Both the position numbers and the translations under genes were made by a program. A model generated the notes under the pieces. The model did not search any database and was not told the origin of the DNA. It saw only the letters and a program-made list of their open reading frames with translations. A stretch of 64,000 nt of DNA from Fervidobacterium pennivorans DSM 9078 (lineage in GTDB: Bacteria; Thermotogota; Thermotogae; Thermotogales; Fervidobacteriaceae): positions 831,501-895,500 of the forward strand of contig NC_017095.1 of the NCBI RefSeq assembly GCF_000235405.2. The letters are read 5' to 3'. Below, piece after piece: positions 1-64,000 of this stretch (position 1 is its first letter; each line of letters begins with the position of its first letter).

Positions 1-3000
1 ATTGTCTATATCCGCTATAAAGACAGTTACTTCTTTTTCCTTTCGTGAAACAGCGGGTTCTTCCATGTATTCTTGAAGAATTTCCAAAAATCTCCATCTG
101 TTGTATAGCCCTGTCAAAACATCCCTCGTTGCCCTTTCTCTATATATTATGCCTCTTACTTGACTTGCAAACAACTCATCCAACAGAGTTATCTTATCCC
201 ATATATCTTTTTTCTCTTCTTCCGATAACACCAAACGGTTGGTTGAGAAGAATATTAGATAATCGCTATCCTTGTCTATATTATCCTTGATATGCACCTC
301 GAGAGGGTCAAATCTAACAATGCTTTTCTTTTCATCAGAAGTCACAATGCCTATAGATGCTCTTAGATTCGTCTTTTTATCCCTCACTGATACAAAAACA
401 TGATGGGGCTCGAAAAGATTAATCAATATATTTGAAAATATCCTTAGAAATTCATCCAAACCTGTCTTTTGGTCGATTGATTTTAATATCTCGAGTGTAT
501 CAACTATCTCATTTTCCACCGCATTTCTTCGGAAATCAACAAACAAAATATCCTTCAAAGGCTGCTCAAAGTCTTTTTCAATTTCCAAATCAAAAACAAT
601 CCTTGCGATTCTTAGCTTTACTAAATCGCGTTTGATCTCATTTTGAATTAGCTCATAATATTTTTGCTTAGCCAGAAGTATGTAAAGCAAAGAGAGTTTT
701 GTCATTTCCGAAGTATAGAAACTGTCCCATTTGTCAAGCTCATCAGCCAATCTCTCTTTGTCGACCTTGTAGATTTGCTCTACAAATAGGTATAAAATCT
801 CTTCTCTCAGCAAAGTGTAATTCGATGTAATATAATCATTCCACGCTCTAAAGAATTCCTCATCATCCTTAGCCATTATCATTGCGGTGAAATATTCAAA
901 GGCTCTTGTATGAATTGCTGGATCGTCGTGGTGTTTTTGGATCAATTCTTTTGCATTTTCTCTATTCCCGCAAAGCATTTCATGGAGAATCAATCCTCGC
1001 AAAGAGTGATGAAGTAACTTTTTCTCAGATTCAATTTCAAAAGCTTTCTTAAAGTATCTTAAACCTTCTTCGTAACGCTGCAGATATGAATAAACCATAC
1101 CATGGAGTCTGTACAAGAAGGATAAATCAGAATAACTTAAGTAATCTTTGTGAGAGTTTTCTAACAAGGAAAACTCGGTAAATAGTTCTTTGAACTTTCC
1201 AAAATAAAGTAACTCACGTGCCAGGTTAAGCCTCTGGGTCAAACTGCGGCGCGTGTACCCAATTTCACCCACTATTTTTATGGCTTCTTTGAAATACACT
1301 ATGGAGAGTAGGTATCCATCGTACGCTATACCAAATGAGTTATATATGCTTACTAAAAGATGTTTCAAACTGTACTGATTAGCAATCTCCAGTGCTTGGT
1401 TTAAAAACACTGTAGCTTTCTTCCTATTCGTGTATACCAAAGCATTGCCAATTAACCATAACCATTCCGCCTTTAACTCGGCCCATTTTTCGTTCCAAAT
1501 TTTAATCTTTTGAATTTCTTCAACGTCAGGACCAGTATCTGATAGTTTATCGTAATATGACAAGTATGCCCTTTCCTTGATAAAAGATAGTTTTAATGAC
1601 TTGTATTTTGTTAGTTCGAAGGACCTCAAAATATCGTCAATATAAGAAACACAGTCTAAATACTTTTCTTCAACGAATAGTTCAAGTGCTTTCAGGTAAG
1701 TAAAAATTCTTTTTTCTGGAAGCTGTATGCTTTTAAAATTTAAACTAATTCCTTCTCGATTTTCAAGTTCAAGTCTCAACTTGTGGAATGCATATGATTC
1801 TTCTTTACAATTTTTCTTTAAGATTTCGTAAGCTTTGTATAAAGCATCCGACAGAAAAGAAGGAGAAAATGTGTATTTTTCCAATCCTATCTTCACAAAC
1901 CTAAGATAAGTAACTGCTGCAGATAGTTCCCTACCAGCCCGCATGTAGTGAAAAGCAGCTTTAAGCGCGTATTGATTATATGGACTGATGTGTCTACTGT
2001 ACTCTTTTGCCATCATCTCATGAATTAGTTTTAATTGCGCGTCATCTTCTATTGGAGATGCCAAATCGTAATCAACTATGTACTCACCATCGTCCGACCT
2101 TACTAATTGTTCTTCTATGAGTTTTCTTAGCATACTTTCTCCATCTTTGCCTGTTACTGAACTGAATATCATCAGGTCTTGCCTATCAAATTCCTTCCCT
2201 AAGGTTTTTATCAACAGCAAGTCTTCCGCCACACGTGAAAGTTTTGCTTCAATATCTTTGTCAGATAACTTCTTCCCTGGTATTTCAATAATGAATTTTT
2301 TATCCGGTTGCTTTGATTTGTAAGTCAAAACCACCGTTTTAATTTCAGAATTCTTCAGAATTTCTAAGAATCGTCTTACAAGATAATGGGGGTCGTCAAC
2401 ATCCTTGACTATCAGTATAACCTTCCCGAATCTCTTGAAAATATTAACCAGTTCACCAACCATCGCGTCGAATTTGCAAACTGAATATAAACACTGCACC
2501 AAGCCCGAGAATTCTTCTTGCGATAATTCATTCCTTTTTTTCAAAAGTAACTGTCTTATAACGTTTGTAAAATCATCGCCTATGTAAAATATAGCCTCAT
2601 TTTTTTCTGCAAAGTGGTAATCAATTCTCGCAACGTAATCCTTAAATAAACGATAATACCCTTTTGTATCGATTTGCACCACTTCGTAGTCTTTCTCGAC
2701 ATTGTCGATTTTTGAAATTATTTCGTAAAGTATACCTTCATTCAACCTATCTTTTTCTAAATCAGCGACTGTAACATTATTACCTTTAAGTTTTGAGACT
2801 ATACTTGCTTTCTCTCCGGTTTCATCTAAAAGTTCAATAATTTCTGCCAAAATCCGCATTGTTGAACTTTTATCGTAGGTGCCATTTTTAAGATACTCTT
2901 CGTCAACGAAAACACCGTTAAAACCTTCTGATGATTTTACTATTTGGGAGCTTTCAACTAACTGTTTGTAAAATTCAGGCCCGAAAATTACAGGAGGTCT

Positions 3001-3408
3001 AAAGAAAAATTCTCCTGCGTATATAAGGATATCGAACAAGCTTATAGCAGGAAACGGGGGAATATTACCAAGCAAGACAAATTTCGCAATTCTTAGAATT
3101 GCCTCAATGAGCCTTTTTTGTTCCTCATAAGATAGCGAGATTAATTCACCTGAGGGGGTTATGACGTGTTTTTCACCTGAGTATCTGAAGAATACGTTTA
3201 TACTTTCATCTGCACGCTCTACCGTGATGGGAAGTATAAATCTTTTAGAATACGTGTAACTATTTAAATGGACTACAAAGTCGTGAAAGTCATTCACAAA
3301 ATCTTTGCTGGTACTCCATTTTAGGACCATTCCATCCTCTGTTTCTATAACCTCTTCTTTACAAAGTAAATCTCTAATGAGTGCTAAATTAGAATTTAAA
3401 CGCGTAAT
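1..3408 (-). CDS. Large signalling protein: STAND-like ATPase region, TPR region, GAF-like region and C-terminal GGDEF (diguanylate cyclase), 3' end outside window
   Basis: One frame stays open from about 3408 to the window edge (about 1136 codons), so the C-terminus is missing. The last residues carry the opening of a GGDEF domain: RDVLTGLYNR around residue 1095, then FIADIDN. This suggests cyclic-di-GMP synthesis, but the GG(D/E)EF loop itself lies outside. Just before it is a GAF-like stretch. Residues about 480-900 are helical and TPR-like. Around residue 335 the string VKDVDDPHYLVRRF resembles the Walker B region of a STAND/AAA ATPase, but I see no good P-loop. Residues 1-215 are unassigned. 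The start is unclear: a ribosome-binding site AGGGGGG lies at 3411-3418, yet no ATG, GTG or TTG follows in frame. ATT at 3408 or ACG at 3405 are the nearest choices, and the first in-frame ATG is about 28 codons in. Confidence 0.75.
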   Translation of the reverse strand, partial: MTRLNSNLALIRDLLCKEEVIETEDGMVLKWSTSKDFVNDFHDFVVHLNSYTYSKRFILPITVERADESINVFFRYSGEKHVITPSGELISLSYEEQKRLIEAILRIAKFVLLGNIPPFPAISLFDILIYAGEFFFRPPVIFGPEFYKQLVESSQIVKSSEGFNGVFVDEEYLKNGTYDKSSTMRILAEIIELLDETGEKASIVSKLKGNNVTVADLEKDRLNEGILYEIISKIDNVEKDYEVVQIDTKGYYRLFKDYVARIDYHFAEKNEAIFYIGDDFTNVIRQLLLKKRNELSQEEFSGLVQCLYSVCKFDAMVGELVNIFKRFGKVILIVKDVDDPHYLVRRFLEILKNSEIKTVVLTYKSKQPDKKFIIEIPGKKLSDKDIEAKLSRVAEDLLLIKTLGKEFDRQDLMIFSSVTGKDGESMLRKLIEEQLVRSDDGEYIVDYDLASPIEDDAQLKLIHEMMAKEYSRHISPYNQYALKAAFHYMRAGRELSAAVTYLRFVKIGLEKYTFSPSFLSDALYKAYEILKKNCKEESYAFHKLRLELENREGISLNFKSIQLPEKRIFTYLKALELFVEEKYLDCVSYIDDILRSFELTKYKSLKLSFIKERAYLSYYDKLSDTGPDVEEIQKIKIWNEKWAELKAEWLWLIGNALVYTNRKKATVFLNQALEIANQYSLKHLLVSIYNSFGIAYDGYLLSIVYFKEAIKIVGEIGYTRRSLTQRLNLARELLYFGKFKELFTEFSLLENSHKDYLSYSDLSFLYRLHGMVYSYLQRYEEGLRYFKKAFEIESEKKLLHHSLRGLILHEMLCGNRENAKELIQKHHDDPAIHTRAFEYFTAMIMAKDDEEFFRAWNDYITSNYTLLREEILYLFVEQIYKVDKERLADELDKWDSFYTSEMTKLSLLYILLAKQKYYELIQNEIKRDLVKLRIARIVFDLEIEKDFEQPLKDILFVDFRRNAVENEIVDTLEILKSIDQKTGLDEFLRIFSNILINLFEPHHVFVSVRDKKTNLRASIGIVTSDEKKSIVRFDPLEVHIKDNIDKDSDYLIFFSTNRLVLSEEEKKDIWDKITLLDELFASQVRGIIYRERATRDVLTGLYNRWRFLEILQEYMEEPAVSRKEKEVTVFIADIDN

Positions 3409-3486
3409 AACCCCCCCTGGGATTTAGGAAAAGGTAATACCAACAAAAACTTAAAGCTATCTTATTTTGATAGTAATGTTGGCTAT

Positions 3487-4482
3487 CTAAATATTCTTAA
3501 TAGCCTCCAATTGTGTGTTAAACATCAACTTAGCTTCCCTAATAACTTGTTCTACGATAACGGATAATTCTCCTTTCAAAGTACATCCTGCAGCTCTTGG
3601 GTGTCCACCGCCACCTAGAAGAACTGCCAATTTACTACAATCAAACCAATCTTTGGAGCGGAAACTTATGTGCACCTCGTTCTGTTCATATTCAGAAAAG
3701 AAGATGGCAAGTTCTACACCCTGTATTGAACGTAGTTCCCCAACAAAACCACCACTGTCGTCTTCTGTACAGTTGTTTGATTCGTAATCTTTCTTCGAAA
3801 GATAAGAGTAGACTATTTGTCCATCGTTTTCTGTGCGGATATGCTCAACCATAGTTGATAGCAATTTAAACTGTTCGATTCTTTTATTTTCAAAAATCCT
3901 TGAAACTAGATATGGTTTCCCGCCCATAGAAACAAGTTTTGTCGCATCGGAAAAGACAGTTTCGTCAGCGTTGGAGTATCTGAAAAAGCCCGTGTCCGTA
4001 GCTATGCCCATGAGGTTAATTGTGGCAAGTTTTTCATCGTATGAAACACCAAGTTCTGTGTTAATTCTGAAAACCATCTGGGCAGTGGAACCAAACCTTG
4101 TATCAACCCAATTTAACGTTCCAAAAAGTGTATTTGTACCATGATGGTCAACTACGGCCGTTGTAACTTTTCCTAGAAATTCTTGAAAACGTCCAATCCT
4201 ATCAGGACTTGATGCGTCGACAACAAGCATAAAATCTGGTTCAAAACCGCTATTGACTATCTCATCGTAACCTTTAATAAGATTTGTCTCATCAAACTCG
4301 TAGAAATACCAAGGAATCCTCCAATCAATGCCTGCCAATACTTCTTTGCCTAATTTTTGGAGCCCCAACGTAGCACTCAGAACTGAGCTTATATCATCGC
4401 CATCAGGCATTATATGTCCAACAACTAAAACCTTTTTAGCAAGATTAAGTTCGCCTACTATTGAAAGGAAATCGCGATTCAT
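3487..4482 (-). CDS. nrnA: DHH/DHHA1 phosphoesterase, NrnA-type oligoribonuclease / pAp phosphatase
   Basis: This 331-residue protein hydrolyses short RNA oligonucleotides and 3'-phosphoadenosine 5'-phosphate in the cytoplasm, as known for the NrnA family. It has the metal-binding GHIMPDGDD motif at 22-30, VVDHHGTN around 110-117 (the DHH motif) and the C-terminal DHHA1 motif GGGGHPRAAG at 290-299. Length is normal for the family. The start ATG overlaps the stop of the purine nucleoside phosphorylase gene (ATGA), so the two are translationally coupled. NrnA-type enzymes can also degrade pGpG, which would fit the downstream GGDEF gene, but that link is inference. Confidence 0.88.
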   Translation of the reverse strand: MNRDFLSIVGELNLAKKVLVVGHIMPDGDDISSVLSATLGLQKLGKEVLAGIDWRIPWYFYEFDETNLIKGYDEIVNSGFEPDFMLVVDASSPDRIGRFQEFLGKVTTAVVDHHGTNTLFGTLNWVDTRFGSTAQMVFRINTELGVSYDEKLATINLMGIATDTGFFRYSNADETVFSDATKLVSMGGKPYLVSRIFENKRIEQFKLLSTMVEHIRTENDGQIVYSYLSKKDYESNNCTEDDSGGFVGELRSIQGVELAIFFSEYEQNEVHISFRSKDWFDCSKLAVLLGGGGHPRAAGCTLKGELSVIVEQVIREAKLMFNTQLEAIKNI

Positions 4483-5282
4483 TCAAGCACCTCCAAAGCT
4501 TTTTTAACTACTTGCGTAAATCTTTCCTTAACCTTATTCGCGACTTCAACAACTTCTTCATGCGACAAAGGTTGGTCAAGTATACCAGCTGCCATATTTG
4601 TGGCACAAGAGAATACTAAAACTTTTATACCAGCGTGTGCACAAACGATTACTTCTGGAACTGTTGACATCCCTACCAAGTCAGCTCCAAGTTTTCTAAA
4701 AGCTCTTATTTCCGCCGGAGTCTCATAAGTAGGACCAGTTACAGCTAAATAGACTCCTTCGTTCATGTCTGGAAAAACGTTCTTTACTTTTTCCATCCAT
4801 GTTCTGTCAAAAGCTCCGAGCATATCTGGAAACCTTGGACCTATATCTTCATCATTTGGACCTCTCAGTGGATTTCGGAACATAAGGTTTATAACATCCT
4901 TAACCAAGACTATGTCACCAGGCTTGTAACTTGTGTTAATTGCACCTGCGGCGTTTGTGATAAGCATCCGCTCTATTCCGAGAAGTTTTAACGTGTGTAT
5001 AACAACCTTTATATCACCTGGATTCCAACCTTCGTATATATGAAATCTACCATTCAAAACAACGACCTCTTTACCGAAGAGTTCACCAAAGATTAGTTTT
5101 CCCTCATGTCCAGGCGCCGTGGAATAAGGAAAATTAGGGATATCTTTGTAACTTATATGTGTAGCGTTCTTTACCTCATTAGCCAAAAAACCCAATCCGG
5201 AGCCAAGTATGAGTGCTATCTTGGGTTTTGAAGTAATTTTTGAAGCTATATAATCATATGCTTCTTTAACTCGCTTATCCAC
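4479..5282 (-). CDS. punA: Purine nucleoside phosphorylase (trimeric type)
   Basis: This 267-residue enzyme cleaves purine nucleosides with phosphate to the base and (deoxy)ribose-1-phosphate in purine salvage. Family signatures are the phosphate loop LGSGLG near residue 26, APGHEGKL near 57, NAAGAI near 114 and a substrate-loop region TGPTYETPAEIRAF near 181. GADLVGMSTVPEV follows, typical of the PNP/MTAP family. The start is GTG at 5282 behind a TAGGAGGG ribosome-binding site. A TATAAT-like -10 lies upstream at 5361-5366 on this strand. It heads the run punA-nrnA-GGDEF gene. Substrate preference (inosine/guanosine versus methylthioadenosine) cannot be read from sequence alone. Confidence 0.88.
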   Translation of the reverse strand: MDKRVKEAYDYIASKITSKPKIALILGSGLGFLANEVKNATHISYKDIPNFPYSTAPGHEGKLIFGELFGKEVVVLNGRFHIYEGWNPGDIKVVIHTLKLLGIERMLITNAAGAINTSYKPGDIVLVKDVINLMFRNPLRGPNDEDIGPRFPDMLGAFDRTWMEKVKNVFPDMNEGVYLAVTGPTYETPAEIRAFRKLGADLVGMSTVPEVIVCAHAGIKVLVFSCATNMAAGILDQPLSHEEVVEVANKVKERFTQVVKKALEVLE

Positions 5283-5402
5283 GAAAATCCCTCCTAAAGA
5301 GCTCTTTGCATTATCTTATTCTTGTTTTAAAATTGAGTTGTAGCTCTCATTTTTCATTTTATTATACCATAACTTCTTTAAAACCAAAGCCAAAAAAACG
5401 TG

Positions 5403-5710
5403 AAAGATTGGATAACGTTAACTTGTAGTGATGAAAGTAGCTAATTGCGAAATGGTGCTATTGATGTGCACATGAGAATGAGAAAGCCTGAAGGAATGAT
5501 TGCAGACTTTGCAAAGAAATTGTTGATTGCCGTATTTGTCGTGACCGTTTTTGTATAGTTTGGTAGAGCTACACTTTGGGCAAGAAGGCGTTGAATTATT
5601 CATATTGGGATACCTCTTTTAGGTAAGAGTTGTTAGGGGTGTCCCCTATTTAAAGAATGATGTGGATTTTGGTGAGTTTCAATACTTTTAGTTAACATTA
5701 TCAAAGATTG
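5403..5710. mobile_element. Miniature internally deleted copy of the IS6-like element, with 8-bp target duplication
   Basis: The element spans 5411-5702 (292 bp) and is flanked by the direct repeat AAAGATTG at 5403-5410 and 5703-5710. Its ends match those of the intact element at 22320-23378: one end reads GATAATGTTAACTAAAAG inwards from 5702, the other GATAACGTTAACTTG inwards from 5411. About 770 bp of the middle are missing. The small ORF inside (5418-5603, minus) joins the first transposase zinc finger in frame to the last 17 or so transposase codons, ending FITTS like the parent. The element ends just upstream of the alanine racemase-like gene's ribosome-binding site, so it supplies the DNA in front of that gene. 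Confidence 0.88.
5418..5603 (-). pseudogene. Internally deleted transposase remnant (61 codons) in the miniature element
   Basis: The first about 44 residues match the N-terminal zinc finger of the intact transposase at 22421-23371, including CPKCSS and CKVCNHSF with their paired cysteines. The last residues (INSTISQLATFITTS) match its C-terminus (INCILSHLHSFITTS). The whole DDE catalytic core is absent, so no transposase activity is expected. The reading frame survived the deletion. Such a peptide could in principle still bind element ends, but there is no evidence that it is made. Confidence 0.85.
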
Positions 5711-5726
5711 AAAGGGGGAGCTAGTG

Positions 5727-6815
5727 ATGATAAAACCAGAAAGACGATACCCGCGTATGATAATAAATCTTTCTGCCATAAGAGAGAACGCTTCAAAAGT
5801 TGCTCAGCTTTGCCATTCAAGGGGCATAGAGCTTGTTGGAGTTACGAAACTTTCACTTGGGAATCCAACAATTGCAAAGGTAATGCGCACTGCTGGCGTC
5901 GACAAAATTGGAGAATCTCGGCTGAAGAATATTCTAAACCTTTACCAAAATGGTGTTCCAGGTCCTTTCCAGTTGCTAAGGATCCCTATGCTCTCGGAAA
6001 TTCCCCAAGCTGTTCGTTTGGTTGATGAATTCTTGGTTTCTATGCCTGAAGCTGCTTTTGAGATTGATAAACAAGCAGGGGAATTAGATAAAAACGTGAG
6101 CATTGTTTATATGATAGATGTTGGAGATTTAAGAGAAGGTGTATGGTTTGAAAACGCGGTTGATGAAATTCTTTCAGTTGCAGGAAAACTAAAGCACGCT
6201 ATTTTAAGAGGAATAGGAACAAACGTTGGATGTTACGGTGGAGTCCTACCGACAAAAGAAAATATGACCGTGCTTATAGAAATTGCGAAAGAACTAGAAT
6301 CTAAACTTGGATATAAGTTAGTAATTAGTGGTGGAAGTACAGTTACGCTTAGTCTTTTAGAAAATGGTGCTTTACCAGAAGGAATTAATCAATTCAGGGT
6401 AGGCGAAGGCATAATACTTGGAACCGATGCTACGGGAGACAGGGATATTCCATATCTAAGACAAGATACAGTAATTCTGGAGGCAGAAGTTATAGAAGTA
6501 GATTACAAGCCGTCTGTTCCTGTTGGAGAGTTGGGGAAAGATGCGTTTGGTAGGACACCACGATTTGAAGACAAAGGATACAGAAAAAGAATTATACTTG
6601 CCGTGGGCGAGCAGGATGTTAAACCCGATGGATTAATACCTCTTGTAGATGGCTTGCATGTTCTCCACGCATCAAGTGATCATTTGATAGTCGACACAAC
6701 AGAAAGCACTGAAACATTTAAATTAGGAGACATTGTTCGTTTCAGAATGAGCTATGGTTGTGCATTGAGAGCGTTCACAAGTCCGTATGTAGAAAAAATA
6801 TTCATCGAAGATTAA
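5727..6815 (+). CDS. Alanine racemase-fold PLP enzyme (alanine/ornithine racemase-like)
   Basis: This 362-residue protein has the fold III (alanine racemase N-terminal) layout: [15 protein letters not shown] at the start and the PLP lysine in GVTKLSL (Lys41). The barrel ends with a glycine-rich ISGGST segment, followed by a C-terminal beta domain. It resembles the alanine/ornithine racemase-type proteins of thermophilic anaerobes (Orr-like) more than canonical Alr; the amino-acid substrate is not certain. The start is ATG 5727 behind AAAGGGGGA at 5711-5719; GTG 5724 is an alternative. The gene begins 24 bp after the miniature IS copy. Its 3' end overlaps the convergent ygiQ gene by 14 bp. Confidence 0.75.
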
Positions 6816-8532
6816 CAATGTTTTCCTTTAGTGCATTTCTAACCTTGTCTCTTCTTTCGACGTAAATTTCTTCGCCAGTGAATGGGTCAAAACCTGTGTA
6901 GTATATCGTTGTGCTGAGTGTGCCGGGAGTAGGTGTAAATATCTGCACTTGCTGGGGGACATATCCAAGGTGCTTTTTTATGAATTCCCTTAGGTAAATG
7001 TTTTCCTTTTCCCCCTCCCCGGGGTGGGCAACTATGAAATAGCCAATAACGTACTTCCTTTGTCTTTTTCTTTTTGCTGCTGCTTCGAACCTTTTTTTGA
7101 ACTCTAAGAATAGTTCGGCGGAAGGTTTTCTCATGATTTTTAGAACATACGGATGAGCATGTTCAGGTGCTAACTTAAGTTGTCCTGATGTAAAATCAAC
7201 CAAAGATGATATTATGTAGTCTGCGTTTTTTGAAGCAAGAATCAAATCATGTCTTATACCAGAGCCTACGAATACGTGTTTTACCCTTGGGATACTTTTA
7301 ACTTTTTTCAAAAGCTCAATGAATTCATCAGTTGCGTCATTTTTATTTTCCCCTGACAAGGCTAACTTACAAACGTTAGGTACTAGACAACTTCTAAGAC
7401 ATTGGCCTCTGGTATTTCTAACCGGACAAGATAAGCCAAACATATTTGCGGTTGGTCCACCAACGTCAACAATAGTTCCACGAAACTCAGGCATTTTGGT
7501 GAGAATTTTAACTTCTTCAAGTATTGAATCAACGGAGCGTGAAATAACAAGTGTTGTTTGGTGATTTGTAATTGCACAGAATGAACAGTTTCCAAAGCAA
7601 CCTCTCACAGCTGTAATGGAAAACTTTACAGTTTCTATAGCCTTTACCGGTCCTTTGGCAAGATAGTAAGGATGAACTCTCCTGGTATATGGTAGCAAAT
7701 AAAGCTCATCTAACTCATCTTGTGTTAAGGGCAAAGCTGGAGGGTACTGGATAACGTATCGATTATCGTGCTTTTGAACCAGAATTACCTTTTTCAAAGG
7801 TTCGGTATTTTCGACCATTATCCTATAAGCTTCTGCATACTTCCGTTTATCATTTACAACCTCTTCATAAGATGGGAGATGAATGAGATTCAAATTTTCT
7901 TCTAAGTTTAAACTTTCCAAAGAGCTCTTCCATGTAACGGTTCCCGAAATACCATCGAGGCTCTTTCCTGCAGCTATCCTTTCAGCTATCTCCAAGATAG
8001 CGCGTTCACCCATTCCGTAAACTAAGATATCAGCCTTTGAATCCAGAAGTATCGACTTTCTAACCTTATCACTCCACCAATCATAATGTGCGAATCTTCT
8101 AAGACTTGCCTCGATACCGCCAATAACTATTTTTACATCCTTGAATACTTGCTTAATCCAGTTCACGTACTGTATAACTGCCCTATCTGGACGCTTGTTA
8201 TTAACACCACCTGGAGTGTAGTCATCACTTTTTCTTTTCTTACGTGACGCTGTGTAGTTTGCGACCATTGAGTCTACGTTTCCTGATGTAACTCCAAAGA
8301 ACAAATTAGGTCTTCCAAGCCTTTTTATATCTTCTGGACCTTCCGGTTGTGCTATTATTCCTACCTTATAACCCCTTGCTTCCAACAGCCTACCTAATAA
8401 AGCAACTCCAAAAGACGGGTGATCCACGTAGGCATCACCCGTCACTAAGATAACGTCTAAACTTTTTAAATTTCGCGCTTTTATTTCTTCCTCTGTCGTT
8501 GGTAAAAACATATTTAAGTTAGAATTTTTCAT
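6802..8532 (-). CDS. ygiQ: YgiQ-family radical SAM protein (UPF0313)
   Basis: This 576-residue protein carries the YgiQ N-terminal signature [14 protein letters not shown] and a radical SAM motif CFGNCSFC (CX3CX2C). That motif should hold a [4Fe-4S] cluster that cleaves S-adenosylmethionine. A late [18 protein letters not shown] segment and a C-terminal [11 protein letters not shown] segment are typical of the family. The reaction of YgiQ proteins is not established. The start ATG at 8532 overlaps the glnA stop codon (ATGA); a GTG at 8559 would add nine residues inside glnA. The protein begins near FLPTT, as in known family members, which favours the shorter form. It forms an operon with glnA. 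Confidence 0.85.
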
Positions 8533-9866
8533 ATATTCTCGTATTTCCTCCTCTCCCACTCAGTGACAGTGGTTGAATATTCCCACCACTCTCGTTCTTT
8601 CAATTTTAAGAACTTTTCCCAAATATGTTCGCCAAGGACTTCTCTAACAAGCTTGCTATTTTCAGCTTCGTTTAGTGCTTCTTTTAAATTCGAAGGTAGT
8701 CTATAAATACCACGTTTTTGCTTTTCACTTTCGGACATCTGATAAATGTTTTCCTCAACAGCCGCTGGAGGTTCTATCTTGTTCTCAATTCCGTCCAATC
8801 CAGCTGCAAGAATTACGGCAAATGCCAAATACGGGTTGCATGATGGATCCGGAGACCTGTACTCGATTCTCGTTGATTTTCCTCTAGCTTTTGGTATCCT
8901 TATCAACGCTGTTCTGTTTCCCTTACTCCAAGCAATGTTCACAGGAGCCTCATAACCAGGAACGAGCCTTTTGTAACTGTTGATCGTTGGGTTCGTTATA
9001 GCCGTTATTTCTCGCGCATGTGCAATCAGACCACCTATAAAGTATCTCATAACTTGAGATATCCCATCAGGAGTGCTTTCATCGTAAAAGGCGTTTTTCC
9101 CGTCGAGTGTAAATAAGCTCATATGAACATGCATTCCGCTACCATTTACACCAAAGAACGGTTTTGGCATAAACGTTGCATAGAGATTGTTCTTTATAGC
9201 AAGCGTTTTTATTACAAGCTTCACAGTCTGAACGTTATCAGCTGCAATAACAGGTTCTGCGTATCTAAAATCTACCTCATGTTGTGAAGGTGCAACCTCA
9301 TGATGAGTAGTCTCAACATCCAGTCCCATTTCCTCTAAGTGAACAGATACTTCCGTCCTGATATGCTCTGCAATATCAACTGGTAGAAGGTCAAAATAAC
9401 TACCGCTGTCTAAGAATTCGAAAACGGGTCTGTTATTTTGCCTTGGAAGGATGAAAAATTCAACTTCTGGACCTGCGTAGGGTATGAACCCCATCTTTCG
9501 AGCCTTTTCTTCAACAAGCTTTAACCTATATCTTGGGTCACCATCGAAGGGATGTTCAAAATCGCTGTAAACATCACATATAATTCTCGCACTTCTGTGA
9601 CCGTCAAACGTCCAAGGAAGCATAGCCACAGTTCTTAGATCTGGTTTGAGGTACATATCAGATTCATAAAGCCTTGCAAACCCCTCAACGGAAGAACCAT
9701 CAAACATGATACCCGATTCTAAAGCTGTTTCAAGTTCATCAACAGGGATTTCAACATTTTTCATCATCCCGTTTATATCCGTAAACTGTAATCTTACAAA
9801 CCTGACCTGGTTTTCTTCCACAAACCTAAAAAGCTCCTCACGAGTCATCTCTTTGTTTGACGCCAT
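8529..9866 (-). CDS. glnA: Glutamine synthetase, type I
   Basis: This 445-residue enzyme makes glutamine from glutamate, ammonia and ATP. Visible signatures are FDGSSVEGF near residue 55, the ATP/metal segment with GPEVEFF near 130, [14 protein letters not shown] near 239 and [17 protein letters not shown] near 292. The length fits the short GSI-alpha form of Bacillus and Thermotoga, which lacks the long adenylylation-type C-terminus. I see no glnB or glnR neighbour. It starts at ATG 9866 after a GGGGGGGAAG ribosome-binding site and has its own sigma-A promoter at 9934-9962. Confidence 0.95.
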
Positions 9867-9933
9867 AACTTCCCCCCCACTTTTTGTAATCTAAAAATAG
9901 TGAGTAAAAACGCGCAATAACAACTATGACTGT

Positions 9934-9962
9934 ATTTTATCACTTTCACACTTAACAGTCAA
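9934..9962 (-). promoter_or_regulatory. Sigma-A promoter of glnA
   Basis: On the minus strand TTGACT (9962-9957) and TAAAAT (9939-9934) are separated by 17 bp, close to consensus. The 5' leader to the glnA ATG would be about 60 bases. No clear operator palindrome is seen. Confidence 0.75.
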
Positions 9963-10046
9963 TTATAATCACACATTTTTGGAACTCTCGTCCAACGCAC
10001 AGTTAACACAAAAAAGGAAGATGCACGATGTATCAAAACCTTTTCG

Positions 10047-10095
10047 TTGACAATTTTAGCTTTACCTCTTATAATCTTATTGAGAATCATTCTCA
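10047..10095 (+). promoter_or_regulatory. Feo promoter with Fur-type operator over the start site
   Basis: TTGACA at 10047-10052 and TATAAT at 10070-10075 are exact consensus hexamers with 17-bp spacing. The predicted start site (about 10082) lies in a perfect 7-1-7 inverted repeat, TGAGAATCATTCTCA at 10081-10095, which has the layout of a Fur-family box. Repression by iron-bound Fur is the expected behaviour; no fur gene lies in the window. Confidence 0.85.
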
Positions 10096-10145
10096 ACTAC
10101 ACTTTAAAATCATCCTTCCTAATTCCAAAAAGTGAGGTGAAACAT

Positions 10146-10604
10146 GTGAAACTGTCAGAGGTACCTGTTGGTGCCAGAGTCGTGGTTAAAAATGTAGAAG
10201 AATCGGAAATTTCGCCAAAACTCAGAGCCATTGGTATCTTGCCCGGGGTAACGATAACAGTGGTAAAGAATGCGCCAATGGGCGACCCGAGGATGTACAA
10301 AGTTTTCAATAAACTTATAAGTTTGAGGCAGTCAGAAGCAAGTCTTGTTGAAGTTGAAATACTTAAAGATTCAGTTATCCCCCTTTCCATTGCCGTCCCA
10401 GGATTGTATAAAGTAAAACAAATTTTGGGAGGATATGGTGTACATCGATGGTTGTCGAAAATCGGAATAACGGAAGGTTCAACTATTAAATTACTTGAGG
10501 ATAGAAGAGTTGTTACACCGTTGGGAACTTTTGTTATCGGCTTCGGAAAGCTTTCAAAGATACTTGTAATAAGTGCTGAAACTCAATCCGAGCAAGGGAG
10601 TTGA
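10146..10604 (+). CDS. feoA: Tandem FeoA-domain protein of the ferrous iron transporter
   Basis: This 152-residue cytoplasmic protein has two FeoA (SH3-like) domains, residues about 2-70 (KLSEVPVGARVVV ... LRAIGILPGVTITVV) and about 75-145 (ISLAV-type start ... LSKIGITEGSTIKLL). FeoA assists the FeoB channel. Single-domain FeoA is about 75 residues, so this is a fused pair. The start is GTG 10146 behind GTGAGGTG at 10132-10139; an upstream in-frame start at 10047 would lie in the promoter. The 3' end is followed at once by feoB. Expression should follow the Fur-box promoter. Confidence 0.85.
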   Translation: MKLSEVPVGARVVVKNVEESEISPKLRAIGILPGVTITVVKNAPMGDPRMYKVFNKLISLRQSEASLVEVEILKDSVIPLSIAVPGLYKVKQILGGYGVHRWLSKIGITEGSTIKLLEDRRVVTPLGTFVIGFGKLSKILVISAETQSEQGS

Positions 10605-10609
10605 AGACT

Positions 10610-12511
10610 ATGGTGATAACTGTAGGCTTATTGGGCAACCCAAATGTTGGAAAAACCAGCCTTTTCAATAAATTAGTAGGTGCCAGGCAGTACGTTGCTA
10701 ACTGGCCCGGAGTAACAGTTACGAGGATTGAGGGGGCTACAACTTACAAGGATTACACCTTACATTTTGTTGATTTACCAGGTGTTTACAGTCTAACAGC
10801 TACGTCTGTGGATGAGAAATTGACAAGAGATTACCTACTTTTTTCTCCACCAAACGTTACCGTTGTTGTTATAGATAGCATGAGCCCTGAACAAGGGATG
10901 TTTTTACTCTTAGAAGCTTGCGAGCTTGGATTAAACGTAATCGCAGCCTTTAATGCCATTGACGAAGCGAAAAAATCAGGAATAAAGATTGATAAATCTT
11001 CGCTTGAAAAATTTCTCAGAGTTCCAGTAGTGCTTACATCTGCCCACACAGGAGAAGGAATCGAAGAGCTTAAAGAAAAGATTGTGGAATCCTTCAGAAA
11101 AGCAACAAGACCTATCGTAATAGATTATGGAAACGAAACTGAAGAAAAGATTAAAGAAGTAGAGCAATGTGTAGAAGAAACTTTCAATAAAAGATTTACC
11201 GCAATCAAAATCATTGAAGGGGACAAATATGCAAGGAGGTTTTTGAAAAAAGATTGCCCGAACGATATATTAGACACGATTCCTCAGGAAATCAGAACAT
11301 CAATACCTTCAACGAAATATGAATACATAACAAACGTTGTCCAGCTTTCGATTCAAAGAACAGACGAAACACTTACAGTTACAGAAGCCCTCGACCACGT
11401 TTTGACACATAAGTATATAGGTATTCCCATATTCTTGGCTCTAATGTACTTGGCGTTCAATTTTACTTTCAAGGTATCAGAACCTTTGGTAGGGTTACTT
11501 GAGTACCTTTTTGAAAAAATCGCTGATTCTGTAGGAAGTGAAACCATAGTAAGTTCATTAATATCGCAAGGAATCATAAATGGTGTAGGTAGCGTTTTGG
11601 CTTTTGTTCCAAGTATCTTTGCACTCTTCTTTGCACTTGGAATCATGGAAGAGAGCGGTTATCTCCCACGAATAGCCTTTTTAGTCGACAAGTTAATGTA
11701 TTCATTGAGATTAACCGGTAGGTCTTTCATGACATTGTTGTTAGGTTTCGGATGTAATGTAAGCAGTGTCATGGCAGCCCGTGGTTTAGCGGACGAACGC
11801 GAAAGAGTTACAACCATCTTGGTTTCACCTTTCATTAGTTGTAGTGCTAGGATTCCTGTGTATCTTCTGATTGTTAACGTGGCATTCCCTAATCACAAAG
11901 TAGAAGCCTTTTTTGCAATATACGTCTTGAGCCTTCTTCTTACAGCTTTGTCATCGAGGATAGTAAACAAAGTAATTCTTAAGGGCCAATCAGTGCCTCT
12001 TGTTATGGAATTACCTAGGTACCGTTTCCCTAAATTCTCAAACATTCTAACTTACGTGTGGAACAGAGGAAAGCACTTCCTAGAAAAAGCCGGAACGATT
12101 ATTTTTGCTGCAAGTATCGTAATTTGGGCGCTAACTTATTTTCCAGGTAGAGGAGACGTAGATAACAGCTTCGTTTCTATGCTTGGAAAATTTCTTCAAC
12201 CGTTATTTGCACCTTTAGGATTTTCATGGCAAATAGTGTCAGCTCTTATATTTGGCGGAGTTGCAAAGGAAGTCATAGTATCTTCACTTTCCCAATTTTA
12301 CGGCGATGTGTCTAATATTCATTTCGACCCTCTCGTAGGTGCGACACTAATGACCTTTGTACTTGGTTATATGCCATGTTTTGCTACACTTGCAGCAATA
12401 AAAAGCGAAACGAATAGTTTAAAATATACTTTATTTACAATATTTTACAGTCTAGGTATTTCCTATCTGCTTTCGTTGGTAGTATATACAGTAGGAAGGT
12501 GGATATTATGA
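10610..12511 (+). CDS. feoB: Ferrous iron transporter FeoB
   Basis: This 633-residue membrane GTPase imports Fe2+. The N-terminal G domain shows GNPNVGKT (G1), a G2 threonine in GVTVTR, DLPG (G3), NAID (G4) and SAHTGEG (G5). After a helical GDI-like linker come two Gate (nucleoside-recognition-type) membrane blocks. These include the pore-lining GFGCNVSS with its conserved cysteine and a C-terminal MPCFATLAA. ATG 10610 is preferred, with AAGGGAG at 10594-10600; TTG 10601 overlaps the feoA stop. It is the second gene of the Fur-regulated operon. Confidence 0.93.
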   Translation: MVITVGLLGNPNVGKTSLFNKLVGARQYVANWPGVTVTRIEGATTYKDYTLHFVDLPGVYSLTATSVDEKLTRDYLLFSPPNVTVVVIDSMSPEQGMFLLLEACELGLNVIAAFNAIDEAKKSGIKIDKSSLEKFLRVPVVLTSAHTGEGIEELKEKIVESFRKATRPIVIDYGNETEEKIKEVEQCVEETFNKRFTAIKIIEGDKYARRFLKKDCPNDILDTIPQEIRTSIPSTKYEYITNVVQLSIQRTDETLTVTEALDHVLTHKYIGIPIFLALMYLAFNFTFKVSEPLVGLLEYLFEKIADSVGSETIVSSLISQGIINGVGSVLAFVPSIFALFFALGIMEESGYLPRIAFLVDKLMYSLRLTGRSFMTLLLGFGCNVSSVMAARGLADERERVTTILVSPFISCSARIPVYLLIVNVAFPNHKVEAFFAIYVLSLLLTALSSRIVNKVILKGQSVPLVMELPRYRFPKFSNILTYVWNRGKHFLEKAGTIIFAASIVIWALTYFPGRGDVDNSFVSMLGKFLQPLFAPLGFSWQIVSALIFGGVAKEVIVSSLSQFYGDVSNIHFDPLVGATLMTFVLGYMPCFATLAAIKSETNSLKYTLFTIFYSLGISYLLSLVVYTVGRWIL

Positions 12512-12924
12512 AAAGTATCAACAGAATGCTTGCAGTAATGTTAGTTCTTTCCGTGTTAACTTTTGTTTTATACGTTAGCGAAGGACAATATGTATTCTCC
12601 TTGGTGATACTGTCGTTTGTGTCCGTTCTAATATCAGGTTTTCAAGAATTTGGAAGTAATGCATACACTTTTAAAATCGCACACTTGTATGTTGGAAGCA
12701 TACTTTTTTTGATTGCTGCAGGATATGTATTCTTCACGTTCGCATTTTCTATAGTTAATATCCTTATAGGTGAAGAAGTCTATAAACTGTCTCCTGGAGA
12801 CCTTATGCTTTTGATTACTGGTGCATACTCAATTATATACGTAATCCACTTACGAAAATCGGCGTTAAAATCTGATAGAACAAGTTCAATAAATACAGAT
12901 GCCAATAAAACCTGTTGTCACTGA
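12508..12924 (+). CDS. Small integral membrane protein, third gene of the feo operon
   Basis: This 138-residue protein has about four hydrophobic segments (near residues 7-25, 30-45, 58-85 and 100-118) and a hydrophilic tail that ends in Cys-Cys-His. I do not recognise the family. Its ATG overlaps the feoB stop (ATGA) and follows a GGAAGGTGG ribosome-binding site, so it is translationally coupled to feoB. FeoC is a small soluble winged-helix protein and this is not that. A role as a FeoB accessory is inference from position; the CCH tail could bind a metal. Confidence 0.7.
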   Translation: MKSINRMLAVMLVLSVLTFVLYVSEGQYVFSLVILSFVSVLISGFQEFGSNAYTFKIAHLYVGSILFLIAAGYVFFTFAFSIVNILIGEEVYKLSPGDLMLLITGAYSIIYVIHLRKSALKSDRTSSINTDANKTCCH

Positions 12925-12943
12925 TTAATGGTGGTAGTATAAT
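12915..12943 (+). promoter_or_regulatory. Sigma-A promoter of the cobalamin-riboswitch transcript
   Basis: TTGTCA at 12915-12920 and TATAAT at 12938-12943 with 17-bp spacing. It overlaps the last codons of the upstream membrane-protein gene. Transcription would begin near 12950, some 25 bases before the riboswitch closing stem. Confidence 0.75.
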
Positions 12944-12966
12944 AAGAACAGAAGACAAGTCAAAAT

Positions 12967-13185
12967 AAACCTCCCTTCGTATGTCCAAGGGAAGTCCGGT
13001 GGAAATCCGGCACGGGGCCGCCACCGTGAGCGGGGACGAAACCTGCAGAGTGCCACTGGCTTTAAAGCTGGGAAGGCGCAGGGAGTAGGATGATCCGCGA
13101 GTCGGGAGACCTGACATACGAAGGAAGGTAGCCATCCACCACGTAGCCTGGGGATGGCAACAAATTTTTGCAAAGAGGGAGGTTT
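12967..13185 (+). ncRNA. Cobalamin (B12) riboswitch
   Basis: The aptamer is closed by a perfect 12-bp stem, CCTTCGTATGTC (12974-12985) with GACATACGAAGG (13113-13124). Inside are the conserved elements GCCGCCACCGTGAGCGG, GCCACTGG, and the B12 box GTCGGGAGACCTG at 13101-13113. A GCCATCC/GGATGGC hairpin (13131-13137 with 13152-13158) follows. The 5' flank AAACCTCCC (12967-12975) is fully complementary to the btuF ribosome-binding region GGGAGGTTT (13177-13185), so control of translation by direct masking is likely. No intrinsic terminator with a T-run is present before btuF. Confidence 0.93.
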
Positions 13186-13191
13186 TTTTGT

Positions 13192-14100
13192 ATGGTCAAG
13201 TCGTTTTCTCTTGGTTCTTTACGAAAGCTTTTCGTGGTATTCATGCTTATCGCAACAGTTCTTTCACTGGCTATTGCGGTTGTTGATGATGCCGGAAGAA
13301 TTGTGAATATTCCAATGCCACCACGAAGAGTCGTCTCTGCTGCGCCAAGTGCGACAAGGTATTTACAAGCTCTTGGACTTGAAAACCGAATCGTCGGTGT
13401 CACAGCTTGGGATAACTACAAAAAGGCAGAGAACATAGGAAACATGGTACCTTTAAACATCGAGAAAATTCATTCTCTAAAGCCTGATCTGGTTATCATG
13501 TTTGGTGGCTTCCAATTTCCAGAAGTAGAAAAACTAGAAAAAGCAAATCTTACAGCTTATGTTTTAAACGCAAATACTTTGACAGATATAATTAAAGCTG
13601 TAAGTCAATTAGGGGCTGTTTTCAATGTCAAAAGCAAAGCCGACAAGCTTGTCTCCGAGCTTAGAAATAAAATGACAGAAATTGGGCAAAGAACTTCAAA
13701 AATTCCATTGGAGAGCAGGCCCACAGTGTTTTTCACAGTAACAACACCTGACGAAAATGCAAAACAACTATGGACAGCAGGAACTGGTTCCTACATGAAT
13801 GAACTTATTGTCATCGCCGGTGGTAGAAATATAGCAGCTCCATACACAGGAAACAACGGATGGTTACCCGTGAATTGGGAGTGGCTTGTTAAAAACGACC
13901 CTGATATCATAGTAATCGGTGCATATGGGGACCCAAAAGAAGTCGAGCAAGCTGTGAAAAACCATCCAATAATGAAGAATTTAAAAGCGGTAAAACAAGG
14001 TAAAGTTTTGATAGTCGATGGTGATGAGGTTAGCCAAGCAGCACCACATCTTTTCAAGTATTTGGATATTTTCTATAACTTCTTCTATGGAGGTAAGTAA
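13192..14100 (+). CDS. btuF: ABC transporter substrate-binding protein, cobalamin type (BtuF-like)
   Basis: This 302-residue exported protein has an N-terminal signal segment (about residues 8-28, LFVVFMLIATVLSLAIAV). A class III binding-protein fold follows: PPRRVVSAAPSATRYLQALGLENRIVGVTAWD, KPDLVIMFGG, and a late NDPDIIVIG. Iron-siderophore and B12 binders share this fold; the cobalamin riboswitch just upstream points to B12 or a cobinamide. The start is ATG 13192 after GGGAGG at 13177-13182. The permease gene follows 3 bp later. No lipobox is evident, so how it is anchored is unclear. Confidence 0.85.
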   Translation: MVKSFSLGSLRKLFVVFMLIATVLSLAIAVVDDAGRIVNIPMPPRRVVSAAPSATRYLQALGLENRIVGVTAWDNYKKAENIGNMVPLNIEKIHSLKPDLVIMFGGFQFPEVEKLEKANLTAYVLNANTLTDIIKAVSQLGAVFNVKSKADKLVSELRNKMTEIGQRTSKIPLESRPTVFFTVTTPDENAKQLWTAGTGSYMNELIVIAGGRNIAAPYTGNNGWLPVNWEWLVKNDPDIIVIGAYGDPKEVEQAVKNHPIMKNLKAVKQGKVLIVDGDEVSQAAPHLFKYLDIFYNFFYGGK

Positions 14101-14103
14101 TAA

Positions 14104-15105
14104 TTGAGTAAGAACAGAAACTGGTTTCAAACGTTGGGGAGGTATTCCCTCCCCTTTGTTTTCGTTATAGTGTTTGTTTTCAACTTGTCCTTTGGAACAG
14201 TGTATGTAAGTCCTTTGAAAATATTCCAACTTCTCCGGCAAGAAAGTGCTGAGAAGTACATGATATGGAACTTGAGGTTTCCAAGAGTCTTAATGGCAAC
14301 ATTAACAGGGATAGCATTGTCGTTGGTAGGAAACATATTTCAAGCGATAATGAAGAATCCTCTTGTTGACCCTTATCTTATCGGCACATCTGCTGGTGCT
14401 AGTTTTGGTGCACTGTTAGCAATATATTTTATTGTAAACTCAATTGCGCATGTGAGTATTCCAACGATGAGTTTTATTTTCGCAGTGATTGCCTCAAGTC
14501 TTTCCATATTACTAGCGAAAAAAGGTAACGTGGTACCAACTGTTCATCTTGTTTTAAGCGGTGTACTGGTTAGCACCCTATTTTCTGCAGGTAGTATGTT
14601 GCTTTTAAACATTGCAAATAAATCTCTCGTGACCGGACACGTTTGGCTTTACGGTTCTTTCTCCGGGATGACTTTCCGAGATTTGATAGTCCCTGCATCT
14701 TCTTTGGGAGTGTTCGTCACTTTGGCTTTCACACTGAGTAAGCAATTGGATGCCATGACCTTGGGTGAAAAAGAAGCAAAAAGTCTAGGAATCAACGTGG
14801 AAGCCTTGAAATGGACATTTTACTTGCTTGGTTCATTTGTTACTGCTACGTTTGTCTCCAAAACAGGTATCATAGGGTTTGTTGGATTGGTTGTTCCACA
14901 CATGGCACGGATAATTGCAGGACCCAAACATAGTAAAAACCTCTTAGCGACGGTTTTAATAGGCGGGATACTAATGTCGGTTTGTGATACACTTGCACGC
15001 ACGTTGTTAAATCCTGTTGAAATTCCCGTTGGAATTATCACGTCGTTTATAGGTGCCCCATTTATGTTTGTCTTGTTGAAATGGAAAAATGGGGTTGCAA
15101 AATGA
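14104..15105 (+). CDS. btuC: FecCD-family ABC permease, cobalamin type (BtuC-like)
   Basis: This 333-residue protein has about ten membrane segments. It carries the FecCD signatures WNLRFPRVLMATLTGIALS, NPLVDPYLIGTSAGASFGAL and, near the C-terminus, GFVGLVVPHMAR. The start is TTG 14104 behind GGAGGT at 14089-14094. It should form the channel for the BtuF-like protein. The usual ATPase gene (btuD) does not follow; the next feature is the FMN riboswitch. The ATPase must therefore come from elsewhere in the genome. Confidence 0.88.
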   Translation: MSKNRNWFQTLGRYSLPFVFVIVFVFNLSFGTVYVSPLKIFQLLRQESAEKYMIWNLRFPRVLMATLTGIALSLVGNIFQAIMKNPLVDPYLIGTSAGASFGALLAIYFIVNSIAHVSIPTMSFIFAVIASSLSILLAKKGNVVPTVHLVLSGVLVSTLFSAGSMLLLNIANKSLVTGHVWLYGSFSGMTFRDLIVPASSLGVFVTLAFTLSKQLDAMTLGEKEAKSLGINVEALKWTFYLLGSFVTATFVSKTGIIGFVGLVVPHMARIIAGPKHSKNLLATVLIGGILMSVCDTLARTLLNPVEIPVGIITSFIGAPFMFVLLKWKNGVAK

Positions 15106-15133
15106 TTTATTATCAAGCTAACAAATATAAGAG

Positions 15134-15162
15134 TTGACTAATATTTACAGTCAAAGTAAAAT
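15134..15162 (+). promoter_or_regulatory. Sigma-A promoter of the riboflavin operon
   Basis: TTGACT at 15134-15139 and TAAAAT at 15157-15162, spaced by 17 bp. It sits directly upstream of the FMN riboswitch. Confidence 0.8.
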
Positions 15163-15190
15163 AGAAAAAAGTTTAATGGAAATCTTTTTA

Positions 15191-15316
15191 CGTACTCTCG
15201 GGGCAGGGTGAAATTCCCGACCGGCGGTGAAAGCCCGCGAGCCCTCTATAAATGTAGAGGGTTGATCCGGTGGAATTCCGGAGCCGACGGTGATAGTCCG
15301 GATGGGAGAGAGTACG
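15191..15316 (+). ncRNA. FMN riboswitch (RFN element)
   Basis: Stem P1 is formed by CGTACTCTC (15191-15199) and GAGAGTACG (15308-15316). Conserved RFN parts are present: GGGGCAGGGTGAAATTCCCG, ACCGGCGGTGAAAGCCCGCGA split over the second arm, GATCCGGTGGAATTCCGGAGCC and GACGGTGATAGTCCGGATG. It lies before ribD and should shut the operon off when FMN is abundant. A variable arm CCCTCTATAAATGTAGAGGG occupies 15242-15261. Confidence 0.96.
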
Positions 15317-15370
15317 ATAGATAAGTTACCAGCTTGCCATATTTATCTATCCTGTTAATAACAAAAATTT

Positions 15371-15402
15371 AAGCCCCGAGAGATTTTCTCGGGGCTTTTT
15401 GT
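15371..15402 (+). terminator. Riboswitch-controlled intrinsic terminator before ribD
   Basis: AAGCCCCGAG (15371-15380) pairs with CTCGGGGCTT (15388-15397), followed by a T-run. Its 5' arm GCCCCGAGAG (15373-15382) is also exactly complementary to the riboswitch 5' strand CTCTCGGGGC (15195-15204). That alternative pairing would be the antiterminator: FMN-bound P1 frees the terminator arm. Confidence 0.9.
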
Positions 15403-15423
15403 TTTAAACTAGGAGGGAATTTT

Positions 15424-16584
15424 ATGGGAAAGTCTGGAGTGCCTAATAATGATGAGTTTTATATGAAAATAGCTCTAAGGTTGGCTAAAAAAGGACTTGG
15501 TTTTGTTAATCCGAATCCTCCTGTTGGAGCGGTAATTGTAAAGGACGGGAACATAATAGGTAGAGGGTATCACACACGTTTTGGTGCTCTTCATGCTGAA
15601 AGAGAAGCTTTGTTAGATGCCAAGAAAAAAGGAGTCGATGTATCTGGTGCGACAATGTATGTAACGCTGGAACCTTGTGACCACTACGGAAAAACGTCGC
15701 CATGTACCAATGCGATTATTGAAAGTGGAATAAAAAGGGTAGTTATTGCAGCGCGCGACCCTAATCCGGTCAGTGGAGATGGGATTAAAAAACTGCTGAA
15801 AAATGGAATAGAAGTTAAAGTTGGGGTTCTGGAAGATGAAGCAAAGGAAGTTGCAAAGTTCTTCTTCAAATACGTTACGACCGGTCTTCCATACGTCACA
15901 CTTAAATATGCTTCCACCCTTGATGGAAAGATTGCCGATAAAATTGGAAGTTCAAAGTGGATTACTCAAGAACTACGAAAAGAAGTGCATAAATTGAGAA
16001 GTATTCATAAAGCTGTCTTAGTGGGGGCTGAAACCGTGCTAAAAGATAATCCCATACTCAACGTTAGGCTACCAAAAATGAAGTTCAAAAACCCAGATGT
16101 CGTTGTTCTTGATGAGAATGGAAGAGTCTTAAAAAAAGTTATTGCCGACATTGATAAGTTTGAGTTGTTTAATCCCAATTACGATAGGAGAGTTATTATT
16201 TTTTCTTCAAACCAGTGCCAAAACATCGAATTTCCTGAGTACGTAAAAGTAAAGACTCCAGAAAATCTTTCTGTAGAAAACATTTTAAAAGAGTTGGCAA
16301 AAGAAGGTATCGATTCTTTGTTAATTGAAGGTGGTGCTTCTGTATTTTCACAATTTTTGCCCTACGCGGATGAGGTATACGGTTTCTATGCAACCAAGGT
16401 ATTTGGTAAAGGGAAATCGATTTTTGAACATTTGGAAATTCCAGTCGAGGAAAGTGAAATACCATTCGAAATTCAAAATTTAAAAATCTCCAAGAATATG
16501 AAAGAACTAATGGTGGTGATGAGAAGATGTTCACAGGGATTATTCAGCACGTATGTAAAGGATACTTCGATGGTAAGAGGTTGA
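15424..16584 (+). CDS. ribD: Bifunctional riboflavin biosynthesis deaminase/reductase RibD
   Basis: This 386-residue enzyme deaminates and then reduces the pyrimidine intermediate of riboflavin synthesis. The N-terminal deaminase has the zinc motifs HAE (in GALHAEREAL) and PCDHYGKTSPC. The reductase half starts around residue 155 (YVTLKYASTLDGKIAD, SKWIT) and includes an EGGAS motif. ATG 15424 follows TAGGAGGG. The 3' end runs 58 bp into ribE, giving an extra C-terminal tail beyond the usual end of the reductase domain. Confidence 0.93.
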   Translation: MGKSGVPNNDEFYMKIALRLAKKGLGFVNPNPPVGAVIVKDGNIIGRGYHTRFGALHAEREALLDAKKKGVDVSGATMYVTLEPCDHYGKTSPCTNAIIESGIKRVVIAARDPNPVSGDGIKKLLKNGIEVKVGVLEDEAKEVAKFFFKYVTTGLPYVTLKYASTLDGKIADKIGSSKWITQELRKEVHKLRSIHKAVLVGAETVLKDNPILNVRLPKMKFKNPDVVVLDENGRVLKKVIADIDKFELFNPNYDRRVIIFSSNQCQNIEFPEYVKVKTPENLSVENILKELAKEGIDSLLIEGGASVFSQFLPYADEVYGFYATKVFGKGKSIFEHLEIPVEESEIPFEIQNLKISKNMKELMVVMRRCSQGLFSTYVKDTSMVRG

Positions 16585-17138
16585 TTATCGAAAACCCTTG
16601 GCGATGTCCCAAAGACAGTTCACACTGTGTTGTCATTGGTGAAAGTATATCCGTCAATGGCGCATGTTTAACTGTGGTTAAGGTTGACGAAAACCTACAC
16701 TTCGATGTCGGAGTGGAAACTTTGAATAAGACAAACCTGCGTTTTGAAAAGTATTTCAACTTAGAACGGGCGTTACGAGTGGGAGATTCGTTGTCTGGTC
16801 ATTATGTTACAGGACACGTTGATGGGACAACTATTTTCCTTTCAAAACAAACTGCGAAAAATTCCGTGCTTATGACTTTCAAAAAACCAAGAGAATACTG
16901 GGGAATTATACAAAAAGGTTCAATAGCCCTTAACGGTATAAGCTTAACAATAGCATCTGTATCCGACGAAACATTCACAGTCCAAGTAATTCCACATACT
17001 CTCGAGAAAACCAACTTAAAGTTCTTAGTCCCAGGTTCACCTGTAAATTATGAAATCGATATTTTTGCGCGATATATGAAAGGGGTGTTAGATACATGGA
17101 TGAGGAATTTGTACAATCTATCAGAGATGACTTTTTAA
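16527..17138 (+). CDS. ribE: Riboflavin synthase, alpha subunit
   Basis: This 203-residue enzyme dismutates two 6,7-dimethyl-8-ribityllumazine molecules to riboflavin. It starts with the diagnostic MFTGII and contains two lumazine-binding repeats: SVNGACLTVV near residue 45 with GHYVTGHVDG, and LNGISLTI near 140 with IPHTLEKTNL. The ATG lies inside the ribD reading frame, preceded by GGTGGTGA. The 3' end overlaps ribBA by 43 bp. Length is typical. Confidence 0.94.
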   Translation: MFTGIIQHVCKGYFDGKRLIIENPWRCPKDSSHCVVIGESISVNGACLTVVKVDENLHFDVGVETLNKTNLRFEKYFNLERALRVGDSLSGHYVTGHVDGTTIFLSKQTAKNSVLMTFKKPREYWGIIQKGSIALNGISLTIASVSDETFTVQVIPHTLEKTNLKFLVPGSPVNYEIDIFARYMKGVLDTWMRNLYNLSEMTF

Positions 17139-18277
17139 ATGGTAAACCTGTGGTTGTCATTGACGAAGAACGTGAAATTGAAGCAGATTTCGTCTTTCCA
17201 GCAGAGTTAATGGACGAACGTATAACCGAATTTTTTGTACGTTACGGAAAAGGTCTTTTCTGTGTTGTCGGTCCAGAAGAAAACCTTCTTAAAAGAGGTT
17301 TTTTCAGGCTACCCTCCAATTATGGAGCTAATTATTTCGTTCCCATTGATTGGGGCACTGGGACTGGTATAAGTACAATTGAAAGAGCTACAACTTGCAA
17401 CAAAATCTCCGACGAGACCACAACCCTACAAGATTTCAAATATCCCGGTCATGTAACGTTAATAGGTGCAAAAGAATTCACCACTCGGCGTGGGCACAGC
17501 GAATCCTCTGTCGAACTTGTTAGATTGTTAGGGTTTAAACCTTTCAGCTGCATTGTAGAAATTCTCGATGAAACTGGAAACTCTCACAATTTGGAATACG
17601 TGAAAGATTTGGCTAAGCATTTTAAATTAAAAGTTATTACTATAAACCAGATTTGGAAACTATACGTAAAGCATGAAAAACTCATAGAAGTAAAAGCCGT
17701 GGCAAGGTTACCAACAGAATACGGCGAATTTGAAATCTATGCTTTTGATAACAAACTTGATGGAAAGGAGCACGTAGCAATTGTAAGAAAATGGCCTGAC
17801 CAATCAATCCCTCTTGTCCGCATCCATTCCGAGTGCTTTACAGGAGACACGCTTTCTTCACTAAGATGTGACTGTGGTAGTCAGCTTTCAAGCGCATTAA
17901 AAAGGATAGCCGAAAATGGAGGAATATTGATTTACCTAAGACAAGAAGGAAGAGGCATAGGTTTGACCAACAAAATTAAAGCCTACAGCTTGCAAGACAA
18001 AGGGATAGACACCTACGAAGCGAATGTTAAACTTGGTTTCAAACCAGACGAACGTGACTACGCTGCTGCTTACCAGATACTAAAATCCCTTGGTGTACAG
18101 CGGATAGTATTACTTACAAACAATCCAGAAAAAGTTAAACAACTTGAGGATTTCGGCATCAGTGTAGAAAGAACAGAGAGACTGTTCGGTAGACTAACAG
18201 AGCATAACAAATTTTACCTGAAAACAAAAATGGTGAGATTCAATCACTTATTGGAGGGTATCGAAGGTTTAATTTAA
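17096..18277 (+). CDS. ribBA: Bifunctional DHBP synthase / GTP cyclohydrolase II RibBA
   Basis: This 393-residue fusion supplies both precursors of riboflavin. The N-terminal half is the 3,4-dihydroxy-2-butanone-4-phosphate synthase domain. Its acidic motif reads DEEREIEAD (residues 23-31) where most family members have DEDRENEGD, so Asn and Gly are replaced by Ile and Ala while the acidic residues stay. The RRGHSES region is retained. The C-terminal half has the zinc site SECFTGDTLSSLRCDCGS, RQEGRGIGL and the GTP-binding region of cyclohydrolase II. It overlaps ribE by 43 bp. Confidence 0.9.
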   Translation: MDEEFVQSIRDDFLNGKPVVVIDEEREIEADFVFPAELMDERITEFFVRYGKGLFCVVGPEENLLKRGFFRLPSNYGANYFVPIDWGTGTGISTIERATTCNKISDETTTLQDFKYPGHVTLIGAKEFTTRRGHSESSVELVRLLGFKPFSCIVEILDETGNSHNLEYVKDLAKHFKLKVITINQIWKLYVKHEKLIEVKAVARLPTEYGEFEIYAFDNKLDGKEHVAIVRKWPDQSIPLVRIHSECFTGDTLSSLRCDCGSQLSSALKRIAENGGILIYLRQEGRGIGLTNKIKAYSLQDKGIDTYEANVKLGFKPDERDYAAAYQILKSLGVQRIVLLTNNPEKVKQLEDFGISVERTERLFGRLTEHNKFYLKTKMVRFNHLLEGIEGLI

Positions 18278-18337
18278 AAACTCTCACGTACTTTAAACAG
18301 AGAAAATGGTGAAAACTGAGAAGGGGGTAAAGAGCAC

Positions 18338-18838
18338 ATGGAAGGTAAAACCATGCAAACAAAACTGAAAGTCCACGAAGGAATTTACGACGGAAGCGGT
18401 TTGAAATTTGCCATCATTGTTCCAAGGTTCAACAGCACAGTAACAGAACGACTCCTTGAGGGTGCGATAGATTGTTTGACAAGACATAATGTCAGGGAAG
18501 AAGACATCTCAATTATACGCGTCCCGGGAAGTATGGAAGTTATATTTGCGCTTAATTATTTGGTTAACTTCCAATCTAATAGCTTCGATGCTATCATTGT
18601 ACTAGGAGCTGTCATACAAGGTGAAACATACCACTTCAACATCGTTGCAAATGAGATAGGAAAAGCCGTCGCACATTTTAATTCAATATCAAAAATTCCT
18701 ATAACTTTCGGTGTTCTAACCACAGAGACTGTAGAACAAGCACTGAATAGAGCAGGAATTAAGAGCGGTAACAAAGGATTTGAAGCTGCCATGGCAGCAT
18801 TGGAAATGGCTAATTTGAAAAGAATGCTAGGCAGTTAA
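18338..18838 (+). CDS. ribH: 6,7-dimethyl-8-ribityllumazine synthase
   Basis: This 166-residue protein condenses the RibA/D and RibB products to the lumazine. Signatures are FAIIVPRFNSTVTERLLEGA, RVPGSMEVIFAL, and the segment LGAVIQGETYHFNIVANEIGK... broken at GETYHF, which holds the catalytic histidine. PITFGVLTTET follows. ATG 18338 stands 9 bp after AAGGGGG. It is the last gene of the FMN-controlled operon. Confidence 0.95.
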   Translation: MEGKTMQTKLKVHEGIYDGSGLKFAIIVPRFNSTVTERLLEGAIDCLTRHNVREEDISIIRVPGSMEVIFALNYLVNFQSNSFDAIIVLGAVIQGETYHFNIVANEIGKAVAHFNSISKIPITFGVLTTETVEQALNRAGIKSGNKGFEAAMAALEMANLKRMLGS

Positions 18839-18938
18839 AAAGTCTCTGTGATAAAATTAGACATGATATGTTCGAACTTCATTAAATTTAAAGGTTAATC
18901 AATCCCTTGTGTAAATAAGCGAGAGGAGGTGCTCAGGC

Positions 18939-19691
18939 ATGGAGGATATTACTATCAAAGCCTTAGGACTCACAAAAAAATTCGGTGATTTTACTGCTGT
19001 GGATAATGTGAACTTAGAGGTTAAACGTGGTGAAATATTTGGATTTCTTGGGCCAAACGGTGCAGGAAAGACGACCACCATAAGGATGCTAACGGGGGTC
19101 TTGAAACCAACAAGCGGAAAGGTAGAAATTCTTGGACTTGATATGAAAGACCACGAAACAGAGATAAAAAGAAGAATCGGTGTGGTTCCAGATGAACCTA
19201 AAATATATGAACATCTAAAAGGCTACGAATTCTTAGATTTTATCATCGCAATTTACAGATTGAACAAGCAGGAATTAAAACATCGCATTGAAGAATTATG
19301 TAATGCCTTTGGAGTGGATTATCTCTCCAAATTCGTGGGTGAGATGTCTCACGGAATGAAACAAAAACTTATGCTCATATCCGTACTCATGAGGAAACCC
19401 GAAGTTCTTTTCTTAGATGAACCAACTGTTGGACTTGATGCAAGAAGCGCAAAGATATTGAAGGAATTACTCCGAAAATATGCAGATGAAGGAACAACAA
19501 TATTCATGACGACTCATATACTTGAGATAGCAGAAAAGATGTGCGACCGCGTTGCTATAATAAATAATGGACAGATTATCGTTGAAAGTTACATTGCTGA
19601 ATTGAAAGAGAAACACGGAAAGTCACTTGAAGATATATTCCTTTCACTCACAGCAACCGAAGACATTAGAGACATTGTAGAAAGCCTGTAA
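18939..19691 (+). CDS. ABC transporter ATP-binding protein (ABC-2 exporter type)
   Basis: This 250-residue ATPase has Walker A GPNGAGKTT near residue 36, the signature MSHGMKQKL near 140, Walker B VLFLDEPT near 160 and the H-loop THILE. It belongs to the CcmA/DRR-like group that pairs with ABC-2 membrane proteins; the next gene is such a partner. The start is ATG 18939 behind GAGAGGAGG. An extended -10 (TGATAAAAT at 18849-18857) is the likely promoter. The substrate is unknown. Confidence 0.9.
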   Translation: MEDITIKALGLTKKFGDFTAVDNVNLEVKRGEIFGFLGPNGAGKTTTIRMLTGVLKPTSGKVEILGLDMKDHETEIKRRIGVVPDEPKIYEHLKGYEFLDFIIAIYRLNKQELKHRIEELCNAFGVDYLSKFVGEMSHGMKQKLMLISVLMRKPEVLFLDEPTVGLDARSAKILKELLRKYADEGTTIFMTTHILEIAEKMCDRVAIINNGQIIVESYIAELKEKHGKSLEDIFLSLTATEDIRDIVESL

Positions 19692-19736
19692 CTACACATT
19701 GAAAACGTACAACTCCAAGGAACGGGGGATAAAACT

Positions 19737-21281
19737 ATGCGAGAACTTAGAATTCTATTCAAGTATCTTGGGCTTTCTTTAAATCTGCAGAATACGGCAA
19801 AAACTAAACGAAAGAAGATTACAAGTTCAAAGGAACCAAATTACGCCTTGCGATACATCTTGCTTATGTTTAGTTCAATCCTTCCTATGGCTGTATTTTT
19901 GACGATTTCCAATTACAATATATACAAGCTTTTAGCACACTATCCAGACGTTGCTAAGTCATTCTTTATCTCCTCAATGTCCATATTCTCACTCTTTTAC
20001 GTTGTAGGATTTATTGGAACAGGTATGCATGCCTTCTCAAGAAGTGACGAAATGGAACTCCTTCTTACAATGCCAATAAGCCGGAGTGTGCTTACCGTAT
20101 ATAACTTAATCGTAACCCTAGCTAATCAATTTTTTACGCTTGGTTTTTTTGTAGCTTCTGTCCTTGGATTTTTACTGGCGGTTAGGACTAACATCTTTGG
20201 TTTCATTCTTCGAACTTTACTCCACATTGCTTTCTTGACATCGCTCTCAGCACTTCTTGCGGTAGTGAGTGGAGGAATCAGTTCAAAACGGTTTGTTAGA
20301 AGGTTAAATGCGGTAATTCTTCTTCTACTTGTTGCTGTTTATCTATTCTTCGTTCAGATTCAAGATGTGAATGTTGAACAACTCGGTGAAAACGCGCGGT
20401 TTGTAAAATTTGTGGCTTTTACTACGTCAAAATATAACCCATTTAATTGGTCTTATTCAGATGACCGTTTGTTATTAATATCCGTAATCATCTTAACAGG
20501 TGCTTTTCTGTATTCATTTTGGTACTTTGCAGAGCGCGTGGTTTATGAAAACACACACGCCAAGAAAGAAAAAAACAAACCGAACGAAGTTATCGTCAAC
20601 CAAAGAACATACGCCTCAAAGTTTGGAGGTTTCTTGTGGAAAGATTTGAAACTCCTTTCACGTAGCGAACAATTTGTATTCCTCATATTTTACCCTGCCG
20701 TCTTTTCCTTTTTCATGCTTTTTGCAGGTGGTTCTTCAATGAATGCTGCTATTCCATTTTTAGCCATTGCTTCTCTTTACTGCGCTATCGAGGCAGGGTT
20801 ATTGACCAGGAACGATTTCGAGTACAGAGAAATATTACGGACACTTCCAGTAACCACACAAACGATAATAACTCCAAAACTAGCAATACCAATCATCTTA
20901 AATGAAAGTTTGTTGATTATAGTGGCTGTTATCTCTTACATTTTCGGAAAGTTTGAAAAAAATAGTCTGTTCCTATTCCCTTTGTCAATTGCAATTTTTG
21001 GGTTAAGTGCACTGATAGGTTCATACTACAGTATTGTTGACCCAGGTAAGACCAAAAACAATCCGTTTTCTTTGAAAGCAACATTCATAATAGAGGGTAT
21101 TGTGTTGGGATTATCTTTCGGTCTGCCTATAACGTTGACCATAATTTTGGCAAAACCTAGTCTAACCACTTGGAAATTCTACGCTGTTTGGCTAACGTTC
21201 ATCGGTTCTCTAATTGCGTTGATTATTCTAATGATGATTTACTATCGGAAATTAAAACATGTGTTAACACAAAAAGATTAA
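19737..21281 (+). CDS. ABC-2 type permease, about 12 membrane segments
   Basis: This 514-residue protein has hydrophobic segments spread along its length and a basic N-terminal cytoplasmic stretch. A loop near residue 100 holds FSRSDEMELLLTMPISR, typical of ABC-2 permeases of the large bacterial exporter group. A second DFEYREILRTLPVT segment near residue 360 suggests an internal duplication of the same unit. It follows the ATPase by 45 bp and shares its operon, ending at the terminator at 21295. Substrate unknown. Confidence 0.82.
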   Translation: MRELRILFKYLGLSLNLQNTAKTKRKKITSSKEPNYALRYILLMFSSILPMAVFLTISNYNIYKLLAHYPDVAKSFFISSMSIFSLFYVVGFIGTGMHAFSRSDEMELLLTMPISRSVLTVYNLIVTLANQFFTLGFFVASVLGFLLAVRTNIFGFILRTLLHIAFLTSLSALLAVVSGGISSKRFVRRLNAVILLLLVAVYLFFVQIQDVNVEQLGENARFVKFVAFTTSKYNPFNWSYSDDRLLLISVIILTGAFLYSFWYFAERVVYENTHAKKEKNKPNEVIVNQRTYASKFGGFLWKDLKLLSRSEQFVFLIFYPAVFSFFMLFAGGSSMNAAIPFLAIASLYCAIEAGLLTRNDFEYREILRTLPVTTQTIITPKLAIPIILNESLLIIVAVISYIFGKFEKNSLFLFPLSIAIFGLSALIGSYYSIVDPGKTKNNPFSLKATFIIEGIVLGLSFGLPITLTIILAKPSLTTWKFYAVWLTFIGSLIALIILMMIYYRKLKHVLTQKD

Positions 21282-21294
21282 AGAGAAACAAATC

Positions 21295-21326
21295 AACCCC
21301 GACTCATTGGAGTCGGGGTTGTTTTT
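21295..21326. terminator. Intrinsic terminator between convergent genes
   Basis: An 11-bp perfect stem, AACCCCGACTC with GAGTCGGGGTT around an ATTG loop, followed by GTTTTTGTTT. It serves the ABC operon on the plus strand and may also serve the lipoprotein gene on the minus strand. Confidence 0.88.
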
Positions 21327-21353
21327 GTTTGGCATCTTCGATTCTTTGTTACC

Positions 21354-22295
21354 TTACTCGCTAGTTGAGTATCTCAAATGAAGTTCTGTATTTGCTGTTG
21401 TTTTCCCGTGTTCAAACGTTGTTTCAGTAGCCTTCCGTCCTGTTACGGAATAATTTTCACCATCCCATTCCCATGTGACGTTATCCCATACGACAACTGT
21501 GTACGTTCCAGCTGGATGTTTTCCAAGCCAGAAGTAAGCATCATCTCGTGGCCTTCTCATTTTTAGCACCGTTGGTGTAGCTGTTGTGTCTGTTCCTTCA
21601 AATAAACCGATAAGCAGCGGAATAGTTGGTGTTGCATCGTCAATCAGTATGTCTCCATAAATCGCCCACAACTTCTTCAATTCTCCACGCCAGCGATACG
21701 CGACTCTTGGAACGAGCATGTAGCCTTCCGAATCTGTCTTAATAATACTTCTTGTCCAGTCTATGGCAAGGACTATCTGTGACTCTTCTGTTTTTACTTG
21801 CCAGTTGAGATTTGGAATAACTACTCTGGCTTTGTCAGATGGAATTGTTACAGCATAGTTTGAACCGTTTATTGTTACTGTTGCTTGTGTTACCTCAAAA
21901 GCCAACGCAACTATAACCGCACCATTTGGAATATCGAATGTCAGCCAAGTTGCTTCATCAATTAAGTTCACAAGGTCCACTTCTTTGTCAACAGCAGTTG
22001 GTGTAGCCCACTTCCCAGCGCCAGGCCCTGTTGAGTATTTATACGAAAACTTTGAAATTTTGACATACAAGTGTTCAATATCTTTTATCCAAGGAGCTTC
22101 TGTTCTTTGATTTAAACCTTGCAAGTCAGCAGAGGAATATTCTTGTGGTTTCACGGAGTCTCCACTACCGTCAACACCAGCTGCAAGAACAACAGATACG
22201 GTTGATTTTGTTGGTCCAAACAAGTTTAGTTGACTGCAGCTGAAAAGTACCAACACCAAAACGCTCAACCCAAATACCAAGAATACCTTTTTCAT
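21354..22295 (-). CDS. DUF4382-type lipoprotein
   Basis: This 313-residue protein has a lipoprotein signal peptide ending in the lipobox LFSC (Cys near residue 20), so it should sit on the cell surface or in the periplasm. Residues about 65-215 fit the DUF4382 pattern: a valine-rich first strand, IKDIEHLYVKISKF, a VDLVNL segment, VTIPSDKARVVIPN and GYMLVPRVAYRW. The C-terminal 90 residues form a separate beta-rich part. Function unknown. GGGAGGTGG stands before ATG 22295, but 16 bp further upstream the DNA is interrupted by the IS element. Confidence 0.8.
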   Translation of the reverse strand: MKKVFLVFGLSVLVLVLFSCSQLNLFGPTKSTVSVVLAAGVDGSGDSVKPQEYSSADLQGLNQRTEAPWIKDIEHLYVKISKFSYKYSTGPGAGKWATPTAVDKEVDLVNLIDEATWLTFDIPNGAVIVALAFEVTQATVTINGSNYAVTIPSDKARVVIPNLNWQVKTEESQIVLAIDWTRSIIKTDSEGYMLVPRVAYRWRGELKKLWAIYGDILIDDATPTIPLLIGLFEGTDTTATPTVLKMRRPRDDAYFWLGKHPAGTYTVVVWDNVTWEWDGENYSVTGRKATETTFEHGKTTANTELHLRYSTSE

Positions 22296-22311
22296 CTTTC
22301 CACCTCCCAGA

Positions 22312-23386
22312 AAGCATTTGATAATGTTAACTAAAAGTATTGAAACTTTCCAAAAACCGCATTATCCTTATAAAGAGGGGACACCCCCCAACCAACTCTC
22401 GACAAAGGAGGTATCCCGATATGAACAACTCAACGCTCTCTTGTCCAAAATGCGGTTCCACCAGCTTATACAAAAACGGTCATGACAAATACGGTAACCA
22501 ACAATTCCTTTGCAAACTCTGCCATCATTCTTTCAAACTCTCCCATTCTCAAAAACGCAAAAACTTCCCTTTCCCTTATCCCAAATGCACTTCTTGTGGT
22601 AAATCTATGCAAATTTACAAAGTCCGTCGCTCTTTCGTTGTCTTCCGTTGTAGAGCTTGTCGTACCAAAGATAGAGTACCTTTTAACCTCCCCGAACCAG
22701 TCACCCTTATTCCTGAGAAATTTAAATATTTCCGCTTCCCTATCTTTTTCGTCTTAAAGGCTTTTGTTTTGTATATGAAACACAATATGTCTTATCGCTC
22801 TCTTGCTCATTCTCTTAATATCAAAGTATCTCATGTCACCATATACAAATGGGTTATTAAATTGTGTACTTTATTCTCTGTACTTTTTCCAACATTTACC
22901 ATCGAAAATGTTTTCTCAGTTCATGCTGATGAAACTGTTCTTGTGTTCAAAGAACAAAAGTACTATGTTTGGCTATTAGTTGATCACGAAACTAACTTAA
23001 TTCTTTGTTGGCATGTCTCAAAGTATCGTGATATGGGACAAGTCAAAGTATTGCTCGAGAAGTTCTTTGGTAATTCAAAACCTAGAAACATTGAACTTAT
23101 TACTGATGGACTTGGTGCATATGAAAGTGCAGTAAAGCTGTTGTTCAGAAATATCAATCACGTAGTGGTACCGCTCGGTAAAAACAATCAATGTGAATCT
23201 AAGTTTTCATTGTTGAAAGACTTTTTCCGACTCAAGCGAGGGCTGAAGAATACGAAGAATTTAGCAAAATACATTCAAGGCTTTTGTGTAGTGAAGAATC
23301 TTTGGAAAACACACAATGGCAATATCAATTGCATTCTTTCACACTTACACTCTTTCATCACTACAAGTTAACACTATCAAGCATTT
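22312..23386. mobile_element. Intact IS6-like insertion sequence with 8-bp target duplication
   Basis: The element covers 22320-23378 (1059 bp) and is flanked by AAGCATTT at 22312-22319 and 23379-23386. The ends are imperfect inverted repeats: GATAATGTTAACTAAAAG on the left and GATAGTGTTAACTTGTAG read inwards from the right. The 8-bp duplication and the transposase type both fit the IS6/IS240 family. The matching repeats suggest a recent insertion. It separates the lipoprotein gene from its former upstream region. Confidence 0.92.
22421..23371 (+). CDS. IS6/IS240-like DDE transposase
   Basis: This 316-residue protein has an N-terminal zinc finger (Cys8, Cys11, Cys31, Cys34) and a second CX2C pair set near residues 56-80. 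An HTH-like region (SYRSLAHSLNIKVSHVTIYKWV) follows. The catalytic triad fits Asp170 (VHADET), Asp229 (ITDGLG) and Glu259 (NQCESK) in a D-D-E layout. The start is ATG 22421 after AAAGGAGGT; an in-frame start at 22340 has no ribosome-binding site. The frame is intact, so it may be active and could have mobilised the miniature copy at 5411-5702. Confidence 0.9.
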   Translation: MNNSTLSCPKCGSTSLYKNGHDKYGNQQFLCKLCHHSFKLSHSQKRKNFPFPYPKCTSCGKSMQIYKVRRSFVVFRCRACRTKDRVPFNLPEPVTLIPEKFKYFRFPIFFVLKAFVLYMKHNMSYRSLAHSLNIKVSHVTIYKWVIKLCTLFSVLFPTFTIENVFSVHADETVLVFKEQKYYVWLLVDHETNLILCWHVSKYRDMGQVKVLLEKFFGNSKPRNIELITDGLGAYESAVKLLFRNINHVVVPLGKNNQCESKFSLLKDFFRLKRGLKNTKNLAKYIQGFCVVKNLWKTHNGNINCILSHLHSFITTS

Positions 23387-23649
23387 AGTGAGTTTGATAA
23401 CACTTTTACGTCAATAGTTTGGCTTGGAGAATGTAAGAAATTAATACACCAACTTACATCCAAAGTCTAAAAAGAAACAAGACTATCAGTTTTCCTACCA
23501 AATATAATATCATATCTTGTGAGGCTTAAAAAAACCTTAGAAATAAGCTTTGGAATCTCTAAGGATTTCTTAAGCATTGGTGTGTAAAATGTTTTTGTCA
23601 AAGTTATATTTTCGAGAGCTACATTTTTGAAAGCTGGAGGTGAATTGTC

Positions 23650-23928
23650 ATGAGATTTCGTTGGCTTGGACCATGGTTAGGAACCGCTTGTATCGGAGGT
23701 TACAACGGAGCTTGGTTTGTGGAAACATTTTGGTGGCTAAGACCTGTCTTATCTTTTGCACTCTTTCTCATAGCTGTTTACGTGGTTTATAGACTTTTCT
23801 TTGCTAAGTCGAATGTCTTTCGAAAAAAAGATCAAGCAGTAGAAATACTCAATGAACGCTTTGCAAAAGGAGAGATAACAGAGGAAGAATACAAAAGGAT
23901 GCGAAGTACTCTCGAGGAACACAAATAA
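23650..23928 (+). CDS. Small membrane protein with C-terminal SHOCT domain
   Basis: This 92-residue protein has a tryptophan-rich N-terminus and one or two membrane segments (about residues 32-52). The C-terminal SHOCT motif reads AVEILNERFAKGEITEEEYKRM from about residue 60, split here by its KGEITEEEY core. SHOCT domains are small oligomerisation-type modules of unknown role. ATG 23650 follows GGAGGTG. The gene stands alone between the IS and the sugar operon's end. The 271 bp upstream (23379-23649) contain a 7-bp stem CCTTAGA/TCTAAGG near 23533-23566 but no clear promoter. Confidence 0.8.
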   Translation: MRFRWLGPWLGTACIGGYNGAWFVETFWWLRPVLSFALFLIAVYVVYRLFFAKSNVFRKKDQAVEILNERFAKGEITEEEYKRMRSTLEEHK

Positions 23929-24015
23929 ACTAAGAAGTCAAATAGTAGTTATACCGAACCGTTTACACCCCAGTACCCCCTTCCCCTCCCGGGAAAGTGA
24001 AAAAGCGGAAACATT

Positions 24016-24058
24016 AAAGAAGATGCCCCCATATACATAATGGGGGCGTTCTTCTTTT
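24016..24058. terminator. Bidirectional intrinsic terminator
   Basis: A long stem, AAAGAAGATGCCCCCAT with ATGGGGGCGTTCTTCTTT, flanked by A-rich and T-rich tracts on either side. It ends the SHOCT gene on the plus strand and the sugar operon on the minus strand, whose last stop codon lies at 24057. Confidence 0.9.
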
Positions 24059-25256
24059 ATTCTTTATTCGTTTGATGAAAACCTAACTTTTGCAATCCCT
24101 TTTTGATATATTTGTTTCTCATTGTGATGTCCCAAAGTAGGCCTGTCTTGTAGTTTTCTATCATGAGCAATTCTATACCTTTGTCTATACCAATGTAAAT
24201 TTTTGACACCCAATTTCTGTCTAAATTGTAAGCGTCTTTAAAACCGTAGTGACCCCATAGTTGAGGTACATGTTCGAAATAATATTTCACAGTTTCTTCA
24301 ACTATGTCTGGTGTAAAAACCACTGAGCCAATAGCACCGCAAGGTGGTATTGTGCCATCTGTTCTATGCGTCGTGTTGTTGTTAGCCGATGGTGGTGCTC
24401 CAAAATCACCTCGATAACCATCTGGAGAATCGCAGGCGGTGAGTCCCCAAGACTTTTCGTGTAAGGTTTTATAAACAGTATGCATATCTTTGCAAAATTC
24501 CCAATTTGCTAAAGTCGCAAGTGTCGAATTTTCAAACCAGTTGACGTTCTCTTTGTCAACAATATTTCGAAAATCGATCCAAGCGTGAGAATACTGATAA
24601 GTGAAGAGGGAACCAGTGTATGTGTAAATCAGCTCGTAATCTTTGTATTTTCCTTTCTTTCTTTCAAAAGAATAATACACCGAAGGATCTATAGGATACG
24701 TTGGTGAAGCGACGCCTAGAATATATATAATCAGCTGTTCAGCGTAACCATCCCAGTGACCCCAAAATCCTCTTTCAAAATTGTAGCCCATATAAATTTG
24801 GTTTACTTGTTTGTCTAAATACCACGGAAACTCCACTCTCGAATAAAGAGATTCAAACAAATCGTTTACTTCTCCACCAAAATATTCACCTACAACAAGC
24901 GCTCCCATAAGAAATAGCGCAGTGTCAATAACCGAAACTTCAGACTGCCAAGTTCTCTTCCCATCTTTCATACTTACAAAGTGGACAAAGAAACCATGCG
25001 TTTGTTCCACATTATTGAGGAATGTTTCAAGTGTTTTCACTGCTCTTTGATATCCTTCTTCTCTTGATATCCATCCATTCTCAACACCAACTGGTACCGC
25101 ACTTAGTCCGAAGCCAACAGAAGCTATACTTGCCACGTTTTTATCACCTGTATTATCAACAATCAACCCATAACCTTCTTTGGTTTCGGAAACTTCGTTC
25201 CAAAAGAAGTTGAAAGACAATCTTTCCTCTAATTCAAGAATATCTCTTACGTGCAT
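24057..25256 (-). CDS. PF10091/GH144-type glucanase without signal peptide
   Basis: This 399-residue protein belongs to the glucoamylase-like PF10091 group that includes GH144 endo-beta-1,2-glucanases. Shared motifs are WDGYAEQL near residue 165, FTYQYSHAWIDFR near 220, WGLTACDSPDGY near 268, GAPPSANNNT near 285 and YIGIDKGIELLMIENY near 358. Acidic residues in these motifs are candidate catalysts. There is no signal peptide, so it should act in the cytoplasm on imported oligosaccharides. It is the last gene of the operon and a clear paralogue of the gene just upstream. Confidence 0.78.
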   Translation of the reverse strand: MHVRDILELEERLSFNFFWNEVSETKEGYGLIVDNTGDKNVASIASVGFGLSAVPVGVENGWISREEGYQRAVKTLETFLNNVEQTHGFFVHFVSMKDGKRTWQSEVSVIDTALFLMGALVVGEYFGGEVNDLFESLYSRVEFPWYLDKQVNQIYMGYNFERGFWGHWDGYAEQLIIYILGVASPTYPIDPSVYYSFERKKGKYKDYELIYTYTGSLFTYQYSHAWIDFRNIVDKENVNWFENSTLATLANWEFCKDMHTVYKTLHEKSWGLTACDSPDGYRGDFGAPPSANNNTTHRTDGTIPPCGAIGSVVFTPDIVEETVKYYFEHVPQLWGHYGFKDAYNLDRNWVSKIYIGIDKGIELLMIENYKTGLLWDITMRNKYIKKGLQKLGFHQTNKE

Positions 25257-25288
25257 GAAATATCAACCCCTTTGAACATAATGCAAGA

Positions 25289-26551
25289 TCACTTTTTATA
25301 GATGAAACCAAGATTTTTCAAACCATTCTGAACATACGGAATGCTCATAAAGATTTTCCAAACCAGTTCGTTTTTATAATTTGCAATCATAAGCAACGTA
25401 ATCCCTTTATCTATACCAATGTAATCAGAAGCAAACCAATTAAAATCAAGGTTGAAAGAGTCTTTCAAACCGTATTTCCCTATTAGCGCCGGTAAAGTGT
25501 AATAGTTATCCAAAGCCCACAAAGCTTCTTTAGGAGTGAAAACGATGGATCCCAAAGCACCAGCCGGTGCTAAAGTCCCATCTACTTGGTGTGCTGTGTT
25601 GTTATTCCCAGATGGAGGTGCCCCTAACAATCCGTTGTATCCACTGGGCGTATCGCATGCGGTAATACCCCACCCTATTGTAAAACTCTTGAATTTATGT
25701 TTATTATCCGTGCAAAAGTTGTAGTTAGCAAGACTTGCTGCTATCGAGTTGTGAAACCAATTGATTCCAAGCTTATCATACCAATTACGAAAATCAATCC
25801 AAGCATGCGAGTATTGATACGTAAAAAGTGAACCGAACCAAGAGTGAATGAACCTTTCTCCCTTGTAACTACCGTAATTTCTTTTAAATGTGTAATACAC
25901 ATCCGATTCTATCCGATATTTTTCCACTGGTGTTCCTGCTCCCAGCACGTATAACATTAGTTGTTCTGCATAGAAATCCCAAAAACCTTCAAATCCTCTT
26001 TCCGGGGTATAAGCCATATAAAAGAAATTCTTTGTAGGATGAACCATTTTGTTCCAATTTACTCTCTCGTAGATTTGTTTAGCTTTTTCCCAGGCTTGAC
26101 CACCAAAGTATTTCCCAGCCGTTAGAACTCCGCATAACAGAATCCCTGTATCAATTGTTGAAACCTCGCTATTCCAAGCTCGCTTTCCAGTGTCCCTATC
26201 CAAGAAATGATAAAAGAAACCGTGAAAATTATCAAGTTTTAAGATTGTATCCAATGTTCCTAAAACCCTCTTAAGTCCTTCCTCCTTTGTTATCCAACCC
26301 TCTTCCACACCGATTACAACCGCAGTAAGTCCGAAGCCAGTAGAAGCTATGCTTGCTATTCCTGGACTACCAGGATATCTGTCTCGAATTAGTCCATATC
26401 CTGGGCTATTTTCGTTCGCATTTGCTTGCTCCCAAAAGTACAGGAAAGAACCTTTATATTCTTTCATAAGGTTCTCAGACAGTTGGTTAGCACCGATACT
26501 CAAAGTCAAAGCAAATAACAGAATGGAAAAAATAAAAGCTTTTCTAAACAT
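25289..26551 (-). CDS. PF10091/GH144-type glucanase, exported
   Basis: This 420-residue paralogue of the neighbouring glucanase has an N-terminal signal peptide (about residues 4-21, FIFSILLFALTLSIGA) without a lipobox cysteine, so secretion is likely. Motifs are FWDFYAEQLMLYVLGAG near residue 185, FTYQYSHAWIDFR near 240, WGITACDTPSGYNG near 290, GAPPSGNNNT near 306 and YIGIDKGITLLMIANY near 380. GH144 members cut beta-1,2-glucan chains; other linkages cannot be excluded. Its place after the permease genes suggests it generates the transported oligosaccharides outside the cell. Confidence 0.8.
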   Translation of the reverse strand: MFRKAFIFSILLFALTLSIGANQLSENLMKEYKGSFLYFWEQANANENSPGYGLIRDRYPGSPGIASIASTGFGLTAVVIGVEEGWITKEEGLKRVLGTLDTILKLDNFHGFFYHFLDRDTGKRAWNSEVSTIDTGILLCGVLTAGKYFGGQAWEKAKQIYERVNWNKMVHPTKNFFYMAYTPERGFEGFWDFYAEQLMLYVLGAGTPVEKYRIESDVYYTFKRNYGSYKGERFIHSWFGSLFTYQYSHAWIDFRNWYDKLGINWFHNSIAASLANYNFCTDNKHKFKSFTIGWGITACDTPSGYNGLLGAPPSGNNNTAHQVDGTLAPAGALGSIVFTPKEALWALDNYYTLPALIGKYGLKDSFNLDFNWFASDYIGIDKGITLLMIANYKNELVWKIFMSIPYVQNGLKNLGFIYKK

Positions 26552-26573
26552 CTTATCACCCTTCCTGCTAAAT

Positions 26574-27530
26574 TTATTCGCCGGTTATACCTGTTCGATC
26601 TATGCTCTCTACAAACCAATCTTGCGCGATGAAATAGATCAAAATTAAAGGCAAGATTGTTAAAAGCGTTCCGGCCATTATTATCGCTTCGTTTAAGGTT
26701 CGGCCCGTGGTCGTTCCAGGAACAACCAGGTAAAGTCTTCTGAACATATCTTCAAATCTTTGAAGTTGTAATGGCAGAGTTGTCCATTTTTCACCTAAGT
26801 AAAGCGCTGTGATAACTGTATCATTCCAATACCAAACCAACGAGAAAAGGAAAGAAATGAGGTAAGCCGGCATGGCAGATGGTGCAACGATTCTTGCAAA
26901 TATTCTAATTGTCGAAGCGCCATCTATCTTTGCGGCTTCTTCCAAGGATTTCGGAAACATGTTGAAAAATTGATAAAATATGACAATGAAAATCGCGCTC
27001 CTTATTCCCTGAGTAAAGGTTGCTGGTATAATCAATGACCATAGTGTCCCGAGTAGGTTCAGGTCTTTAAACATCAAAAACTGTGGAATCATAGTAACCT
27101 GGGGCGGTAAAATGAACGTTGCAACAGCGATGGCGAAAAGTATATTTTTCCCGGGGAACCTAAAACGTGAAAACCCGTATCCGACGACCGATGCAGAGAT
27201 AGTTTGCAAAAATGCGGGTATTGTTGAGATAATGATAGTTTGTATTAGTGTCTTCGCGTAATCGAGAACCTTTACAGCTTCTTTGTAGTTACCGGTGTAT
27301 AACTTCGTCGGAATCCACTTCACAAGTGGGTTCACCAAATCGGACGTATCCATGAAACTGTATGATATCATGTATATTATCGGATATACAAAGACAAAAC
27401 CGATAAGCAGTAGCATAAAGTAGACAGTGGCTATTTCGAAAGCTTTCTTAGTTCTTTTTTCAATAAAGTAGAGATCTAATCGGCTTCTCTCATCTTTTGG
27501 CTGAAGCTTCTTAAATACTCGGATTTTCAT
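26574..27530 (-). CDS. Carbohydrate ABC permease, MalG type (second pair)
   Basis: This 318-residue protein has six predicted membrane segments and the EAA loop EEAAKIDGASTIRIFARIVAP near residue 215 (core EEAAKIDGAS), which contacts the ATPase. It belongs to the CUT1 sugar permeases. The ATG at 27530 overlaps the stop of the MalF-type gene (ATGA), preceded by GGAAGGT. Together with the 27527-28393 product it would form the second channel of the locus. No ATPase gene is present; a shared MsmK-like ATPase elsewhere is expected. Confidence 0.88.
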   Translation of the reverse strand: MKIRVFKKLQPKDERSRLDLYFIEKRTKKAFEIATVYFMLLLIGFVFVYPIIYMISYSFMDTSDLVNPLVKWIPTKLYTGNYKEAVKVLDYAKTLIQTIIISTIPAFLQTISASVVGYGFSRFRFPGKNILFAIAVATFILPPQVTMIPQFLMFKDLNLLGTLWSLIIPATFTQGIRSAIFIVIFYQFFNMFPKSLEEAAKIDGASTIRIFARIVAPSAMPAYLISFLFSLVWYWNDTVITALYLGEKWTTLPLQLQRFEDMFRRLYLVVPGTTTGRTLNEAIIMAGTLLTILPLILIYFIAQDWFVESIDRTGITGE

Positions 27531-28393
27531 GATACTCTTACCTTCCTTCTGTAAATCGCTGATATTAGAGAGAAAAGTCCTATAACAACCAATATAGCCA
27601 AAAAGTATATCCAAGCGAGAGCAGAAGCATAGCCAAGTCCTCTCTCAGGTCTATACATGTCTACGAGTATCTTTTTAACTATTGGACTCGTTGCAAAAGT
27701 TGAAAGTGTTACTATTGTGTAGATGATATTGACAAATGTAAGTGGTGCCAAAACAGGCATTGTGATTTTCCAGAGGATTTGCCATCTTGAAGCGCCATCT
27801 ATTTTGGCTGCTTCGTACATGTTTTTATCTATCTTTTGCAAACCAGCTAGGTACACGAGGATTTGCACACCGGAATACCAAAGTATCATTATAAATCCCG
27901 AGATAAACATCCCAAGAACCCTTGAAAAGACAGTTGGCAAATTTGTCTGCAGCATTTTAACGAACTGAAGATTAGCTAATCCTGAAAATGTCATAGCTCC
28001 TTTGCTCAAAAGTTTGTCAAACACAGGTCCGCTGGCAATAACCACTGGCAAGAAGTAAATCGTCCGAAACAGGCTTCTGCCCTTTATTTCAATGTTCAAC
28101 AGCAAAGACATAATCATTGCAAAAGAAACTATGATTGGTACAAAAACAATCATTTGTAGAAAATAGTCGACAAGCATCTGAGGATAGTCAACATCTGTAA
28201 GCAAAGCGTCTTTAAAATTCTTCAATCCAACGAAGAACATTCTCACACCGCTTGCTGTAACTTTAACCTCATTTAGACTATAGAGAAACGTTCTGACGAG
28301 AGGAATGATTGTGAAAACAAGAAAACCAATTATCCAAGGAGAAACGAATAGTAAACCCTTTAGTGCTTCTCTTGTGCGTAGCTTTAGTCTCAT
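27527..28393 (-). CDS. Carbohydrate ABC permease, MalF type (second pair)
   Basis: This 288-residue CUT1 permease opens with LLFVSPWIIGFLVFTIIPL, has six membrane segments, and carries the EAA loop MYEAAKIDGASRWQILWKIT near residue 195. The start is ATG 28393 with GAGGTG six bases before; a GTG nine bases upstream is less likely. It follows the DUF5696 gene by 5 bp and overlaps its MalG partner by 4 bp, so these three are translated together. Confidence 0.88.
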   Translation of the reverse strand: MRLKLRTREALKGLLFVSPWIIGFLVFTIIPLVRTFLYSLNEVKVTASGVRMFFVGLKNFKDALLTDVDYPQMLVDYFLQMIVFVPIIVSFAMIMSLLLNIEIKGRSLFRTIYFLPVVIASGPVFDKLLSKGAMTFSGLANLQFVKMLQTNLPTVFSRVLGMFISGFIMILWYSGVQILVYLAGLQKIDKNMYEAAKIDGASRWQILWKITMPVLAPLTFVNIIYTIVTLSTFATSPIVKKILVDMYRPERGLGYASALAWIYFLAILVVIGLFSLISAIYRRKVRVS

Positions 28394-28398
28394 AGAAG

Positions 28399-30558
28399 TC
28401 ACCTCGCTTGTATCACTGCAAAACTTATAGGTTTAACAATTTTGCTATCGAAATTAAATGGCTTTTCACTGTAGTTGAACAAAACCTTTGCCCCGTTATC
28501 GTATGTATTTAGGTAGACGTCTTGGCTAACTTGCACACGAGAAACCAACTTCGAATTGATAAAAAATAGAGCTTTTTCATACATTTCTTTTGCGATCAGT
28601 ATTTTTGGAAGCCAATCCTCAAACCTTGTCGATACCAAATCCTTAGAATTCGTGTTGACAAGCTTCTCCGAACTTTCCCAGGTTAAGTAAAACGAAGGGA
28701 AAATACCATATTCTATACATGCCAAAAGGTCTCTGTTGTAATCTGATGAAAGGTTGAGCGGTGACGAAAAGATAGGCAAAAATTGCTTTAGTATGTAAGG
28801 TACAATTGGCAAAACCTCATCCTCAATTTCATAGCCGGAGTTTGTTAACGAAATGTCAGATAAAGCACCTGCGAGGCTTATGACGTACCAGTTGAACCCG
28901 TAGACGATAGGTTTGCCAAATATTCTAAACGCATTAGTGAAATCAGTAACTACTTCTGCTCTAGTCATATCCCGAGTTGAAAACGCTAAGTCTCCTACAG
29001 AACCAAGCGCAAATTTTTTGATTCCCACTTTTTCAAATTCCCTTTTTTCTTTGATTACAAAAGATTTGACAAATTTAGGAGATAGAACGTATTTTCCTTC
29101 GTATTCCATAAATTGTTCAAGTCTGTTCAGTGCGATGCCTATTTTATTCAGTGATTTTGATTCTTTTGGTGAAAGGATGTAGTTCACATAGAAATAATCT
29201 TCCAAAGGTTGTAAGGGTCTCCCGAAAATCCGTTTTTCTAACGGCAGGTGTTTCGGAGAACTAAGTGATAAACCTCCTTCAGTATAACCAACCAACACAA
29301 ATAGAGATTCCGGAATAAATTTCCTCAGCACACTTTTTATCTTAAGAAATTGCTCCTGGTTTGTCATTTTAACAAGTGAGTAGTCAAATGTAGATTTCTT
29401 TGCTTCAGCGATAAGAACGTCAAACTTGAAGGTATAACCATTCGTTGCGTTAGATTTCTTCGAGTATTCCTCGACAAAACGCTGAACGAGTGAAAATTCG
29501 TTGGCATTAGGAACAAAGAAGTATCTGACAGTAAATTTTGTCGTGTTCAACTCTTCTTGTGGAACAGTTATACCTTCCCCCGCTTTATTCAAAAGTTTCT
29601 TATGAAGGTCCCTTAAGACAAATCTCGCGGTTATCCAATTATGGTTCGTAACTATACCAGCTTTAAAAGCATTTATCTCGGCATACATATCTCCTTCTTC
29701 AATAACGGTAAGTAATCCATTTATATATTCATTAGCCAGGTTTTCAGAGTTTTGCGAATCGGATGCATATAAAATGCCGTAGAGTGGAAGGGAGTAATTT
29801 TCAGGTTCTTTTACATTTCTGAAATAGGAATACGGGAATACTTCCCGAAATCCTATATCTAGCCCGTAGAGTCGTGCTTTAAATGGGGCGGTTGCGACTG
29901 TTTTCTTTGATAAGTCAATCTTCGCTCCAACTCCATCAGCCAAGATAAAACCTCCATTCACAACTCCATGGGAGCCTCCTAAATAAGGATAAAGGTACAA
30001 TCCCATCAACCGGTATTTTCCTTCGTTTATATTATTAATTTTCAATCGGAGCGAGTCTTTTATCAGCTCATACGAAACGTCGAAAGACGCACCTATGTTC
30101 TCAAAAACAATAGATGCAGTAAACATATTCGAAGACCTTTTTCTAATAGAGATTTTTGCATCTCTCGTTGAGTAGGTTCTTTTAATATTCCCCGTAGAAT
30201 CACAAAATTCTACAATAAACGGTGTATTGAAAAAAGAACTCCATATTTGATTTAGTTCGGAATCTTCATCTTCCAATACAGATTTCCATTGAGCGTTATT
30301 TCGCTTGTCAGTAACCATAAACTGTAAGCTATTGGTATCAAACGAAACTCGTAAGTATTCATTTTCTAATTGTGCGTTATAACTTGGGCGAAAGAAGCGG
30401 TAATCGCTTTCAGAAAAGCTTTCTACCTTTGAAACGACAACTTCAGAAGGTCCAGCTTGAACCAACCAAGCAACTCCAAGGACTATTAGCAAAACAAAAA
30501 GAAACCTCAGGAGAATCTTTCTTAACCCCTTTCTAATGGACTCATTTAACCTTAACAC
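28399..30558 (-). CDS. DUF5696-like exported protein
   Basis: This 719-residue protein starts with a basic stretch and one hydrophobic segment (about residues 16-35, ILLRFLFVLLIVLGVAWLV) and should be exported or anchored outside. The remainder is a large soluble part: a beta-rich first half (residues 60-330) and an alpha/beta second half that could be a barrel. I assign it to DUF5696 from memory of such proteins beside sugar ABC genes in Firmicutes; this needs a profile search. Catalytic residues are not evident. GTG 30558 overlaps the previous gene by 17 bp. A role in binding or cutting extracellular glucan is inference. Confidence 0.6.
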   Translation of the reverse strand: MLRLNESIRKGLRKILLRFLFVLLIVLGVAWLVQAGPSEVVVSKVESFSESDYRFFRPSYNAQLENEYLRVSFDTNSLQFMVTDKRNNAQWKSVLEDEDSELNQIWSSFFNTPFIVEFCDSTGNIKRTYSTRDAKISIRKRSSNMFTASIVFENIGASFDVSYELIKDSLRLKINNINEGKYRLMGLYLYPYLGGSHGVVNGGFILADGVGAKIDLSKKTVATAPFKARLYGLDIGFREVFPYSYFRNVKEPENYSLPLYGILYASDSQNSENLANEYINGLLTVIEEGDMYAEINAFKAGIVTNHNWITARFVLRDLHKKLLNKAGEGITVPQEELNTTKFTVRYFFVPNANEFSLVQRFVEEYSKKSNATNGYTFKFDVLIAEAKKSTFDYSLVKMTNQEQFLKIKSVLRKFIPESLFVLVGYTEGGLSLSSPKHLPLEKRIFGRPLQPLEDYFYVNYILSPKESKSLNKIGIALNRLEQFMEYEGKYVLSPKFVKSFVIKEKREFEKVGIKKFALGSVGDLAFSTRDMTRAEVVTDFTNAFRIFGKPIVYGFNWYVISLAGALSDISLTNSGYEIEDEVLPIVPYILKQFLPIFSSPLNLSSDYNRDLLACIEYGIFPSFYLTWESSEKLVNTNSKDLVSTRFEDWLPKILIAKEMYEKALFFINSKLVSRVQVSQDVYLNTYDNGAKVLFNYSEKPFNFDSKIVKPISFAVIQAR

Positions 30559-32569
30559 GGTATATCAACTCCTCAAATATAGACGTAAGGAATGAAAATT
30601 CTTCTCTAACAAGCACAGCGATGATTACCAGCAGTATCGTTATAAGTATCATTGCAAAAATCGTTAATAAAAAGTTTCTAACGGTTTCGCCGAAAGAGAA
30701 GTTGTGAACCTGCGCGATGACTATAAAGAGTAAGACAAACGACCAACCCCATATTATCTGCATTCCAAAAGTGTAGATGAAAGACTCGTTTAAGGTTAGC
30801 AAATTTGTTATTAAAGCAAGAGGAACCGAAAACAATAAGTAAGGAAGAAAAGAAGCAATCGTTCCTATAAAGATGTGTTTGAACTTTCCTTCACCTTCTG
30901 AAATCTCACTAACTAAAAAGTTTGAAAGAACAAATAGGAAAAACAGTCTGTAAGTATCAACAAAAAGTCCCAAGAAATTTATTTTCCTTGCATCGAAACC
31001 CACAAACAGTGGTGAACCAATAATTCTTATAATTACGTTCTCAGCGTAAAGTAGCAAGTACAAAAAAATCCCTGTGAACCAAGATATCCTATCGTGTCGC
31101 TTCATTTCGTAAACAGCGTCGAATGGGTTCTTGATAAAAAGCCAAGTGTAACGCAGCTGTTTAATTAAAAAGTTATCCATTTTTATAGCCTTTTTCTCTC
31201 TCTTTTTGATAAAACCTTGCCTTAGGAGTATTGTTCTGATAAGATCAGCAATTGCCAAGAAAACAAGCACAAAAAACACAGGTCCAACTGTTTTCTGCAA
31301 CCATATGTTTCTTATATACCAAAAAGCATCGGAATAACCCTTCGCGTCTCGTGCTAGTCTGAAATATTCAAAAGCTTTCGTGTAATTTTCCTTTTTGAAT
31401 TCTACATTTCCCAAAACTTTATATGTCAAAACAAAAGCTGAGTTTGTTTTCTGAATATCTCTCCAAATTTTCTCACTTTCCAGGTACATACCCTGATTGT
31501 AGTAATAAACACCCTTTAAGACAAGTTTGCCAAAAAAAGTTATTCTGAAGATTGTTACCGTTCCATCCTCTTTATCTAAAACAAAGATTCTGCCATCATC
31601 AGTGACAGCAATAGCACTCGCTGAACGGAAAAGCCCGAGTCGGTTTTCATAGAAGCTCTGCCCACCGAAAACAAAGATTAGATTACCAAGAAGGTCGTAA
31701 ACATATACCAAACCATCAGCCGTAAGGGCGTATACCGTTCCGAGCGAATCCACGTCTATGTCTACAAACTTGTCGTTTGAAAGTGACAACTTTGGATAGA
31801 TATTTACCCCAGCAACATTGAATCTTTTTATGGCGTCTTCTTTAAGACCTTGAGTTATGGTCCATACAGCATTGGTATGATCTATAGTCACACTCGTTGG
31901 GGATGGGGGTCTAATTTTCAACAATTGAGCCCTTTGTGATTCTGTAAATATCAACCTCTGAAGAACCATCCTCAAGGTAACCTTAGGGGTATTGGCTCCA
32001 AAAAAGCTCAAAAATCTGCCATCTTTATTGAAAACTGCAAGTCCGTTAGTGACACCCTGACAAACAACATATATATTTCCTCGCCTATCTGCAGCAACTT
32101 TGAGAGGTATGAAATCGTTCAGACGCCCATAAATAGGTGAATCTGGTTTCGAAATTGTAAGAACCAAATTCCCATCCGGTGCAAATTTATAAACACTTTG
32201 TGCCCAAGAGTCTGCAACGTATATGTAATCATTCTCATCGACGTAAATGCCATCCGGATTTGTAAGAGTTCCTTCACCAACGTAGGAAACTGTGGTCCTG
32301 TCTTCACTTGCGAAGTTGATGATTTCTATTCTTGCGTTTTGCGAGTCACTTATGTAGAGTTTTCCTTTATGCCAGAAGATATCCGAAATCGATGATGTAT
32401 CGAAAACAAGTTTACGCCATGGAACAAAGGCGTCTTGGGTACGAACTAGATTATCACCTATACCTAGTGTGTATGTGTAATACGGAGCGTATCCCAAAAT
32501 TGAGGAAACTATCAAAGTGGTTAAGGAAAAAACTATTAGCGATAATTCTTTACTGCAAAGCTTTGTCAT
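30542..32569 (-). CDS. Membrane protein with NHL-type beta-propeller, TPR and YIP1 domain
   Basis: This 675-residue protein has an N-terminal signal anchor (about residues 9-30). A series of NHL-like repeats follows (LTNPDGIYVDENDYIYVADS and similar units, residues about 45-345). A short TPR stretch lies around 350-420 (YNQGMYLESEKIWRDI, KENYTKAFEYF), then one membrane segment near 435-455 and a YIP1-type block of about five segments from 490 to the end. The propeller should lie outside the cytoplasm. ATG 32569 follows AAAGGGGCGAG. It lies between two permease pairs. The function is unknown; a sensor or scaffold for glucan handling is possible. Confidence 0.7.
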   Translation of the reverse strand: MTKLCSKELSLIVFSLTTLIVSSILGYAPYYTYTLGIGDNLVRTQDAFVPWRKLVFDTSSISDIFWHKGKLYISDSQNARIEIINFASEDRTTVSYVGEGTLTNPDGIYVDENDYIYVADSWAQSVYKFAPDGNLVLTISKPDSPIYGRLNDFIPLKVAADRRGNIYVVCQGVTNGLAVFNKDGRFLSFFGANTPKVTLRMVLQRLIFTESQRAQLLKIRPPSPTSVTIDHTNAVWTITQGLKEDAIKRFNVAGVNIYPKLSLSNDKFVDIDVDSLGTVYALTADGLVYVYDLLGNLIFVFGGQSFYENRLGLFRSASAIAVTDDGRIFVLDKEDGTVTIFRITFFGKLVLKGVYYYNQGMYLESEKIWRDIQKTNSAFVLTYKVLGNVEFKKENYTKAFEYFRLARDAKGYSDAFWYIRNIWLQKTVGPVFFVLVFLAIADLIRTILLRQGFIKKREKKAIKMDNFLIKQLRYTWLFIKNPFDAVYEMKRHDRISWFTGIFLYLLLYAENVIIRIIGSPLFVGFDARKINFLGLFVDTYRLFFLFVLSNFLVSEISEGEGKFKHIFIGTIASFLPYLLFSVPLALITNLLTLNESFIYTFGMQIIWGWSFVLLFIVIAQVHNFSFGETVRNFLLTIFAMILITILLVIIAVLVREEFSFLTSIFEELIYRVKVK

Positions 32570-32597
32570 CCACTCGCCCCTTTGTATCAATTTTTTA

Positions 32598-33467
32598 TCA
32601 TTTAATACCAGAGTGTGCCATCGTATTCATAACCTTGCTTTGTGTGAACATAAAGATTATTAGATTCGGCAGAAACATAATTGCAGCTGCGGCTGCCGCT
32701 ATCCCTGCTCCCGCTACTGTGCCTGCATTTCCACTTAGTGTTGACATATAGTAAGCAAAGTTTTTCAAACTCTCGTTGTTTATATAGATAAGGGAAGCTT
32801 CCATTGAGTTCCATGCACTTTGAAATGCAAGAATAGCAACTGTTGCAACCGCTGGTTTTGTAAGCGGAAGGATTATTTTCAAGTATATGAACCAGTCATT
32901 AGCACCATCGATTTTTGCAGCTTCGATAAGAGAATCAGGAATCTGATCTATGAACTGTTTAACTAAGAAAAGGCCAACAGGCATTGCAAGCATGGGTAAA
33001 ATATGAGCTAAGAAGTTATCCACCAACCCAAGTTTTGCGACAATTATGTATCTTGGGATGGAAACTGCTGTTGGTACAAACATGAGCGCCAAAGTATTGA
33101 TTTCGAAAAGTAGTTTTTTGTACTTGAAATTTTTCTTTGACAGTACATACCCTGCAGCAGTACTTATGAATATGGACAACGTAACCACACTAACAGCAAT
33201 TATAACGCTGTTAAAAAGATATCTGCTTACAGGAATACCCGACTGTGTCATAGCACTGAAAAGTGCTTTGAAATTCTGCAACGTAGGATGCCTTACAAAT
33301 ATCCGCGGCGGAAAAGCGAATAATTCGTTATATGGTTTGAAAGCATTCGAGAATATAAAGATCAACGGTATAGACATAAACGCCGCAAACGGAACAAGAA
33401 AAAAGTAGAATTTCAGTTGACTCTTGTCAAATCTCTCCGGATTGATTTTTGTGCCCTTAAAAGCCAT
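32598..33467 (-). CDS. Carbohydrate ABC permease, MalG type (first pair)
   Basis: This 289-residue CUT1 permease has six membrane segments and an EAA loop IEAAKIDGANDWFIYLKIIL near residue 185. The start is ATG 33467 with AGAGGTGA eight bases before; 19 codons upstream there is another in-frame start that would run across the ribosome-binding site. A striking alanine/glycine-rich segment (AGTVAGAGIAAAAAAI) forms part of its last membrane region. It pairs with the MalF-type gene 25 bp upstream. Confidence 0.88.
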   Translation of the reverse strand: MAFKGTKINPERFDKSQLKFYFFLVPFAAFMSIPLIFIFSNAFKPYNELFAFPPRIFVRHPTLQNFKALFSAMTQSGIPVSRYLFNSVIIAVSVVTLSIFISTAAGYVLSKKNFKYKKLLFEINTLALMFVPTAVSIPRYIIVAKLGLVDNFLAHILPMLAMPVGLFLVKQFIDQIPDSLIEAAKIDGANDWFIYLKIILPLTKPAVATVAILAFQSAWNSMEASLIYINNESLKNFAYYMSTLSGNAGTVAGAGIAAAAAAIMFLPNLIIFMFTQSKVMNTMAHSGIK

Positions 33468-33492
33468 ACTATCACCTCTAAGTCCTTTGGAA

Positions 33493-34386
33493 TCAGTCTC
33501 TGTCGAGGAACAGCGCCCAAACAAACTTGGAACTTATCCATATCATTATCAAGAGCACAACAGAGATTGCTGCCGCGTACCCCATTTCATACCTCATGAA
33601 CCCAAAGTCTTCGATATGATTTACTATAAGCTGTCCAGCATATTGTGGAGTTGGATTTGAGCCAGAGAGCATTACTCCAATATATCCAGCCTGAAATGTA
33701 GACACAACAGCCATAACAGCACCAAAAAGCATTTGCGGTTTCATCAAAGGGATTGTAATATAAAATATTTCCTGCCATCTTTTTGATATTCCATCTATGT
33801 ATCCAGCTTCGTAAATTTCTGGGTCGGTATTCAACACACCTGCAAGCATGGCTAAAAAGCCGACTCCCATACTACTCCACAGTGTTACAACCACCATAGC
33901 TGGAAAAAGGAACTTCGGTGATTGAAGCCACTGAACAGGTTGGTCAATGAGCCCCAACCTTAACAACAGACTGTTTAGATATCCTGATTTATCGCCACTG
34001 AATATTGTCAACCATATAACTTGCATGGCCACACCAACTGTCATTGACGGAGAGTATATAATCAGTGCAAGAATTGTTCTGGGGATTCTCGGAATTTGTG
34101 CCAACATCCAAGCCAGTATGAATGCAAGAAAATAACCGGTTGGTCCAACCAAGATTGCAAACTTTATTGTATTCGGTAAAACATATTGCATAAATACACT
34201 ATCTGTTGTGAAAAGGGATATGTAGTTCTTAAGCCCTACAAATTTTGGAAATTGTATGGTATTGAAGTTAGTAAACGAAAGCAAAATAGCTAAAATTGTT
34301 GGAACGACGATGAATATTGTAAAAAGAGCTATATAAGGCGAAAGAAAGGTAATTATCCATCGATGTTCGCTCTTACTTATCTTCAC
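33493..34386 (-). CDS. Carbohydrate ABC permease, MalF type (first pair)
   Basis: This 297-residue CUT1 permease opens [21 protein letters not shown] and carries the EAA-type loop [20 protein letters not shown] near residue 190 (EAGYIDG instead of EAAxIDG). The start is GTG 34386 behind AGAGGTGA; the longer in-frame form would begin inside the preceding gene. It follows the fused solute-binding protein gene by 4 bp, so that protein is its most likely binding partner. Confidence 0.88.
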
Positions 34387-34390
34387 AAAA

Positions 34391-37285
34391 TCACCTCTCT
34401 GAGCCTTTATCTTCAGTGTTTTCCATGTACCAACTGAGTATATCTGCAATGGTGTAAATTCTGAATGGCTTGACAGGTTTTCCATCCTTGTAGTAGCCAA
34501 ACTCTTCTAACTTTCGTGCAAACTCCTTGTTAACAATAATTACGCTGTCATCAACAGCAACCTTCAATGGTTTGCCTTCGAGGACAACCTTGTTCCAGAT
34601 ATTACTGATTTCCCTCTCTAATATGTAACTTGCTGGCATTTTTGGTACCTCTTGCAACCATCTGAATTGCTCTTTGACAACCTTCAAATGTTCTGTCTTA
34701 AAGGGAACACCATCTATTGCGAATCGATTCGAAGGGATAACCAAAAATTCAATGCCATAAGTGCTAACAATTCTGTTTACCAAGCTCACTTGCGTTTCTT
34801 TAGAAAGCCACCATTTCACAAACTCCCAAGCCTCCATGGGGTATTTTGTATCGTTTAGTATAGCCACTGCTTGAGCAGAACCAGTCTGCCATCTTTCAAT
34901 GGAGGTTCCGTATCTCACTCCGGGTGAAGGAGCTATGCTCCACATACCACGTAATTCAGGCGCTGCAATCATGAGTTGGATATATGTATTCACGTTCGAC
35001 ACTCCTAAAGGAATTTCTCCTTTTCTGAAACTCTCGAAAAAGTTTGCAACTTGTGCAGGCATGCCATACATGGTGAATAACTCGGTCATCTCTTTCAGCG
35101 CTTTCAGTGTGCTTGGGGTATCCAGTGCAGTTTTAAGCCCATCGTCTGTGAAAAGTTTGCCGTGGTATTGCATGATAAAGGGCGCTGTGGTCATCCACGC
35201 TTTGAAAGACGAACTTCCAGAAAGTGGTATGTAAAAATTCAAACCGTTTCTTTGTAGCTCTGGAAGTATCAATTTCACATCATCCCAAGTGTTCGGAATG
35301 GGTATGTTTAGATACTCCAGAATATCTTTTCGATAAAAGAGCACATAAAAGTCGAGTGTTTCGGGCAGCCCAAAACAGTGATTTTCGTACAGGTAAGGTA
35401 ACAATGAACCCGGGTAGAAATTCTTTGAAAATTCTACAAAGTCGGAGAAACGTTTCAAGTCAAGTGCTGCACCACGGATTCCCATCTCAAATGGTATCCA
35501 GTTACTTATTCCAAGTGCTATATCAGGTGACTTTTTAGCAGCGTTAGCAAGTATGAGCTTCCCTTCGTCACGCATTATTGAAACGTCTACGTAAATGCCT
35601 GTCTTCTTAGTAAAGTCATTATCGATAAGTTGTTGCAAAATGTCTACATATTGGCGGGGTCTGTTAACCCACACTCTTAACATGACGGTGTTCTCTTTCT
35701 GACTTTTTGAGAACGTTGTATTCTCTTGCCTCTTAAATGAATGAACAAATCTTTTGAAACCTTCGACAAATACTTTAAAAGGAGAGGATTTGACAATCTT
35801 ATCTATATTATCTCCTTTGTAGATGTAGATTTCGTCAATTGTCAGAGGCATTTCTTGGAGGCCGTTATAGACCACTGAAAGTTCAGAAAGAACTGAACCT
35901 GTGCTTCCAGTTAGCATATCTAACTTATTTGGTATCTTATTAACATCCTTTACCAGTCTTTTCAAAAACATCTGAGCCGTGTTTAAAGATATGTACTCCG
36001 CATTCCACGCGTTTCCATTTATCTTAGCTATTTTTATCTTGATTATTTCGAGCTCATTAATCAAGGATTTGAGCTTTGGTTCTATATCCGGAAAATAGTC
36101 CGTAATCTCCCATTCTACGTTTTTATCTGAGCTACCACCCGATATGTATTTAATTTGTAGTGCTAGCTTGTTTATATAATCAATCATTGACTTCAAGCTG
36201 TTAAGTACATCCGAATAAACCGAAGCATTGACTTCGAAAGCAATTGTGTGCTTACCTTTAGTGAGATGGAAAACTATGTCACTAGTTTTGTCTAATGATT
36301 TCAGGGTATAAACTCTCCAGTCAGGTGTATATTCAAACGGAATTTCGAGTAAGTCACTATATGTTACGTCACCATCGATGTACACAGTTCTATAGCTTGT
36401 GAAGTTCGGTTTTGTGTCCTGACGATACTTGACAGCTATTTTGTAATATCCCTCTTCGGGAACATCGAATTCATAAATTACGAATTGTCCTGGTTGTTTC
36501 CAGTTACTACCACCAAATGCGTTCAAAAGAAGATTGTAAGTGTTGTAAGGAACAGTGTCAGGAGAACGAACCGGGATAGCATTAACTGAGGCTTCATTTT
36601 TTCTGAAAGGTTTCTCCGCCTGAAGTGTTATAATCCTTCTCTCACCTTCTGAATCCTTGATACCAAGCTTACCAATAACTTCACTAAATTTAGTAAGACT
36701 TTTCGGCCTTTCTATTGATAATCTCTTGATAGCTATTTTTCCGCTGTTTACAATTAGCGTTATGGTAACTCTTGGTGAGCGGAGGTTGAACCAAAGAGGG
36801 AATTTGTCTATTCCGTTTGGATTTTTCAAAACATAAGATATGGTATCAGAGGCTATTTTTTGACTAGGAATAATCTCGTCTCCATATCTGTTCTTGGCAA
36901 AATCAGTAGTTTCGTATTCCCAATACTGGACCAGGGGTATCGAACGAGCTTCTGAAAATGGGAGTTTGCCGTTCAAATAAACAGAGATCTCCGGTGGTAA
37001 AATCTGAATTGAAAAAACTTCATAATCAATCCTTATGTTCCATAGCCCTTGTTTTTCTTTGGGTATCTCTATTTCGTAAGTAATGGAACTACCCTCTGAT
37101 AATACAAGAAAAGACCGGGGAGATTCCCAGAGGGTCTCCCCAGTCAAGAGAGGGGTCGGTGAACGTCTTAAGTAAGCATTATAGTCAACTGTTTGACTAT
37201 TTTGTGTCATTGCAAAAAGGACTGCATAGGTGCTTAGCACATACGTAACTATAAGAATCAATGTTATTTTTAGAAAAACATCCAT
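34391..37285 (-). CDS. Large fused solute-binding protein: N-terminal beta-sandwich region plus family 1 binding domain
   Basis: This 964-residue protein is about twice the size of a normal sugar-binding protein. After a membrane anchor (about residues 4-24) come roughly 500 residues with two beta-sandwich-like units resembling carbohydrate-binding modules (for example [16 protein letters not shown] near residue 290), joined by a helical linker near 370-450. The C-terminal 440 residues are a family 1 solute-binding domain ([18 protein letters not shown] ... [11 protein letters not shown] ... [10 protein letters not shown]). The start is uncertain: ATG 37285 is used, while the good GGGAGGGAG site lies 21-29 bases upstream with only GTG 37318 before it. 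Confidence 0.72.
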
Positions 37286-37342
37286 GCGTCTTAATTTGAG
37301 TATTTTACTCCCTCCCACAGTTTTTTGGAAAAAGAAACTTAT

Positions 37343-38647
37343 TTACTTTGTCATTATAGCTATTTTCTTAATAGCGTTCTGATACTGCTCATTTGCTATC
37401 TTGTTCAGTTGTTTCGCGTAATCTGCAATGTTAATATCTCCTCTCATTGCGTTCCAAATAACGTCCCCGATATTAGCATTTGGATTGTCTCCAACTTTGA
37501 TGCCTGTTGGAGCTGTCCATCTTGATTGGATGTAACCTGGAACGATCTTTACACCCTCTATAATACCAACTCCTATTTTTGCATAAGCTTCGTCAAGTCC
37601 TGGGAAGAGTTTCTTAACTGCGAAATATTTATCGAGCACGGCTTTTTCTGTAGTCAATGGTAATGATGCCCATTCGTTTTTCTTATCAAGCTCAAGCCTC
37701 TTTAGAATGCCGTCTCTGCCATATGTTACAAATTTTGCGAACATGAATGCTTCCTTTGGATACTTTGTAGTCTTTGATATGACAAAGAAATCACCAACAA
37801 CAGGTATTCTGCCTCCAGGAACTCCAATGAATCTCGATTTGAATGGGAGTGATGAATAGAAAGGCGTTGCCCATGTTCCATCCCATCTAATAGCAATTTT
37901 TCCTTGATTCCAAACATCGCCATACCAACCAGCATTGTACTGTTTCTTCTGCTCTTCTGGAAGTGCATCGTAAACGTATTTTCCCTGGTAGAGCTGCTTG
38001 GCTATATTTACTGCTTCAATGAAAGCTCGGTCATCGAGATGATATTCTTTGCCATCCCAAGTAAACCATCCAAATTTCAAATTCTTCATTGCAGGATACC
38101 ATTCTGGAATTTGAATTTCTTCAGCAAGACCGATAATACCATCTCTCGGTATCGTTAATTTTTTAACTGCTGTTAAGAATTCATTCCAGCTTGGTGCAAA
38201 TTTGAGAGGCTTGACGTTATACTTCTCAAACAGATCATCGTTCACAAAGTAACCCATGAAGAAAAGTCCTGCAGGTACAGCATAGATTCTGTTGTTATAA
38301 ATTGTTGCATTTCTGATTGGGGCGGGAATGTTTTTCCATTCCGGGTCTGCTAAAGCCATCTTAGTGAGATCAAGAGCCCAATCGTTTGTCAAAGCCATTG
38401 GTATGTTTGGTATCATAATAACATCTGGTAATTTTCCGGCAGCTGCTTGCGCAATAAGCCAGTCCTCGTAATTACCCTCATGTTTAACTATCTTGACTTC
38501 AATATCTGGATTTAGTTTCATGAACTCCTGAACCATAGCTTGCTCAATCTCAAGACCACTGTTCCAGTTTACGTACGTAATAGTCACTTTACCAAACGCC
38601 AAAACCGCGAAAAGCATCAGTAAACCTGCTAACCAGAACTTTTTCAT
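37343..38647 (-). CDS. Sugar ABC transporter substrate-binding protein
   Basis: This 434-residue family 1 solute-binding protein has a signal peptide (residues 1-19, MKKFWLAGLLMLFAVLAFG) and no lipobox cysteine. The mature part begins KVTITYVNWNSGLEIEQAMV and has the usual FMKLNPDIEVKIV and late AFMFAKFVTYG segments. The start ATG follows GGGAGGGAAG. It lies between the GH94 gene and the fused binding protein. With two binding proteins and two permease pairs, the locus may import two sizes of oligosaccharide. Confidence 0.88.
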   Translation of the reverse strand: MKKFWLAGLLMLFAVLAFGKVTITYVNWNSGLEIEQAMVQEFMKLNPDIEVKIVKHEGNYEDWLIAQAAAGKLPDVIMIPNIPMALTNDWALDLTKMALADPEWKNIPAPIRNATIYNNRIYAVPAGLFFMGYFVNDDLFEKYNVKPLKFAPSWNEFLTAVKKLTIPRDGIIGLAEEIQIPEWYPAMKNLKFGWFTWDGKEYHLDDRAFIEAVNIAKQLYQGKYVYDALPEEQKKQYNAGWYGDVWNQGKIAIRWDGTWATPFYSSLPFKSRFIGVPGGRIPVVGDFFVISKTTKYPKEAFMFAKFVTYGRDGILKRLELDKKNEWASLPLTTEKAVLDKYFAVKKLFPGLDEAYAKIGVGIIEGVKIVPGYIQSRWTAPTGIKVGDNPNANIGDVIWNAMRGDINIADYAKQLNKIANEQYQNAIKKIAIMTK

Positions 38648-38682
38648 ACAACTTCCCTCCCTTTTAAGAAATGTGGTTTTGC

Positions 38683-41049
38683 CTAACCTAAGGTAACATC
38701 CACCGTATGTATCTTACCATCCGAAAGAATTGGAACTCTTTCAACTTTTTGACCGTCAAGAATTATTTCTTTTACGCCGTAACTTACTTTATTTGGATTT
38801 TTTACAGTGATTACATACAACGTGTCTCCGAAAAACCTTTTGTACGTAAAGCCTTCCCAATCCGAAGGTATAACGGGATCTATGTCAATGTATCCGTAGT
38901 TAGGTCTGATACCAAGAATCCAGTGGGTTGCTACACGGTGTAGCCACTGTGCCGAACCTGTATACCAGGTCCAACCACCACGACCGTAATGAGGTGACAA
39001 TGGTCCATCTGAATTACCGCAAGTTACGTAAGGCTCCGCCCAATAATTGTCAATATCAAAACTTCTGTACGGTGGGCAAATTCCTCTGTAAGCTTTATAC
39101 ATAGCTTCAACATCTCTCATAAGCGCAAAAGCCCAAACCGCCCAGGTTGCTGCATGTGTGTAAACTCCTCCATTTTCTCTAAGACCAGGAGCATATCTTG
39201 TTATGTAACCAATATCACTTCTTGGTTTTGTGTACGCTGGATAAAGAAGTAGTGCTCCATAATCTTTTAGCAGATATTTTTTTACCGATTCCATAGCTTT
39301 TTTCTTTCTTTCGTCATCCGTAATATCACTAATTACAGCCCAAGTCTGTGCATTGAGGAAGATAAAACCTTCTTCGTTTTCCTTAGATCCTAATTTTTCC
39401 CCGTCATCTTTTGTCGCTCGTATGAACCATTCCCCATCCCAAGCAAATTTGTTGATAGAAGTTTTGAGTGTGTCAAGAACATCACGGCATTTTTCAGCAA
39501 ATGCTTCATCTCCTTGCCTTTCGATAATTGGTATGAATTCTTTCAAAAGTAAATACAAGAAATGGGCAAGCCATATACTTTCACCTTTCCAATCTGTGCC
39601 AACCGCGTTCAGTCCATCATTCCAGTCATTTTCTCCTATCAATGGTAATCCCCTTGGTGAGAAACGCTTGAAAGACTTTTCTATTGCCCTTTTACAATGC
39701 TCGTAAAGTGTTGCACTACCGCCGTCAAGAAATGGAACTATCTCATCAAGAATCGAATAATCAAGAGTCTCCTTTATGTATTCCTGTGTGATAAATGGCA
39801 ACCACAAAAGGTCATCACTACAATGCGTTCTTGGTCCACCACCACGAATTGTGAACCACCAATGTAAAACGTCACCTTCTTGGAATTGATGAGCAGCATG
39901 AAGAAGAATTTGTTTCCTTGCAAGTTCCGGGTTCAAACTAAAGAAAATCTGGGAATCTTGTAACTGGTCTCTGAAACCATACCCTGCCGAAACTTGATAA
40001 TAACCAGACTTTGCCCAAATTCTGCCAGATATGGCTTGGTATTTAGTCCAGTAATTTGTCATTATGTTAAGCCCTATGTCCGGAGTTTCAACCAATTCCC
40101 GTTCAAGCAAGTCCATCCAAAATTTTTTAGTTTTTTCAAATTCCTCTTCCGCAGTCTTCACATCGGTATATTTCGCTGCAAGTAGTTCTGGATCTTCTTC
40201 TCCAATTTTCGCTGCACCTATTGTGAAAACTACCTTCCTTTCTTCTCCTGGTTGCAATGCAACCTCAACTTGGAGAGAAGCACAAGCGTCTCCGAATCTG
40301 TCACACTTGTTATCGAGTTTTTCAACACTCATAGCGATTGGATTTCTTTCGTCCCTGTACATTCCAATGAAAGATTCTTTGTCACATGTAAATGATTTAA
40401 CCGGCAAACTCACACTGTGAAACGCTACATGGTCCCAATTCGTATTGTTCCAACGGCCTTTTTCATCTGGAAATTGACCAAGGTATTTCTGCACGAATAT
40501 AGTATTATTTTTGAATGATGGTTCAAAGAACAACTTATGAAATTCTCTGTGTTCGTCTGGAAAGTTACCTAAAACCCATTCAAAATAGGTAGTCAAGTCT
40601 ATCTTTCTGACCTTGTCATCTTCATTTCTTATCGTGATGAGCATAAACTCTACCGGCGAATCAATACTCACATAGACTTTCATTTCCGAATAAATATCAC
40701 TCACTTTGTGTTTATAAACCGTATAACCAATACCGTGGACAACTTCGTATAATTGATACTCTGTCATCACTGGTTTCCATCCTGCAGACCAAAACTTCCC
40801 CGATTCTATGTCCCTTATATAAACGTACTTACCCCAGTTGTCCTTGATAAGGTCTTGATACAACCTTGTTATTCTGTTCTGACCCGCATTACCTCTCCAG
40901 GAATAGCCACTTCCTGTATGCGAGGCGATTATTGAATAGTCTCCGTTGCTTATTACATTTACCCAAGGTCTTGGAGTTCTCGGATTTGTTATTACGTATT
41001 CTCTTCCGTCGGCAGTAAAATAACCATACTTACTTTCAAATAGCTTCAT
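38683..41049 (-). CDS. GH94 family disaccharide/oligosaccharide phosphorylase
   Basis: This 788-residue cytoplasmic enzyme should cleave beta-glucosides with phosphate, releasing alpha-glucose-1-phosphate. The N-terminal beta-sandwich begins YGYFTADGREYVITNPRTP and the (alpha/alpha)6 barrel holds GYGFRDQLQDS near 356-366. The acid motif GENDWNDGLN spans 472-481, with Asp475 or Asp478 as general acid. The length is close to cellobiose phosphorylase (about 810) and shorter than known 1,2-beta-oligoglucan phosphorylases (about 1100), so the substrate is open. Its ATG overlaps the GH35 stop codon (ATGA). Confidence 0.85.
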   Translation of the reverse strand: MKLFESKYGYFTADGREYVITNPRTPRPWVNVISNGDYSIIASHTGSGYSWRGNAGQNRITRLYQDLIKDNWGKYVYIRDIESGKFWSAGWKPVMTEYQLYEVVHGIGYTVYKHKVSDIYSEMKVYVSIDSPVEFMLITIRNEDDKVRKIDLTTYFEWVLGNFPDEHREFHKLFFEPSFKNNTIFVQKYLGQFPDEKGRWNNTNWDHVAFHSVSLPVKSFTCDKESFIGMYRDERNPIAMSVEKLDNKCDRFGDACASLQVEVALQPGEERKVVFTIGAAKIGEEDPELLAAKYTDVKTAEEEFEKTKKFWMDLLERELVETPDIGLNIMTNYWTKYQAISGRIWAKSGYYQVSAGYGFRDQLQDSQIFFSLNPELARKQILLHAAHQFQEGDVLHWWFTIRGGGPRTHCSDDLLWLPFITQEYIKETLDYSILDEIVPFLDGGSATLYEHCKRAIEKSFKRFSPRGLPLIGENDWNDGLNAVGTDWKGESIWLAHFLYLLLKEFIPIIERQGDEAFAEKCRDVLDTLKTSINKFAWDGEWFIRATKDDGEKLGSKENEEGFIFLNAQTWAVISDITDDERKKKAMESVKKYLLKDYGALLLYPAYTKPRSDIGYITRYAPGLRENGGVYTHAATWAVWAFALMRDVEAMYKAYRGICPPYRSFDIDNYWAEPYVTCGNSDGPLSPHYGRGGWTWYTGSAQWLHRVATHWILGIRPNYGYIDIDPVIPSDWEGFTYKRFFGDTLYVITVKNPNKVSYGVKEIILDGQKVERVPILSDGKIHTVDVTLG

Positions 41050-43163
41050 GATAGATTCTCCTCTCCTTTCACAGTAACCGTGGTTGTTACGTTTACAAAC
41101 GTTTGCTCAGATTTTGGCACAAGAAGGATTATTCCTTTTCGCGCAGGTACCTGAATTTCACCCAGGTGTTTATGACCAAGTCTTACACAAGCGTTCTTTG
41201 CAAAATCATCGTAGTTGTTCAAAAACAAGATAAATTCTTCAGGGCTCTCTCTCACATAACCATCCACGAAATCCTCACTTTGAATAGACAAAATCTTTTG
41301 AATCTCAAGGAATGAACAAACATTTTCAACTACCTTTACTTTGTATTCTCTCTCGAGTTCCAACCCAAAACCTAAAACCGCTGCAATACCTTTCCCAAGA
41401 CTTTTTCCAAACCCACAGATATTTCCTTCCAAATCCTTGGCAAATTGGCAATCTATAGAATCAACGTCGTAGGTTTCTACATGAAAAGCATTAACCTCTA
41501 TGCCAAAAGCATTTACCACGCCCCAACCACGTTTAAAAACAGACTTTATCTGTAAAGCATCTTTTAAAATCGTACACTTCTTTCCATATTCATCTTCCAC
41601 CGGGATTTCAGGAAATATAACAAGCTTTCCCCCAGATTTAACGTATTCCACTAACTTCTTTTGAATATAACTTGGCATCCACTTATATGAGAAGACCCAA
41701 AGCGTTCCAACATTCAAATTCGGAAACGAAGAACTTAGATTTACACCCCCTATGTTGTAATTAAGTAGCTTCAAAGCTCTAATAACACCATCGAAGATGG
41801 AAACGTCTCTTTTTAATTCGAGGTCGCCAATATCATTTAATCCATGTTCTCTATAATGCTCTGTAGAATAATACTCCGGTATGAATCCAAAATAAGTATC
41901 AAAAACAGGTTTTGAGTTAACAAGTTCTTCCTCAATAGTTTTGATGTTGCTAATAAGTTCCTTAATAACATAGTAGGCTCTTCTGAGTTTACCATCTCGG
42001 CTGATAGGTGCTTGCCAATCGTGATAGGTTCCCATTAACGCTGAATCCGGTGGATTATCTCCACCGACAAAAAGATAATAGTTAATGCCATTCATACCAT
42101 TCGCAATGCATTGTCTTGAAGTCAGGTCAATTGTGGAAGGTAAAAGTTTTGGCCTATCCATTTGAAAACCACTTTGAAATTCAGCAGAGAATAATGGTTG
42201 GTCCGAATTTTGCACTGCAAACATAATCGCGTTCGCGATTGCCAAATCACTAAAATTTTCATGAACAACATTACCAATGTAATAATCACCTGACATCAAT
42301 ACGTCCTTTTCAGATGCCACTCTATATAGTTGAGAAACTCCTATCGGATACCTTTTTCCTCTCTTCGCGTATTCCATCATATCGAATCCGTGGATATTTA
42401 CAATAACGGGCGTGTTTATACCTTTCTCGCTTAGGAAACTTTTCAAAGTCAAAAGATATTCGGCATAATATTCCCTTATAAACTTGTGATAAGCTACTGT
42501 CAGCAGTTTTGAGAAACTTTTGCCATAGGACCAGTTGCTGAGTTCTTGCAGTAAGTGTTCTTGTTGAGTTCTTTTCAAGTAAGCGCGGAACTTCTCCATT
42601 GTATCCTCATTATAGTCCCCGTGTGTGGTTATCCACTGAAGCATTCCAACTTCGTTGTCGATCTGAACAATTATTATGTTGTCAAAGGCCTTAATGATTT
42701 TAGCCACCTGTGAATACCAAATTTGGACATAAGAGAGAAAATCAGGATGAAGGTATGAGAATACTCTTGTTGGATGTGGCTTGCCTTCTAAAGTTTTAGC
42801 AATTGCGTGAGGAATTTTAGAATACAACCAACTTGGAAGACCTTCATTCTTCAGCTCAGACATTACATACGGACCTGGTTTGAATATAACTTTCAATCCA
42901 AGTTTTGATGTCACATTGAGAAAAGATATAAGATCCCTTCTAGAGTCGGAAAATCCTGAGAAATCAAAGAAACCTTCTGTTGGTTCATGCCAGAACCAGG
43001 GGACATAAAAACTGACCGCATCAAAACCCGCCTCTTTGATTTTAATCAAACGCTCTTCCCAAACCTCAGGGTCTAACCTAAAGTAATGTATTTCGGCAGA
43101 GAACAGAAACTTGTTTTTTCCATCAATAACAAACCTTCCGTTTTTTATCTCGATTTTTGACAA
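41046..43163 (-). CDS. GH35-like glycoside hydrolase
   Basis: This 705-residue protein has the GH35 barrel opening FLFSAEIHYFRLDPEVWEER and AGFDAVSFYVPWFWHEP. The candidate acid/base Glu171 is in VQIDNEVG and the nucleophile Glu328 in LFSAEFQSG. A C-terminal beta region follows. GH35 enzymes remove non-reducing-end sugars, usually beta-galactose; substrate here unknown. There is no signal peptide. TTG 43163 is chosen because GGGGTGA stands eight bases before it and because longer forms (to 43298) would run through the operator and -10. It is the first gene of the operon. Confidence 0.8.
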   Translation of the reverse strand: MSKIEIKNGRFVIDGKNKFLFSAEIHYFRLDPEVWEERLIKIKEAGFDAVSFYVPWFWHEPTEGFFDFSGFSDSRRDLISFLNVTSKLGLKVIFKPGPYVMSELKNEGLPSWLYSKIPHAIAKTLEGKPHPTRVFSYLHPDFLSYVQIWYSQVAKIIKAFDNIIIVQIDNEVGMLQWITTHGDYNEDTMEKFRAYLKRTQQEHLLQELSNWSYGKSFSKLLTVAYHKFIREYYAEYLLTLKSFLSEKGINTPVIVNIHGFDMMEYAKRGKRYPIGVSQLYRVASEKDVLMSGDYYIGNVVHENFSDLAIANAIMFAVQNSDQPLFSAEFQSGFQMDRPKLLPSTIDLTSRQCIANGMNGINYYLFVGGDNPPDSALMGTYHDWQAPISRDGKLRRAYYVIKELISNIKTIEEELVNSKPVFDTYFGFIPEYYSTEHYREHGLNDIGDLELKRDVSIFDGVIRALKLLNYNIGGVNLSSSFPNLNVGTLWVFSYKWMPSYIQKKLVEYVKSGGKLVIFPEIPVEDEYGKKCTILKDALQIKSVFKRGWGVVNAFGIEVNAFHVETYDVDSIDCQFAKDLEGNICGFGKSLGKGIAAVLGFGLELEREYKVKVVENVCSFLEIQKILSIQSEDFVDGYVRESPEEFILFLNNYDDFAKNACVRLGHKHLGEIQVPARKGIILLVPKSEQTFVNVTTTVTVKGEENLS

Positions 43164-43196
43164 TAGACTCACCCCAGATAGTGGTGAAATGTAATA

Positions 43197-43253
43197 GAAA
43201 CGTTTCACTTGATTTTTCGCTATCATATTACCACACCAGGTATAAGAAAACAA
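43197..43253 (-). promoter_or_regulatory. Promoter and LacI-type operator of the sugar operon
   Basis: On the minus strand TTGTTT (43253-43248) and TAATAT (43230-43225) are 17 bp apart. About 20 bp downstream lies the palindrome GAAACGTTTC (43197-43206), within AAGTGAAACGTTTC on the minus strand. The same AAGTGAAACGTT half occurs at the promoter of the LacI-family gene, so this is its likely binding site. Confidence 0.75.
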
Positions 43254-43380
43254 AACACAGTTATCTCTTATTTTCGCGAGGTAGAAGTGAATACACACTA
43301 ATAACTCTTAATTCCATTATTTTTGTCTTGATTATTCTTTTTTTTTTCAATAAGTACCTTTCAGAACACCAGCAAAGTAT

Positions 43381-44397
<1,017 letters not shown>

Positions 44398-44435
44398 TCA
44401 AACACCCCCAGTCTGTTTACATCACATATTTTAGT

Positions 44436-44480
44436 TGAACGTTTCACTTAATTTTACCACTTTCTTTGATAATAGTGCAA
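44436..44480 (-). promoter_or_regulatory. Promoter and operator of the LacI-family gene
   Basis: On the minus strand TTGCAC (44480-44475) and TAAAAT (44456-44451) are 18 bp apart. Just downstream AAGTGAAACGTTCA covers the expected start site (44436-44449), sharing AAGTGAAACGTT with the operator near 43197. Confidence 0.72.
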
Positions 44481-44503
44481 CTTTTTCAAAAAAAAGCGAT
44501 GAG

Positions 44504-44707
44504 TTGTTGAAGAAATATCAGAAAGACAAAGACAATATTGGAACGTTCTTATTTGCAGGGGCGAATATAAAAACTCAAGAAAAATTTTTACTCGCTGTTA
44601 ATATAGACAAGTTCCCAAAAAAAGTTAGAATAATAATCGATAATGTCGAAATTGGAACTAGAAACGTATCTCCGAAGGAAATTATTTTCGAGAAGATTTC
44701 TGACTAG
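44504..44707 (+). CDS. Unassigned short ORF, possibly a gene remnant
   Basis: The frame is open from before 44435 to 44707, but its 5' part lies on the LacI gene's promoter and no ribosome-binding site precedes any start. TTG 44504 is the least bad choice (67 residues). The predicted peptide includes GTFLFAGANIKTQEKFLLAV and KKVRIIIDNVEIG, which look like two beta strands of a sandwich. It could be the 3' end of a lost sugar-related gene. It ends 17 bp before the hydrolase gene. The 327 bp between 44398 and 44724 hold nothing else besides the regulatory site. Confidence 0.25.
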   Translation: MLKKYQKDKDNIGTFLFAGANIKTQEKFLLAVNIDKFPKKVRIIIDNVEIGTRNVSPKEIIFEKISD

Positions 44708-44724
44708 TATGGAGGAGTCAATAT

Positions 44725-45513
44725 ATGAAAAGCTTAAAACGAATATCCTACGTAGTTTTAGCTCTTTTGACAGTACTCATAATTGTTTTTATAACTTGGG
44801 CTTACAATCCTCTAAAGCCTACTGCAGAAGTGAAAGAATATTTGCAATCATCAAACTATGTAGAAGTAATACAGGAAAAGAACGTATACTTCATACCAAG
44901 AAATGTTAAAAAGAACAATTTTGAAAACATTGGCATTATTTTTTATCCTGGAGGGCATGTTGATTACACTGCTTATGCACCTCTTGCTTATCGACTTGCC
45001 GAAAAGGGAATAACAACAGTGATACTAAATGTTCCATTGAGTTTTGCAATTTTCGATGTAGATTCGGCGAAAGCAATAATAAATGATGCAAGGTTTTCAG
45101 ACAAGGAATGGTTCTTGGCAGGGCATTCACTTGGTGGTGTAGCAGCTTCTGAGTTCTTAGTTAAACACCCAGAGCTTGTTGGAACCACGGTTAAAGGCAT
45201 AATTTTCCTCGCTTCATACCCGGCAAGAGATATTTCACACATGCCTATAAAATCACTGTGCATCTATGGTTCCGAAGATGGAGTTTTACCACCTGAAAAG
45301 ATTAAGGAAAAGAAAGCTTTTTTCCCAACAGCAACGGAATATGTTGAAATACTTGGAGGTAACCACTCACAATTCGGAAGCTACGGTCTTCAAAAAGGTG
45401 ATAAGGAAGCCAAAATCAGAGGATACGAACAAATGAGCATTGTGGTTAAAGCTATTGAAGAGTTCTTAAAGAAGAATGTGTCCGAAAAAGAAAATATAAG
45501 TAAAGTTAAGTAA
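44725..45513 (+). CDS. Alpha/beta hydrolase with N-terminal membrane anchor
   Basis: This 262-residue protein has one hydrophobic segment (about residues 9-27) and then an alpha/beta hydrolase fold. The nucleophile is in GHSLGG (Ser near 131), the acid in YGSEDGVLP and the histidine in GGNHSQFG near 211. The chain has the compact form of PF12695-type hydrolases. The natural ester or peptide substrate is unknown. ATG 44725 follows TGGAGGAG. It probably faces the outside of the membrane. Confidence 0.82.
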   Translation: MKSLKRISYVVLALLTVLIIVFITWAYNPLKPTAEVKEYLQSSNYVEVIQEKNVYFIPRNVKKNNFENIGIIFYPGGHVDYTAYAPLAYRLAEKGITTVILNVPLSFAIFDVDSAKAIINDARFSDKEWFLAGHSLGGVAASEFLVKHPELVGTTVKGIIFLASYPARDISHMPIKSLCIYGSEDGVLPPEKIKEKKAFFPTATEYVEILGGNHSQFGSYGLQKGDKEAKIRGYEQMSIVVKAIEEFLKKNVSEKENISKVK

Positions 45514-45539
45514 CTTAAAGTGTGAAAAACCCACTTATA

Positions 45540-45548
45540 TGATATAAT
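45540..45548 (+). promoter_or_regulatory. Extended -10 promoter of the phosphate uptake pair
   Basis: TGATATAAT at 45540-45548 combines an extended -10 TG with a consensus -10. No good -35 is visible. It lies about 40 bp before the PhoU-like gene. Confidence 0.55.
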
Positions 45549-45589
45549 TTTCGCAGAAACTCAAAATGCTTTTGGAAAGGAGTGGCGAG

Positions 45590-46264
45590 ATGGCGAACAT
45601 CTTTCAAAGACTGATACCTTACCGTTCTCCTCTTGAGTTGCTGAGTGAGCATTCAAAACTCTGTGTAAAGGCTGCAAATTTAATGTATACAGCCATTGAG
45701 AAGTATTTGAACAACATACAGGTAAATGAGCTGTCCAAAGAAATAGATGGGTTGGAGGATAATGCTGACCAACTTAAGCTTCAACTTAGGGATATATACA
45801 GCAAACTCAAATGGACATACTTTAACAAGTCCGATTTCCTTGACATACTCCACAACGTAGATTCTATTATAGATTTGACAGACGATGTGGTTAAGGTTTT
45901 AACAATAAACCAGGTAGACCCTGTACCTGAGGATATTAAAGCTCCTATTTTAGAACTTGCAGATGCTGTTAGAAAAAGCGTGGAGCACATGGATATAACA
46001 ATTCAGGAACTAAAGAACGTTGTGGAATCTGGTTTTGCACCGAAGGAAATCGAGAAAGAAGCCAAAGAGATAGAAACTGTTGAAGCAGATGAGCGCTCAT
46101 CGGACAAGCTTGGTTTGGAACTTGGTAAAAGGTTGTTCGCAAAGAAAAATGAGATGAACCCGGTTGATATAATGTTCTTAAACAATGTCGTAATTCTTCT
46201 TATGAGAATTGAAGATAGGGCAAAAAATGTTGTTGAGCGAATCAGGATGATAACGCACAGTTGA
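45590..46264 (+). CDS. PhoU-like DUF47 protein (TIGR00153 family)
   Basis: This 224-residue all-helical protein matches the DUF47/PhoU-like group that accompanies Pit-type phosphate transporters: IEKYLNNIQVNELSKEIDGLEDNADQ is split here as the first helix pair, and EIETVEADERSSDKLG and LLMRIEDRAKNVVERIRMI come later. ATG 45590 follows AAAGGAG; an earlier in-frame ATG at 45566 has no ribosome-binding site. It lies 71 bp before the transporter gene and likely regulates it. Confidence 0.88.
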   Translation: MANIFQRLIPYRSPLELLSEHSKLCVKAANLMYTAIEKYLNNIQVNELSKEIDGLEDNADQLKLQLRDIYSKLKWTYFNKSDFLDILHNVDSIIDLTDDVVKVLTINQVDPVPEDIKAPILELADAVRKSVEHMDITIQELKNVVESGFAPKEIEKEAKEIETVEADERSSDKLGLELGKRLFAKKNEMNPVDIMFLNNVVILLMRIEDRAKNVVERIRMITHS

Positions 46265-46335
46265 AAAAGCTTGAAAAAGTTTTGAAATGAGAACTGTTGT
46301 TTATATATGCGCACACTAAAGAGGAGGGAAAGAGC

Positions 46336-47541
46336 GTGATTACACTATTTACCATATTGGTTGGAATGTTCATGGCATTCACTATAGGTGCAAACGACGT
46401 GGCAAATGGTATGGCAACAGCTGTTGGTGCAAAGGCAATAACGCCAAAACAAGCAGCCTTTCTTGCTTCTTTTCTTGAATTTCTTGGTGCAGTTATGTTT
46501 GGTGCCACCGTTACAAAAACTATCGCAAATGGAATAGTTTCGATAGAACATATAACAAATCCAAATCACATCATATATGGCGCATTGTCAGCACTTTTGG
46601 CTGCAGCTATTTGGGTCATGGTAGCAACTGTTTTTGCAATGCCTGTTTCTACAACGCACTCAATAATCGGTGGAATGATAGGATTCGGACTGGTAAGTGG
46701 TGGAGTTAAGGTAGTTTATTGGTCAAAGCTTGGAAAGATTGTACTTTCTTGGATAATTTCTCCCATAGTTGGTGGGTTGTTAGCATTTATAGCTTTTAAA
46801 ATTATAGTCTTAACAATCTTGCATCGTCCAAGTCCACTCAAAGCAGCTAAGAAAGTCCCCCCCTTTTTGATAGGTTTCACCTTCTTCCTCATTTCTTTCC
46901 TCTTCTCTCTTAAGACCCTCAAAAAACCTTACAATGTTTCTCTCTTGGCTGGTTCTGTATTTTTTGTTGTTGCTTTTATATTATCTTCCTTGCTCCTAAG
47001 AAAAATGACTAACAACAAAGACAATGAATACGATGCTGTTGAAGGTATATTTAGGCGCATTCAAGTTATGACATCCGCTTATGTTTGTTTTGCACATGGT
47101 GCTAATGATGTTGCGAATGCGGTTGGCCCGATAGCGTTGATAGTTATGATAAGGCAATCGGGAACAACAAATGTGGGTGCTATAGAAATCCCAAAGTATA
47201 TCCTATTCATTGGAGGACTCGGAATTGCCTTAGGAGTTTTACTCTACGGCTACAAGGTCATGGAAACTATAGGACATAACATCACCGAACTCAACAACAC
47301 AAGGGGTTTCTCGGTTGATTTTGGAACTGCGACAACGGTCCTGTTATCATCTATCTTTGGTTTTCCTGTCAGTACAACCCACACCGTCGTTGGTGCGGTT
47401 ACTGGAGTTGGACTCGCACGTGGAATCGAAGTCGTAAACGTAGATATACTTAAGGATATACTTATTTCATGGTTTATAACAATCCCATTCTCAGCGAGCG
47501 TTAGCGCTCTACTTTTCTTGATTTTAACAAGGTTATTCTGA
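46336..47541 (+). CDS. pit: Inorganic phosphate transporter, Pit family
   Basis: This 401-residue membrane protein has the two PiT signature halves, AFTIGANDVANGMATAVGAKAI near residue 11 and CFAHGANDVANAVGP near 254 (inverted duplication with GANDVAN). It also shows the repeated FPVSTTHTVVGAVTGVG-type segments (MPVSTTHSIIGG near 105 and FPVSTTHTVVG near 340). It should import phosphate with a cation. GTG 46336 stands six bases after GAGGAGGGA. It shares a transcript with the PhoU-like gene. Confidence 0.93.
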   Translation: MITLFTILVGMFMAFTIGANDVANGMATAVGAKAITPKQAAFLASFLEFLGAVMFGATVTKTIANGIVSIEHITNPNHIIYGALSALLAAAIWVMVATVFAMPVSTTHSIIGGMIGFGLVSGGVKVVYWSKLGKIVLSWIISPIVGGLLAFIAFKIIVLTILHRPSPLKAAKKVPPFLIGFTFFLISFLFSLKTLKKPYNVSLLAGSVFFVVAFILSSLLLRKMTNNKDNEYDAVEGIFRRIQVMTSAYVCFAHGANDVANAVGPIALIVMIRQSGTTNVGAIEIPKYILFIGGLGIALGVLLYGYKVMETIGHNITELNNTRGFSVDFGTATTVLLSSIFGFPVSTTHTVVGAVTGVGLARGIEVVNVDILKDILISWFITIPFSASVSALLFLILTRLF

Positions 47542-47581
47542 CATCAGATACGGTTACCATCATTCATAAAATCCACTGTTT

Positions 47582-47604
47582 GGTCCCTCATTGGGACCTT
47601 TTTA
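47582..47604 (+). terminator. Intrinsic terminator after pit
   Basis: GGTCCC (47582-47587), loop TCATT, GGGACC (47593-47598), then TTTTTA. A short but clean hairpin. Confidence 0.75.
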
Positions 47605-47620
47605 TTTGTCATACACCACG

Positions 47621-47629
47621 TGATATAAT
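47621..47629 (+). promoter_or_regulatory. Extended -10 promoter of the hydroxyacid dehydrogenase gene
   Basis: TGATATAAT at 47621-47629, an extended -10 like the one before the PhoU-like gene. It begins after the pit terminator and about 43 bp before the next start codon. Confidence 0.55.
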
Positions 47630-47672
47630 TAAATGGATAAAGTAGAATAGGTTATCGAAGGGAGGTGTGCAC

Positions 47673-48653
47673 GTGAAAGTTCTCTTTCTTACTAAAATGA
47701 TAGACTATTTTCTACAGCGCATAGAAGACCTAAAAAAGGAATTCCCAAACGATTTCTTCATCGTCCCAAAAGATAGAGAAGAAGCACATAAACATATTGA
47801 AGATGCGGATGTAATAGTGAGTGGGAGTTTGACAAAAGAACAAGTGACAAACGCAAAGAATTTAAAATTTGTTTTAGTTCCTTGGGCCGGTGTTAATGGA
47901 TTACCTATTGACTTATTAGACGAAAGGAACATTATCGTTGCAAACAACCACGGTAATGGAAAAATTGTCGCCGAGAGAGCGTTGGGATTAGCACTAGCAC
48001 TTCTGGGCAGGGTTGTAGAGTTCCACAACGACCTTGCAAAAGGTATTTGGCACGGTTACGAAGCAGGAGCAAAACCTGAAGACTTTTGGTATTCGCTCCA
48101 AGGAAAGCGAGTAACAATCCTTGGACTTGGTACAATTGGGAAACACTTAGCTAAGTTGCTGAGCGGTTTTGAGTGCGAAATAATGGGGTTTAAAAAGAAC
48201 ATTGAACCTGTGGAAGGGGTGAATTATGTCACCAACAATCTCGAGGAAGCAATAAAATTTGGGAAGGTTATTTTCGTTGCTTTGCCACTCACAAAGGAAA
48301 CTCATCATCTTATAAACAAAGAAATCATATCACAAATGCAAGGAAAGTTTTTGGTGAACGTTGGTCGAGGACAGATTATTGAAGAAGAGGCGCTGTACTA
48401 TGCTCTGAAAAATGGAATTCTTGCAGGTGCTGCAATTGATACTTGGTATTTGTACCCTGATTCCGACCACGCAGTTCAACTCCCATCAAGATATCCAATC
48501 CATACTTTTAAAAACGTGGTTATTTCACCACACGTTGGAGGTTTTACGATAGAAGGGCAAGTCGGACGAATAGATGAAACTATTGAAAATCTTAGGAGAA
48601 TTCTTTCTGGTGGAATGCCAAGTAACATTGTTGATTTGAAGAGTGAGTACTGA
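47673..48653 (+). CDS. D-isomer specific 2-hydroxyacid dehydrogenase
   Basis: This 326-residue NAD(P)-dependent oxidoreductase has the Rossmann motif GLGTIGKHLAKLL near residue 152. The FVLVPWAGVNGLP, NVGRGQIIEEEAL and SPHVGG segments (catalytic His near 289) fit the D-2-hydroxyacid dehydrogenase superfamily. The usual acidic partner region reads AIDTWYLYP, less typical than AxDVFExEP. The substrate is unknown. GTG 47673 follows GGAGGTG by five bases; the earlier GTG 47667 overlaps the ribosome-binding site. Confidence 0.85.
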   Translation: MKVLFLTKMIDYFLQRIEDLKKEFPNDFFIVPKDREEAHKHIEDADVIVSGSLTKEQVTNAKNLKFVLVPWAGVNGLPIDLLDERNIIVANNHGNGKIVAERALGLALALLGRVVEFHNDLAKGIWHGYEAGAKPEDFWYSLQGKRVTILGLGTIGKHLAKLLSGFECEIMGFKKNIEPVEGVNYVTNNLEEAIKFGKVIFVALPLTKETHHLINKEIISQMQGKFLVNVGRGQIIEEEALYYALKNGILAGAAIDTWYLYPDSDHAVQLPSRYPIHTFKNVVISPHVGGFTIEGQVGRIDETIENLRRILSGGMPSNIVDLKSEY

Positions 48654-48685
48654 TAAGAAATAAAGCAGTGGAAAGGAGCATTTAA

Positions 48686-50380
48686 ATGCCGTTCGATGGT
48701 TTTGTAATGAAAATCGTTGTTGAAGAGATTAAAGAATCTGTTCTTGGACAAAACGTTAGAAACATATACCTTTACGATAAGGTGATATACTTTTCATTCG
48801 ACAAAGGTGATTTGAAAATATCCTTGAACCCGAATTATTCGCATATCTCATTTACAGACCATTTAGTGAAGGAACCCGACAAACACACGTTTGTTGAATT
48901 ACTGCGCAGTAGAATCCGTGGCGGTAAAGTTACAGAACTTACAACGAATGGATATGAAAGAACGATGGTTATGAAATTACGCAAATTTGATGAGATTGGT
49001 GAAAGACACGAATATGAAATCTACTTCGATATCATGGGAAAGCATTCAAACGCTGTTTTGGTCGAAAATGGATTGATAGTCGATGCCTACAAAAGAATAG
49101 AGACGCGCGTGAGAAAGATATTCCCTGGAGAACCGTTCATTTTGTTTCCGTCCGAGAAACTCCGGATAGATGAGGTAACGTTGGAAAGACTATCAGATGC
49201 ACTTTATAGATTCCAAAACAAGCAGCGGATGATTTCAGAATTTATTTATTCCACCATCCAGGGATTTTCAAAACAAACCGCTGAAGAGCTTCTTTTCCGC
49301 TCGGAAGTAGAAGATAAACCACTGTCACTTGTGGATAGAAGCGATTTAGAGAATCTGGTTGAAGGTCTTTCAAGCATATCAGAAGAAATCAGTCAGAAAG
49401 TTATATACATATATTACGAAAACGAACAACCCGCTGATATCTCAGCATTTAGGCTTCACAAATACAATGACCTAAAAAGATGCGAGAATGTCGTCAGCTG
49501 TATTAATGAGTACTTTGATTTTGTCGAGAAGAAGGATAAATTAATTCAGAAACGCACCCAATTGCTAACCATTGTTAACAATCGTATTTCTTCTTTGGAA
49601 GATGTTCTAACACAGATTGAAAAAGAAAGAGAAGAGTGCTTGGAATCTGATAAATATAGGAAATACGGGGAACTGATAAAAGCTTACAGTTACCAAATAC
49701 CACACGGAGTAGATAGTGTTGAACTTTTTGATTGGGAAACGAATCAGAATGTAATGGTACCATTGGAACCACACCTATCCCCTATAGAGAACAGTGTTAA
49801 ATATTTCAAGATCTACAATAAATTAAAGAAAAAATTAGAGGGATTAAGCGAACGCGAAATTGTGCTTAAAAGAGAATTAGAATACTTGAAACAGTTACAA
49901 GATACAGTAGAAAACGCAGAAACGTTGGAAGAACTAGAAGAGATTGAAGAAGAAATGATCGAAAACGACTTGATAAAGAAAACTCACAAGAGGAAGATTG
50001 GTAAATCGAAAAGTGAAAAGTCAAGGTCTGAACCAAGAAAGTACATGTATAAAGGTTTTACAATTCTTGTGGGGCGAAATAACAAGCAAAACGACGAACT
50101 AGTTAGAAAATCTAGTGAACACGATATATGGCTCCATGTACAGGGTATGCCTGGTGCGCATGTCGTAATAAAAACGAATGGTAAACCTGTTGATGAAGAT
50201 GTTCTTTTGTATGCTGCAAAATTAGCTGCACAATTCAGTAAAGGAAAGTATTCCACAAAAGTACCGGTGGATTATACATACATAAAGTACGTAAAAAAAC
50301 CCAAAGGTTTCAAACCAGGGCTTGTGCTTTACTCAAATTTTAAGACACTTTTTGTAACTCCCGATGAAAAGTATCAATGA
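48686..50380 (+). CDS. rqcH: NFACT-family ribosome quality-control protein RqcH (FbpA-like)
   Basis: This 564-residue protein has the NFACT-N domain at 1-200 ([32 protein letters not shown]), a coiled-coil middle near 270-430, and the NFACT-R domain at the end ([17 protein letters not shown]). Bacterial RqcH binds stalled 50S subunits and adds alanine tails to nascent chains for degradation. Older annotation calls it fibronectin-binding protein. ATG 48686 follows AAAGGAG. uvrB starts 74 bp after its stop. Confidence 0.9.
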
Positions 50381-50454
50381 AACGAATTATCAAAATAATT
50401 ACGCTCAAACAGGGTGGATTACACCAAAGTTCGGTAAAATACGAAGGTGATATT

Positions 50455-52452
50455 ATGCTTTACGAGCTTGTCAGTGATTACGAGCCTGCAGGTGACCAAC
50501 CTCAAGCTATTGAAAAGTTAGTGGAAGGCTTAAAGAAAGGTTACCGATTTCAAACGCTCATAGGTGTTACAGGCAGCGGAAAAACATTCACAATGGCAAA
50601 TGTTATAAAGGAAATAGAAAGACCCGTCTTAGTAATTTCTCCGAATAAAACACTTGCCGCACAGTTGTACACTGAGTTTAAATCTTTCTTTCCAAGGAAT
50701 AAAGTGGAATTCTTTATAAGCTACTACGACTACTATCAGCCGGAAGCTTATGTACCTACTAAGGATCTATACATAGAAAAGAGTGCAGACATCAATGAAG
50801 TAATAGCAAGAATGCGGATGAGTGCTATAAAATCGATAATGACCAGAAGAGATGTCATAGTTGTAGCAAGTGTTTCGGCAATATACGCTTGCGGTGACCC
50901 TCGTGATTTCGATACTCTCAACATAAAACTCGCCGTTGGAGAGCGTGTTAAACTCAACGATTTGCTCAAACACTTAGTACAAATAGGATATGAAAGAAAA
51001 GAAGACGTAGGATTAACTGGAAGCTTTCGCTTACGTGGTGACACTCTCGAAATCTTCCCAACTTACCAGGATGAAGGTATCCATATAGAGTTTTTTGGTG
51101 ATGAAGTTGACAGAATCTACACATTCGATAGATTAAACAGGGATATTATCGAGCGCTTAGACAGGATAACAATATATCCGGCTAAAGAATACGTTACAAC
51201 CGAAGAAAAGATTACAATGGCTGTAAAAAGCATACGTCAAGAGCTTGAAGAAAGGCTCGCAGAACTTAGAAGGCAAGGCAAGGAGCTTGAAGCTCAAAGG
51301 CTGTATCAAAGAACGATGAACGACATCGAACTGTTGAGTACACTGGGTTACTGCACGGGCATTGAGAACTACTCACGGCACTTCGATGGGAGAAAACCAG
51401 GAGAACCACCTTATTCACTGCTTGATTACTACGACGAAGATTATATCGTATTCATAGACGAATCACACATCACAATCCCACAACTCAGGGCAATGTATCA
51501 CGGAGAAATGTCCAGAAAGAAAAGCCTTGTTGAATATGGATTTAGACTGCCTTGCGCTTACGATAACAGACCACTTAAGTTTGAAGAATTCCTATCGAAA
51601 GTAAATCAAGTGATATTTGTCTCCGCTACCCCTGGTCCTTTTGAATTGGAAGTTTCTGAACAAGTTGTTGAGCAAATAATAAGACCAACAGGGCTAGTGG
51701 ACCCCCTTGTAGAAGTTAGACCCACGAGATATCAAATTGACGACTTAGTAAAAGAAATCGTTGAAGTAAAAAAGCGAGGCGAACGCGCTCTTGTCACAGT
51801 TCTAACAAAGAAAACTGCAGAGATGTTAGCAGAATATCTGGTTGAATTCAACATTAGGGCTTTGTATCTACACTCCGAACTCGATGCTATCAAACGATTT
51901 GAAGTGTTAAAAAAGCTGCGCTCTGGCGAGGTTGATGTTGTCGTTGGTGTGAACTTGTTAAGGGAAGGGTTGGACCTACCGGAAGTTTCGCTTGTCGCTA
52001 TACTCGACGCCGATACAGAAGGCTTCTTACGTAGCGAGACCACACTGATTCAGATTATAGGGCGAACGGCAAGAAATGAAAATGGAAAAGTGATAATGTA
52101 TGCAGATAAAATCACTCCGGCAATGCAAAGAGCGATTGAGGAGACAAACAGGAGAAGGAAAATCCAAATAGAGTACAATGAGAAGCATGGAATCAAGCCT
52201 CAAACAATCGTTAAACCTATGATGGAGGATATCTTTGCACCGTTCAAAGAGGAAGAAGAAGAGCTATACAAAGTCTATGAGGATAGCATCTTTGCCCTGA
52301 AAGAATCTCTTCCCTTGGAAGATTACGCAGCACTTCTTGAAGAGGAGATGTACAAAGCAGCTTCTGAACTTAGATACGAAGACGCAGCAAAAATTAGAGA
52401 TGAGTTGTTTAGGGTTAAGGAAGAACTGAAAAACAATAAATTGAATAAATGA
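50455..52452 (+). CDS. uvrB: Excinuclease ABC subunit UvrB
   Basis: This 665-residue helicase-like subunit of nucleotide excision repair verifies damage after UvrA and recruits UvrC. It has Walker A GVTGSGKT at 37-44, the beta-hairpin [12 protein letters not shown] near 94, DESH-type [16 protein letters not shown] near 330, the helicase motifs [14 protein letters not shown] and QIIGRTARN, and a C-terminal UvrBC domain ([16 protein letters not shown]). The start is ATG 50455 with GAAGGTGA before it; an in-frame start at 50377 lacks a ribosome-binding site. Confidence 0.96.
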
Positions 52453-52484
52453 AAAAAGAAGGGGCAACAGCCCCTTTCTTTTTT
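52452..52484. terminator. Bidirectional intrinsic terminator between uvrB and lpdA
   Basis: AAGAAGGGGC and GCCCCTTTCTT arms around an AACA loop, with an A-run on the left and a T-run on the right. It serves the convergent uvrB and lpdA genes. Confidence 0.88.
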
Positions 52485-52505
52485 CACAATTCTTCAAGTA
52501 ACGTA

Positions 52506-53873
52506 TCACAGATGTATTGGCAAACCTGTTATCCCTTCCAGAGCACCAAGAACGCTTTCGCTTAGGGTCGGATGTGGATGTATGGATTCCTCAAGTTCGT
52601 GTGCCTTTAATTTATTCCTAACAGCAATAACGCCTTCCATGATAAGTTCGGTTGCAACCGGGGAAACAATTGACATACCTAAGACTGTTTCTGTTTCTTT
52701 ATCGGCAATTATCTTTACGAATCCAATGTTTTCAAGCATAGTTCTTGCCCTTCCATTTGCCGATAGCGGGAATTTTGAAATCTTAACTTTATCCTTATCA
52801 ACATCTTTCTCTCTAAGTCCTGTTGAAGCAATCTCTGGATTTGTAAATATAATCGATGGAACTGCTGAATAGTCCATTTCAGCTTCTATGCCTGCAATAT
52901 TTTTCGCTGCAACGACGCCTTCGTACATAGCAACGTGAGCGAGCATGATTTGACCTCTCACATCGCCAATAGCATAAACACCTTCAATATTGGTCCTCAT
53001 TCTCTTATCAGTCTTAATTCCTCGCTCAATTTCTACGCCAAGATTTTTTACATCGTCAGGAATATTTGGTCTTCTTCCAATTGCAACAAGAACTCTATCG
53101 ACTACAACGGTCTCAGTTTTTCCTTCTGAATCAATTACTACTACTTCGTATCCATCTGCCACCTTCTTAACATCTTCAACCTTCGTTTTTTCCTTTATTT
53201 CAACACCTCTTCTTGCAAATGATTTCTTAATCTCCACAACGACGTCATCATCTTCATATGGAAGGATATGGTCAGCGAGTTCGACGATCTTCACTTTTAC
53301 ACCAAGGGAACTAAAGAAAGTTGCAAACTCAACTCCGATTACTCCTCCACCAACAATCAACAAAGATGAAGGAAGTTCTTTCATAAGGAAAACATCGTTA
53401 CTTGTCCATATACCTTCCACTTGACTGAAAGGCGGGAATATTGTCGGCACAGACCCATGTGCTAAGACTAGGTTTGAACCTTCGAGCTCTTCGCCCGTCT
53501 CCTTTATTCTTACTTTGTTTTTATTAACAACCTCCGCAGTTCCCTTAATAACTGTTACGTTGTTCTTTTTCATCAAATACTCGATACCTTTTCTTGACAT
53601 CATTATGCTTTTGCTTGCGTGAGCCATGATTTTTGAAAGGTCGAAACCTTCAATCGAAAGCTTGATACCAAGCTTATCAGCCTTTTCCTTTGCCTCGTCG
53701 AGCAAGTGTGTTGCGGTTAGAAGTGCCTTTGTTGGGATACAACCCCAGTTTGTACACGTCCCACCAAGGTTTTCTTTTTCAACAAGAGCTACCTTTTTTC
53801 CATAATGTGCAAGCTTAATTGCACAAACATATCCACCTGGACCGCCACCGATAATAATTGCATCAAAGTTCAT
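52506..53873 (-). CDS. lpdA: Dihydrolipoamide dehydrogenase-like flavoprotein
   Basis: This 455-residue FAD/NAD disulfide reductase has GGGPGG near residue 9, the redox pair Cys40/Cys45 in GGTCTNWGCIPTK, the NAD motif GGGVIGVEFA and the C-terminal HPHPTLSE with the base His near 434. It should oxidise protein-bound dihydrolipoate. No lipoyl enzyme gene lies nearby. Instead it faces a TusA-fused regulator and a sulfur-transfer cluster, so a link to sulfur metabolism is possible. ATG 53873 follows GAAAGGAGTGAG. Confidence 0.88.
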   Translation of the reverse strand: MNFDAIIIGGGPGGYVCAIKLAHYGKKVALVEKENLGGTCTNWGCIPTKALLTATHLLDEAKEKADKLGIKLSIEGFDLSKIMAHASKSIMMSRKGIEYLMKKNNVTVIKGTAEVVNKNKVRIKETGEELEGSNLVLAHGSVPTIFPPFSQVEGIWTSNDVFLMKELPSSLLIVGGGVIGVEFATFFSSLGVKVKIVELADHILPYEDDDVVVEIKKSFARRGVEIKEKTKVEDVKKVADGYEVVVIDSEGKTETVVVDRVLVAIGRRPNIPDDVKNLGVEIERGIKTDKRMRTNIEGVYAIGDVRGQIMLAHVAMYEGVVAAKNIAGIEAEMDYSAVPSIIFTNPEIASTGLREKDVDKDKVKISKFPLSANGRARTMLENIGFVKIIADKETETVLGMSIVSPVATELIMEGVIAVRNKLKAHELEESIHPHPTLSESVLGALEGITGLPIHL

Positions 53874-53902
53874 ACTCTCACTCCTTTCCGTATTTCAAAA
53901 CG

Positions 53903-53961
53903 TTGATTATAACTCATACAAATGATACAATAATTGTAAACCAAAACAATAACAAACTCAA
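53903..53961. promoter_or_regulatory. Two opposed, overlapping promoters sharing a palindromic -10
   Basis: Plus strand: TTGATT (53903-53908), 17 bp, TACAAT (53926-53931), towards the HTH-TusA gene. Minus strand: TTGAGT (53961-53956), 17 bp, TACAAT (53938-53933), towards lpdA. The two -10 boxes are halves of one palindrome TACAATAATTGTA (53926-53938). Polymerase could occupy only one at a time, and a repressor on the palindrome would block both. Confidence 0.68.
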
Positions 53962-53980
53962 TAGTAAAGAGGCGAGAAAG

Positions 53981-54586
53981 TTGATGAAGAAGAAAAAGAA
54001 TCTGACAATTGAAAAACTCTTTTCTCTTCTTTCAAATCAAAAACGTTTGGAAATTTTAATGGCCGTTTTTGACAACTACCACAATGCCTCTGAAGTGGCA
54101 GAAATTGTTGGTATCGACATTTCAACAGCTTATAGGTATCTGAAATCAATGAAAGAAGCCGGTATTCTTAGTTCCAGGTATGAGAACGGCACGGAATATT
54201 TTGACTTCTCCTCCACGGATATTTACAAACTTTTGGAATTAGCATTAGAATTTGTAGACAGGGTAAATGGAAAAAATTCTTTAAATAGTCAAAAGTTAAA
54301 CGACCTGATCAACTTTGAGCCACTTTCCGAACAAGAATTTACTCCGGATGTTGTTCTTGACATGCGTGGTGAAATCTGTCCCGTTCCAGACTTAGCAACT
54401 CAGAAAAAGTTACAAGACATGAAAGATGGACAAGTACTTTTAGTTATCGTTGACTACCCACTCTCGGGTGAAAGGATCCCCTATAGAGCTAAACAACTAG
54501 GGCATGAAGTAATCACTAAGAAAAAAGACAGCTTAGGCAACATCTATATATACATTAGGTGTAAAAATGAAAATATGTACAAGTAA
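53981..54586 (+). CDS. ArsR-like HTH regulator fused to a TusA-type sulfur carrier domain
   Basis: This 201-residue protein has an N-terminal winged helix (about residues 9-75: SNQKRLEILMAVFDNYHNASEVAEIVGIDISTAYRY is split by ASEVAEIVGIDIS as the recognition region). A linker and a C-terminal TusA/SirA domain (about 125-201) follow, with DMRGEICPVPDLAT holding the persulfide-carrying Cys133. A DNA-binding protein with a sulfur-carrier domain suggests sensing of sulfane sulfur. TTG 53981 is chosen for its distance to GAGGCGAG; ATG 53984 is an alternative. It diverges from lpdA and converges with dsrH. Confidence 0.8.
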   Translation: MMKKKKNLTIEKLFSLLSNQKRLEILMAVFDNYHNASEVAEIVGIDISTAYRYLKSMKEAGILSSRYENGTEYFDFSSTDIYKLLELALEFVDRVNGKNSLNSQKLNDLINFEPLSEQEFTPDVVLDMRGEICPVPDLATQKKLQDMKDGQVLLVIVDYPLSGERIPYRAKQLGHEVITKKKDSLGNIYIYIRCKNENMYK

Positions 54587-54622
54587 AAACGACAAGCGGA
54601 TTCACCCGCTTGTCGTTTTTTA
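54585..54622. terminator. Bidirectional intrinsic terminator
   Basis: AAAAACGACAAGCGG pairs perfectly with CCGCTTGTCGTTTTT (15 bp) around a six-base loop. It lies between the convergent HTH-TusA and dsrH genes. Confidence 0.93.
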
Positions 54623-54631
54623 TTGAGCTTT

Positions 54632-54907
54632 TCACCCTATGAACTTCTCTTCTTGTTCAACTAATTCAACCAATCCATCGTAATCTATGAACTTTACGTT
54701 AGCAACGTCATTTTCACAAAATCCACGGGCTTCGAGATCGTTTTTCAAAACATAGACTTCCGCTTTTGTTAATTTACGAACATCAGTAAGAGCAGCAAAG
54801 AAAACACCGTTTTGAATCAAGACAACCTTATCATTTTCGTTTGCCACTGCTAACTTAACTTGCTCTGCCGGGTTATCAACCCCATATTTCACCAAGATCA
54901 AAGCCAT
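54632..54907 (-). CDS. DsrH/TusB-like sulfur relay protein
   Basis: This 91-residue protein starts MALILVKYGVDNPAEQVKLA and has KVVLIQNGVFFAAL near residue 27, which fits the DsrH/TusB pattern of the DsrEFH family. The only cysteine (near residue 64) is not at the usual conserved position, so its part in sulfur transfer is unclear. ATG 54907 follows GAGGTGAG. It is the last gene of the tusA-yeeE-dsrEFH run. Confidence 0.72.
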   Translation of the reverse strand: MALILVKYGVDNPAEQVKLAVANENDKVVLIQNGVFFAALTDVRKLTKAEVYVLKNDLEARGFCENDVANVKFIDYDGLVELVEQEEKFIG

Positions 54908-54917
54908 TTAACTCACC

Positions 54918-55274
54918 TCACATAAAAATCACGTAGTCATACTCATGGAAAAGATTCGACAATTCACTTTTTTCAACAAATTGCGGATTATACTCCGGAT
55001 CTATCTCTGTTACTTTGAATCTCTCGGCGTCTTCTTTAACAACGTAAACAGGAGTTCCATATCTTGCTAAATACTTCTTTACCATGCTTATTGGTAACAA
55101 TCCCAAGCATTCAGGTTTACATGTTGGCCTAACAGCTACAACTGCTTCGTTCATCAACAACACCGCTGGTTCAAGGTCTTCACCGTACATACCAAATGCC
55201 GTTCTAAACGCTTCATTTACCCATATTGCTCCTACTGGAGATTGGTAGACTACAAACAATAGTTTCTTAGCCAC
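54918..55274 (-). CDS. DsrF/TusC-like protein of the DsrE superfamily
   Basis: This 118-residue protein has the DsrE-type fold start KKLLFVVYQSPVGAIWVNEAF and an AVLLMNEAVVAVRP strand. Cysteines lie in PTCKPECLG near residue 52-56. It fits the DsrF/TusC position in a DsrEFH-like complex. GTG 55274 is chosen, five bases after GGGGTGA; a GTG at 55283 overlaps that site. It lies between the dsrE- and dsrH-like genes. Confidence 0.72.
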   Translation of the reverse strand: MAKKLLFVVYQSPVGAIWVNEAFRTAFGMYGEDLEPAVLLMNEAVVAVRPTCKPECLGLLPISMVKKYLARYGTPVYVVKEDAERFKVTEIDPEYNPQFVEKSELSNLFHEYDYVIFM

Positions 55275-55313
55275 TAAAATCACCCCACATTCAGTACATT
55301 GAAATTTCGTACA

Positions 55314-55667
55314 TCAAGCCATCAAACTTATAAACCTGTCGTATTCTGCAAAAAGTTTTGCTAGCTCGGGTAATCCGCTTGGCCGTGAGCCCTCAATAAT
55401 CATATCTGTAGTTATTCCTCGATAGTCCATACAGATACCGCAAATCTCTATGTGGACACCTTTTTCGGCTAACTCTTTCATCTCTTGTGGGATGTTCCTA
55501 TCGGTTCTTATTGGTTTCACGTTCTTATTAATCGCCAAGACAGAATCTGCGAACAAAAATATTGTTACTTCATGACCCTTTTTTAGTGCAGCTTCTGCTA
55601 TATGTATAGCTGTGTCTAAATCTTCATGCGTATATGGAGTCACCATAACTTGAATTGCGATTTTCAT
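55314..55667 (-). CDS. DsrE/TusD-like sulfur transfer protein
   Basis: This 117-residue protein has the DsrE fold: MKIAIQVMVTPYTHEDLDTA, GHEVTIFLFADSV, and HIEICGICMDYRGI near residue 75 with two cysteines at the position where TusD/DsrE carry the active cysteine. It should pass sulfane sulfur between partners such as TusA. ATG 55667 follows GAGGTG. It lies 39 bp from dsrF and 38 bp from yeeE. Confidence 0.8.
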   Translation of the reverse strand: MKIAIQVMVTPYTHEDLDTAIHIAEAALKKGHEVTIFLFADSVLAINKNVKPIRTDRNIPQEMKELAEKGVHIEICGICMDYRGITTDMIIEGSRPSGLPELAKLFAEYDRFISLMA

Positions 55668-55705
55668 TCTTTTCACCTCGCAGCATTATGTTAATTACTT
55701 TCTCA

Positions 55706-56698
55706 TTATTTTCTTCCGAACAAGAACCATGCCATTGTCCAGTTTCCAAGCATAAAGAATATGGTTGAAACTATCGAACCTATAGACATTTGTGCAACAC
55801 CTGTTAAAGCATGACCTATGTTACATCCTGATGCCATTACCGCTCCCACTCCCATTAAAAATCCACCAACTATAACCTGGACATATGTAATTGGATTTTT
55901 GGGCATTCTGAGTTTGAATTCTTTAGCCGCAACTGCTGAGATAGCAGCACCTATGATTATACCGATAATTTCAAATCCTTCCCAATTGAGCGGTTTAGCT
56001 GATGTGAAAGCAGAGAATAAGTTGATCCAACCCCCGGTAATACCAAGTCCATACATTCTACCAGATTTTTGGCTTGTCCACCATGCAAAAACAGCAAGTA
56101 TTGCCAAAAGAACAGCAGAGACTTTCCAAGAAAGCTTTGTGCTTCTCTCAGTTGTCTTTGTTGCAAATGTATATATCCAAAGGACAACCGCAAAGATGAT
56201 TGCCATTACGAGAGGATTGAGCTTAAAAACATCAGAGAGAGTAGGCCCACTGTTAGCGTTGTAAATGTTTGATGCATGTTGAACATTTACATTAAATTTG
56301 CCAATCCATGTCGATATAAAGGAAAGTGCACCATTTTTAGTTGCGGTAGCTGTAAGTCCGTACATGATTGCGGCCATCCATGCAGTGGTCATACCTTCTC
56401 CTGATCTGTAAGTGACACCAGAAGCACAACCTCCCGCTAAGACCATACCAAGGCCAAATATAAATGCACCGAGAGTGTTACCAACGATGTTGAATGGTTT
56501 AGGATTTAACGTAATAACACCGACCTGAGCAAACACTACAAACAATATTGCCTGGAGACCGAGGGTAAACGTATAAAGTTTGAAAAGATAATTGTCTTTG
56601 AAAAAGACCAGGTCTCTGAATGCAGAATTAAAACATATCCTGCCTCTTTGCAAAATAAAACCAAATATTATTCCTATGAGTAAACCTGTCCACGACAT
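55706..56698 (-). CDS. YeeE/YedE-family sulfur compound transporter (TsuA-like)
   Basis: This 330-residue membrane protein has about nine membrane segments and the three conserved cysteine regions of YeeE/TsuA: GRICFNSAFRDL near residue 19, VLAGGCASGVTYRSGEG near 90 and VMASGCNIGHALTGVAQ near 297. TsuA takes up thiosulfate through these cysteines. The tusA gene directly upstream corresponds to TsuB, which accepts the sulfur. ATG 56698 follows AAAGGGGGAG. Confidence 0.9.
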   Translation of the reverse strand: MSWTGLLIGIIFGFILQRGRICFNSAFRDLVFFKDNYLFKLYTFTLGLQAILFVVFAQVGVITLNPKPFNIVGNTLGAFIFGLGMVLAGGCASGVTYRSGEGMTTAWMAAIMYGLTATATKNGALSFISTWIGKFNVNVQHASNIYNANSGPTLSDVFKLNPLVMAIIFAVVLWIYTFATKTTERSTKLSWKVSAVLLAILAVFAWWTSQKSGRMYGLGITGGWINLFSAFTSAKPLNWEGFEIIGIIIGAAISAVAAKEFKLRMPKNPITYVQVIVGGFLMGVGAVMASGCNIGHALTGVAQMSIGSIVSTIFFMLGNWTMAWFLFGRK

Positions 56699-56745
56699 AT
56701 ATACTCCCCCTTTAAAGATTCAGTTGTTATAAACTTCTTCCAAAC

Positions 56746-56988
56746 TTATCCATTGACTTTGATGTAAATCTTCCACTCACTTGGTCCAACTTCTTCAATT
56801 TCGAGAACTTCGTGTCCCATACTTTTTACCGTCTCTGGGATTCGTTCCTTTGACATTGGATAATCAATCCAAACTTCAAGAATTTCACCAGGTTTCATGC
56901 TTTTCAAAGCCCTTTTTGTTTCAACATCTGGTACTGGACAAACCTCTCCTCTAACATCCAGACTCTTTGAAACGTTGTACTTACCCAT
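56746..56988 (-). CDS. tusA: TusA-family sulfur carrier protein
   Basis: This 80-residue protein has the TusA signature SLDVRGEVCPVPDVETKRAL with Cys17 as persulfide carrier. ATG 56988 lies seven bases after GGGAGGT; a longer in-frame form (to 57111) would include the promoter region. It is the first gene of the run tusA-yeeE-dsrE-dsrF-dsrH. The TusA domain of the HTH fusion nearby is about as long but more divergent. Confidence 0.9.
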   Translation of the reverse strand: MGKYNVSKSLDVRGEVCPVPDVETKRALKSMKPGEILEVWIDYPMSKERIPETVKSMGHEVLEIEEVGPSEWKIYIKVNG

Positions 56989-57512
56989 AATCCATACCTC
57001 CCTTTTTATTTGTACTGGCACTTGCCAGTTTTGTGAAAGATTTCTTTTGAATATCACCAAAAACTTATCGTTAGTCATTAATACAAGTTTTAATAAAGTG
57101 ATATTTTTCACTTATATAATACCAGATTCTAGTTACGAATTTCACGATTAACATGTTACAGTTTGGTAAATTTTGCAAATACGAGTCTTCAAGGTCATAT
57201 TTAAGGCGCTAAAACAAATTTTCAAGTGTCGGATGAGTTCTCTCGTAATGATAAGTTTTAAGATATTAACACCAACAATGCCATTTTTTGATAGAACAAT
57301 ACCCCAGTAAGGTCTTTTCATTTAGTGGATGGATAAGTAACTCGAATTTCAGCAAAGTATTTTTAACAAAGTAGTGTTATAATAACATAGATTGATTCTT
57401 TGGTTTGCATCTTTCCGAGAGTATCATTCTTTCTTGTTAACCATCTCCAGACTTTACGCATGTTTCTAATATTTTTAGTTAACATTATCCACCAAAAAGC
57501 GGGGGGGCAGGG
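56989..57512. other. Intergenic region with an inverted repeat, a -10 box and a lone IS end
   Basis: No gene is visible in these 524 bases. They hold the inverted repeat AAGTGA-N6-TCACTT (57096-57113) before tusA and an extended -10 TGTTATAAT (57375-57383) facing the MFS gene. A single IS terminal sequence lies at 57462-57489. The rest shows no structure I can assign. Confidence 0.6.
57462..57489. repeat. Solo terminal sequence of the IS6-like element
   Basis: TTTTTAGTTAACATTATC at the right side of this stretch, and GTTTCTAATA before it, match the left end of the IS at 22320 and the end at 5702 (27 of 28 positions with one inserted base). The match stops at GTTTC, and no partner end or target duplication is found within 400 bp. 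It lies between the probable promoter and the MFS start codon. Confidence 0.75.
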
Positions 57513-58781
57513 ATGAAAAAGGCGGATTTCTCATTCAAGAAGTTGTTGCTTCTCGGTTTTGGGTTCTTCGGAATAAGTTTGGTTTGGCCACTGTACAACT
57601 CCTATGTTCCGATATTTTTGAAAGACTTTGAGCTATCATCGACTCTCATAGGTTTTGTCATGACTATTGATAACATCTTTGCTATTATCATGCTTCCACT
57701 TATAGGAGTTCTAAGCGACCAAACGAGAACAAAACTCGGTCGTAGGATGCCTTACATACTTGTTGGGGCACCGCTTGCTGCTATGACGTTTTCGCTCATA
57801 CCCATAACAAGAGCTTGGCATGTATTATGGTTAATGATGCTAAACATTATCTTCATGAATTTTTTTATGGCTCTCTTCAGGTCTCCTGTGATTGCACTAA
57901 TGCCTGATATAACTCCATCTGAGTACAGAAGTCAAGCAAATGGCGTAATTAATTTCATGGGCGGAGTAGGTGCACTCCTTGCGTTTTTCGCGGGAAAACC
58001 GCTGTACGACAAAAATCCCGGTCTGCCATTCTACGTTGGAGCTATGATAATGCTTATTGCCCAGCTGCTCGTTGTTTTGTTCATAAGAGAAGACGAAAAA
58101 TACAAAGTAGAGACAGGAGAGAAAGTAAGATTTGAGAATGTCTATAAGAAAACAATAGAAGAATTAAAAGAGAACTTGAAAGATGTCTTTACTTCCAAAG
58201 AAAAGAGCCTTTTGATGATGCTTCTTTCAATACTCTTGTGGTTCATCGGCTACAACGCACTCGAAACTTTCTTCACAAGTTATGCGAAATTCCAAATGGG
58301 GATTAAAGAAAGCACCGGTGCACTTGTGCTCGGCTTTTTCTCATTAACGTTTATGCTCTTTGCAATTCCCGCGGGGTTTATAGGCTCAAGAATAGGCAGG
58401 AAGAAGACAATGACGATAGGGTTGTCAATAGTTATCGCTATACTCATCGGTACGATACTATCAACTAAGATAATCACTGATGTAGGATTATTGACGAAAG
58501 TATTCTTTGCTCTATTTGCAATTGGAGGCTTTGGTTGGGCGATGGTTAACGTTAATTCTCTACCCACGATAGTCGATATGACTGTAGAGGAAAAGGTTGG
58601 AGGCTACACGGGGTTGTATTACTTCTTTTCTATGGCAGCAAACATTATCGCACCACCACTCGCTGGGTTCTTTATCGATAAAATCGGATACAATACTCTT
58701 ATAATACTCACGTTGGCCTTTTTCGTATTAGCTGTTCTAACACTTCAGTTTGTCAAAAGAGGAGATGTCAAAGTGAGTTAA
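57513..58781 (+). CDS. MFS transporter, SLC45/GPH-like sugar type
   Basis: This 422-residue protein has 12 predicted membrane segments and the MFS loop GVLSDQTRTKLGRRMPY near residue 68, with the pattern found in SLC45-like and GPH-like sugar carriers. MALFRSPVIALMPDITPSEYR near 115 is split here by its PVIALMPD core and is also typical of that group. Halves are joined by a long charged loop near residue 195-225. Substrate unknown; a sugar is most likely. ATG 57513 follows GGGGGGCAGGG. It is transcribed alone. Confidence 0.85.
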   Translation: MKKADFSFKKLLLLGFGFFGISLVWPLYNSYVPIFLKDFELSSTLIGFVMTIDNIFAIIMLPLIGVLSDQTRTKLGRRMPYILVGAPLAAMTFSLIPITRAWHVLWLMMLNIIFMNFFMALFRSPVIALMPDITPSEYRSQANGVINFMGGVGALLAFFAGKPLYDKNPGLPFYVGAMIMLIAQLLVVLFIREDEKYKVETGEKVRFENVYKKTIEELKENLKDVFTSKEKSLLMMLLSILLWFIGYNALETFFTSYAKFQMGIKESTGALVLGFFSLTFMLFAIPAGFIGSRIGRKKTMTIGLSIVIAILIGTILSTKIITDVGLLTKVFFALFAIGGFGWAMVNVNSLPTIVDMTVEEKVGGYTGLYYFFSMAANIIAPPLAGFFIDKIGYNTLIILTLAFFVLAVLTLQFVKRGDVKVS

Positions 58782-58819
58782 GCAAAATAAGTAAAAAGCG
58801 TGTTGCCACAAAAGACAAT

Positions 58820-58853
58820 TCCCCGTGGTTTAGAACCCACGGGGGATATTTTG
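58820..58853. terminator. Probable terminator between MFS and YbjQ genes
   Basis: CCCCGTGG (58821-58828) pairs with CCACGGGG (58837-58844). The T-tract after it (GATATTTTG) is weak. It lies between convergent genes. Confidence 0.6.
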
Positions 58854-58867
58854 ATAATTCTAATCTT

Positions 58868-59191
58868 CTACTCTTTTTTCTTTAGTTTCACAGCCGTTCC
58901 GTAAGCCAGTATCTCAGCAGCGCTCTGCATTACCGATGACGAACCAAATCTCACACCAACGACTGCGTCAGCTCCAAGCTTTTCAGCCTCGCTAACCATT
59001 CTCTTCAACGCTATGTTTCTACTCTCTACAAGCAGTTCTGTATAGCTTTTTATCTCTCCGCCTGCGAGTGTTTTGAATGCAGCCGCGATATCTTTTCCCA
59101 AGTGCTTTGAGTTAACGATACTTCCTGTTACAATACCGAGTGTCTCGACTATTTCATATCCTGGCACAAAATCTGTAGTTACAACTATCAT
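58868..59191 (-). CDS. YbjQ-family (UPF0145) protein
   Basis: This 107-residue protein matches the YbjQ group: MIVVTTDFVPGYEIVETLG at the start, GSIVNSKHLGKDI, then AEKLGADAVVGVRFGSSSV and a strand ending ILAYGTAVKL. The family is a small pentameric beta/alpha protein of uncertain role, sometimes annotated as heavy-metal-binding. ATG 59191 stands six bases after GGAGGT. It follows the ABC permease gene by 32 bp and probably shares its GntR-controlled operon. Confidence 0.88.
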   Translation of the reverse strand: MIVVTTDFVPGYEIVETLGIVTGSIVNSKHLGKDIAAAFKTLAGGEIKSYTELLVESRNIALKRMVSEAEKLGADAVVGVRFGSSSVMQSAAEILAYGTAVKLKKKE

Positions 59192-59223
59192 ACTCACACC
59201 TCCATTTTAACAGCACTTGTTGG

Positions 59224-59973
59224 TTAAACTTCCTTCCTTTCAAAAACTAAGTAACCAATCCAGGTAATCACTAAGCACACGACTATTATTCCCAGTGTAT
59301 AACGAAAATCAACGCTGTTTTTCTCAAAAATACTCACTCCAAGCTGATATGGAAAGGTATTCAAAAATTTCGTAGCCTTTATTAAACCTGCTGTTGTAGT
59401 TAAAGCAAGTAAACCCAAACTGGCAAGAAGTGGCTTGACTTGGTCGTTGAAAATCACCGAGAAGAATACCCCAACACAATACCATAAAAGTGCTCCAAAA
59501 ATTGAGTGTACCATAAACTTAGGTATGACCGAGTAGTTATATTCCTTTCCAGCAACTGCGGAATATATAGCCGGAAGTATCGAGCCTACTAACATAACAA
59601 TCAATGTTGCGATAGCTCCAGCGAAGACTTTATTAAAGTATATCCACTTTCTTGGTTTTCTAACGAGTAGAAATACTATAGTCTCGTTCTCAAATTCTCT
59701 TGCAAAAAGAGGAAATGCCATTATTATACCGATAATACCTATCATTTGCCCAAAGTTTTTACCATACCACTGAGAATTTATGTAAAAATTCCATTCTTTT
59801 AACTTGCTTAGCATCGCGCCAGGTAGGAACTTTTCAAGCTGGGGATTCCCCGAATACCCTTCGAGTATAGAGACTGTAAACTTTTGGAATGGAGCCACAA
59901 TGAAAAACAATGCTATAGTAACTATTAGAACACCAAAAAATCTAACCTTCATATCGTAAAATTCTTTCTTCAT
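59224..59973 (-). CDS. ABC-2 type permease of the GntR-linked exporter
   Basis: This 249-residue protein has about six membrane segments and the loop FAREFENETIVFLLVRKPRKWIYFNK near residue 85-110 (core EFENETIVFLL), characteristic of ABC-2 permeases of the YtrC/NatB-like group. It is translated from ATG 59973 after AAGGTGG. It pairs with the ATPase gene 24 bp upstream. Substrate unknown. Confidence 0.82.
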   Translation of the reverse strand: MKKEFYDMKVRFFGVLIVTIALFFIVAPFQKFTVSILEGYSGNPQLEKFLPGAMLSKLKEWNFYINSQWYGKNFGQMIGIIGIIMAFPLFAREFENETIVFLLVRKPRKWIYFNKVFAGAIATLIVMLVGSILPAIYSAVAGKEYNYSVIPKFMVHSIFGALLWYCVGVFFSVIFNDQVKPLLASLGLLALTTTAGLIKATKFLNTFPYQLGVSIFEKNSVDFRYTLGIIVVCLVITWIGYLVFERKEV

Positions 59974-59997
59974 ATCCTGCACCACCTTTCAAAACTC

Positions 59998-60822
59998 TCA
60001 CATGTTTGTTGGATTATTATTCCCCATTACAAGTGCTTCGAATATTACTTCAAAGGGAACAGGAGTGTATTCCAAATTATTCGAAATAGCATATTCTCTT
60101 GTCACAATATAGATATCTTCACTTTCGGTGCTCTTGTACTTATAACCCTCAATTTTTGAATCTCTCGGTATACTCACGGCACAGTATTTTTCCTTAATCT
60201 CATCAAGATAACCTATATCAAGTATCTTCCCTTTGTTCATAATTGCAATTTTATCAGCAACCTTCTCAACTTCGCTTAAGATGTGACTTGTATATAGCAC
60301 GCTCTTATCACCTGATGGCAATTCTCTTATCATCTCAAGTACTTCATTTCTTACTATTGGATCAAGTCCCCATGTTGGTTCGTCAAAGATGTAAAGCTCG
60401 GCATCTTGAGAGAACGCAATTGATAGGTAAAGCTGTGTTGTTTGACCGCTGGACAAACTGGAAACTTTTTCATTTAATGGTATTTGGAATCTTTTAACAT
60501 ACTCAATGCATTTCTTTTCATCGAACTTGTCGGTTAGTTCTTTTGCAACTTTTACCATTCTTTCCACGGTGTACGAACCATACAATTCCTTTCCATCGGG
60601 AACAAACGAAATAGTTCCATTTAAGACAATCTCACCGGCATCCCTTCTTCTTAAACCGAGGATACACTTTATTGTAGTAGTCTTACCTGCGCCGTTTGGA
60701 CCAAGAAGTGCGAAGATTTCACCTTTTAGGACTTCAAATGAGATACCATCAACAGCATGGATGTTCCCGTAATACTTTTTCAAGTTTTTGACACTGAGAA
60801 CCAATGTGCTTTCAGTTGCCAT
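59998..60822 (-). CDS. ABC transporter ATP-binding protein of the GntR-linked exporter
   Basis: This 274-residue ATPase has Walker A GPNGAGKTT near residue 43, a signature SSLSSGQTTQL (SSGQ) near 130, Walker B ELYIFDEPT near 150 and the H-loop TSHIL. The last 60 residues are a tail typical of the YtrB-like type. ATG 60822 lies within the end of the GntR gene (11-bp overlap) behind GGAAGGTG. Confidence 0.9.
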   Translation of the reverse strand: MATESTLVLSVKNLKKYYGNIHAVDGISFEVLKGEIFALLGPNGAGKTTTIKCILGLRRRDAGEIVLNGTISFVPDGKELYGSYTVERMVKVAKELTDKFDEKKCIEYVKRFQIPLNEKVSSLSSGQTTQLYLSIAFSQDAELYIFDEPTWGLDPIVRNEVLEMIRELPSGDKSVLYTSHILSEVEKVADKIAIMNKGKILDIGYLDEIKEKYCAVSIPRDSKIEGYKYKSTESEDIYIVTREYAISNNLEYTPVPFEVIFEALVMGNNNPTNM

Positions 60823-61228
60823 TATTTTCACCTTCCTTGTATTGATGACTTGATTGAGTTGATTGTTGATATATTTTCTCAACAAGGCTAAAAACAGTAG
60901 ATTTGTCTATCTTGAGTTCCTTGCAACGTCGCAATACACTTTCGAGTTCCGTGATTATCTGCTGTTTTATTTTCTCGTGGACAGCGTTTTCAAGTCCAAC
61001 GACGGTATACCCCTCACCGCGTTCGGCACGTATAACTCCCTCAAGTTCAAGTTCCCTGTAAGCACGTGCCACCGTGTTTACATTTACTCCCAAGTCTTTA
61101 GCCAACGTTCTGATAGAGGGCAAGAAATCACCTGGTTTTAACTTGCCACTAAGAATAAGTACCTTCACCTTCTCTTTTATTTGCACATAAATCGGTACCG
61201 GAGAATGGTAGTCCACAACAAACCACAC
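60812..61228 (-). CDS. GntR-family regulator, YtrA type
   Basis: This 138-residue protein has a GntR winged helix (PVPIYVQIKEKVKVLIL, LPSIRTLAKDLGVNVNTVAR, GVIRAERGEGYTVV) and only a short helical C-terminal part, as in YtrA. Such regulators repress their own ABC exporter operon. GTG 61228 is chosen six bases after GAGGTG; the longer in-frame form (to 61324) would cover the promoter. A perfect palindrome overlaps its promoter. Confidence 0.88.
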   Translation of the reverse strand: MWFVVDYHSPVPIYVQIKEKVKVLILSGKLKPGDFLPSIRTLAKDLGVNVNTVARAYRELELEGVIRAERGEGYTVVGLENAVHEKIKQQIITELESVLRRCKELKIDKSTVFSLVEKIYQQSTQSSHQYKEGENNGN

Positions 61229-61268
61229 ACATAACACCTCTATTGATATATTCTTATATCGTATACTG

Positions 61269-61305
61269 CTGTAATATTGTACTATTACAGTGGTCGTTTT
61301 GTCAA
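61269..61305 (-). promoter_or_regulatory. Promoter with YtrA-type operator
   Basis: On the minus strand TTGACA (61305-61300) and TACAAT (61281-61276) are 18 bp apart. The perfect inverted repeat CTGTAATA-N6-TATTACAG (61269-61290) covers the -10 and part of the spacer. It is the expected binding site of the GntR protein. Confidence 0.82.
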
Positions 61306-61402
61306 GGTAGTTTTCATTTCGCATGTCCGAAGCTCAAAGGGCTTTTCTTAGTGAATTAGTTGCAAGCTTCTTATGGATTTATAGAAAATGTCATTTTCGT
61401 AC

Positions 61403-61432
61403 CTTGACACTATTAAGCTCTTTATGGTAAAA
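61403..61432 (+). promoter_or_regulatory. Sigma-A promoter of the pyrimidine operon
   Basis: TTGACA at 61403-61408 and TAAAAT at 61427-61432 with 18-bp spacing. Transcription would begin near 61439, about 23 bases before the leader ORF. Confidence 0.78.
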
Positions 61433-61461
61433 TTCCTTTCGAAAAGTTTGGAGGTGTAAAT

Positions 61462-61698
61462 ATGGTTAATTTGGTCCAGCGAGGCCAAAACCAGAGAAAA
61501 GGAAGGGCAACAAACAATGTCAATAACTTCGTAAATTTTGTACCAGCTCTTTTGAAGAGTATAATCTTAGATTTTTGTAGAAACCTTTTCGGAAAGTTAT
61601 CAATATTTGGTTTTGTTAGAAAAGGGACCTCTTTTGAGGTCCCTTTTTTATTACCCTTTATGCGTTTATCATCAACACCAAAGGAGGCTTCTACATGA
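61462..61698 (+). CDS. Putative pyr leader peptide (78 codons) spanning the attenuator
   Basis: ATG 61462 stands behind a strong GGAGGTG at 61450-61456. The frame runs through the terminator stem and stops at TGA 61696-61698, which overlaps the pyrC ATG (ATGA). The peptide (MVNLVQRGQNQRKGRATNN ... TPKEAST) resembles no protein I know and is rich in basic residues at the start. Its role may be the act of translation itself: a ribosome following the polymerase closely would melt the terminator. This is inference from layout. Confidence 0.55.
   Translation: MVNLVQRGQNQRKGRATNNVNNFVNFVPALLKSIILDFCRNLFGKLSIFGFVRKGTSFEVPFLLPFMRLSSTPKEAST
61621..61649 (+). terminator. Attenuator before pyrC
   Basis: AAAGGGACCTC (61621-61631), loop TTTT, GAGGTCCCTTT (61636-61646): a perfect 11-bp stem with a T-run to 61649. 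It lies 45 bp before pyrC and after the pyr promoter, so it must act as an attenuator or as the end of a short transcript. A small CTCTT/AAGAG hairpin at about 61547-61559 precedes it. Confidence 0.9.
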
Positions 61699-62849
61699 GA
61701 ATATTTGATATGTCAACTGGTAGAATTAAAAGAGGACAAGTTCCAGTTGACCTCCCGGAGAAAATAGACCAAGACCTCGATTCTTTGCTGCTTTCACCAC
61801 TATTTGTAGACTTACATACACATGTTAGGTTAAATGACCAAGAGGATTACGACACACTTTCCCATGCGGCTTTAGCCGGCGGGTTCGGAGTATGCGTGAT
61901 TCAACCAAACACAAGGCCACCTATAGAAAACTTAGATGTTCTAAAGAATCATGTTGAACTTTCAAAAGACAAAGATGTTCACTTTCTTCATACCATCAGC
62001 TTATTTGGAGAGATAAACGATTTAAATGAGCTTGAGGATTATACAAACAACATTGCTGGTTTCTCAACAGACGGAATTCGGTACACAAGTCCAGACTTAA
62101 TAAAAGCTTTCTCAGAGAAAAAGAGTGCTTTAGTTTTTGATCATTCACAACTACACGAAGTTCCAGGAGATTTCTACATAGATTCGAAACTACCTAACGC
62201 AGTGCGCACATACTCAAACGAGGCAATCGCGATATTCAGAACTGTGTTGACAGGGCTTGAGTTCGGGTTTAATAGATTTCACATTCAGCATGTCTCAACC
62301 TCACAATCTTTGGAGACCATAGAGTACCTAAGAAAAAAGGCGAAGGTTACATGTGAAGTAACCCCCCATCACGTTTTCTTCCGCCCAGAGGAGATAAACA
62401 ATCCAAACCAGAAGATTAACCCTCCCATTTCAAAAGACAGAGATATCCTCGTCAATGCTGTGAGAAAGGGTATCATAACGTGTTTTGCAACAGACCATGC
62501 ACCGCATCCTGAAAAGCCAGCAGATTTTGAAAGAGCCCCATATGGAAGTTCCCATATAGAGGTAGCGTTTTCTGTGTATCTGAAAGTGTTCGAAGATATC
62601 GAACTCGTTTTGAAAAATCTCACTATAAATCCGCTTAGTGTGTTGGGAAAAAGTTATGAGGAACTTGGCTTAAAGTTCCCCAACGACGCTGTGTTGATTG
62701 ATGAAAAGGCTGAGTATACTGTTGAAAGCAACAAGTTCTTCAGCAAAGGCAAAAACTGTGCATTCAATGGTTATAGATTGAAGGGAAAGGTCCTTGGAAT
62801 AAGAAGAAACGGAAGGTGGGTGTTCTGGAATGGCGAATTTCTCCGCTGA
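61695..62849 (+). CDS. pyrC: Dihydroorotase
   Basis: This 384-residue amidohydrolase closes carbamoyl-aspartate to dihydroorotate in pyrimidine synthesis. The metal motif HxH is in DLHTHVR (residues about 36-42), substrate-binding residues in VIQPNTRPP, further histidines near 145-200, and the catalytic aspartate in FATDHAPH near 270. ATG 61695 follows AAGGAGG. It is the first enzyme gene after the leader and overlaps pyrK by 20 bp. Confidence 0.92.
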   Translation: MRIFDMSTGRIKRGQVPVDLPEKIDQDLDSLLLSPLFVDLHTHVRLNDQEDYDTLSHAALAGGFGVCVIQPNTRPPIENLDVLKNHVELSKDKDVHFLHTISLFGEINDLNELEDYTNNIAGFSTDGIRYTSPDLIKAFSEKKSALVFDHSQLHEVPGDFYIDSKLPNAVRTYSNEAIAIFRTVLTGLEFGFNRFHIQHVSTSQSLETIEYLRKKAKVTCEVTPHHVFFRPEEINNPNQKINPPISKDRDILVNAVRKGIITCFATDHAPHPEKPADFERAPYGSSHIEVAFSVYLKVFEDIELVLKNLTINPLSVLGKSYEELGLKFPNDAVLIDEKAEYTVESNKFFSKGKNCAFNGYRLKGKVLGIRRNGRWVFWNGEFLR

Positions 62850-63567
62850 ATTAAAAAAGCAAACAAAGTACAAAGCCTTTCTACTAACTAAGAGGATCGT
62901 TGAAGAAATAACGCAAAATACTTACTTAATCACTTTTGAAGAAGATTTCGATTTTCTACCAGGACAGTTCTGCATGGTGAGCGTAGGTGACGCAGGATTA
63001 ACGCGGAAACCTTACACGCTTGGAAGATTAAACAAAAGGGAACTTGCTATCTCCGTAAAAATTGCAGGAAAGGGAAGCGAGTATATAGTTAAGACCAACG
63101 AAAAACTCAATGTCCTTGCACCTCTTGGCAATCCATTTATTCCTGAGAGTAATAATGGTGCAGTTATTGTGGCACCGTCCTGTCTTGCCGAGGGAATCCA
63201 TCTTTCCGAACGTTTTGATATACCGTTAATCGTGGCCTCAAAGACCGAACTGAACGAGAAATTTGTGAAGAAATTCAAGATGAGAGTATTTGTAGGGAAC
63301 GATGAGTATTTAAATTTGCTCAGTGAATTAAATCACTCAGCTTTCGACTGGATATTCGTCAGCGGCTCCAGAGTCATGGAAGAGCTTGCTGTAAAAAATA
63401 TGCCAAATAAGGTTGTTTACGTTTCATTGAATGAGTACATGGCTTGTGGAATAGGTGCTTGTAAAGGATGCGCTGTGGAAACAGTCCATGGCATAAAACA
63501 CGTTTGCACAGACGGACCGGTGTTTAGAGGTGATAACATATGGCAAGTTCAAAGACACTCAGACTGA
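62830..63567 (+). CDS. pyrK: Dihydroorotate dehydrogenase electron transfer subunit
   Basis: This 245-residue FAD/[2Fe-2S] subunit passes electrons from the PyrD subunit to NAD+. FLPGQFCMVSV and TRKPYTLGRLN (residues about 42-70) form the FAD site and CGIGACKGCAVETVHGIKHVC near 210-232 the iron-sulfur site with four cysteines (split pattern CX4CX2CX11C). It overlaps pyrC by 20 bp and pyrD by 28 bp. Confidence 0.92.
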   Translation: MANFSAELKKQTKYKAFLLTKRIVEEITQNTYLITFEEDFDFLPGQFCMVSVGDAGLTRKPYTLGRLNKRELAISVKIAGKGSEYIVKTNEKLNVLAPLGNPFIPESNNGAVIVAPSCLAEGIHLSERFDIPLIVASKTELNEKFVKKFKMRVFVGNDEYLNLLSELNHSAFDWIFVSGSRVMEELAVKNMPNKVVYVSLNEYMACGIGACKGCAVETVHGIKHVCTDGPVFRGDNIWQVQRHSD

Positions 63568-64000
63568 GAACACCCATTGTTATAGCCTCCGGACCTGGGG
63601 GTTTTGGTGAGTACCTTAACGTAGATTCAATAGATTGGTCTTACGTAGGCGCGTACACATTGAAGACGATAACTCTCCATCCAAAGGTTGGTAACAAACC
63701 GCCGAGAATATACGCAACCGATATCTTCATGATAAATCGCATCGGGCTCGAAAATCCTGGTTTTGTTGGTTTAAAAAAGATTCTAGATAGTGGAGAGTTA
63801 GATGTTTTGCTTTCAAAAGTTCCAGCTATTTTGAGCCTTGGAGGGGATTCGTTTGAAGAGTACGTTGAGATAACCAGACTTGTGAAACCTTACTTAGATA
63901 AGTTTTTGGCTATCGAATACAATTTTAGCTGTCCAAACGTTCATCACGGCGGACTTTCAATTATGTCAGATAGAGAAGAGTGGAGGAAACTTTTGAAGGC
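63540..64000 (+). CDS. pyrD: Dihydroorotate dehydrogenase, class 1B (5' part, runs off the window)
   Basis: The first 153 codons are present. They show PIVIASGPGG, the segment KTITLHPKVGNKPPRIY, INRIGLENPG and EYNFSCPNVHHGG, the FMN and substrate-binding regions of class 1 PyrD. With PyrK next to it the enzyme should be the NAD-dependent 1B type. ATG 63540 lies inside the pyrK frame. The C-terminus is outside the window. Confidence 0.9.
   Translation, partial: MASSKTLRLRTPIVIASGPGGFGEYLNVDSIDWSYVGAYTLKTITLHPKVGNKPPRIYATDIFMINRIGLENPGFVGLKKILDSGELDVLLSKVPAILSLGGDSFEEYVEITRLVKPYLDKFLAIEYNFSCPNVHHGGLSIMSDREEWRKLLK

Follow-up and report, generated by a model that had tools for sequence, protein, structure and literature searches.

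Two permease pairs flank NHL-TPR-YIP1 and DUF5696 proteins in a conserved import module of Thermotogota and Bacillota

CUT1 importers are usually viewed as one permease pair, one solute-binding protein (SBP) and a shared ATPase. The operon described here lies in a window of 64,000 nucleotides, the whole stretch of Fervidobacterium pennivorans DSM 9078 DNA that we analysed (NC_017095.1, positions 831,501 to 895,500). As in importers of the MalFGK2/MsmEFGK type, there are MalF/MalG-type permeases with EAA loops and extracellular SBPs, and the ATPase gene is usually elsewhere. Unlike those importers, which have one heterodimer per system, the module unites two pairs of permeases in a single operon of fixed order; it also adds a constant NHL-TPR-YIP1 protein and a constant DUF5696 protein, and one of its SBPs is extended at the N-terminus by about 500 residues. 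The beta-1,2-glucan ABC transporter of Listeria innocua and the GH161-linked transporters import beta-glucan oligosaccharides and have no ATPase gene in their clusters, traits that the present operon appears to share, but the passages on them in PMC6484121 mention neither NHL-YIP1 nor DUF5696, nor a second pair of permeases.

The operon and its two central genes

The operon runs on the minus strand and comprises the following features, given from upstream to downstream.

43381..44397, minus strand: LacI-family regulator, the probable operon regulator (Pfam LacI, Peripla_BP_3), upstream on the same strand
41046..43298, minus strand: GH35-type glycosidase (Pfam Glyco_hydro_35, E 4.5e-43)
38683..41049, minus strand: GH94 phosphorylase (in the PDB it best matches the GH94 domains of cyclic beta-1,2-glucan synthases)
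37343..38647, minus strand: small SBP (Pfam SBP_bac_1)
34391..37318, minus strand: large SBP (N-terminal transmembrane helix, C-terminal SBP_bac_1 domain)
33493..34500, minus strand: permease U1 (MalF type), EAA loop intact
32598..33524, minus strand: permease U2 (MalG type), EAA loop intact
30542..32569, minus strand: NHL propeller-TPR-TM-YIP1 (5 TM) protein, 675 aa, ATG start at 32569
28399..30558, minus strand: DUF5696 protein, 719 aa, GTG start (N-terminal TM anchor, beta-sandwich, TIM barrel, C-terminal beta domain)
27527..28402, minus strand: permease D1 (MalF type), GTG start at 28402 or ATG at 28393
26574..27614, minus strand: permease D2 (MalG type), BPD_transp_1
25289..26551, minus strand: GH144-type endo-beta-1,2-glucanase (PF10091; matches 5gzh endo-beta-1,2-glucanase, E 7e-43)
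24057..25256, minus strand: second GH144-type enzyme (PF10091, E 5e-77)
24025..24047, minus strand: terminator-like stem-loop at the operon end (consensus scan only)

A sequence-only reading of this DNA had placed two overlapping genes between two permease pairs, and the open reading frames, the overlap of exactly 17 bp (30542-30558) and the Pfam and AlphaFold2 domains agree with it. The ATG of NHL-TPR-YIP1 follows an AAAGGGG-type ribosome site, and an alternative TTG start at 32590 is possible, if less likely. With the GTG as its start, D1 shares 4 bp with DUF5696 at the latter's stop. BPD_transp_1 is found in all four permeases, and the glycine of the EAA loop, where the ATPase docks, is invariant in each of the four permease classes (43/43); these intact loops rule out the idea that the D permeases are degenerate and serve as scaffold only. 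Both SBPs carry SBP_bac_1, and the large one devotes about 500 residues to N-terminal domains that are CBM35-like in a relative. No MalK-type ATPase gene occurs within the operon; the genome has one OB_MalK match, away from it, and in Paenibacillus ugpC, a MalK-type ATPase gene, adjoins the module. By domain and similarity the two downstream enzymes belong to GH144, with predicted activity; judged by eye, the product of 25289..26551 has a signal peptide and is predicted to be exported, and that of 24057..25256 has none and is predicted to be cytoplasmic.

Gene order, co-inheritance and enzyme cargo

Because a contig profile search with the Thermotogota alignment returned 8 loci only, we used whole-genome surveys, which gave about 67 distinct loci from Thermotogota, Bacilli and one Clostridia plasmid. 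The order large SBP-U1-U2-NHL-TPR-YIP1-DUF5696-D1-D2, followed by glycan enzymes, holds in nearly all of them, contig ends permitting, and was seen in two samples, including the low-scoring half, as well as in Paenibacillus and Butyrivibrio plasmids. The assignment of the two genes to a transport system thus holds up. Had they been found mostly apart, the sequence-only reading would have fallen; we looked for this and saw the opposite, the YIP1 gene adjoining DUF5696 in 31 of 35 Thermotogota cases. Across Thermotogota genomes 24 have both DUF5696 and YIP1, 1 and 2 have one or the other alone and 76 have neither (Fisher p 4e-20, with relatedness ignored), and the pairing is beyond chance.

Trees of the module parts correlate (r 0.67-0.93). 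Each of U1, U2, D1 and D2 forms its own clade across loci with no mismatch, plasmid loci fitting in place, so that the module is one co-inherited unit; NHL-TPR-YIP1 and DUF5696 are fixed parts of this eight-gene import module across two phyla. With r 0.67-0.78, the D permeases track the remaining parts less closely, and the two permease pairs may therefore work semi-independently. An apparent loss of D1 in four loci (L118, L135, L136 and L139) proved to be fusion of D1 and D2 into a single ORF, which supports a D1-D2 dimer.

The cargo of enzymes varies. The window copy travels with GH144/GH94 enzymes (beta-1,2-glucan), the second module copy of the same genome with GH16/GH3/GH161 enzymes (beta-1,3-glucan), and some Bacilli modules with NamZ/GH3/MurQ-like enzymes (peptidoglycan sugars); mapped on the tree, the GH144 label requires 3-4 changes, against about 15 when shuffled. 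This variation points to a general importer platform and rules out a glucan-specific surface enzyme, so the proposed tie of the two genes to one glucan does not stand.

Folds of the NHL-TPR-YIP1 and DUF5696 proteins

NHL-TPR-YIP1 matches Pfam NHL (E 6e-11), with TPR under the cut-off. Yip1 (PF04893) scores 25.0 bits by hmmscan and 28.9 in a six-frame search, against a cut-off of 28.6, and most orthologs exceed that cut-off (42-70 bits). The AlphaFold2 model has a propeller, after which come short TPR-like helices and hydrophobic ones, and the protein is predicted to be exported and membrane-spanning. Against the PDB the model matches NHL propellers (Z about 27), a match list that is all propeller and so informs that part only. 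The likeness to the NHL-repeat propellers of TRIM/Brat and the PknD ectodomain is one of fold; here a TPR stretch and a YIP1 membrane domain are fused to the propeller, and the protein is linked with ABC permeases. NHL and YIP1 form one fused gene in most loci and separate genes in others, a pattern suggesting that they act jointly.

DUF5696 (PF18952) is matched over the Pfam cut-off at residues 142-713 (E 1.9e-85, 288 bits). In a model of moderate confidence (pLDDT 72.5), the whole ectodomain is predicted to adopt the GH129 fold, with the beta-sandwich, TIM barrel and C-terminal beta domain seen in NagBb, the GH129-like DagB of Zobellia (5opq) and GH101. DagB is matched with a Foldseek E of 1e-28 and a Z of 26.3 across 557 residues, and also shows remote profile similarity (E 3e-11); the match to NagBb has Z about 24. 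The GH129 Pfam model PF11308 has no match in the protein, for which hmmscan lists DUF5696 only, or in this genome, a search for GH129 in Bacillota found none, and a direct hhalign comparison with one GH129 protein (L119) aligned the C-terminal part alone, at low probability. The DUF5696 profile also gave weak signals in GH13-type proteins, which we attribute to TIM-barrel similarity; a GH13 amylase relative was rejected, the whole-chain match being to GH129.

DUF5696 departs from GH129 and GH101 in being membrane-anchored, in sitting in a transporter operon and in its catalytic positions. The columns equivalent to NagBb Asp435/DagB Asp486 and to the Glu of the following strand are 28% and 0-9% acidic among 64 proteins, in a register set by motif and secondary structure and not by superposed coordinates; the window protein has Gly and Gly/Phe there. 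The GH129 catalytic acids thus appear to have been lost, which may be compatible with another catalytic set, such as the nearly invariant E179, D208 and D234 of the sandwich domain. Of the roles first proposed for a surface component, cutting is disfavoured by the non-acidic positions, and binding is the best remaining reading.

A two-dimer importer and its alternatives

We favour, at a probability of roughly 55%, a single two-dimer CUT1-type importer of which both proteins are dedicated extracytoplasmic subunits anchored in the membrane, DUF5696 binding and NHL-TPR-YIP1 scaffolding. DUF5696 would then be a non-catalytic glycan-binding subunit, a predicted function for which we infer the following mechanism. 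Exported enzymes would cut the glycan outside, and the large multidomain SBP and DUF5696 would bind and hold the oligosaccharide. NHL-TPR-YIP1 would hold together DUF5696 and the two dimers, U1-U2 and D1-D2; the ligand would be handed over and imported, with energy probably supplied by a shared MalK-type ATPase, and phosphorylases and hydrolases would cut the sugar in the cell.

It is unlikely, in our estimate, that DUF5696 is instead a catalytically active glycosidase at the surface, representing a new family and trimming the oligosaccharide before import, using non-GH129 acids perhaps from the sandwich domain or a partner subunit. The GH129 fold across the ectodomain and the near-invariant sandwich acids speak for it, as does DagB, whose essential Asp202 comes from the N-domain of the neighbouring monomer, a region to which the DUF5696 YGxD motif aligns. 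Barrel position 616 is Glu or Asp in 63 of 64 proteins, but it falls in a predicted helix, and among the acids at barrel strand ends none exceeds 77% conservation; moreover, the known GH129-like enzymes have alpha linkages as their targets, whereas the module keeps company with beta-glucan and muramyl enzymes. We are similarly doubtful that DUF5696 replaces an SBP as substrate receptor of the D pair, so that the module would consist of two importers, each complete and with its own receptor, linked by NHL-TPR-YIP1. DUF5696 does lie directly 5' of D1, as the large SBP does of U1, D1 and D2, to judge by their fusion, pair with each other, and several loci show a single SBP gene; these loci may, however, be cut by the 20-kb limit, a small SBP that may serve D is present in many loci, and no TIM-barrel receptor is known to us from an ABC importer.

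The sensing option survives in the suggestion that NHL-TPR-YIP1 is no transport subunit and reports the state of ligand or transporter across the membrane. NHL propellers serve as extracellular sensor domains elsewhere, PknD is a fold match here and the YIP1 part spans the membrane, but Pfam recognises no cytoplasmic signalling domain, the operon already has a LacI-family protein as its probable regulator and the coupling to two permease pairs is strict, and we give this idea rather little weight. That both genes are passengers in an accidental position is rejected by synteny and trees, given the same order in two phyla and the clean co-inheritance, and we regard it as extremely improbable.

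We find no mention of DUF5696 in the open-licence literature, where subscription papers could be missed, and nothing relevant there on DUF5696 or YIP1 with transporters; the component thus appears undescribed, and the eight-gene module has apparently never been described as a unit. More tentatively than the shared-importer reading itself, we speculate that Thermotogota and Bacillota may possess a new importer architecture, in which a propeller-TPR-YIP1 scaffold joins two dimers and the former glycosidase DUF5696 acts as receptor or chain guide, perhaps for piecewise import of long glycans. Compared with the usual CUT1 importer, this eight-gene module of fixed order carries another permease pair and two further ectodomain subunits; it recurs in more than one phylum and is re-used with different glycans. 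DUF5696 and a group of bacterial YIP1 proteins thereby acquire their first functional setting, and a case in which a glycosidase fold may have become a transport part can now be tested.

The module across genomes

The operon in the window, on the minus strand, runs from a LacI regulator through GH35, GH94, a small and a large solute-binding protein (SBP) and the upstream MalF- and MalG-type permeases (U1, U2), and continues with the NHL-TPR-YIP1 and DUF5696 genes, the downstream MalF- and MalG-type permeases (D1, D2), two GH144-type enzymes and a terminator-like stem. The NHL-TPR-YIP1 and DUF5696 genes overlap by 17 bp, and DUF5696 overlaps D1 by 4 bp, provided that D1 starts at GTG. An IS240-type DDE transposase gene (22340-23371, plus strand) lies between the operon's end and the adjoining gene for an exported DUF4382-domain protein (21354-22295, minus strand).

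The module, from the large SBP to D2, is a conserved unit that occurs beyond this locus. A second copy in the same genome (~454-482 kb) has an identical core order and is accompanied by GH3, GH161 and GH16. Of 103 Thermotogota genomes, 33 score above the Pfam threshold for DUF5696 (25 of them strongly, some others through weak barrel similarity only), and at E 1e-20 the domain is found in 49 of 392 Bacillota genomes. Among 50 mapped loci, which represent 45 distinct places, five being the same contig reached twice, NHL is present in 50, YIP1 in 49, the large SBP in 48, and complete U and D pairs in 47 and 46; missing parts mostly reflect contig ends, an inserted gene or D1-D2 gene fusion, and at one locus (L086) the upstream half is truly absent. 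A second set of 20 loci, drawn mostly from the low-scoring end, also keeps the order, the exceptions being due to contig ends or to incomplete or broken copies at two loci, L150 and L152. At these two, the D pair still lies 3' of the partial or broken DUF5696 gene. By tblastn, the module is also on two named plasmids, of Butyrivibrio fibrisolvens and Paenibacillus cellulosilyticus; in the latter a ugpC ATPase gene adjoins it. The module is also borne by a contig assigned to an Acidobacteriota MAG (L040); this contig is likely misbinned, since its DUF5696 shares 97% identity with a Thermotogota sequence.

Because loci found via DUF5696 cannot reveal YIP1 occurring elsewhere, YIP1 was searched separately in the 103 Thermotogota genomes. 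Both genes occur in 24 genomes, DUF5696 alone in 1 (broken), YIP1 alone in 2 and neither in 76 (Fisher p 4e-20, uncorrected for kinship). The sequence-only reading had placed these two genes together beside sugar permeases, and this grouping is borne out by the order kept across loci and by a DUF5696 gene adjoining 31 of the 35 YIP1 matches.

Inheritance and predicted docking of the permeases

When 172 permeases of 43 loci, representing 39 distinct places, are placed in one tree, U1, U2, D1 and D2 form four clades with zero mismatch, U1 grouping with D1 and U2 with D2. When the genome's other sugar permease loci, one extra pair and two plasmids were added, the clades stayed intact, the plasmid genes fell in their proper clades, U1 and D1 remained together (support 0.88), and the U2-D2 grouping lost resolution after outgroup addition. 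Trees of the module parts correlate (r 0.67-0.93, D1 being loosest), GH144 context switches 3-4 times per tree versus ~15 with shuffled labels, and the parts are one co-inherited unit.

All four permease classes retain the EAA loop, at which the ATPase docks, and its invariant glycine; each pair is therefore expected to engage an ATPase. The window's genome yielded a single MalK-type (OB_MalK) ATPase gene, at G000:C1:429116-429280, against about ten sugar permease loci. Four Bacillota loci encode D1-D2 as a single MalF-MalG polypeptide of 617-631 aa, which is evidence that D1 and D2 would form one dimer.

Fused D1-D2 genes in Bacillota loci
L118:11706-13559, fused D1-D2
L135:8100-9980, fused D1-D2
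L136:8097-9989, fused D1-D2
L139:11684-13579, fused D1-D2

Fold and possible roles of the two proteins

The NHL-TPR-YIP1 protein begins with an export segment, which is followed by an NHL propeller (Z ~27 against NHL structures) and short TPR-like helices; a lone transmembrane helix then leads into the YIP1 part, which has five helices. In DUF5696, a single hydrophobic helix at the N-terminus precedes an exported body. The AlphaFold2 model of DUF5696 (pLDDT 72.5, pTM 0.75) matches the GH129-like DagB with Z 26.3 across 557 residues and NagBb with Z ~24, the next group down scoring ~16, and a 41-sequence DUF5696 profile recovers DagB at E 3e-11. DagB needs Asp486, equivalent to NagBb Asp435, together with Glu517, Glu531 and Asp202 (PMC5698469). 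In a register set by motif (NagBb 'YLDV...MTRRE...TSSE', DUF5696 'ALxx...TRxE...xxPN'), 28% of 64 proteins carry an acid in the Asp435 column and 0-9% in the Glu columns of the following strand; in the window protein these places are taken by Gly and Gly/Phe, respectively. We conclude from model and alignment that DUF5696 is a predicted GH129-fold protein that would lack GH129 catalysis. The only near-invariant barrel acid, at position 616, is located in a predicted helix. Invariant residues gather instead in the sandwich domain, in its PDGxGA and YGxD motifs, and further ones are Pro584, Asn602 and Asn695. Catalysis by a different acid set is a less probable reading. In the 103 Thermotogota genomes a single PF11308 (GH129) protein was found (L119:340-2604, genome G053), and its weak match to the DUF5696 profile falls in the profile's C-terminal part.

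Our best reading, to which we give a probability of roughly 55%, is that the module forms a CUT1 importer built on two permease dimers, to which NHL-TPR-YIP1 and DUF5696 contribute as structural subunits that handle the ligand. The two proteins and both dimers would assemble, and ligand would be bound and then handed over. A rival view, that DUF5696 serves the D pair as its receptor, is suggested only by gene position, and we think it unlikely. In the open-licence literature we found no mention of DUF5696 and no description of an NHL-YIP1/DUF5696/transporter combination. ATPase-less transporters have been reported near GH161 (PMC6484121), and in the part of that paper describing them NHL-YIP1 and DUF5696 genes go unmentioned.

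Substrates and accompanying enzymes

The window's GH144 matches the endo-beta-1,2-glucanase 5gzh (E 7e-43) and its GH94 most resembles domains of cyclic beta-1,2-glucan synthases, which suggests beta-1,2-glucan as substrate; for the second copy, GH161 and GH16 suggest beta-1,3-glucan. Directly 3' of some Bacilli modules lie NamZ, GH3, a BadF-type kinase and a MurQ-like gene (e.g. L101:14426-18943, a MAG), clusters with a probable role in MurNAc-GlcNAc recycling, that is, peptidoglycan-sugar salvage. The Butyrivibrio module is accompanied by GH43. At the Paenibacillus cellulosilyticus locus (L121:16186-25409) the genes after the module encode four LLM-class flavin oxidoreductases and two additional SBPs, with no glycosidases. 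The earlier idea of a tie to the glucan is not supported, as enzymes suggestive of beta-1,2-glucan, beta-1,3-glucan and MurNAc-GlcNAc-type substrates, and GH43, accompany the same module. Judged from these differing enzyme families, the common module would therefore be a general platform.
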